The notes beneath the pieces were generated by a model. That model saw nothing but the letters and a program-made list of their open reading frames with translations, made no database searches and had not been told where the DNA came from. A stretch of DNA of 34,793 bases. Origin: Accumulibacter sp. (GTDB taxonomy: Bacteria > Pseudomonadota > Gammaproteobacteria > Burkholderiales > Rhodocyclaceae). The position numbers were made by a program, and so were the translations under genes. The stretch covers positions 1-34,793 of the forward strand of contig JAISAZ010000091.1 in the NCBI GenBank assembly GCA_031266435.1, read 5' to 3'. This document shows, in pieces, positions 1 to 34,793 of this stretch; positions within the stretch are counted from its first letter, which is position 1; the number at the start of each line of letters is the position of its first letter.

Positions 1-20
1 GGACACGGCGCGCCGTGCCC
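1..20. repeat. GC-rich hairpin repeat, copy 1
   Basis: The arms CACGGC and GCCGTG surround a GC centre. Closely related hairpins are at 251-270 and 16086-16105, all intergenic, so this is a dispersed palindromic repeat. The function is unknown. Confidence 0.6.
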
Positions 21-41
21 GATCAGGAACCAAGAAATTAG

Positions 42-116
42 AACCGCGAAACACGCGAAAAACGCGAAAATTTATGCAAACACTTCACTTTCGCGTCTTT
101 CGCGCCTTTCGCGGTT
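42..116. repeat. Inverted pair of 9-bp-period arrays
   Basis: Three units ending in CGCGAA (42-68) face three units starting TTTCGCG (89-116) across a 20-bp spacer. The two halves are near reverse complements and could fold into a stem of roughly 27 bp. The right half runs into a partial heptad array (CTGATTC, CTGCCAT at 131-144). It is noncoding and no gene is seen in 1-299. Confidence 0.65.
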
Positions 117-209
117 GAATCGGTTTTTATCTGATTCCTGCCATCCTGTTCCGTCATTCATCCGCATACGGAATCGTTGGGATTCGCTTCGCTCATACGT
201 TCGCGGAAC

Positions 210-240
210 GTTGGGCATCGCTTCGCTCACCCCAACCTAT
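210..240. repeat. REP-like hairpin (GTTGGG...CCCAAC family)
   Basis: GTTGGG at 210 pairs with CCCAAC near 231-237 and is followed by CTAT. The same family is seen at 3961-3993, 9535-9571, 9690-9725, 16141-16165 and 16368-16395, always between genes. No RAYT-type transposase is present in the window. Confidence 0.6.
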
Positions 241-250
241 ACCGCCGCAA

Positions 251-270
251 GGGCACGGCACGCCGTGCCC
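251..270. repeat. GC-rich hairpin repeat, copy 2
   Basis: The arms GGGCACGGC and GCCGTGCCC pair perfectly over 9 bp with a 2-base centre. It is the same family as 1-20 and 16086-16105. Confidence 0.6.
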
Positions 271-281
271 CTACAATTCCT

Positions 282-302
282 CTGATCCCTGAAACCTGAT
301 CA
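282..302. repeat. Three-unit heptad array at a stop codon
   Basis: The units CTGATCC, CTGAAAC and CTGATCA follow at exact 7-bp spacing. The last unit contains the stop codon (minus strand TGA, 300-302) of the adjacent lipoprotein gene. Confidence 0.55.
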
Positions 303-887
303 CCGCGGCGGAACGTAATCCGGCGGGGGCGATTCCGGGGGCGCAAACGGCGGAGGTGCGGGAATCGCCGGTTTCGGCTTCACATCCGGCGCGGCCTTCG
401 CTTGAGGCGCCGCCGCCGTAGCCTTCGCCGTAGACGCCGCCTTCGCCGTGGAAGCCACCGGCGCGGGTTTCGTTGCGGAGGCTGCCGGCGCGTTCCTAGC
501 CGGAGAAGCCGTCGGAGCGACGGGCGCCGGCGCGGGGAGTTGTCTCAGGGTCTTTGCCACCGCTTCGGGAATCGGCACCTTGTGTCCGTACGCGTACATA
601 CATTGCGTATAGGTTTCGTCGTAACGGCGTTGCGCCTCGGCGCCGTACAGGCGTTTTTGTTCCGGGGCGGGCGCGCTCGCGGCGGCGCGGCGGTTCGCGT
701 CGCCGCTCGGCGTCATTCCGATTGAACGCTCGGCGTACTGGCAGCAGAGTTCGTCGTTCATGACGAACTCGTTGTAGGTTTTTCCCGTCCCGGGCAGCAC
801 GACGACGCGGGGACCGGAAGGCTGGCTGGCGCAGCCGCCAAGAAGCGCCACGCTCGACAAGAAAGCCAGGGAAGACAGAAGTTTCAT
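300..887 (-). CDS. Lipoprotein, paralogue lacking the glycine zipper
   Basis: Predicted exported lipoprotein of 195 residues. I place the start at ATG 887 because GAGGAG lies about 9 bases upstream; a GTG at 902 would add five residues. The N-terminus MKLLSSLAFLSSVALLGGC is a clear lipoprotein signal with its lipobox cysteine. It shares with the protein at 2685-3236 the block after the cysteine (SGPRV.VLPGTGK), the Y..D..Y.QCMY..GHK.P.P segment and the C-terminus SPPPDYVPPR. It lacks the glycine-rich stretch found in that paralogue and instead has a Pro/Ala/Lys-rich low-complexity region before the C-terminus. It follows the 909-2324 gene by 21 bp on the same strand, so the two are probably cotranscribed. 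The family is known to me only as glycine-zipper-type envelope proteins; the function is unknown. Confidence 0.8.
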   Translation of the reverse strand: MKLLSSLAFLSSVALLGGCASQPSGPRVVVLPGTGKTYNEFVMNDELCCQYAERSIGMTPSGDANRRAAASAPAPEQKRLYGAEAQRRYDETYTQCMYAYGHKVPIPEAVAKTLRQLPAPAPVAPTASPARNAPAASATKPAPVASTAKAASTAKATAAAPQAKAAPDVKPKPAIPAPPPFAPPESPPPDYVPPR

Positions 888-908
888 TCGCACTCTCCTC
901 ACGTCGGG

Positions 909-2324
909 TTAATTGGCGCTCTGCGCGGGGACTTTCTCCCACCCCGCCGGACAGCTTTTGACGTAGGGATAAAAGCCGTTCGAGGCGCTACAGTAATACC
1001 AAAAGGACTTGTCTGCCGCCGTCGCGGCCTGGTCGCCGGCCTGCGCGACGGCTTCGCGCGCTGCCAGGAGCGCGGCGTCTGCCAGATCGATCGCTTCCTG
1101 CGCTTCCGTCGACGCGGAACCGTTTTGCCCGATGGCCTCGCGCGCCGCCATGAGCGCGGCGTCTGCCAAGTCGATCGCTTCCTGTGCCGTCGTAACGGGC
1201 ACGGCGTCGTTGGCTTGCCCAGCGGCTTCCGGCGCCACCGGCGCTACCGGCGCGGCTTCTTCGGCATCTTCTTCCGCCGGGTCGGGCGTAACCGCGATCG
1301 CCTGATCGGCTTTTTCCGGCGTCACCAAGGCGATCGGGGCGTCCTCGATGTTTTCCGACGCCGCCGGCGCGGTGTCGTCGGCATCAGTCGCCGCTGGAAG
1401 GGGCAGGACCGCCATCGCGCGTTCGACGCTTTCCGGCGCCGCCAGCGCGACCGGCGCGACCGGAGCCCCCCCGATATTTTCCGCGACCGCCGGGGCTTCT
1501 TCAAAGCTTTCCGGCGCCATTGACGGCGCGGATTCTTCGAGGATTCCCGCCGCCGTCGTGGGCGCGGCCTTGGCGAGTTCGACGGCTTGCGCAGCCGTCG
1601 AGGACGCGAGCCTGGCCTGCTCGACGGCGTACGCGGCGTTGGCCTGTTCGATGGCTTCCTGCGCCGCCATCGGCGCTACGCTCGCCTGTTCGACGTAAAC
1701 GGGCGGCGTGGAGTAGTCGGCGACGACGGGGATATACGGAGAAGTGTAATACGGCGCATAGCCGTAAGACGCCGAGCCCACGCCGAAAAGCCCGAAGAAT
1801 CCGATGGAATAACTCGACCTCGGACGGTAGAAGGGCCGCGCGATCGGACGACCGGGCGAATAGCGCCCCGCGTACGAGGGTCCCCGGTACGGATGCCCCA
1901 TGTACACAGGCCCCCGGTACGCGCGTCCCGCGTACGAGCGATTGTTCGACGGACGCCCCGAGTACGAGCGGTTGTTCGACGGACGCCCCGCGTAGGAACG
2001 ATTGGACGACGGACGCCCAAAGTAAGACCGACTCGACGACGGGCGCCCCGCGTACGAGCGACTCGCCGAAGGACGCCCTGCATAGGAACGGCTCGGCGAG
2101 GATGATCTCGCGGAAGAACGCGAGCCTGACGAATGCCGGACCGCCGGCGCGTGCGAACGCGCGCGTGAAGAAGAATGCGAGCGCGAAAAAGAACGCGAAG
2201 AACGCGAGGAAGAGCGTGAAGAAGAACGGGAATGACCGCGCGCGAGCGCGTCGTGATCAACGAACGACAGGGCGACGATCAGGCTCAGCACGCCGTACCT
2301 GAACCATTTTGAAAATTTCATCAT
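909..2324 (-). CDS. Exported Ser/Arg-rich repeat protein with C-terminal WYYC motif
   Basis: Predicted secreted or surface protein of 471 residues. The start at 2324 has GGAGGG seven bases upstream. A signal peptide (about residues 1-28, ending ALA) is followed by an Arg/Ser-rich stretch and then by at least five 10-residue repeats of the form GRPSxxRSYx that decay into Tyr/Pro/Gly-rich units. The middle and end are Ala/Glu-rich, with two 28-residue repeats beginning AQEAIDLADAAL. The last 31 residues carry WYYC, YPYV and CPxGW, a cysteine-pair motif recurring at the C-termini of proteobacterial envelope proteins. The paralogue at 3249-3725 has the same two ends without the repeat expansion. 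The function is unknown; a basic, repeat-rich exported protein could be adhesive or wall-associated, but that is a guess. Confidence 0.8.
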   Translation of the reverse strand: MMKFSKWFRYGVLSLIVALSFVDHDALARGHSRSSSRSSSRSSRSFSRSHSSSRARSHAPAVRHSSGSRSSARSSSPSRSYAGRPSASRSYAGRPSSSRSYFGRPSSNRSYAGRPSNNRSYSGRPSNNRSYAGRAYRGPVYMGHPYRGPSYAGRYSPGRPIARPFYRPRSSYSIGFFGLFGVGSASYGYAPYYTSPYIPVVADYSTPPVYVEQASVAPMAAQEAIEQANAAYAVEQARLASSTAAQAVELAKAAPTTAAGILEESAPSMAPESFEEAPAVAENIGGAPVAPVALAAPESVERAMAVLPLPAATDADDTAPAASENIEDAPIALVTPEKADQAIAVTPDPAEEDAEEAAPVAPVAPEAAGQANDAVPVTTAQEAIDLADAALMAAREAIGQNGSASTEAQEAIDLADAALLAAREAVAQAGDQAATAADKSFWYYCSASNGFYPYVKSCPAGWEKVPAQSAN

Positions 2325-2684
2325 GAGTTATCCCTCCTTCGTCCGGCGACACCCCTGAAATATCCCACTCCGGCTTCTGCGCTCCCGGCCGCGCCGGCCG
2401 CCCGGAAGGCGCTCAACCAGCGGTTTTTCGCGCGATGTTTGCGCGCGTCATTGCTTCCACATCCTTGCTTCTCGCGTGTTTCAAGCGACGTCCGGGGCTG
2501 CCGGACGACCGCGCGGAAGAACACGCCCTTCCACGCAGGATTATCCTCCTGAAGGATGGGGTTTCCAACCGGAATCGGAATCCCACGATCTCACAATCTC
2601 TCGATCCCACGACCTCACGATCAAGCCAATCCTTTTTCGCGCGACCCGAAGCGGTTTTCACCCCCTCCCCGTCCACACGCCGAA
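2325..2684. other. Spacer between duplicated gene pairs; contains 8-bp-period array
   Basis: No convincing gene was seen. It separates the two copies of the duplicated bicistron. It contains five 8-bp units (CACGATCT, CACAATCT, CTCGATCC, CACGACCT, CACGATCA) at 2584-2623 and a small ATCCT/AGGAT hairpin near 2544. Reading frames through it are GC-rich shadows. Confidence 0.5.
2584..2623. repeat. 8-bp-period degenerate array, five units
   Basis: Five consecutive octamers with consensus CACGATCT at exact 8-bp spacing, noncoding. Confidence 0.65.
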
Positions 2685-3236
2685 TCAGCGCGGAGGGACG
2701 TAATCCGGCGGAGGCGACAAGGGCGGCTGAAACGGCGGCGGCGGCGGGATATCCGCCGCGGGTTCCGCGTCCTCCGCGCCGCCCGGAACGGCATTCCGGG
2801 GCGTCAGCGCCAGCGACCGCGCCACCTCGGCGGGAACCGGAATCTTGTGCCCCGCCGAGTACATGCACTGCATATACGCTTCGTCGTAGCGGTATTGCGC
2901 CTCGTGACCGTAAAGGCGGCTCGACTCCGACCCTGCCGCGCTTCCGACGATCAGCCCCATTCCCGCGCCGACGCCGGCGCCGCCTCTGCCGCCGATCGCG
3001 GCGCCCGCGAGCGTACCGACCGCCGTACCGACGACGGCGTCACGCACGGCGGGGTCGTTCGACGCCTGACCGATGACGCTCTGCGCGTGCTGACGACACG
3101 CGCGGTCGCTCTCAAGGAATTCGCTGAAACTCTTTCCCGTTCCGGGCAAGACCGTAACGCGTGGTCCGGAAGGCGTCGAAGCGCATCCGCCGAGGACGAG
3201 CGCCGAAAAAATCATCAGGGGCAAAACGGGTTTCAT
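2685..3236 (-). CDS. Glycine-zipper lipoprotein
   Basis: Predicted envelope lipoprotein of 183 residues. The signal peptide ends LVLGGC, giving a lipidated cysteine at about residue 18. Residues about 64-105 form a glycine-zipper region (repeated Gly-x3-Gly, for example VVGTAVGTLAGAAIGG and GAGVGAGMGLIVGSAAG), the kind of segment that packs or oligomerises in membranes. The rest matches its paralogue at 300-887: a TGK motif near the N-terminus, a QCMY..GHK segment and a Pro-rich tail ending DYVPPR. The start at 3236 has a GAGG-type ribosome site about 9 bases upstream. It lies 12 bp after the 3249-3725 gene on the same strand, so the two probably form one transcript. The specific function is unknown. 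Confidence 0.8.
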   Translation of the reverse strand: MKPVLPLMIFSALVLGGCASTPSGPRVTVLPGTGKSFSEFLESDRACRQHAQSVIGQASNDPAVRDAVVGTAVGTLAGAAIGGRGGAGVGAGMGLIVGSAAGSESSRLYGHEAQYRYDEAYMQCMYSAGHKIPVPAEVARSLALTPRNAVPGGAEDAEPAADIPPPPPFQPPLSPPPDYVPPR

Positions 3237-3248
3237 ATCGACGCCTCT

Positions 3249-3725
3249 TTACCGAACGCCCGCGGGACGCGACGGCACTTTCCGCCACCCCGAAGGGCAT
3301 TTGTCGACGTAGGGGTAATAGTTTTTAGACGCCGCGCAGTAATACCAGTAGGTCTCAGCGGGAGCCTGCGCGCGGGCGACGGGCCGCACCGCGACCGTAT
3401 CGACGGGGGCGGCTTCGACCGCAGCGGCTTCGATCGTCGCCTTTTCGATATAGACCGGCGGCGCGCGGTTGATCACGACCGGCGCGTACCCCCCGTAGTA
3501 CGGGTACGGAGAATAGTACGGGGAATAATACGGGTACGCGTACGCCGGACGGTAGGAATGGTAAAACGGCGAAAACAGCGGCATGCCGACGCCGATGCCG
3601 ACGCCGACCCGCACACGCGAGTGCGAGCGATGATGGCCTCTCCTCGCCCACGCCGCGTCGCTCGTGAACGCGAAAACGGCGACGAGCGCCAGCAAACCGT
3701 ATTTGAAGCCTTTTGCGAATTTCAT
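3249..3725 (-). CDS. Exported protein with C-terminal WYYC motif, short paralogue
   Basis: Predicted exported protein of 158 residues. I chose ATG 3725 (MKFAKGFKYG) because GAGGTG lies 7 bases upstream and the same start sequence opens the 909-2324 paralogue; an upstream ATG at 3767 has less support. After a signal peptide ending near AWA comes an Arg/His-rich stretch, a Gly/Val segment and a Tyr/Pro-rich region, then an Ala/Val-rich linker. The C-terminus has WYYC, YPYV and CPSGW. It is the first gene of the second copy of a duplicated pair (this gene plus lipoprotein). It lacks the 10-residue repeats and the long Ala/Glu region of the other copy. The function is unknown. Confidence 0.8.
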   Translation of the reverse strand: MKFAKGFKYGLLALVAVFAFTSDAAWARRGHHRSHSRVRVGVGIGVGMPLFSPFYHSYRPAYAYPYYSPYYSPYPYYGGYAPVVINRAPPVYIEKATIEAAAVEAAPVDTVAVRPVARAQAPAETYWYYCAASKNYYPYVDKCPSGWRKVPSRPAGVR

Positions 3726-3889
3726 GGCGGCACCTCGTTTGATCGATGCAATCTTGCCTTTCGGCACGTCAACAATACCTGAAAATCACCGGGAATTCTC
3801 GGCGATTCCTTGACTTCCTTAACTTAAAGTATAGTCTCGTGAAATAAGGGAGATGTCCTTTTTACCGAAAAGCGTGTTTCATTCGGTTT

Positions 3890-3927
3890 CAGGACAGAGG
3901 ACAGAGGACTGAGGACAGATGACAGAG
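3890..3927. repeat. Heptad array, GGACAGA type
   Basis: Units CAGGACA, GAGGACA, GAGGACT, GAGGACA and GATGACA follow at exact 7-bp spacing. Intergenic. Confidence 0.65.
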
Positions 3928-3960
3928 CGCTCACTGCGTTCGCTTTGTGATCTGTTGTTT

Positions 3961-3993
3961 TATAGGTTGGGCTAAGCGTAGCGCAGCCCAACG
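3961..3993. repeat. REP-like hairpin
   Basis: TATAGGTTGGGCT pairs with AGCCCAACG across the GTAGCG centre. Same family as 210-240. Confidence 0.6.
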
Positions 3994-4094
3994 AACTGAT
4001 GTTGGGCTTTGTGACCAGTTTTCAGTATTCAGATGTCGCGTGGCATCCCCCCTCAGATTACAGACAACTGATTACAAAGGCCGTAGGCCGCTGT

Positions 4095-4146
4095 CTGTCC
4101 TCTGTTTTCTGTTTTCTGTCTTCTGTCCTCTGTCCTCTGTCTTCTG
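4095..4146. repeat. Heptad array, CTGTCCT type, seven units
   Basis: Units CTGTCCT, CTGTTTT, CTGTTTT, CTGTCTT, CTGTCCT, CTGTCCT and CTGTCTT follow at exact 7-bp spacing and end just upstream of the dapC -10 candidate. The sequence is the complementary-strand form of the GGACAGA arrays. Confidence 0.7.
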
Positions 4147-4160
4147 AAGTCAAAGCGCCT

Positions 4161-4166
4161 TATAAT
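4161..4166 (+). promoter_or_regulatory. Candidate -10 box for dapC
   Basis: A perfect TATAAT, with no recognisable -35 at 17 bp because that region is the end of the heptad array. Transcription would start at about 4173, the A of a short ORF (MNADPPDPN) whose TGA overlaps the TTG start of dapC. Confidence 0.35.
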
Positions 4167-4198
4167 CCCGGAATGAACGCCGACCCCCCTGACCCGAA

Positions 4199-5401
4199 TT
4201 GAACCCAAATCTTTCGAAACTACAGCCCTACCCGTTCGAAAAATTACGCCAGCTTCTCGCGGGGGTCACGCCGAATCCGGCGACCAGGGAAATCCGGCTC
4301 TCGATTGGAGAGCCACGGCATCCGACGCCCGAATTCATCAAAACGGCTTTAAGCGCCGCGCTCGATACTCTGGAGAACTATCCGACCACCGCCGGGTCGC
4401 CGGCGTTGCGTCGGGCGATCGCCGACTGGATGGATCGCCGCTATGCAATCCCGGACATCGACCCGGAAACGCAGATTCTCCCGACGAACGGATCGCGCGA
4501 AGCGATCTTTTCGCTGACGCAAACGCTCATCGACGCGTCCCGGCGCCCTCTGGTCGTTTGTCCGAATCCTTTCTACCAAATCTACGAAGGCGCGACCATC
4601 CTCGCGGGCGCCGAACCCCGTTTTCTGAATACCGTCCCCGAAAACGATTTCGCCTTCGACTTCGACGCGATCAGTGGCGAAGAATGGGCGCGCGTTCAGC
4701 TTCTTTTCGTCTGCTCTCCGGCGAACCCGACCGGAAAGACGCTTTCGCTCGACGAGTGGAAAAGGCTTTTCGACCTCGCCGACCGTTACGGATTCGTCAT
4801 TGCCTCCGACGAGTGTTATTCGGAAATATATTTCGACGAGGCCGCGCCGCCGCTCGGCGTTCTCCAGGCCGCGAAGGCGCTCGGACGCGGCTTTGCGGGG
4901 CTGGTCATGCTTTCCAGCCTTTCCAAGCGCTCGAACGTCCCCGGAATGCGGTCGGGATTCGCCGCCGGAGACGCCGCCATTTTGAATCGCTTTCTCCTGT
5001 ACCGGACTTACCACGGGAGCGCCATGAGTCCGGCGATTCAGGCCGCAAGCCTGAAAGCGTGGGGCAACGAGGCGCACGTCGTCGACAACCGCGCGCGTTA
5101 TCGTGAAAAATTCGACGCGGCGCTCCCGGTTTTTTCGGACGCGCTGGAAACCCGGATGCCCGACGCCGGCTTTTACTTCTGGGCGCGCGTCGACCGTAAA
5201 ACGCCGTATTCGGATACCGAATTCGCGCGCCGCCTTTTTGCCGATTACAATATCGTCGTATTGCCGGGAAGTTATCTTTCACGGACGGTGAAAGGCATCA
5301 ACCCCGGAAACGGTTTTTTACGCATCGCGCTCGTCGCGCCGCACGCCGAATGCGTCGAGGCGGTCGATCGCATCCGGCAATTCGTTTCGAAATCAGGATG
5401 A
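4199..5401 (+). CDS. dapC: Succinyldiaminopimelate transaminase
   Basis: PLP-dependent class I/II aminotransferase of 400 residues. It converts N-succinyl-2-amino-6-ketopimelate to N-succinyl-LL-2,6-diaminopimelate with glutamate as donor, in the succinylase branch of lysine/peptidoglycan precursor synthesis. The N-terminus [20 protein letters not shown] is typical of betaproteobacterial DapC and fixes the start at TTG 4199, an unusual start codon without a clear ribosome site. Family motifs include [39 protein letters not shown] and [16 protein letters not shown], where Lys243 is the expected Schiff-base lysine. The TGA overlaps the A-TG of an in-frame start upstream of dapD, and dapD and dapE follow, so the assignment is firm. 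Confidence 0.95.
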
Positions 5402-5406
5402 CTTTC

Positions 5407-6237
5407 ATGCACGAGATACAGGGATTGCGCGATACCATCGAGGCGGCTTGGGAAGGCCGGGAGGGCCTCGAACCCGGCGTCGCCCCGGCCAAAGTGGGTC
5501 TGGCCGTCGAGAAGGTTCTCGCCGCGCTCGACGAGGGGAAGATTCGCGTCGCGGAAAAAAAGGACGGCGCGTGGATCACGCAGGAATGGATAAAAAAAGC
5601 CGTCCTGCTCTCTTTTCGCCTTGAGAAGAACCGCATGATCAGCGACGCTTCGTCGCGCTACTTCGACAAGGTGCCGACGAAGTTCATCCACTACGACCAC
5701 GAGCAATTTTCTCGCGGCGGGTTTCGCGTCGTCCCCCCCGCCACGGTTCGGCGCGGGTCCTACGTCGCGCCGAATGTCGTCCTGATGCCGTCTTACGTGA
5801 ATATCGGCGCCTATATCGGCGAGGGAACGATGGTCGATACCTGGGCGACGGTAGGGTCGTGCGCGCAGATCGGCAAGAACGTCCACCTTTCGGGCGGTGT
5901 CGGCATCGGCGGCGTTCTCGAACCTCTGCAGGCGAATCCGACGATCATCGAAGATAACTGCTTCATCGGCGCGCGCTCGGAAATCGTCGAAGGCGTCGTC
6001 GTCGGCGAGGGTTCGGTCATTTCGATGGGCGTCTATATCGGCCAATCGACCCGCATCTACAACCGTGACGCGGGAACGACGCATTATGGGTACATTCCGC
6101 CGGGTTCGGTCGTCGTTTCCGGCAATCTGCCGTCGAAAGACGGCGCCTACAGTTTGTATTGCGCGGTCATCGTGAAAACGGTCGACGCGCAAACGCGAAG
6201 CAAAACCAGTCTCAACGATCTTTTACGCGAGAGCTGA
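5407..6237 (+). CDS. dapD: Tetrahydrodipicolinate N-succinyltransferase
   Basis: Cytosolic acyltransferase of 276 residues that transfers succinyl from succinyl-CoA to tetrahydrodipicolinate, the step before DapC. The C-terminal half is a left-handed beta-helix of hexapeptide repeats (for example [36 protein letters not shown]). Near residue 85 is the conserved RKxxG-like [17 protein letters not shown] stretch. The length agrees with the usual 273-277. The start at ATG 5407 (MHEIQ) has AGGA eight bases upstream. An ATG at 5398 (MTFMHEIQ) would make a 4-base overlap with dapC but leaves no room for a ribosome site. Translational coupling with dapC is likely. Confidence 0.95.
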
Positions 6238-6270
6238 TTTCTGGTTTAATGCACTCTGCAAGGGAGGCAG

Positions 6271-8602
<2,332 letters not shown>

Positions 8603-8603
8603 C

Positions 8604-9506
8604 ATGTACAGACAAGCCCGATCCGAACTCTCCACGCTACGCGACCTGATACGCTTTGCCGTCAGCCGCTTCTCGGAAGCCAAGCTGTTTTTCGGGCACG
8701 GCACCGACAACGCCTGGGACGAGGCGATCTACCTTCTGCTCCACGCGCTCCACCTGCCTCACGACCGCTTCAACGATTTCATCGACGCGCGCCTCGTCGA
8801 AGACGAACGCGAGCGCGCGCTGAAGATCATCGAGCGCCGCGTCGTCGAACGTCTGCCCGCCGCCTACCTCACGAAGGAAGCGTGGATCGGCGACTACCGC
8901 TTCTTCGTCGACGAGCGCGCGATCATCCCGCGCTCACACATCGGCGAGCTTTTACACGAACAACTCGCGCCCTGGGTCAACGACCCGTGGGCGATCCACA
9001 ACATCCTCGATTTATGCACGGGGTCGGGCTGCCTTGCGATCATCGCCACGCTCGCCTTCCCCGAAGCGAGAGTCGACGCCGTCGACATCTCGGAAGACGC
9101 GCTCGCCATCGCGCGCGAGAACGTCAAGGGCTACAAGCTGAAAAAGCGCATGGAATTGATCCGGTCCGACCTTTTTTCGGCGCTCGACTCGAAAAAATAC
9201 GACCTGATCATCGCCAACCCGCCCTACGTCGACGCCGAAACGATGGCATCGCTCCCGCAGGAATACCTCAGGGAACCCGAAATCGCGCTCGCCGGCGGCG
9301 ACGACGGCTTGAAGTACATCCGCATCATCGTCGAAAACGCCGCGAAACACTTGAAGCCCAAGGGACTCCTCGTCGTCGAGGCGGGAAACAACTTCGACGC
9401 TATGGAAAACGCCTACCCCAACACGCCCTTCATCTGGCTCGATACCGCCGCCGGCAGCCGTTCGGTCTTTTTGCTGAAGCGCGAAGACCTGCCGTCGAAA
9501 AGCTGA
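8604..9506 (+). CDS. prmB: 50S ribosomal protein L3 glutamine methyltransferase
   Basis: SAM-dependent N5-glutamine methyltransferase of the PrmB/HemK family, 300 residues. It methylates a glutamine of ribosomal protein L3 during large-subunit assembly. An N-terminal helical domain (1-100) precedes the Rossmann domain with DLCTGSGCLAI (136-146, motif I). The signature NPPY is at 195-198, followed by EYLREPEIALAGGDDGL, typical of PrmB rather than PrmC. The start is ATG 8604, one base after the dapE stop; an in-frame ATG at 8541 would read through dapE and is not needed. dapE-prmB adjacency is common in betaproteobacteria. Confidence 0.93.
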   Translation: MYRQARSELSTLRDLIRFAVSRFSEAKLFFGHGTDNAWDEAIYLLLHALHLPHDRFNDFIDARLVEDERERALKIIERRVVERLPAAYLTKEAWIGDYRFFVDERAIIPRSHIGELLHEQLAPWVNDPWAIHNILDLCTGSGCLAIIATLAFPEARVDAVDISEDALAIARENVKGYKLKKRMELIRSDLFSALDSKKYDLIIANPPYVDAETMASLPQEYLREPEIALAGGDDGLKYIRIIVENAAKHLKPKGLLVVEAGNNFDAMENAYPNTPFIWLDTAAGSRSVFLLKREDLPSKS

Positions 9507-9860
9507 CCGGGCGCGGCCAGCAGGAGACTGCCGCATAGGTTGGGGTGAGCATTGCTACCCCCAACGTTCCGCATGTGCGTGAATGATGGTGGAGATCAAA
9601 CGATGCGCCTTTTCATACCGCCCCGTAATCGTTGTGGCTCTCTCTTCGTTCAGCCCGACCTATAGCGTTTCCGCTCCGTCTTCGGCGGTATAGGTTGGGC
9701 TGAGGAACGAAGCCCAACGTTTCCTCAGGCGAATATCATATGACATATGTCAGGGATCAGATGAAAACCGATCGGTTTTTTATCGCTTTTCCCCGGTGGC
9801 AACGCCGCCGCTAACTGATCTGTCCTCTGTCCTCTGTCTCCTGTCTTCTGATCCCTGTCC
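9507..9860. other. Repeat-filled intergenic region
   Basis: No gene seen. It holds REP-like hairpins (9535-9571 and the paired element 9633-9725) and a minus-oriented composite element running to 9861. Confidence 0.6.
9633..9725. repeat. Paired REP (BIME-like) element, copy 1
   Basis: GTTGTGGCTCTC, then CCGACCTATAGC and a GTTTCCGCTCCGTCTTC centre, then GGTATAGGTTGGGCT and AGCCCAACGTTTCC. Its centre is nearly the reverse complement of 16141-16200, so the two loci carry the same dimeric element in opposite orientation. Confidence 0.6.
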
Positions 9861-9861
9861 T
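9747..9861 (-). repeat. Composite heptad-hairpin element, copy A
   Basis: Read on the minus strand: a GGACAGA-type heptad array (9820-9861), a GGCGGCGTTGCCACC hairpin (9795-9809), a short A-rich spacer, the palindrome AAAACCGATCGGTTTT (9764-9779), then CATCTGATCCCTGAC. The same order occurs at 16237-16368 and 34502-34670. The array begins within the stop codon of the 9861-10634 gene. Confidence 0.65.
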
Positions 9862-10634
9862 CAATACCCACGCATGCCTTTGCCCTGATACGCGCGCTGC
9901 AAAATGTCGAGCATCCGCGCGCTCGGTTCGTAGTGGTACTCGTATATCTCCTTGTAGACGCGTACCAGTTTCTTCAGGCGAAAGTTCATGTCGTCCACGT
10001 CGAAGGCTTCGAGGTCCAGAGTGGTACTGTCGAGCCAGTTGACGAAATCTCTGTACTCGCGGCCTTTGCGTTTTTTCAGAGCCTTGGCAAGCTTTTCCAG
10101 GCCGTAAGTACCGCCCACGTCCTCGATGATGCCGTAACCTTCGCCCTCGATGACGTGGGGCAGACCCGCCAGCGACACCTCGCGCTTCTCGCAATCTTCG
10201 AGCGTCAGGGCGACCTCCCAGCCGTCACCGAAGTCGTACTCCATTATCAGGTTCCAGTCGGGGACGCGGGTCACGTCGATCAGCCTGATCTCGTCGGCCT
10301 TTATCAGCCGCTCGTCGTCGTTCTTGTCGGTAAAAAAAGTATCCGAGGATACCAGCTCGTAGCGGTAGCTCTTGGCGAGATCCGACATCAAGTATCTCTC
10401 CCAGACACCCTTGATTTCCGCATCCGTGTAGTGCTCGCGCAGGCGGTTGAGCAGAGCCGATTCCCTGTCCTCCCTGAAGCAGAACAGATGGCTGGCTTGC
10501 ATCTCGAACATCAGCATGACGGCGTAGCCAAATTCCGCCATCGTTTTTCCGCCGTTTATTTCAAACCGTCTCCATATCCTCGGCTTGTAGTCGAGCAGCT
10601 CCGCGTGGAAGCGGTATATGTAGTGTTGCGCCAT
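9861..10634 (-). CDS. pRiA4b ORF-3-like protein
   Basis: Protein of 257 residues of the plasmid pRiA4b ORF-3 family (PRiA4_ORF3-like). The start MAQHYIYRFHAELLDYKPRIWRRFEI carries the family's conserved KP.IWRR. The core motif YDFGDGWE is at about residue 143, followed by LPHVIEGEGYG and IEDVGGTYGL, the expected G.G..P.EDVGG-like block. GGGAG lies 9 bases before the ATG. Members occur on plasmids and other mobile elements and as isolated chromosomal genes; their biochemical function is not established. It stands alone on the minus strand, with a composite repeat directly after its stop, and nothing nearby suggests a pathway. Confidence 0.8.
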   Translation of the reverse strand: MAQHYIYRFHAELLDYKPRIWRRFEINGGKTMAEFGYAVMLMFEMQASHLFCFREDRESALLNRLREHYTDAEIKGVWERYLMSDLAKSYRYELVSSDTFFTDKNDDERLIKADEIRLIDVTRVPDWNLIMEYDFGDGWEVALTLEDCEKREVSLAGLPHVIEGEGYGIIEDVGGTYGLEKLAKALKKRKGREYRDFVNWLDSTTLDLEAFDVDDMNFRLKKLVRVYKEIYEYHYEPSARMLDILQRAYQGKGMRGY

Positions 10635-10818
10635 TCTTTCAGTCTCCCGTTATGCCTTGCCGGCGTCTGTGATGTCGCTGCTCTGCTCATGGTAATACAG
10701 TTTGCAATCTGGTGCCATGAGTTTGAAATCCTTACAATTTGCAAGGACTTCACTTCGGGCCTTTTCCCCTCGGGTGCGATTTGTGCCACGGCCTGTGGCA
10801 CTTTCTCGTTCCTTCCCC

Positions 10819-13320
10819 TCACTGACCGGCGCGCAGCGCCGCGAGCGGGGGCGCGTCGATCAGGCGGGAGGCCGCAAACCATCCGGCGAGCATCACCGCG
10901 AACGCGCCGAAAATCGTCGCGGCCGGAAACATCGGGTAGTTGATGAAAAGTTCGAACTGGAAGACGTTCTTCGACAAGAGTTGACCGACGACGGTCGCGC
11001 CGCCGGAAGCGATCAGCCCGGCCAGGCCGCCGACGACGGCGAATTCGGCGAGCATCGCGCGGCGCAGTTGTTCGCGCCGCGCACCGAGCGCGCGCATGAC
11101 GGCGAGTTCAAAGCGGCGCTCGTCGGCGGCGGAGATCAGCGTCGCGTACAGGACGATCACCCCGGCTGCCAAGGTGAACAAAAAAACGAATTGGACGGCC
11201 TGCGCGACCTGGTCGATGACGGATTGCAACTGCCTTACGATGACTGCGGTGTCGATGACGGTCAGGTTCGGGTGCGCGCGAACGAGCCGGTTCACGAACT
11301 CCGCGTTCTCCGGCGCGAGATGAAAACTCGTGATCCAGCTTGCCGGAAAATCCCGCAGCGCTCCCGGCGGCGTCAGCACAAAAAAATTGACGCGCATCGA
11401 ATCCCATTTGAGCGTACGGATGCCGACGACGCGGATTTCGACGCTTTCTCCTGCCACCGAAAATTCGAGCCGGTCGCCGACGCCAAGATGGAGCGACTTC
11501 GCCAGCCCCGCTTCGAGCGACGCTTCCAAGGCATCGTTGCCGGAAAACCAGCGTCCCTCGGTCACGAGATTGCCTTCCGGCAAGGCTTCGCGGTACGAGA
11601 GGTTGAATTCGCGCTCGATCATGCGACGGAAACGTTCTTCCGAATACCGGTCGGAACGCGGTTCGGCTCCATTAATCCTGACGAGGCGTGCGCGCACCAT
11701 CGGCGAAAATTCGGCGGAAACGGAAGATTCGGCGAAAAAACGCCCCAGGTCTTCGAGTTGGTCGGGCTGGATGTTGATGACGAAACGGTTCGGCGCGTCG
11801 GGCGGCAGCGTCTCGCGCCACGCGTCGAGAAGGTCGTTCCGCGTGACGGTCAGAAGGATCAGCGCCATGAAACCCAAACCGAGCGCGACGATCTGGACGA
11901 CGCTCGAAGCCGTGCGCCGGCTCAGGCTCGCAAGGCCGTAGCGCCATCCGAAATGTCCTCCGAATTTTCGCCAGCGGTGCGCGCCGGCGAGTCGGACGCA
12001 GGCGAAGGCCACGAGCGCGAAAACGATGAGAGCGCCTGAAAAACCGAAAACGACAGTGCGCCCAAGGCGCGATTCCCCCGCGACCCAGAACATCAGCGCG
12101 GCGAGAATGCTAAATCCCGACGCGTAAGCCGCGACGAGGCGCCAGGGGGGAAGCGCGTTGTCCGAAAACTCGCGGCGCAGGACGCGCATCGTCGGGACAC
12201 GCTTCAACTGAAAAACCGGCGGCAGCGCGAAACCGGCGAGCAGGGAAAGTCCGACGGCGACGCCTTGCACGACGGGCAAGAACCCCGGAGGCAGCAATGA
12301 AACGCCGAGGAAACGCGATAATCCGGCGTAGAGGATGAAATGCGTCGCGTAGCCGATGACGCAGCCCGCAAGCGACGCCAGTATCCCCAGAACGGCAAAT
12401 TGCAGGAAATAGACGCGGAACAGAAATCCCTGCTTCGCGCCGAGGCAGCGCATCACCGCGCACGCGTCGAGGTGGCGCTGCATGTAGCGCCTTGAGGCGA
12501 GCGCGACGGAAACAGCCGCCAGAATCACCGTCAGGAGCGCCGAAAGCCCAAGAAATTTTTGCGCGCGGTCGAGCGCCCTGCGTATTTCGGGGCGCGCGTT
12601 TCGCGCGTCCTCAATCCGCTCGCCGCGTTCGAGGCGACGTGAGCTCGTGTCGCGGAAACGCTCGACGTCGTCGGCGTCTCCCGCGACGAGCAGACGGTAG
12701 ACGACGCGGCTGCCGGCTTGAATCAGCGCCGTGTTTTCGAGGTCGGCCTGGTTCATGATGAGCCGGGAGACGACGCTGTAAAAGCTCATCCCGCGGTCGG
12801 GTTCGAGCGTCAGAATCGCCGCGACGCGGAACTTCCCGCGACCGAGCGAAAGCGTGTCGCCGACGCGCGCCGAGACGAGCGACGCGAGCGTCGTGTCGAT
12901 CCAGACTTCGCCAGGAGGCGGAATCCCCGGCGCAGGCGCGTCGGGCGAATGCGTATCCGGCGCGATCCGAACGCGCCCCCGAAGAGGGTAATTATCCGAA
13001 ACGGATTTGATTTCAACGAGTTGCGCGCGCGTCGCGTCCCCTTCTCCAAACACCGCCATGCTTGGAAAAACGCGCGTCTCGGCGACGGAGAGTCCGGCGT
13101 CCTTCGCGGACGCGACGACCGACGTGGGCAGGGGATGGTTCGCGACGAGAACGAGGTCAGCGCCGAGAAGCTGATTCGCTTCGCGTTCGAGCGCCTGACG
13201 CACACGGTCGGTGAAAAAACCGACCGCCGTCAGCGAGGCGACGGCGATGACGAGAGACGCCGTCAAAAGGTAAAGTTCGCCGGCGCGCGCGTCGCGCCGC
13301 AAAAGTCGAAGAGCAAACAT
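10819..13320 (-). CDS. FtsX-type ABC transporter permease (YbbP-like)
   Basis: Inner-membrane permease of 833 residues. The start MFALRLLRRDARAGEL is placed at ATG 13320, matching the usual beginning of the family; 24 upstream residues are open but look like read-through. Topology follows the ten-helix FtsX duplicate pattern: TM near residue 20 (LYLLTASLVIAVASLTAVGFF), a periplasmic MacB-PCD-like domain with LLGADLVLVANHPL, three TMs near 240-370, two helices mid-protein (about 395-445), a second large periplasmic domain, and three C-terminal TMs ending in a Pro-rich ALRAGQ tail. Such permeases pair with a LolD/YbbA-type ATPase for lipoprotein or lipid-related export. No ATPase gene is in the window, which is unusual. 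Confidence 0.88.
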   Translation of the reverse strand: MFALRLLRRDARAGELYLLTASLVIAVASLTAVGFFTDRVRQALEREANQLLGADLVLVANHPLPTSVVASAKDAGLSVAETRVFPSMAVFGEGDATRAQLVEIKSVSDNYPLRGRVRIAPDTHSPDAPAPGIPPPGEVWIDTTLASLVSARVGDTLSLGRGKFRVAAILTLEPDRGMSFYSVVSRLIMNQADLENTALIQAGSRVVYRLLVAGDADDVERFRDTSSRRLERGERIEDARNARPEIRRALDRAQKFLGLSALLTVILAAVSVALASRRYMQRHLDACAVMRCLGAKQGFLFRVYFLQFAVLGILASLAGCVIGYATHFILYAGLSRFLGVSLLPPGFLPVVQGVAVGLSLLAGFALPPVFQLKRVPTMRVLRREFSDNALPPWRLVAAYASGFSILAALMFWVAGESRLGRTVVFGFSGALIVFALVAFACVRLAGAHRWRKFGGHFGWRYGLASLSRRTASSVVQIVALGLGFMALILLTVTRNDLLDAWRETLPPDAPNRFVINIQPDQLEDLGRFFAESSVSAEFSPMVRARLVRINGAEPRSDRYSEERFRRMIEREFNLSYREALPEGNLVTEGRWFSGNDALEASLEAGLAKSLHLGVGDRLEFSVAGESVEIRVVGIRTLKWDSMRVNFFVLTPPGALRDFPASWITSFHLAPENAEFVNRLVRAHPNLTVIDTAVIVRQLQSVIDQVAQAVQFVFLFTLAAGVIVLYATLISAADERRFELAVMRALGARREQLRRAMLAEFAVVGGLAGLIASGGATVVGQLLSKNVFQFELFINYPMFPAATIFGAFAVMLAGWFAASRLIDAPPLAALRAGQ

Positions 13321-13480
13321 GGCGGAAGCGTACCAGCGGACGCGTGGGAAATCCAGACGCTTTGCCCCTCCGATCACGCTCCCCGTTTGCAATTTATTTC
13401 AGGCGCGCATCCTCAGGCACCCGTGACCGCGCTTCGACCCCAGTCTCGCGCGGTCGCGGATTTCAAGCGATGCAGGCGCG

Positions 13481-15640
13481 CTACTTCCCTCCCATGAGGT
13501 AGCGCACCGACAAGAGGACGTTGCGCGGCATCCCATAGACATTTCCGCCCATCGTGCCCGAAGAACTGATGCTCTGGTAGTAGGTCTTGTCGAAAAGGTT
13601 GTTGACATTCAGTTGAAGGTCGACGTCCCGGCTGATCCGATAGCCCGCGATCAGATCGACAACGGCATACGAATCCTGTCTGGAATTGAATCCTACGCTT
13701 TTGTAGTAGGTTTCGTTCTGCCAGTAGACGTTGCCGCCGACGCGCCATTGTCCTCCGGGAAGCCGGTACATCGTCGCCGCTTTGAACAGGTGGCGCGGCA
13801 GATAGGTATCCGCGCGATTGCCCTCGTTCGCCGGCGTGGCGTCCTTTTTGATTTTCTTGTCGACAAAAGTATAGCCCGCCGAAACCTGCCAGTTCGACGT
13901 CAGCGCGCCCTGGACTTCGACGTCGACGCCCTGGCTGCGCACGAGTCCCGCCGCGCGGTAGCAGGTCACGGCGGGAGCGGTAGGACAAACGGTTTGGTCG
14001 TAGAGACGCATCGCGATGTCTTTTTGATCGACGCGGAAAATGGCGACGCTCGTATTCAGCGCGCCGTTGAAATACTTGCCCTTCACGCCGACTTCGTAGT
14101 TCTTCCCTATGACGGGGTCGAGAATCTTCCCGGAAACGTCGTAATAGTTCTGCGGTTTGAAGATGTCGGTATAACTCACGTACCCGGCATGGCGGGAGTC
14201 GAAGTCGTAAATCAGCCCAGCGTACTTCGTGAGATTGTTCTTGACGTCATAACCCGTGTCGTTGAGCTTGTTGGTGAATTCGTAGTCGTCGACGCGCGCA
14301 CCGAGGATCAGCTTCAGGGGGTCCGCCAGATTGAGGCGCGTCGTCGCGTAAAAGCTCTTTTGCTTTTCGTTATTGACCATCCTCCACAGACTGAGGTTGA
14401 TGTTGGGCTTCGGCGTCCGCGAATGACTCCAGTTTTCGAGGTCGGCGATACTGCTTCCCATCGGGACGGCGGCATCCCACCCCCCGTAACCGTCGAAATC
14501 GCCGTTGCGGTAAGACGCGCCGAACGCAAGTTCGTGCTTGCGCCCCAAAAGCCGGAACGGTCCGCTCGCGTATCCGTCGTAACTCATGCGCTTGTCTTGA
14601 TAGTGGTACTCGCCGGCGTTCTGGGCGAAATTTCCCGCCGCCGCGGAAACGTAGGTCGCAAGCATCTCGCTTTTTACCTGAACGTAATTCACCGAAAAAT
14701 TGGCTTTCCATTCGTTGTCGAATCGGTGCTCCAGACTGGCGAAATACGATTCGTTCTTGCGATCCCAATAATCCCAGTTGTTCCCAAGATAGGTCGAACG
14801 CGACAGACGAAGGTCCCGACCGTCGGCACCGACCGGCAGCCCGCCCCAGGTAATGCGGTTGTCGTTTCTTTGATTCGTCGCGCTCAGGGTCAGGAGCGTG
14901 CGGCTGCCGAGGTCGGCCTCGGTGATGAGGTAAAAGACCTGCCGCTTGGTCGAAGCGACATCCTGAAACGACTTGTTGTCCTGAAGAGCGACGACGGCGC
15001 GGCCTCGCAGGCTCCCCGTCGGGTTGAACGCGCCGGAAACGTCGACCTCGGTCCCGTAACGATCCCAACTGCCGAGGTTCGCGTTAGCACGCAAGCGAAA
15101 ATCGCGCGTCGGACGCTTGCGGACAAGGTTGATCGCCGCTGCGGGATTCCCCGCACCCTGCGTGAGTCCGGTCGCGCCGCGCACGACCTCAACGCGGTCG
15201 TAAAGCGCCATGTCGGCGACGAGCATATCGCCGCCGTACTGCCCCAGCGTTGCGGGCAGGCCGTCGTAAGTGATGTTGTCGACGGCGAAACCGCGCGAGT
15301 AGAAACGGTCGCGCAAGGGGCCGCCCTGCGCCTTTGAAATCGAAAGACCCGGCGCGTTCTGGACCGCGTCGGCGACCGTCACCATCGCCTGATCCTCGAT
15401 ACGCTGCCGAGTGATGACCGTCACCGACTGCGGCGTCTCATGAATCGGGAGCGGTAACTTGGTCGCCGAACTCATCGACCGCGTCGTATAAGAACCCGAG
15501 CCTTCGGTCGTCTCGGAAACCGCGCTCTCGGTAACGGTTACGACGGGGAGTTCCGCCTCCCGTTCACGCGTCTGCTCCTGCGCAAGCGCCGTGCACGACA
15601 TGAGCGCCAGTGCGCTCCCATAAGCGAGTCGGGCAATCAT
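13481..15640 (-). CDS. TonB-dependent siderophore receptor
   Basis: Outer-membrane receptor of 719 residues for a ferric siderophore, ligand unknown. The start is ATG 15640: MIARLAYGSALALMSCTALAQ is a clean signal peptide with cleavage after AQ. The open frame continues upstream to 15826, but that part reads as noncoding. A TonB-box-like LPVVTVTES follows cleavage. The plug domain (about 55-175) contains ETPQSVTVITRQRIEDQ and YDRVEVVRGATGLTQGAGNP, then the beta-barrel, ending NLFDKTYYQSI and VLLSVRYLMGGK. No secretin/STN signalling domain is present, so it is a plain transporter type. GGGGGAGG followed by a G9 run lies immediately before the ATG. A Fur-like site is 340 bp upstream. Confidence 0.92.
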   Translation of the reverse strand: MIARLAYGSALALMSCTALAQEQTREREAELPVVTVTESAVSETTEGSGSYTTRSMSSATKLPLPIHETPQSVTVITRQRIEDQAMVTVADAVQNAPGLSISKAQGGPLRDRFYSRGFAVDNITYDGLPATLGQYGGDMLVADMALYDRVEVVRGATGLTQGAGNPAAAINLVRKRPTRDFRLRANANLGSWDRYGTEVDVSGAFNPTGSLRGRAVVALQDNKSFQDVASTKRQVFYLITEADLGSRTLLTLSATNQRNDNRITWGGLPVGADGRDLRLSRSTYLGNNWDYWDRKNESYFASLEHRFDNEWKANFSVNYVQVKSEMLATYVSAAAGNFAQNAGEYHYQDKRMSYDGYASGPFRLLGRKHELAFGASYRNGDFDGYGGWDAAVPMGSSIADLENWSHSRTPKPNINLSLWRMVNNEKQKSFYATTRLNLADPLKLILGARVDDYEFTNKLNDTGYDVKNNLTKYAGLIYDFDSRHAGYVSYTDIFKPQNYYDVSGKILDPVIGKNYEVGVKGKYFNGALNTSVAIFRVDQKDIAMRLYDQTVCPTAPAVTCYRAAGLVRSQGVDVEVQGALTSNWQVSAGYTFVDKKIKKDATPANEGNRADTYLPRHLFKAATMYRLPGGQWRVGGNVYWQNETYYKSVGFNSRQDSYAVVDLIAGYRISRDVDLQLNVNNLFDKTYYQSISSSGTMGGNVYGMPRNVLLSVRYLMGGK

Positions 15641-15641
15641 A

Positions 15642-15656
15642 CCCCCCCCCTCCCCC
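15642..15656 (-). promoter_or_regulatory. Poly-G ribosome-binding region of the TonB receptor
   Basis: On the minus strand GGGGG-A-GGGGGGGGG-T precedes the ATG. The nine-G run ends one base before the start codon, so the Shine-Dalgarno sequence and its spacing are made of a homopolymer that could change length by slippage. Confidence 0.6.
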
Positions 15657-15723
15657 GCTATATTATGTCTTATATATTTTATCTCTATTAATATATTATT
15701 CATCAAACCACTCCCTTTAGTTT

Positions 15724-15756
15724 TCGTCAAAAAGCAAAACCCTACTTTTTTGCCTG
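15724..15756. repeat. TCGTCAAAAA repeat, copy 1
   Basis: TCGTCAAAAAGCAAAACCC followed by TACTTTTTTG. A homologous, better-paired copy is at 32235-32267. Function unknown. Confidence 0.45.
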
Positions 15757-15977
15757 CTTGGAAAAGCCATACCGAAACCGCTTCCTTTTCAGAGGCTTCA
15801 TCAGCGGCGGCATCCCCTACTCCCACATCATTTCATTCCAGTTCGCCCCGCTCGACTTCGCCTTGCGGCAGGCAAACACCGTCTGGCGCTCGTGCATCTT
15901 TAAGCGTGAGTAAACTGGAAAAGGAATAAGGCCAATGGCGTTTCGCCACTCTACTCTCGAAACTGAGTAATGTAAAC

Positions 15978-15996
15978 GATAATTAATATTGTTATT
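15978..15996. promoter_or_regulatory. Possible Fur box
   Basis: GATAATTAATATTGTTATT agrees with the classical 19-bp Fur consensus at about 13 positions. It lies about 340 bp from the receptor start, which is far, so this is tentative. Confidence 0.25.
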
Positions 15997-16085
15997 ATTT
16001 TCAGTGTTGACAAGTATGGGTTGAGCCGAATGAAGTGATGCCCTACATTGGAGCGTAACCCGGTGTCCAGCGATTACCTTCGTAG

Positions 16086-16105
16086 GGGGACGGCGCGCCG
16101 TGCCC
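16086..16105. repeat. GC-rich hairpin repeat, copy 3
   Basis: The arms ACGGC and GCCGT extend to GGGG/CCCT ends. Same family as 1-20 and 251-270. Confidence 0.55.
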
Positions 16106-16126
16106 TATCGTCATTCATACGCCTGC

Positions 16127-16221
16127 GGAACGTTGTGGCTCTCGTTCCTCAGTCCAACCTATACCGCCGAGAACGGAGCGGAAACGCTATAGCTGAACGA
16201 ATGTGAGAGCCACAACGTTTC
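16127..16221. repeat. Paired REP (BIME-like) element, copy 2
   Basis: The outer arms AACGTTGTGGCTCTC (16129-16143) and GAGAGCCACAACGTT (16205-16219) are perfect 15-bp inverted repeats. The interior is the reverse complement, with few changes, of 9645-9710. Confidence 0.7.
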
Positions 16222-16236
16222 CGGGGCGGCATGATT

Positions 16237-16368
16237 CAGGAGACAGGGGACAGGAGACAGAGGACAGAAAAATATGCGGCGGCTTCACCGCAGAAAAAGA
16301 CCAACGAAATACCGACCGGTTTTCATCTGATCCCTGATCCCTGACATCTGATTCCTGATCCCTGATGT
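16237..16368 (+). repeat. Composite heptad-hairpin element, copy B
   Basis: Heptads CAGGAGA, CAGGGGA, CAGGAGA, CAGAGGA (16237-16264), a GCGG...CCGC hairpin (16276-16291), an A-rich spacer, ACCGACCGGTTTTC (16311-16324), then heptads CTGATCC, CTGATCC, CTGACAT, CTGATTC, CTGATCC (16327-16361). It abuts a REP copy (16368-16395) and then the prophage remnant. Confidence 0.7.
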
Positions 16369-16395
16369 TGGGCATCGCTGCGCTCACCCCAACCT

Positions 16396-19300
16396 ATGCG
16401 CTCCCCGCCTCCGGGCAGTCCTCCGCCGCCGAACGCGCCGAGACCAGCCCCGCCGACGGACGAATCCCAAGCGCAGCTCGTCGCCGACGAGGAAGAAATG
16501 AATCAGGCGTTGCGGACGCTCGAATTGCAGGACGCGGACCCGGAAGAAAAGGAAGCGGCGTTGTCCATCGTCACGCAGAACGTCGCGGCGCTCGATGCGA
16601 CGCCGACCGAGGTGGGAACGCTCGCGGTCTCCGGGACAGGCGCGCGCGCGGCGGTGAAGGCGATTGCTCCGGAAGCGCGGATTCTTCAGCGCTCCGACGG
16701 CGCGATCGTCGTGGACAAAGCCTCCGCACCCGCAGTGCAGGACGCGATCTCGAACGCGCGGACGATTTGGGGAAGAGAACAGGCGAAACAGAACGTCAGC
16801 GTGACTTTCGACCCGCTCACTTCAAAGCCCGCGAGGACGCCGGAAGCCGCGGTCCCGGGTCCGGCTCCCGCGCCGGTCGAAGCGAGCGTCGCGCCGGTTC
16901 AGGCCGCGCAGAGTGTTCCTGCGCCGGTAAGCCCCGCGCCCTCTGCACCTGCTCCCGCCGCACCCGTAGCGCCGGAACAAGCGGGCGTGCCTGTTTCGAG
17001 TGCAGCGGCTCCGCAGGCCGGGAAGCCGTCGCGTCCTTTGCGGCAAAGAAAACAGACGTACCGCCGCGACCTGGTCGGCGACCTCATCGAACTCGGCGGG
17101 ATTTCGCCTGTGATGGCGCTCGACCTGACCGGCGATACGGCGTTTCATTCCCATTTGCCGGGACTGTTCCGCAAGAGCGGTACGGAAGATCTGAGCGATT
17201 TGAGCGATTTGTTGAACAATTCCGGGCGCGGATGGAATCTTTCAACGGACGGGAACGAACTGGCTGAACTCATCCGGCGCGCAAGCGATGGCGAACGGAT
17301 TGCCTCTCCCGAAGTGATGGAAGAGGAACACGCCGCCGCGCTCGAAGCCGAGGAACGTGACCGGGTGCGCAAGTCGGCAGAAAAGCTGAACCGGAAGCTG
17401 CCCAAAGGCAAGAAAATCCGAACGCGCGGAGTAAAATTCGCAGAGATTGATGCGCGCGTCGACGAGGAAATGGCGAGACGGCGCGAAGACATCCAGAATC
17501 GGCTTGCGCAACGCGACGAGCGGACGCGGGCGCGCTTTCTGGCGGCGATGGAGGAGGCGCGGAGTCTCCTTCCAGAGAAGGTGCTCAAGGAAATCGAGGA
17601 GCGCTTGCTTGAAATCCCCGGCGCGGAAAGCGAAGATAGCGGACGGGATTGGACAGTCAAGGCCCTCCAGCTTGTCAAGAGCGAAATACGAAACGCTTGG
17701 GAAAACTTTGAAAGAGACATCAATGAGTACACCAGAAGCTACCGGGAAGAGCGAGAAGCCCGATCCGCTGAAGAACTTTCGGATGCTTTCTCCCGAAGAC
17801 CAGCAAGCGATCATCAAGATGGTCGCCGCGGAGAAACTGAAAGAAATAGTCAATCGGATGAAGGCGAAGGAAGCCAACAGCCCACCGACTTCGGATTAAG
17901 TTCTCAAAGCGCCGCTGAGGCGCGCGCACAGGCCGAGGCGCGCGACAAAGCAGACGCGAAAGACGCGCCGCCGTCGCGTGAGCAGGTCGACCGCGAGCGC
18001 GAGGCGTTCTCGCTTTCGGGCGAAAGCCAGCCCTCGAACGACCGAACCGGGCGAGCGGCGGCGGGCGGTACGCAGAGCGAGCTGTTCACGCCCGATGGAC
18101 GCGCTTCGTCGGAAAATTCCTCAAAAGCGTCCGGGCCGGATGGAAAAATCCAGGAAGCGGGGAAGAGTGTTCCATCGACCCGTCTCGATGCGGCGCTGGA
18201 TTTGCTGGACGCGGCGACTGGCGGCCTCGGCGTCCCAGACGCCCTGACCGGCCCGGAAAACGCCCGCGCGCGGACGGAAATCGTCGCGGCGCTGACCGGG
18301 CAGAGCGTTGCCGATCTGGAAGCGCATCCCCGGTATCGTTTCATGACTTCTGTTTCCGCTCTCGAAAAGCTGCTCCACGAGGCGGCGGGAATCCGGGGAG
18401 AAGACATCGACGACAGGCGCGCGCGATTCCTTGAGGTTTTCGACGCGCGGGGCGCTTTCCAACAGGCGCAATCCGGCCAGACGCCGGAAGATTCCCAACT
18501 CTTTCAGTCCGGCGACGACCCCTTCCAGCCCGACGCCTACGACGCGCGCGAGTTCGCGGACGCGGTGGAGCGCGTCGCGGCGATGGAGACAGCTCCGCTT
18601 ACAGATTTGATGGTTGGCGATACCCCCGCTGTGCTGCGGGCGATCGGCACACAAGCTTTGCCGATTCAGATGGGTTCGTCGCTGATTCACAAGGCAAGCC
18701 GCCCGGAGGTTCGCGGGCATGAGGTTCCTGTCGATGTTTTGAAGAATCTGCCCTATTTGTTGGCTGATCCAGTCATGGTGTTCGATTCAAGTTCGGAAGC
18801 CGATGGGCTTGTCGTGCTGGTCGAAGCGAAGGACGAAAAGGGCTTTCCGGTAATCGTCACGATTCATCTTGACAGCAAAGGCGCAGGATTCCTTCGCGTG
18901 AACCGTATTACCAGCGTTTACGGCAAAGACAATACAGCGGCCATCCAGAATTGGATGAACGGGAAACTTCGGTATTACAACCAAGAAAAAGCCTCAAGCT
19001 GGCTTCGTGCATCCCGGCTCCAATTGCCGGGTGCGAACACCCTCAAGAGGCTCAATCCAAAGCTTATCACCGACGCGGATATTCAGGCAAGCGATTTCCG
19101 GCAATCCGGCGAGTCCGAAGAAAAAGCCCCAAGCAGGCTTCGTGCAAACCGGCTCCAATCGCCGGAGGCGAACACCCCCAAGAGGCTCGACGCGGAGACT
19201 ACCACCGGCGAGGACGCTCAGGCAAGTCTTTCCGAGCTTCCGAAGGGTTTTTCCGCCGTAGGCCGCGCGGTCGCGGAACAGTTGGGTGAACTAAACATCT

Positions 19301-22300
19301 ACCCTGAAGAGCAGGTCGTCACGTACGCGGCAATGATTGATGCGTTTTACAAGGCGCTCGCGACGCGCGTAAGCGTCCCGATCGAGGAAGTCTGGAAGAA
19401 GTACCCGCTGTCGGTCAAAACATCCGTCTCGGCGCTCGAAGGCGGAGGTTTTTTCGGCCAGACCCCCTCGCTCTCCCCGGCGCAGGCAGAAGTGGCCGCA
19501 TGGCGAAACTCTCTGGACACTTTCCAGAGAACGCTCCGGAACGCTTCGCAGAAAGGCCCGTTAAGCAACAGCCAGAAGAACGCCCTTCCCCCGGCGCGGA
19601 TGAAAACTCCCGCCGCCCTGCGCTACGTCGGCGAAAAAAACAGGACGCTGACACTTTCTGTTGCGATTGCGGAGAAGATACAGGAAAAACATCCTGATGT
19701 TCCTGCGGACGTGTTTCAGAACCTCCCGGCGCTCCTGCACGATCCGCTCTACGTTTATCCCCACACCGACGGCGGTGTGAACGCCGTTATCGACGCGGTG
19801 ACAGAGAAAGGCGAGCCGATTGTCGTCGGCGTCAGGGACGGGAGAATTACGACGGTTATGGCGGTCAACGATACCGCTGGTAAAAAGGGAATCGATGTTC
19901 TGCGCGATCGCGTTGAAGCGGCGCTGCGCACACGTCCGGGAGAGTTCGTCAAAAACACCTACGCCCGAAATTTGAACGCTGAAAACGATGAAGCCCCACC
20001 AAGAAGCGGGGCTTCGGTTGCGGCACCGGTCGGGACCGACCCCCTTAGGATGTTGTTCCGCAACAGGCGCAATGTAGTCCAGCAGCGAAAACTTGTCAAT
20101 GACCTTGGTGAGAATTTCTACCAAAGTCAAGTGCCTGTTTTCCAGCGTTCCGCGAACGACCCGCTCATCGAAGCGTCGAAGCGCTATTTCGGCGTGACGA
20201 CGAATCCAAGGGAAGCGGGTTACGTCCTGCCGGACGGCACCCTGCTGAATCTTTCCGGCAAGCATCAGGCCTCTGGAGACACCGGCTTTTTGAATGACCA
20301 GAGAGAAGTGGATCACGGTGATTTGAGGGGTGAGAACAAAGACGGATTCTCGATGGCAGATTTGTTTGAAACCCGGTCAAACAGTCTGACAGCCGCCATG
20401 TACGAATTCATGGCGCGCACTGGCGCGGTGCGCGTGGATTTCAACGCGAGCGTCGCTGCCGCAATCGGAGAAGTCACGGACGCACAGATTCAGGCGCTTT
20501 CCAGAGGAATGCGCTGGAAGGGAATCATGCTGGATGCCGTCGATTTCAATTATCGTATAGTCGCGGGTGCGGATATCGAAAACGCTTCACCCCTGAAAAT
20601 CCGGCGTTTCTTTGAGAGCGTGAAAGGCAAGGAAGCCCCTCCCGGCGCGCCGTATTTTCAAGACGAATCGCGTTCCGGCGCGTCTTCTGGGCCGCGCGGG
20701 TCGTTCGACCCGAAGAGGGGAATCATTTCTCTGTTCCAGTCTCTGAACAAGTCGACCTTCCTGCACGAGTCGGGGCACGCTTTCCTGACGCTGTACGAGA
20801 ACATCATCGCTGAAGCGCTCGCTTCGGGAACGCCGCTGACGCGCGGCCGGATGCAGATTCAGTCGGATTTCCTCGCGGTGATCCGCTGGGCGGGGTTCGA
20901 CGGTTCGTTCGCCGAATGGCGAAAGCTTTCCGTCGAGCAGAAGCGCCCGTACCACGAGGCGTTTGCAAAGGGCTTCGAGGCGTATTTGCGCGAAGGGAAC
21001 GCACCGACGCCGCAACTGAAGGGAGTCTTCGAGCGCTTCCGGGACTGGCTCCGCGAAGTCTACGCGAGCTTCAAGGATTTGGGGCTGACGAAGGAACTGA
21101 CGCCCGAAGTCCGCGAGATCATGGGAAGAATGCTGACGACGGAAGGCGATGCGAATGCGGACGTTGCGTCTCATCCGTTATCAACAAACAGCGTTGTTGC
21201 TCAAAACACCCCTTCCGGTGAGACACAAACTTCCGGGAAAGCGGAAGATGCTCTACCCGGCGAAGAGACGCAATCGTTCAAGGATACGGAGAAGGCTTAC
21301 GGCGGGAAGAAAGCCTTTGAGCAGGCGAAAGCCGCCGGGAAAACGAAGCTCGACTACAGGCAATGGGTGCAGGTGCGGACGCCGGAGTTCAAGGCGTGGT
21401 TTGGGGATTGGGAGGCGCTGGGAAAGCAAAACGAGTTTGACGCCTTGGTAGAAGAATCGTTTTCGGAAAACGATCCTCGCGGCAAGATGATGATTCGGGA
21501 TGTTACGCCGGAAGAAGTTTCCGAAATTCTCCGCCAGGGTGGCCCCGATGTTTCTGGTATGGCGCATGAGATTTCTGCCGAAGAATTGCGCCATGCCATG
21601 AAACGGCACGGCGACGCTGACGAGGCTGCAAAGAATCCAGGGCATCGTCAGTTGAGCAAGGACGATTTGAAGCTTGTTTTGGCGGTTATCGACGCGCCCA
21701 CAGAGATCACCGTTCGACCTGCCGGACAGAACCGAAGCAGCATCATTTATGGGCGGGATTTCGGAAACGGAAAGATTGAATACGTAGAACGTATATTCGA
21801 GACATCCAACAAGAACAAACCCAGACTGACAACAAGGACAGTCTGGGTTCGTAGCGCGGCGACTGGCGCTGTGACCAGCCCACCGAGGGTTTCTACTCCC
21901 TACCGCAATTCAACCGTACTCTTTTCTGGTGGTCGCGTCAACCCCGATACCGTCTCGAAGGTCGTCGACGAAGAGACCGGGGAACCGAGGGTCGTGTACC
22001 ACGGGACGGATACGGACTTCAGCAAATTCGACCTTTCGAGAGCGAGACAGAACGCGGACATCCCGGCATTCTTTTTTTCCAGCAATGTCGAAGAAGCGCA
22101 GGAGTATGGGCGCGTGGGCAGCTATTTCCTGTCGATCAGGAATCTGAAGGAAGGAAAGCCTCTGTCGAACATGCAGGGGCGAAAAGTCAGGGATGAACTT
22201 GTCGCGCAAGATTTCGACGGGACAGTGGACGAGGAGGAATGGAGTACCGAATACGCCGCCTTCTCCCCCAATCAGATCAAATCCGCGACCGGGAATAACG

Positions 22301-25242
22301 GCGCGTTCTCGCAGGAGAACGACGACATCTACTACCAATCCGATACCCCGGTCGCCAATCCTGCGGCGCAGCCGTCGTATCCTTCTTCGCAGGTCGCGCC
22401 GCCGATCCGCTGGGAAGTGGAACTGCCGGACACGGCGCTCGGGCGGATGATGGATTGGAGAACGATTCAGCTTACGGATCAGTACGTTGACCTGAAGAAT
22501 ATTATCGAGGCGATCAATAAAACCGGAAAGGCGATCGACGAACGCTTCAATCCGTATTCGGCAGAGAACCGGATGCACGCGAAGATGATGCGCGCCATCC
22601 AGGCGTTTGAAGAGAACGAAGAGAAGCCTGTCGTGAACGCGATGAGAGTAGCGGGAATCTCGGTCAAGGAATTGAGCGACTTCCTCATCGCGCGCCATGC
22701 GCCCGAACGAAACGCGGCGATGAAGAACCGCAACCCGAACCGCGGGGAACTCGATGCGCTGATTCTAAGAACGGAAGGGGAATATCTTCGGGAGATTACC
22801 GCTGGAAGGTATAAAGAAGCTACGCCGCTTCTGGAAAAACTCAAGCGCTTGAGGGCGCAGAATCCGTTCTCCGGAACGGAAAAAGAACGGTCGATGCTTT
22901 CCGGGATGAGCGATGCGGACGCGCGGAAGATTCTGGAGACGTGGGCGAACGACAAGCGCGGGAAGAGCATGGAAGCGATCGCGAAGATGATCGACGAAAT
23001 CATTGCCGGGACGCGCGCGTTAGCCTTGGCGTATGGCCTGGAGACGCCGGGGACGATTCTGGCGGCAGAGGAGGCGTACGAGTATTACGTGCCGCTGTTG
23101 CGCGATCTGGAGGAAGCGGAACTGGCGGCTGCGGGTCTGGGCATGGGAGATGGCTTGGGGGTGAGCGGTTCGATGGTGAAGGCGGCGACGGGTTCGCGCA
23201 AGGAAATCGAGAATGTCTTTGCAAATGTTCTCAATGCGCGGGAATCGGTGATCGCACGCGGGGAGAAGAACCTCGTGATGAAGTCGCTCTACGGCCTGGT
23301 GATGGACAATCCGAATCCTGAACTTTGGGCGACGATTCGACCGGAAATGAGTGTGCAAAGAATCAGGAAGCAACTGGCGGAGTCCGGGGCAACAACGGAG
23401 GAAATCAATGATCTGCTGAAAGACGTGACGAAACGGACGATCGACCCAATCACGGGCCTTGCGAAGACGATGCTGAATTCGAACTGGAAGCATCTGCCGA
23501 ATGCGGTACTGCTCCGTCTGGACGGCGAAGACCGCGTGATTCTGTTCAACCGGAAATCAGGCGTTGCAATGCGCCTGGCACTGATTCTGAACGGAAGAGG
23601 GAAAGAATTGGCGTTTGTCTCGTCCAACCAGCTTTTTGATTTGATGGGCATTGGTACGCGCTGGCTGGGAGGAGTGAATACGCAGTACAGCCCGGTCTTC
23701 GGAATTGTAAATTTCGTGCGTGATATTCAATCGGCACTCATCAACATCTCGGATACGGAACTGGATTGGGGAAAGTCAACCAAGGATATTCTGACGTCGA
23801 TCTATGCGGCGCGGGGCGCGCTCTGGGCCGAGGCGCGCGGCAAGGAAGTCAAGGGCGAGATGGCGCAGTACCTCAAAGAGTTCATGGACTCCGGCGCGGA
23901 GACGGGATACCGGGACGCGCTGATGACCATCGAGCAGCGCGTGAAGGCGATCGAGCAGGAAATGCTCGGCAAGGGCGTCCGCAACATGACGGGCGTGAAA
24001 CAGTTGCTCGATTTTGTCTCAGACACAAACGGCGTTGTCGAGAACGCGACGCGCCTTGCGGTGTTCGTCGCGGCGCGCAAGCAAGGCCTGTCGAAGATTC
24101 GCGCGGCGGATATTGCCAAGGATGTGACGGTCAACTTCAACAGGCGCGGCCTGTCGTCCGGCACGATTGCAAATATGTACATGTTCTTCAACGCCAGTGC
24201 GCAAGGGATTGAGAAAACGATTCGGGTACTGTCGGGGCCGAGAGGCAAGAGGATCATCCTGGGCGGTCTGGCGGTCGGCGTCTTGCAAGCCTTACTTGGG
24301 TATGGCGCGGGAGACGACGAGTGGGACGACACGCCGGAGTATGAGAAATCCAAGAACTTCATCATTCCGGTCAAGGTCTTCGGGATTTATCCCAAGATAC
24401 CGATGCCGCTGGGTCTGAATGTTCTGCCGAACATTGGGCGGAACCTCACAGAAATGGCTATCTATCACAACCGGTTTGCGGAGCGGAGCATAAACCTGGC
24501 GCTTTCGATTTTCGATTCGTTCAACCCGCTGGGTGGGCAGTCGTTTACAGGGATGATCATGCCTTCGGTGCTTGATCCTTTTGTGGAACTCAAGGCGAAC
24601 GAAGATGGGTTGGGGCGTCCGATCTACAAGGAAAACTACAATTCGCGGGACAAAAAGCCGGGACATGCGCTAGCGCGGGATGATACTGGAATCATCTGGA
24701 AAAAGATTTCCGAAGGAATCAATCTGGCGTTTGGCGGGAACAAGGACAATCCGGGCCGGGTGAGTCCGCAGCCGGAAGCGATCCGCTACCTCTTCGGAAC
24801 CATGATGGGCGGCATGGGGCGCGACATGGAACGCGCGTGGGACTTTGGCGTAAATTGGGCGAACGATGTTCCGACGCCCGTGAACAGGATTCCGCTCCTT
24901 TCCAGGTTTGCCTTGCAGCCGGACAGCGACGCGGCGGTGCGCCGGAAGTATTCCGCGGCGGTCGAACAGATCAATCAGGCGGAGAACCGTGTGCAGGGAC
25001 AGAGAAGCCGTGGGGAAAAGCCCGAAGCGGACACGGTGCGCATCGGTTCGTATGCGAGGCTGGCGCGGATGTACGCGCGCAACATTGCGAGACTGCGCAA
25101 ACTCCGCGACCGGACGAAGGACACGGACGCGCGCGCGCAGTACGAGGCGCGGATTCTGGACTGGCAGCGCCGGACGATCGAGCTTCTGAAAAAGAAAAGG
25201 GCAGCAGTGATCGAGGACGACGACGAGGACGCGGAAGACTGA
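16396..25242 (+). CDS. Giant phage polyvalent protein
   Basis: One frame of 2948 codons. Such proteins are packaged in phage heads and carry enzymatic domains into the host. In order: a Pro-rich start; an LGGIspvmALDLTGD-type module (about 230-300); a charged coiled-coil region (313-410); a disordered acidic region (440-560); a MuF-C-like domain (735-880) with VLKNLPYLLADPVMVFDS and YGKD; a helical segment with VWKKYPLSV (949-1012); a second MuF-C-like domain (1068-1200); a GYVLPDGTLLNLSGKH module (1253-1415); a zincin peptidase HESGH (1457-1461); KAWFGDW (1666-1672); a BECR3-like nuclease (1721-1820); an ADP-ribosyltransferase-like domain with YHGT (1868-1871); and a long LPD38-like helical C-terminus (2004-2948) with a hydrophobic segment near 2619-2638. 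The first ATG lacks a ribosome site; ATG 16498, preceded by GAGGAAGAA, may be the real start. Domain names are by motif recognition. Confidence 0.85.
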   Translation: MRSPPPGSPPPPNAPRPAPPTDESQAQLVADEEEMNQALRTLELQDADPEEKEAALSIVTQNVAALDATPTEVGTLAVSGTGARAAVKAIAPEARILQRSDGAIVVDKASAPAVQDAISNARTIWGREQAKQNVSVTFDPLTSKPARTPEAAVPGPAPAPVEASVAPVQAAQSVPAPVSPAPSAPAPAAPVAPEQAGVPVSSAAAPQAGKPSRPLRQRKQTYRRDLVGDLIELGGISPVMALDLTGDTAFHSHLPGLFRKSGTEDLSDLSDLLNNSGRGWNLSTDGNELAELIRRASDGERIASPEVMEEEHAAALEAEERDRVRKSAEKLNRKLPKGKKIRTRGVKFAEIDARVDEEMARRREDIQNRLAQRDERTRARFLAAMEEARSLLPEKVLKEIEERLLEIPGAESEDSGRDWTVKALQLVKSEIRNAWENFERDINEYTRSYREEREARSAEELSDAFSRRPASDHQDGRRGETERNSQSDEGEGSQQPTDFGLSSQSAAEARAQAEARDKADAKDAPPSREQVDREREAFSLSGESQPSNDRTGRAAAGGTQSELFTPDGRASSENSSKASGPDGKIQEAGKSVPSTRLDAALDLLDAATGGLGVPDALTGPENARARTEIVAALTGQSVADLEAHPRYRFMTSVSALEKLLHEAAGIRGEDIDDRRARFLEVFDARGAFQQAQSGQTPEDSQLFQSGDDPFQPDAYDAREFADAVERVAAMETAPLTDLMVGDTPAVLRAIGTQALPIQMGSSLIHKASRPEVRGHEVPVDVLKNLPYLLADPVMVFDSSSEADGLVVLVEAKDEKGFPVIVTIHLDSKGAGFLRVNRITSVYGKDNTAAIQNWMNGKLRYYNQEKASSWLRASRLQLPGANTLKRLNPKLITDADIQASDFRQSGESEEKAPSRLRANRLQSPEANTPKRLDAETTTGEDAQASLSELPKGFSAVGRAVAEQLGELNIYPEEQVVTYAAMIDAFYKALATRVSVPIEEVWKKYPLSVKTSVSALEGGGFFGQTPSLSPAQAEVAAWRNSLDTFQRTLRNASQKGPLSNSQKNALPPARMKTPAALRYVGEKNRTLTLSVAIAEKIQEKHPDVPADVFQNLPALLHDPLYVYPHTDGGVNAVIDAVTEKGEPIVVGVRDGRITTVMAVNDTAGKKGIDVLRDRVEAALRTRPGEFVKNTYARNLNAENDEAPPRSGASVAAPVGTDPLRMLFRNRRNVVQQRKLVNDLGENFYQSQVPVFQRSANDPLIEASKRYFGVTTNPREAGYVLPDGTLLNLSGKHQASGDTGFLNDQREVDHGDLRGENKDGFSMADLFETRSNSLTAAMYEFMARTGAVRVDFNASVAAAIGEVTDAQIQALSRGMRWKGIMLDAVDFNYRIVAGADIENASPLKIRRFFESVKGKEAPPGAPYFQDESRSGASSGPRGSFDPKRGIISLFQSLNKSTFLHESGHAFLTLYENIIAEALASGTPLTRGRMQIQSDFLAVIRWAGFDGSFAEWRKLSVEQKRPYHEAFAKGFEAYLREGNAPTPQLKGVFERFRDWLREVYASFKDLGLTKELTPEVREIMGRMLTTEGDANADVASHPLSTNSVVAQNTPSGETQTSGKAEDALPGEETQSFKDTEKAYGGKKAFEQAKAAGKTKLDYRQWVQVRTPEFKAWFGDWEALGKQNEFDALVEESFSENDPRGKMMIRDVTPEEVSEILRQGGPDVSGMAHEISAEELRHAMKRHGDADEAAKNPGHRQLSKDDLKLVLAVIDAPTEITVRPAGQNRSSIIYGRDFGNGKIEYVERIFETSNKNKPRLTTRTVWVRSAATGAVTSPPRVSTPYRNSTVLFSGGRVNPDTVSKVVDEETGEPRVVYHGTDTDFSKFDLSRARQNADIPAFFFSSNVEEAQEYGRVGSYFLSIRNLKEGKPLSNMQGRKVRDELVAQDFDGTVDEEEWSTEYAAFSPNQIKSATGNNGAFSQENDDIYYQSDTPVANPAAQPSYPSSQVAPPIRWEVELPDTALGRMMDWRTIQLTDQYVDLKNIIEAINKTGKAIDERFNPYSAENRMHAKMMRAIQAFEENEEKPVVNAMRVAGISVKELSDFLIARHAPERNAAMKNRNPNRGELDALILRTEGEYLREITAGRYKEATPLLEKLKRLRAQNPFSGTEKERSMLSGMSDADARKILETWANDKRGKSMEAIAKMIDEIIAGTRALALAYGLETPGTILAAEEAYEYYVPLLRDLEEAELAAAGLGMGDGLGVSGSMVKAATGSRKEIENVFANVLNARESVIARGEKNLVMKSLYGLVMDNPNPELWATIRPEMSVQRIRKQLAESGATTEEINDLLKDVTKRTIDPITGLAKTMLNSNWKHLPNAVLLRLDGEDRVILFNRKSGVAMRLALILNGRGKELAFVSSNQLFDLMGIGTRWLGGVNTQYSPVFGIVNFVRDIQSALINISDTELDWGKSTKDILTSIYAARGALWAEARGKEVKGEMAQYLKEFMDSGAETGYRDALMTIEQRVKAIEQEMLGKGVRNMTGVKQLLDFVSDTNGVVENATRLAVFVAARKQGLSKIRAADIAKDVTVNFNRRGLSSGTIANMYMFFNASAQGIEKTIRVLSGPRGKRIILGGLAVGVLQALLGYGAGDDEWDDTPEYEKSKNFIIPVKVFGIYPKIPMPLGLNVLPNIGRNLTEMAIYHNRFAERSINLALSIFDSFNPLGGQSFTGMIMPSVLDPFVELKANEDGLGRPIYKENYNSRDKKPGHALARDDTGIIWKKISEGINLAFGGNKDNPGRVSPQPEAIRYLFGTMMGGMGRDMERAWDFGVNWANDVPTPVNRIPLLSRFALQPDSDAAVRRKYSAAVEQINQAENRVQGQRSRGEKPEADTVRIGSYARLARMYARNIARLRKLRDRTKDTDARAQYEARILDWQRRTIELLKKKRAAVIEDDDEDAED
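17724..17899 (+). CDS. Small overprinted ORF inside the giant gene
   Basis: A 58-codon ORF in the +2 frame relative to the giant gene, starting MSTPEATGKSEKPDPLKNF and continuing through SPEDQQAIIKMVAAEKLK. It is hydrophilic and helical in look. About 65 percent of its third positions are G or C, while the giant frame over the same bases is poor in G/C at third positions (about 40 percent) and rich in AGA, CGA, GGA, AGT and TTA. This suggests that selection has acted on this frame. A GAAAGAGA stretch lies upstream of the ATG. The function is unknown and it could be chance. Confidence 0.45.
18985..19227 (+). repeat. Internal direct repeat of about 108 bp, period 135 bp
   Basis: Copy 1 (18985-19092) and copy 2 (19120-19227) both encode EKAxSxLRAxRLQxPxAN-TxKRL... 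ending DxQAS, 36 codons each with a 9-codon spacer. It lies at the end of the first MuF-C-like domain and keeps the frame. Confidence 0.75.
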
Positions 25243-25243
25243 G

Positions 25244-25335
25244 AAATAGCGACACCCTTTTCAAAGAATAGCGACACCCTTCAAGCCCGCGCCAGAACAG
25301 GCTTTGAGGGGGTTTCAAAGAATGGTGACACCCTT
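25244..25335. repeat. Three copies of an AAAGAATRGYGACACCCTT repeat
   Basis: Copies at 25244-25259, 25263-25281 and 25317-25335, spaced irregularly between the giant gene and the portal fragment. A TCCTT/AAGGA hairpin follows at about 25380-25396. It may be a phage regulatory site or a scar of another element; I cannot decide. Confidence 0.6.
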
Positions 25336-25435
25336 AATGGTGAAACCATTGCACCTATTCTTTTCGATGGTGTAGACAACTCCTTTCCCGAAAGGAAAAG
25401 GTAATTTCGTGCGGAAGTTATCCTTGTGAGGTCGC

Positions 25436-26080
25436 ATGAAAGAGTCTGCCCTTTCGCCATCGGAATACCAACGTTTCGTCCGCGCGTCGCGCCTGCAACC
25501 GGCGTGGCGGCGCGAGGCGGACCGGTGCGCCGACTATTACGACGGGAACCAGATCGACGCCGCGACCGCGCGCCAGCTGGAAGAGCGCGGGCTGGGTCCG
25601 CTGGTAGCAAATGGAATCAAGCCGGTCGTCAACGCGCTCCTCGGCAACGAAGCAAAAACCCGTATGGACTGGCGGGTGCGCGCGGACGACGACGCGCATA
25701 CGGAGATCGCCGAGGCGCTGTCTTCGCACATTGCCGAGGTCGAGCGCGAGACGCGCGCCGATCAGGCGATTTCCGAAGCCTATGCGTGGCAGATCAAGGC
25801 GGGCCTGGGATTCGTCGAGGTCGGGCGTAACCCGGACGTGCTCGGCTATCCGTACCGCGTCGAGGCGGTGCATCGCCGGGAAATCTGGTGGGACTGGTCG
25901 GCAAGAAAGCCCGACCTTTCGGACGCGCAGTGGCTCCCGCTCACCAAATCCCGCACTCCGCACCCCCCTCGCCTTCCGAATCCGAAAAATCAAGAAGACG
26001 CGGCGGTGCGCCCCATATCCTGTCGTATAATCAAAATTCTCATTTCGGAATCGGAAGGCGTAACCCGCAACGGCGCTTGA
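25436..26080 (+). pseudogene. Truncated P22-type phage portal protein
   Basis: N-terminal fragment of a portal protein, the dodecameric ring through which DNA enters and leaves the capsid. Residues 1-167 read as a normal P22-like portal: ADYYDGNQID, VANGIKPVVNALLGNEAKTR, DWRVRADDD, KAGLGFVEV and YPYRVEAVHRREIWWDWSAR. After DAQWL (about 25935) the frame continues for some 48 residues (PLTKSRTPHPP...) that do not resemble a portal and come from neighbouring chromosomal sequence. Full-length homologues are usually over 600 residues, so about three quarters are missing. GAGG lies five bases before the ATG. The break marks the right end of the prophage remnant. Confidence 0.85.
26026..26031 (+). 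promoter_or_regulatory. Candidate -10 box for rquA
   Basis: A perfect TATAAT about 80 bp upstream of the rquA start; no good -35 is seen at the right distance. Confidence 0.3.
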
Positions 26081-26112
26081 GTTCCACCGCAATGACACAA
26101 CGGGAACAATTT

Positions 26113-26820
26113 ATGACAAAAAAGTCTCTTCTGCCGATCGGCAACCCGTATTACGAAAACGTGCCGGAGTACATGACCGAGGTCTATGACTGGGCTTACG
26201 TCAATCCGAGGAACGCGGGATGGCTCGACAACAACTGGGTCGTCCGCATTCTGTTGTTTTTCAACGACCAGCGTCTGATGCGCGCCTATCTGAACGAAGT
26301 CCCGGAAGGGGCGCGGGTCTGGCAGGTTGCGCACGTCTATGGTGAGCTTGTCCGGCGCGTCGCGCGCAAGGTCGGCCCGAAAGGCGCGTTTCTCGTGACC
26401 GACATAACGCCCGTGCAGGTCGAGCACGCGCTAGCCAAGCTCGCCGGGATCGATTGGGCGCGGGCCGTTCGCGCCGACGCGGGCGATTATTCGCCGGACG
26501 GGGAGGAATTCGACGTGATTTGCAGTTTCTTCCTGCTCCACGAAGTACCCGAAGCGAAGAAAATCGCGGTCGTCAGCAATATGCTCCGCCATCTCGCCAA
26601 GGGGAAAAAACTCGTTTTCGTCGATTATTACAACCCGAAGCCGTGGCAGCCGATCCGCTATATCCTGAAAGTCGTCAATCACTTCCTCGAACCCTTCGCC
26701 GAAGCGCTGTGGAAAAAGGAAATCCGCGATTACGCGGACGACGCCGACCGCTACGTCTGGCGTCAGAAAACTTTCTTCGCCGGGGTTTATCAATGCGTCG
26801 TCGTTGAGCACAAGGAGTGA
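26113..26820 (+). CDS. rquA: Rhodoquinone biosynthesis protein RquA
   Basis: Methyltransferase-like protein of 235 residues that converts ubiquinone to rhodoquinone by replacing a methoxy with an amino group, using SAM as amino donor in the characterised enzyme. Rhodoquinone carries electrons to fumarate reductase at low oxygen. Recognisable features are the N-terminal Y...YDWAYVNPRNAGWLD, the atypical SAM motif QVAHVYGEL (71-79) in place of a Gly-rich loop, VTDITPVQ with Asp97, SFFLLHEVPEAKK, FVDYYNPKPWQPIRY and the C-terminal RQKTFFAGVYQ. GGGA lies seven bases before ATG 26113; ATG 26092 would add seven residues. It lies just after the broken portal gene, so it may share the acquired region or simply flank it. 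Confidence 0.85.
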   Translation: MTKKSLLPIGNPYYENVPEYMTEVYDWAYVNPRNAGWLDNNWVVRILLFFNDQRLMRAYLNEVPEGARVWQVAHVYGELVRRVARKVGPKGAFLVTDITPVQVEHALAKLAGIDWARAVRADAGDYSPDGEEFDVICSFFLLHEVPEAKKIAVVSNMLRHLAKGKKLVFVDYYNPKPWQPIRYILKVVNHFLEPFAEALWKKEIRDYADDADRYVWRQKTFFAGVYQCVVVEHKE

Positions 26821-26851
26821 AGCGGGGATAATCCCAGGGAGGATGAAAACC

Positions 26852-27511
26852 ATGCGGATAAAACGTCGTTTAAGCGCGTTGGGCGCCCTGATGAATTTGG
26901 CGCTTTTTCTGGCTTTCGCATCGCCGGCGTGGGCGACGGATGTCGGGATCGCGGGGATATTTCCCGGAAAAGCGCTCCTGACGATCAACGGCGGTCCGCC
27001 GCGTATCGTTGCCGTCGGCGCCGCCGCCGACGGCGTCAAGGTCGTCTCGATCCTTGGGGACACGGTCACTCTTGAATTCGACGGCGGGACGCGCGTCATG
27101 CGCGTCGGGCAAAACGTCGCCGCGCAGCGTTCGACGAGCACACGGCAGACCGCGATCCTGACGGCGGATGCGCGCGGCCATTTCATGACGACAGGCTACA
27201 TCAACGGCGTGTCGGTGCGCTTCATGGTCGATACCGGCGCGTCGATGATCGGCATCGGCGCGTCCGACGCGCACCGCCTCGCGCTCAATACGATCAACGG
27301 CGAGCGCGGCATGGCGAGCACGGCGAACGGAACCGCGTACGTCACGCGGATCAAGCTCGACTCGGTTCGCGTCGGCGACATTACCGTAAACGGCGTCGAC
27401 GCGCTCGTACATGAAACCAACATTCCCTTCGTACTCCTCGGCATGAGTTTCCTGAACCGGATGGAAATGGTGCGTGACGGCGGAACGATGACGCTGAAAA
27501 AACGTTTTTGA
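26852..27511 (+). CDS. Retropepsin-like aspartic protease (clan AA, TIGR02281-like)
   Basis: Predicted exported or membrane-anchored aspartic protease of 219 residues. A signal peptide (MRIKRRLSALGALMNLALFLA..., cleavage near PAWA) is followed by a domain of about 70 residues with a KALLTINGGPPR beta-rich segment. The retropepsin-like domain then has the catalytic triad D127-T-G in FMVDTGASMIGIGASDA and a conserved LLGMSFLNRMEM near the C-terminus. Single-domain clan AA proteases work as dimers. AGGGAGG lies nine bases upstream of ATG 26852; ATG 26843 directly follows the same site and is too close. It starts 31 bp after rquA and runs into the Nudix gene, so the three may be one operon. Substrate unknown. 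Confidence 0.85.
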   Translation: MRIKRRLSALGALMNLALFLAFASPAWATDVGIAGIFPGKALLTINGGPPRIVAVGAAADGVKVVSILGDTVTLEFDGGTRVMRVGQNVAAQRSTSTRQTAILTADARGHFMTTGYINGVSVRFMVDTGASMIGIGASDAHRLALNTINGERGMASTANGTAYVTRIKLDSVRVGDITVNGVDALVHETNIPFVLLGMSFLNRMEMVRDGGTMTLKKRF

Positions 27512-27516
27512 ACACC

Positions 27517-28212
27517 ATGAAAATCGCCATGCCTTCCGAATCCTGCAAATCCTGCGAATCTTCCGATTCGTCCGATTCATCGGGTACGCCACCCTGCCCT
27601 TCCTTTCCGGTCGACCTCGAATATCTGCGCGCGGCGCTCCTGAAAAAGCCGGGAACCGAGGAGAGAATCGGCGGTCACGGGTGGGATGACGAAAACGCCG
27701 GAAGCGTCGAAAACAGCAGGAAACTCGTTCCCGCGTCGATCATGTTTCCGATCGTCCTGCGCGACGAGGAGCCGCGCGTCCTCTTCACGCGCCGCACCGA
27801 CCACTTGAGGGATCATCCGGGGCAGATCTGTTTTCCCGGCGGACGCGCCGACCCCGGTGACGCTTCCGCCGCGGATACCGCGATCCGCGAAGTGTGGGAG
27901 GAGACGGGGATTCCCGCCGACCGGGTCGAGGTCATCGGCTACCTGCCCGACCGCTGGACGATCACGGGTTTCAGGATCACGCCCGTCGTCGCCCTCGTCC
28001 GACCGCCGTTCGAACTCAAGCCTGACGCTTTTGAAGTCGCCGACATTTTCGAAGCCCCGCTCGCCTTTCTCCTCGACTTGGCGAACCACCATGTCACGCC
28101 GGTGCCGGGTTCGGCGCGTTCGCTCGTTTCCATCCCCTACGGCGAGCGCAATATTTGGGGCGCGACGGCGGGGATCATCCACGCATTTTCGAAGCGTCTC
28201 GCCTCAAAATAA
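27517..28212 (+). CDS. CoA pyrophosphatase-type Nudix hydrolase
   Basis: Nudix hydrolase of 231 residues of the NudL/coenzyme A diphosphatase group, expected to split CoA or its derivatives into phosphopantetheine and 3',5'-ADP. The CoA-specific upstream motif LFTRRTDHLRDHPGQICFPG leads into the Nudix box GGRADPGDASAADTAIREVW and EETGI (108-132) with REVWEETG intact. The N-terminus is odd: residues 5-23 (SESCKSCESSDSSDSSG) come from a 9-bp-period array like the intergenic ones, so the true gene may start later at a non-ATG codon, or the array has been absorbed. No ribosome site is clear; translation may be coupled to the protease gene that ends at 27511. Confidence 0.88.
   Translation: MKIAMPSESCKSCESSDSSDSSGTPPCPSFPVDLEYLRAALLKKPGTEERIGGHGWDDENAGSVENSRKLVPASIMFPIVLRDEEPRVLFTRRTDHLRDHPGQICFPGGRADPGDASAADTAIREVWEETGIPADRVEVIGYLPDRWTITGFRITPVVALVRPPFELKPDAFEVADIFEAPLAFLLDLANHHVTPVPGSARSLVSIPYGERNIWGATAGIIHAFSKRLASK
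27538..27582. repeat. 9-bp-period array within the Nudix N-terminus
   Basis: Units GAATCCTGC, AAATCCTGC, GAATCTTCC, GATTCGTCC and GATTCATCG at exact 9-bp spacing, coding for Ser-Cys/Ser-acidic triplets. Related 9-bp units stand at 31469-31504. Confidence 0.65.
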
Positions 28213-28250
28213 GTCTCCCCCAATTTGCGGAGACGTACTCCACAGTCGGT

Positions 28251-28280
28251 TTGACAAAAGACGTCTGGACGTCATATACT
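28251..28280 (+). promoter_or_regulatory. Strong promoter of the methyltransferase gene
   Basis: TTGACA (28251-28256) and TATACT (28275-28280) with an 18-bp spacer, the best sigma-70 promoter match in the window. The -10 lies between the arms of a 14-bp inverted repeat, so it is likely controlled. Confidence 0.7.
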
Positions 28281-28299
28281 TTCAAGACGTCCAGACGTC
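28260..28299. promoter_or_regulatory. Operator-like inverted repeat with four GACGTC sites
   Basis: GACGTCTGGACGTC (28260-28273) and its exact reverse complement GACGTCCAGACGTC (28286-28299) flank a 12-bp centre holding the -10 box. Each arm itself contains two GACGTC palindromes. A bound protein would block transcription of the methyltransferase. Confidence 0.7.
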
Positions 28300-28365
28300 A
28301 GAATGACTGGATTCAAGAGTGCACAATACATCGATCGTCCGGCTTACGGCATCCAGGGAAAAAAC

Positions 28366-29496
28366 ATGAACGTAAAATTGCCCCCCGGCAGCGTTCGAGA
28401 CGCCATATTTGAGACGCTTTCAAGGTCGGCAAGTCCTGTCAAGATTCAGGATATAGAAATGGAAGTTGGGAGAATCCTCGGACCAACACCGCCATCTTCC
28501 ATCCGTTCTTATCTTCGAATAAACACACCAAAAACTTTCATTCGTGTGAATCGCGGGGTATATGCGCTACGGCAGCAATGGGAGTGTGAAAAACCCAGGC
28601 TTCAGGGGGCGGCGTCATCCATGTTTCGATATGGGAAATCGGAACTTTACAATGAGGATTGTTTTGACTGGCTGAAAGCCCAGCCACCCAATAGTATTCA
28701 TGCCGTGGTGACCGACCCGCCCTATGGACTCGTTGAATACTCCAAAGAAGAACAAGCCAAATTGAAACGTGGCAAAGGCGGCGTCTGGCGCATACCCCCG
28801 TCATTTGACGGGCATACGCGTTCACCTTTGCCGCGATTTACGACTCTCACGTCCGACCAACTGGATGAATTAAGGAGTTTTTTCCGTTTTTTTGGGCACG
28901 TCCTGTCCCCTGTTTTGACACCCGGCGCCCATGTCCTCGTTGCATCCAATCCTCTGCTGTCGTACATCCTTTCCAGCGCGCTTGCAGAAGCCGGACTGGA
29001 ACGACGAGGCGAAATAATACGTTTGACAATGACGATGCGCGGCGGCGACCGCCCAAAAGGCGCTCACAACGAATTCCCGGAGGTAAGCGTCATGCCGCGA
29101 TCGATGTGGGAGCCTTGGGTTATTTTCAGAAAACCGCTTGAGGGCAGGGTTCAAGATAACTTAAAGCGATGGAAAACCGGAGCATTTCGCCGCCCAAGCA
29201 AAGATCATCCATTTTGTGACGTCATCAAATCCAGTCCAACTCGCGGTATCGAGCGCAAGATTGCTCCTCATCCCAGTTTGAAGCCGCAAACTTTTTTACG
29301 CAAAGTTGTCAGAGCGGTCTTGCCTCTGGGCGAAGGCGTCATTTTGGATCCTTTTGCGGGATCAGGCTCCACGCTTTCCGCGGCGGAAGCCATTGGGTAC
29401 AGGAGTATCGGCGTTGAAAAGGATTCGGGCTACTTCCTGATGGCTCGAAAAGCCATCCCCGATCTCGCAAAATATCAAGTGGCGGACGATTTATAA
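28366..29496 (+). CDS. Beta-class DNA methyltransferase with N-terminal winged helix
   Basis: SAM-dependent DNA methyltransferase of 376 residues. Residues 8-65 form a winged-helix-like domain of the HARE-HTH kind (VRDAIFETLSRSASPVKIQDI...RGVYAL). The catalytic motif IV is TDPPYG (DPPY at 117-120), and the SAM-binding motif I DPFAGSGST (328-336) comes after it. This order defines the beta class. DPPY points to adenine-N6 more than cytosine-N4, but either is possible. The start is ATG 28366 with AGGGA seven bases upstream; ATG 28303 has no ribosome site. Its 3' end overlaps the convergent nuclease gene by 22 bp. Base composition is visibly lower in GC than the dap or Nudix genes, consistent with transfer. 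The recognition sequence cannot be read from the protein. Confidence 0.88.
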   Translation: MNVKLPPGSVRDAIFETLSRSASPVKIQDIEMEVGRILGPTPPSSIRSYLRINTPKTFIRVNRGVYALRQQWECEKPRLQGAASSMFRYGKSELYNEDCFDWLKAQPPNSIHAVVTDPPYGLVEYSKEEQAKLKRGKGGVWRIPPSFDGHTRSPLPRFTTLTSDQLDELRSFFRFFGHVLSPVLTPGAHVLVASNPLLSYILSSALAEAGLERRGEIIRLTMTMRGGDRPKGAHNEFPEVSVMPRSMWEPWVIFRKPLEGRVQDNLKRWKTGAFRRPSKDHPFCDVIKSSPTRGIERKIAPHPSLKPQTFLRKVVRAVLPLGEGVILDPFAGSGSTLSAAEAIGYRSIGVEKDSGYFLMARKAIPDLAKYQVADDL

Positions 29497-30083
29497 ATCC
29501 AGTTTTTGCGAAGATTCTCGACTCCGGCCTTGTGCAAAGTTGCCGTTCGGGTTCCAAGTTCTCCCCGTAAATTCTTTCTGAAATCCTCAACGGATACATG
29601 CGCCAGATAGACTTCTGTAAACTTCATGGGCGCACGACTTTTGGCCGGCTCGGACTCGGTGTCCAAAACATATACAAAAACACACATCCATTGATTACGC
29701 GCGCCGTGCGTATCGACCGCGCCCCCGCTTTTCTGCGTGGTCTTGATTTCAACGCCCTCCTCTCCGGCCTTGACGGCATTGTTGGAGTATTTACCTTGGG
29801 GAACCAGGTCGGGATGGCCGTTGAAATACTTGTTTTCTACAAGCGACCTGGAATGACGCGCCAAACTCGAAGTCAGCATATCCGATATCAGCCCGGACAT
29901 AATGGCCGGTCGCAACATGTCATCGAGTCGATAAAGTCCCTTTGCGACAAGTAAAGAATTCACATCGGAAAAAAAGTCATAAATATCCTGCATGGCCATC
30001 TCGAAATCCTTGAGTCTCAACTCATAAGGCAAGACAGCATCTTTGTTGAAGCATCCTTCGTCGGCATTGTTTTCAGTATGCAT
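29475..30083 (-). CDS. Putative type II restriction endonuclease, PD-(D/E)XK fold
   Basis: Protein of 202 residues, convergent with the methyltransferase. A nuclease motif is visible: HPDL (Asp92) followed 20 residues later by EGVEIKTTQ (Glu112-x-Lys114), the spacing and form of a PD-(D/E)XK active site, then a strand-like WMCVFVYVLD. The N-terminal half is helical, with a YDFFSDVNSLLVAKGLYRLDD segment likely used in folding or DNA contact. The start at ATG 30083 follows an AGGGGG only three bases away, so the alternative start at 30146 remains possible. Pairing with a methyltransferase and low-GC composition support a restriction-modification role. I do not recognise the specificity. Confidence 0.7.
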   Translation of the reverse strand: MHTENNADEGCFNKDAVLPYELRLKDFEMAMQDIYDFFSDVNSLLVAKGLYRLDDMLRPAIMSGLISDMLTSSLARHSRSLVENKYFNGHPDLVPQGKYSNNAVKAGEEGVEIKTTQKSGGAVDTHGARNQWMCVFVYVLDTESEPAKSRAPMKFTEVYLAHVSVEDFRKNLRGELGTRTATLHKAGVENLRKNWIYKSSAT

Positions 30084-30207
30084 GCGCCCCCTGTTTTTAC
30101 AATTTCGATCTCTCGAATATCTTAAAACCGCCGTGCAGTATCGCACAGATCAAGTTTGAAACGTGCTTCACAAAACGCGAATTCTCGGCTACTTTTTTGA
30201 TCGGGTC

Positions 30208-31419
30208 TCAATAAATCAGAAAAGCCTCGCGCTCGTCCCGCCAGCGCATTTCGTCGGCGCTTGCCACGCGGTCGAGGTCTTCCGGCGTCGCTTCCGGGTC
30301 GTCGACCCACTCGCGCAGCAGCGTTCCGCCGTTGATCAGGTCAATCGCGAGGCGATCGCGCTCATATTCGTAGGGAAAGTCGCGCCACAGCGCGTAATCG
30401 GGATAAAGCCGCCGTAGCGCCTTGAACGCGAGCGCTTGCAGGCGCCAGGGACGAAAGTCGAGAGGATTGTAATGCGGCGCCTCGACGTGAATCTGGACGC
30501 CGCGACACAGCGCTCCGGCGTGCTTGTGAAAAACCGGCTCGAAGACGGTCTCGCGCAGGCGGCACCCCTTCGTCCAATCGGGAGCGAGCGCTGCCATTTC
30601 GTCGAGTAGCCGTCGGGCGGCGAGGTCCGGCGCGCCAAAGCTTTCGAGCGGGCGCGTCGTCCCGCGCGCTTCCGAGAGCGTCGTGCCTTCGAGCATGACC
30701 GTACCGGGATAGCAACGCGCCATCGATACGTTCGGCGCGTTCGGGCTTGGATTGACCCACGCGCGTTCTCCGACCGGCCAGCCGTAACCCGGCGCGGCGT
30801 CCGGCGACCAGCCGCGCATCGGAACGACCGTCAGGTCGAGGTCGAGCTTCAGGTGCGCGACGAACCAGCGCGCGAGTTCGCCGAGCGTGAGACCATGCCG
30901 CATCGGCAGCGGACCGGCGCCGACGAAGCTCTCCCAACCCGCCTGGAGCAAGCTACCCTCGACCGGGCGTCCGATGGGGTTCGGCCGATCGAGCACCCAG
31001 ACGGGCTTCTCGCACTTGGCCGCGGCTTCGAGCAGATAGCGCAGCGTCGTGATGAAGGTGTAAATACGGCATCCCAAGTCCTGGAGGTCGATCAGCAGCG
31101 CGTCGAAGCTCGCCATCATTTCGGGCGTCGGGCGCCGCGTTCTGCCGTAGAGGCTGAAGACCGGAATCACGTGGACCGGGTCGAAAAAATCGTCCGATTC
31201 GACCATATTGTCCTGCTTGTCGCCGCGTAAGCCGTGCTGCGGCCCGAACGCGGCGGAAAGGCGAATCCCCGGTAGCGCCGCGAGCGCGTCGAGCGCGTGC
31301 GTCAGGTTTTCCGTGACCGACGCCGGATGCGCGACGAGCGCGATGCGTTTTCCGGCAAGTGGCGCTCGCCATTCTACTTCTTCGATGAAACGGTCGAGTC
31401 CGAAACGAGGGCTGGGCAT
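30208..31419 (-). CDS. NamZ-like exo-beta-N-acetylmuramidase (DUF1343)
   Basis: Protein of 403 residues of the DUF1343/YbbC family. The characterised Bacillus member NamZ removes N-acetylmuramic acid from the ends of peptidoglycan fragments. Conserved stretches include LVAHPASVTENLTHALD, FGPQHGLRGDKQDNM, SLYGRTRRPTPEMM, DLQDLGCRIYTFITTLRYLLEAA, VLDRPNPIGR and a NPSPNAPN region followed by CYPGTVMLEGT. No signal peptide is visible, so a cytoplasmic place is suggested, as expected if it serves muropeptide recycling. It lies 88 bp after the DOMON-like gene on the same strand, and the gap holds a 9-bp array. No MurQ or AmgK gene is present here. Confidence 0.88.
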   Translation of the reverse strand: MPSPRFGLDRFIEEVEWRAPLAGKRIALVAHPASVTENLTHALDALAALPGIRLSAAFGPQHGLRGDKQDNMVESDDFFDPVHVIPVFSLYGRTRRPTPEMMASFDALLIDLQDLGCRIYTFITTLRYLLEAAAKCEKPVWVLDRPNPIGRPVEGSLLQAGWESFVGAGPLPMRHGLTLGELARWFVAHLKLDLDLTVVPMRGWSPDAAPGYGWPVGERAWVNPSPNAPNVSMARCYPGTVMLEGTTLSEARGTTRPLESFGAPDLAARRLLDEMAALAPDWTKGCRLRETVFEPVFHKHAGALCRGVQIHVEAPHYNPLDFRPWRLQALAFKALRRLYPDYALWRDFPYEYERDRLAIDLINGGTLLREWVDDPEATPEDLDRVASADEMRWRDEREAFLIY

Positions 31420-31468
31420 GAGGCGCTTTCTGAATCAATCGAAAGTGTTGAGAATTGGAAGTGTCAAC

Positions 31469-31504
31469 GAATGCGGCGAATACGGCGAATGTGGAGAATC
31501 CGGC
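31469..31504. repeat. 9-bp-period array, four units
   Basis: Units GAATGCGGC, GAATACGGC, GAATGTGGA and GAATCCGGC at exact 9-bp spacing, ending 3 bp before the DOMON-like stop codon (31508-31510). Confidence 0.65.
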
Positions 31505-31507
31505 AAT

Positions 31508-32059
31508 TCAATCCCTCCCGGGTTCGCAAAGAAAACCGTCGCGGCGGTGAAAGTCGGGGTGTTCGCCCACATGGCGAAGCGCCCAGTAGGTCAAACCGCC
31601 GGGGGTCTCGACGACGGCCGAGAGGCCGACCCGCGTCTCGTCGGAAAAAGCCGCGCCGTCGCCGTGCGCGACGACAGCGCGCAATTCCAGCCACGGCGGT
31701 CGGACGCTGGCGCGGATCTTCGGCGCTCCTACAGCGGCGTCCGCGCGCCCCTGGCGATAGTCGGAAAAATCGTAGGCCGCCCAATCGCCAGACGGGGAAA
31801 AATTGAATTCGCGGTAATCGCTCCGATTCGCCGACGCGAGAAAGGCTTCAAAACACGTATGTTCCCAAAGCCGGTCGGCGCGCCTCAGCGTACGGTCTGT
31901 GCAAAGCGAGAACAGCGGCGCGAGGAGGGTGAACGCGGCGCCTTCGGCACGCAAGAGATAACGAAATTCCCAAGCGCCCGTTCTCGAACGCTCACACGCC
32001 GCTTCGAGCGACACGCCTTCCGAAAGCGGTGCGCAGGGATGGCGGACGAGAGCGAGCAT
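31508..32059 (-). CDS. DOMON-like domain protein
   Basis: Protein of 183 residues resembling the DOMON-like proteins often found beside DUF1343 genes in proteobacteria. I start it at ATG 32059 (MLALVRHPCAPLSEG); 23 residues more are open upstream to 32128, but they look like a shadow. The recognisable stretch is RADRLWEHTCFEAFL (LWE.TCFE being the family hallmark), then YREFNFSPSGDWAAYDFSDYR and YWALRHVGEHPDFHRRDGF. No signal peptide or membrane segment is seen. The family is thought to bind small ligands such as sugars or heme, but its role is not established. The context suggests a link to cell-wall sugar recycling with the downstream NamZ-like gene. Confidence 0.8.
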   Translation of the reverse strand: MLALVRHPCAPLSEGVSLEAACERSRTGAWEFRYLLRAEGAAFTLLAPLFSLCTDRTLRRADRLWEHTCFEAFLASANRSDYREFNFSPSGDWAAYDFSDYRQGRADAAVGAPKIRASVRPPWLELRAVVAHGDGAAFSDETRVGLSAVVETPGGLTYWALRHVGEHPDFHRRDGFLCEPGRD

Positions 32060-32234
32060 GGGCGTCGGGGCTTTGGACTGTGGGAATGTCGGGATTTTAA
32101 GGAATTTCGCGGCGCGGCGCGGCGCCATGCGGAGATTTTTCGCAAAAAAGCGCGCGCGAACAGCGTTCAGACAAAATAGTGCTCAGTGATTGGCGCAAAA
32201 AACATCCGCCTTTAAGCGGGGGTACCGTAAACAC

Positions 32235-32267
32235 TCGTCAAAAAAGTAAAACCCGCCTTTTTGACGA
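32235..32267. repeat. TCGTCAAAAA hairpin, copy 2
   Basis: TCGTCAAAAA and TTTTTGACGA form a perfect 10-bp stem around a 13-base loop (AGTAAAACCCGCC). It lies upstream of the pilJ-type gene. Copy 1 is at 15724-15756. Confidence 0.55.
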
Positions 32268-32391
32268 TTCCTTATCATAATTTCACGAAATGAAATATAT
32301 GGAAATTATATGAAATTATATGCCGTCATTGACACACGGGCAAAAGTTGAAGATACTTGCAGATTATTCAGAATTTCCAGGACACTCTCCG

Positions 32392-34500
32392 ATGGTTTTT
32401 CTCGACGCCGCCAAGAACATCTTTTCACGGAAAACCGTGGAATCCGAGGACGCGGCCGACACGATCATCAACGAAGACCAACCGCCGATCGGCGACGAGA
32501 TCGTTTCGTCCGGCGAAACCCAGCCGAGTGGAGAGCATTCCGTCCGTGGTCAGATGATCGCGCTTTTTTCGATTGCCATCGTCTCGGCCTTCCTTTTTTT
32601 GCTCGTCGTTTTCTTCTCGCTCCGCACTTCGGGGCGAAACGTCGAAATGCGCGCCGTCACCACCGAAATGCAGATGCTGTCGCAACGCCTCGCGCGCGGC
32701 GTCGCCTTGGCGGTGCAGGGAAATCCCGAAGGCTTTCCCCTGACGCAGGAAGCCTACGTCCGTTTTGAAAATGACCTCGTCCGCCTCGAAGAACAGTCCC
32801 AAGTCCTGAACAGCGGCGCACAGGACGGTTTGCGCCGATTGCGCGAACTCTGGAACACGAGTTTTGCCCGTGGCGCGTCCGACAAACTTTCGCTCGAAAC
32901 GATCCTTGAGCAAAAAGAAGGAATGATCTCGCTGTACCGGCTGATCGGGCAAGCGAACGCCAAGACGGCGACGCTCGCGCAACTGAACCAGGAACTCGCG
33001 CGCATCGCGTCGCGCCTGCCGGAAAGAGATCAGACGCGCCTCGTTCAGACGCAACTCTCTCTCGCGCAGCTCTCCGGTGCCGCCAACATCTTCCTGACGC
33101 GCGACGCGAGTTCCGCCGAAGACCTTCCGACGCTCGTCGCCGCCCTCGACCGCTTCACCCGCTTGCGGCAGACGCTCGCGCGCGACGCTTACAGCGACGC
33201 CGACGCGGCGCGCCTCATCTCCGGTGTCGTCGAAAACACGAAAGACTACGAAGAAATACGCAGGCTCTTGCAACAGGACAGCGCCGGGATCGCCAACGCG
33301 CGTCTTGCGGGACGCACCGCGCTGCGCGATTCGGAAAGCCTGCTCCAGATCATCGTGGATCTCTCGCTCGCGTACGAAGAAAATTCGACGACGTGGGCGG
33401 CGCTGGTCGGAATCGTCCTCGCGGCCGCGACGCTCCTGTCGCTCTACTTTCTCGCCTACGTCTTCAAGCGCGACGAAACGCGCCGCCGCCTGCAATCCGA
33501 AGCCGAAAACCGCAGGAACCAGGAAGCGATCGAACGTCTGCTCAACGATATGGAACTCATCGCCGACGGCGACCTGACGGTTCGCGCCGTCGTCTCGCAC
33601 GAACTGACCGGCGCGATTGCCGACGCGGTCAACTACACGATCGAAGAACTGCGCACGCTGATTACCGAAATCAACCGCGCGACCGAGCAAGTCACGCGCA
33701 GCGTCGCGCAAGCGCAGTATATTTCGAACGAACTCCTGACGGCGACCGACCAGCAATCGAAGGAAATCGTCGAAACGAACCAGACCGTCAACCGCATCGT
33801 GCAATCCATACGCAGCGTTTCGGGTTCCGCCGCCGAGTCGTCCAAAGTGGCGAGCGCGTCCCTGTCGGCGACCAAGCGCGGAATCAAGGCCGTTAACGAC
33901 CAGATTCAGGGAATGAACGAAATCCGCGAGCAGATTCAGGACACGGCAAAGCGGATCAAGCGGCTCGGCGAATCGTCGCAAGAAATCGGCGAAATCGTCG
34001 AACTGATTTCGGACATCACCGAGCAGACCAATGTCCTCGCGCTGAACGCCGCGATCCAGGCGGCGGCGAGCGACTCGGCAGGCCGGGGATTCTCGATCCT
34101 CGCCGAAGAAGTCCAGCGCCTCGCCGAACACTCCGCCGAAGCGGCGCGGCAGATCGGGACGATCGTCAAGACGATCCAGTCGGACACGCACGACGCCGTC
34201 GCGGCGATGGAAAAGACGACGCAAGGCGTCGTCGAAGGGACGAAGCTCTCCGACGCCGCCGGCGCGGCGCTCTTCGAAATCGGCCGCGTCTCCGAAGAAA
34301 TGGCGCGCCACGTCGACCTCATCGCCGACGAAACCGAGGAGCAGACCAAGCTCGCAACGCAGGTCAACAACTCGATGCACACGATCTTCGGAGTAACCGA
34401 CAAAACCTCGCGCGGCACCAAACTCTCCGCTGAAACGGTCGGCCAACTCTCCGGCCTCGCTGCCGAACTCAAGAGTTCGGTTTCGGGGTTCAAGCTCTGA
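32392..34500 (+). CDS. pilJ: PilJ-type methyl-accepting chemotaxis protein
   Basis: Inner-membrane chemoreceptor of 702 residues for the twitching-motility (Pil-Chp) signalling pathway. The start is ATG 32392 (MVFLDAAKNIF) with AGGA nine bases upstream; ATG 32320 would add 24 residues. TM1 is near 50-75 (GQMIALFSIAIVSAFLFLLV). The periplasmic part contains a PilJ-type helical domain (MQMLSQRLARGVALAVQGN). TM2 is near 345-365 (WAALVGIVLAAATLLSLYFL), followed by a HAMP region (LIADGDLTVRAVV) and the MCP signalling domain with EQTNVLALNAAIQAA and GRGFSILAEEVQRLAEHSAE. The tip has SDSAGRGF where most receptors have AGEAGRGF. No pilG, pilH, pilI or chpA gene is next to it, so it is an orphan here. 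Confidence 0.88.
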   Translation: MVFLDAAKNIFSRKTVESEDAADTIINEDQPPIGDEIVSSGETQPSGEHSVRGQMIALFSIAIVSAFLFLLVVFFSLRTSGRNVEMRAVTTEMQMLSQRLARGVALAVQGNPEGFPLTQEAYVRFENDLVRLEEQSQVLNSGAQDGLRRLRELWNTSFARGASDKLSLETILEQKEGMISLYRLIGQANAKTATLAQLNQELARIASRLPERDQTRLVQTQLSLAQLSGAANIFLTRDASSAEDLPTLVAALDRFTRLRQTLARDAYSDADAARLISGVVENTKDYEEIRRLLQQDSAGIANARLAGRTALRDSESLLQIIVDLSLAYEENSTTWAALVGIVLAAATLLSLYFLAYVFKRDETRRRLQSEAENRRNQEAIERLLNDMELIADGDLTVRAVVSHELTGAIADAVNYTIEELRTLITEINRATEQVTRSVAQAQYISNELLTATDQQSKEIVETNQTVNRIVQSIRSVSGSAAESSKVASASLSATKRGIKAVNDQIQGMNEIREQIQDTAKRIKRLGESSQEIGEIVELISDITEQTNVLALNAAIQAAASDSAGRGFSILAEEVQRLAEHSAEAARQIGTIVKTIQSDTHDAVAAMEKTTQGVVEGTKLSDAAGAALFEIGRVSEEMARHVDLIADETEEQTKLATQVNNSMHTIFGVTDKTSRGTKLSAETVGQLSGLAAELKSSVSGFKL

Positions 34501-34793
34501 TCAGGGGACAGAAGACAGGGAACAGGAGACAGATCGGTCAGCGGCGGCGTTGCCGCCAATCAGGTATCAGGTATCAGGAATCAGATGTCAGGAATCAGAT
34601 GTCAGGGATCAGATCGGTCAGCGGCGGCGTTGCCGCCGGAGAAAGATCGTTGAAACACCGATCGGTTTTCTTCTGGAACCGCTGAACAAAGGCGCGAATA
34701 ATTTTAGGCGAGGAAGGAAAAGCGCTAAAAATTGCGATAAACGCGTATTTTTGTAAAAATCGTGCTGAAATTACCCTGTGATTCTCGTTTTTG
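34501..34793. other. Repeat-filled region after pilJ
   Basis: No gene seen up to the window end. It holds composite element copy C, then sequence without recognised structure from about 34680. Confidence 0.55.
34502..34670 (+). repeat. Composite heptad-hairpin element, copy C (with internal duplication)
   Basis: Heptads CAGGGGA, CAGAAGA, CAGGGAA, CAGGAGA (34502-34529); hairpin GGCGGCGTTGCCGCC (34543-34557); eight heptads of CAGGTAT/CAGGAAT/CAGATGT type (34561-34616); a second identical hairpin (34623-34637); an A-rich spacer; then ACCGATCGGTTTTC (34657-34670). The first heptad begins inside the pilJ stop region (TGATCAGG). Confidence 0.7.

Follow-up and report, generated by a model that had tools for sequence, protein, structure and literature searches.

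The window analyzed here is a whole contig of 34,793 bases; the draft genome to which it belongs measures 2.66 Mb in 121 contigs. It carries an intergenic insert, with a TonB-receptor gene on one side and a methyltransferase gene on the other, and one forward-strand frame (16396-25242) dominates this insert. The claim of the original prediction that this frame runs without a stop across 2948 codons is borne out. The frame is the gene of a phage-type polyvalent protein, truncated at its 5' end. The features of the insert and its edges are listed below, with window coordinates and, where one applies, the strand.

16010..16400, host repeat (REP-like) DNA at the left insert edge; matches elsewhere in the own genome, missing at the G030 site
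16396..16398, + strand, ATG of the originally predicted ORF; host-repeat letters, not the phage gene's own start
16396..25242, + strand, giant polyvalent gene, 5'-truncated; 2948 codons, phage DNA from about 16401
18697..18996, + strand, MuF_C (PF18819), best stretch; residues 768-867 (Pfam)
20764..20778, + strand, HESGH, predicted zincin-type metallopeptidase motif; residues 1457-1461 (motif search)
21517..21852, + strand, PBECR3 (PF18812), predicted BECR-fold nuclease; residues 1708-1819 (Pfam)
21973..22308, + strand, ART-PolyVal (PF18760); residues 1860-1971 (Pfam, 1e-19), YHGT at 1868
24253..24309, + strand, hydrophobic segment from residue 2620; the sole segment above threshold
24313..24843, + strand, LPD38 (PF18857); residues 2640-2816 (Pfam, 1.2e-31)
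25243..25435, spacer of 193 bp with three copies of a 19-base repeat, at the site where a terminase is expected
25436..25945, + strand, P22-type portal gene, codons 1-170; beyond them the frame continues in host sequence to 26080
25946..25955, right junction, where G030:C59 homology starts again with AAATCCCGCA

Domains and relatives of the giant protein

The original prediction had read a peptidase, a nuclease-like and an ART-like module from recognized motifs and had proposed a profile search for LPD, MuF_C and PBECR families. Such a search with Pfam returned LPD38, ART-PolyVal, MuF_C (6.8e-34, in two stretches, of which the best one is located in the list) and PBECR3, the last barely above threshold (31.0 bits against a cut-off of 30, compared with 83.9 bits in L101, the relative from genome G031 of the same genus). 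The peptidase stands as a motif: no Pfam peptidase model matched the giant protein, and HESGH is the only peptidase evidence, with HExxH also present at about the aligned place in the relatives L101a and C109a. A single hydrophobic segment near the C-terminal end likewise occurs in L104, L106, L108, and Methanosarcina virus MetMV, and in L106 it immediately precedes LPD38.

Polyvalent proteins were defined by Iyer et al. 2017 (PMC5512222), and LPD38 is listed as phage-type only in the part of that article drawn on here. At least two effector-type domains in one polypeptide, a mark of the phage-type class, are present at Pfam cut-offs (MuF_C twice, PBECR3, ART-PolyVal, and LPD38), as is LPD38 itself, and late or virion gene neighbors are represented by the portal fragment at 25436-25945 only. 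The N-terminal region is not complete, as it would be in an intact member.

The C-terminal third matches large phage proteins of unknown function in PHROGs, best phrog_14770, where residues 1970-2936 align with profile positions 2469-3426 of 3427; NCBIfam gave no match for P0001. Within this third, residues 2021-2635 (22456-24300) are well conserved in phage relatives and drew no Pfam family at the limit applied. The structure predicted for residues 2021-2948 is mostly helical and weak (mean pLDDT 58.7, pTM 0.40), and the search of solved structures matched nothing up to an E-value of 0.01.

A whole-protein scan of IMG/VR yielded 88 relatives, 79 loci of which were kept, with the top-ranked L104 being 34% identical in its best segment. 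In addition, there were 50 loci in reference genomes, 178 records in INPHARED (all below 60% identity), and 13 matches in plasmids. No relative was confirmed when IMG/VR was scanned by peptide pattern with the C-terminal 898 residues.

Giant polyvalent genes occur on three contigs of the own genome (C107, C109, and C89). On C109 the giant-gene sequence lies in two overlapping ORFs of different frame, one of 1354 codons from the contig edge and one of 959, and C89 holds a frame open for 2550 codons between stops, with a PLxRFG domain; the regions extend over 3-6678 of L094 (C109) and 6297-13946 of L095 (C89). In DNA, C109 and the window gene share a 521-bp stretch at 89% identity and 668 bp at 76%, the remainder being unmatched, and this patchiness suggests module exchange. 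In G030, the closest genome found within the genus, the C109 giant region lacks a counterpart at the corresponding place, and homology begins only at L094 7358. At C89, G030 homology ends at 13929 and the G030 locus stops 170 bp further on, which cannot count as an empty site.

Counting the own genome, 3 of the 21 genomes searched, a set without G031 and G033, have the C-terminal part, and 2 of 28 genomes of the genus have the portal piece. Similarity to the G031 and G033 relatives is lost near residue 2628-2629, and the L101 giant gene is split over frames. The giant frame of G010, open for 3165 codons between stops, counts against general decay, and with the open C89 frame it also speaks against reading the window gene as a recent remnant. 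Judging from alignment ends, about 1.6 kb (L101 5622-7239) interrupts the L101 gene; Pfam found nothing in the 490-aa ORF of this interruption, and the next L101 frame reads ...VTDDLIPTHNT near its start, which we take to resemble the end of an intein.

Both edges of the insert are truncated

The left edge lies inside a host repeat. A search with 16005-16440 gave 178 matches in the own genome (the query itself counted), and in five of the six copies fetched the repeat continues through CTATGC, the source of the ATG; the sixth, L210, is without the searched motif. Two more copies, at window 9533 (reverse strand) and L095 15369, also read through the ATG letters. Because repeat copies read through it, the start codon belongs to the host repeat, with phage DNA starting only some bases downstream. 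Abundant REP-like repeats, found on many contigs of this genome and of G030, also have copies at 34580-34675 and 9533-9851 of the window.

Residue 235 of the window protein pairs with residue 702 of L106, an IMG/VR relative of 3088 aa, so by this measure the N-terminus has lost about 470 residues. Residue 35 aligns with residue 129 of L101, which starts at a contig edge, and an N-terminal part is also missing relative to phrog_14770. With this loss, a start codon borrowed from the host, and the expected terminase absent, the gene is not intact, contrary to what had been claimed. The extra N-terminal stretch of L106 looks glycine- and alanine-rich, as might be expected of a virion ejection region.

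An internal ATG at 16498, with GAGGAAGAA before it, could start translation, which counts against reading the insert as a remnant. It bears on the rival explanation that the truncated protein is kept by the host and, from an internal or repeat-borne start, acts in the cell against incoming phages through its nuclease and ART modules. We consider this unlikely: the length of the open frame, the motifs HESGH and YHGT, the three contigs with giant polyvalent genes, and the general theme of host capture proposed by Iyer et al. 2017 (PMC5512222, in the part drawn on here) speak for it, but the gene has lost its own start and N-terminal region, no promoter-like site was found on the forward strand in 15850-16600, one relative (C109) lies in two overlapping frames while those in G031 and G033 lose similarity, and few of the genomes searched carry the C-terminal part.

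On the 3' side, the 19-base repeats of the spacer span 25241-25335, and the first copy begins two bases inside the stop codon of the giant gene; this overlapping copy has three mismatches. The spacer is single copy in its own genome, and a two-fold degenerate form of the repeat matched 1 of 300 genomes of the order, namely this one. As a possible insertion-sequence end, the repeat gained no support, with no exact match in IMG/VR and nothing similar in plasmids.

The portal piece (ORF 25436-26080) matches positions 2-163 of 594 of P22_portal in Pfam, and this family matched nowhere else in the own genome. G030 homology begins at 25946, after 170 portal codons, so that the truncated portal described originally stands with a length slightly above the figure of about 167 codons then given. 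Among the 129 window ORFs of at least 80 aa listed, 19 were scanned with Pfam and two more were added, six being scanned with PHROGs. No phage structure gene other than the giant ORF and the portal piece was recognized in those scanned, in line with the claim that all other phage genes are gone; two transport-type ORFs matched PHROGs families of unknown function.

The portal piece matched five loci in IMG/VR, and L183, L184, L185, and L187 of these were examined, with L186 left out. Their portals are 43-65% identical to the piece, and in 4 of 4 a terminase ORF precedes the portal gene. It adjoins the portal on its 5' side in L184, L187, and L183 (in L183 as a PHROG match, with Pfam below its cut-off), and in L185 one overlapping, unscanned ORF lies between the two. 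L185 has the order LPD38 giant gene, TerL, portal, and neither the N-terminal nor the C-terminal part of the window protein matched its giant gene. In Achromobacter phage CF418P1, an annotated terminase immediately precedes the ORF matching the portal. Since the giant gene and the portal are neighbors in the window and a terminase lies upstream of the portal in these relatives, the order suggests, by way of distant relatives, that a terminase was probably lost between the giant gene and the portal.

Empty site, age, and selection

Of 27 other genomes of the genus searched, G030 matches the right flank best at the DNA level. Where its matches across the flanking genes are longest, identity is 91-94%; beside the junctions the figures are 82% (left) and 92% (right). 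In G030 the site is empty: C59:1-592 corresponds to 15375-16009, and C59:692 onward corresponds to the sequence from 25946, with 99 bp between. No second genome offered a site that could be read in this way: among the matches listed, those to the two flanks fall on separate contigs in G033, and G031 matched the right flank alone. A domesticated gene would be expected to be conserved at its site in sister species, and the remnant that the original prediction proposed to look for in sister genomes is absent from G030, which argues further against retention by the host.

Since both flanks lie on one G030 contig, either the insert is specific to its lineage or G030 has lost it, and misassembly at both ends is unlikely. 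An assembly artifact, in which phage sequence was misjoined to host DNA at repeats, would gain from a left junction inside so abundant a repeat and from the fragmented draft, but with the outer flanks adjoining in G030 it requires two independent false joins at the same gap, and we regard it as very unlikely. A second stretch of the window, 28204-30204, is also absent from G030 (C59 2962 to 3000) and from G033 (C122 2224 to 2371), and it contains an N6/N4 DNA methylase ORF (28303-29496).

To date the insert, dS to G030 was taken over five flanking host genes, the methyltransferase gene being left out. The values are 0.116-0.26 with a mean of about 0.19, which leads to about 0.09 on this branch. 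In a neutral simulation, which counts stops and leaves frameshifts outside the model, the frame is expected to gain about 22 stops at 0.09, 4.8 at 0.018, and 2.4 at 0.009 substitutions per site, and 0, 1, and 8 percent of 400 runs, respectively, stayed free of stops (uniform setting). We observed 0 stops, against the roughly 22 of a neutral frame as old as the split from G030. Therefore, without selection, the insert can have existed for no more than roughly a tenth of the branch, and the open frame fits either such youth or selection, which would equally yield an open frame of this length.

The same number weighs on the possibility that the insert is old and was cleanly lost from G030. That there is a single informative empty site leaves room for it, but so many stops would be expected at that age without selection, and the portal piece is rare in the genus, which makes such a history extremely unlikely. 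Together with the empty site, the absence of stops supports the original suggestion that the event was very recent.

The original prediction had also proposed a dN/dS comparison. Over ten aligned segments between the window gene and same-genus giant genes (L101, C109, and C89), dN/dS is 0.23-0.46, with alignments below 150 residues left out and several dS values above 1. The ratio is below 1 but includes, and mainly reflects, history before capture. A relative-rate count against L101b (17 against 10, p = 0.25) gave no significant acceleration. We also considered decay as the cause of a leave-one-out deviation of 0.375 in the window gene, against 0.066-0.197 in four relatives, and rejected it because the four relatives are more similar to one another than to the window gene and the relative-rate count is not significant.

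Altogether, we judge it highly probable that the insert is a recently captured, edge-truncated fragment of a tailed-phage late region, most likely a remnant that is probably not expressed and whose frame is open through youth. A host function of the giant gene, as had been suggested, is unsupported: the lost start and N-terminal region, the missing forward promoter-like site, and a dN/dS that is mainly pre-capture leave it without positive support. It was a tempting case, as a long open frame without its phage looked host-retained, and it was settled by the empty site and the borrowed start codon, which point to youth and truncation. The three checks used here (origin of the start codon, empty site, expected number of stops) can be reused for other orphan polyvalent genes.

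Proposed history and comparison with known systems

By this account of a recent, truncated capture, a piece of a tailed-phage late region, comprising a giant polyvalent virion/effector gene, a terminase, and a P22-type portal gene, would have become fixed in the intergenic space between the TonB-receptor and methyltransferase genes, with the 5' part of the giant gene, the 3' part of the portal gene, and presumably the terminase being lost. Judging from the domains and from Iyer et al. 2017 (PMC5512222), where, in the part drawn on here, the metallopeptidase is proposed as the processing device of polyvalent proteins, the whole protein would in the phage be packed in the virion, injected, and cut by its own metallopeptidase, and the BECR-type and ART modules would then be released into the host. 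In this bacterium, too little time would have passed for stops to accumulate.

A bolder reading is that, by losing its N-terminal region, a phage effector meant for injection came to act as an anti-phage protein in the cytoplasm, and that the genome gathered its three giant genes (on C107, C109, and C89), in stretches without a counterpart seen in G030, as recurrent anti-phage arming; we hold this to be a long shot. The idea of defense is not new for the class, as host capture of polyvalent proteins from element remnants, with possible use against invaders, was proposed in 2017 (PMC5512222, in the part drawn on here). A literature search on domesticated remnants found no matching paper.

MuF toxins of temperate phages, proposed to be phage-delivered (Jamet et al. 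2017, PMC5576092), resemble the window protein, as far as the part of that article drawn on here describes them, in being multi-domain and tied to the packaging module. In contrast to them, the window protein has MuF_C only, at the C-terminal side of such proteins, and Pfam lists no MuF head-morphogenesis domain for it. L106 and MetMV (3003 aa) are alike over the C-terminal 900 or so residues (34% and 32% identity, respectively), and L106 also has LPD38 and ART-PolyVal; unlike the window protein, L106 keeps its longer N-terminal region, and MuF_C and PBECR3 are unmatched in it.

The polyvalent proteins that Iyer et al. 2017 (PMC5512222) place in host genomes outside selfish elements, the third context in the part of the article drawn on here, are similar in that a giant gene from an element remnant stands amid host genes, whereas the window gene is 5'-truncated, apparently recent, and without a sign of use. 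The phage-type polyvalent proteins of the same source differ from the window gene in having their N-terminal region and a surrounding phage, but they share with it the giant multi-domain architecture, MuF_C/PBECR, ART, HExxH, LPD38, and a neighbor from the packaging module.
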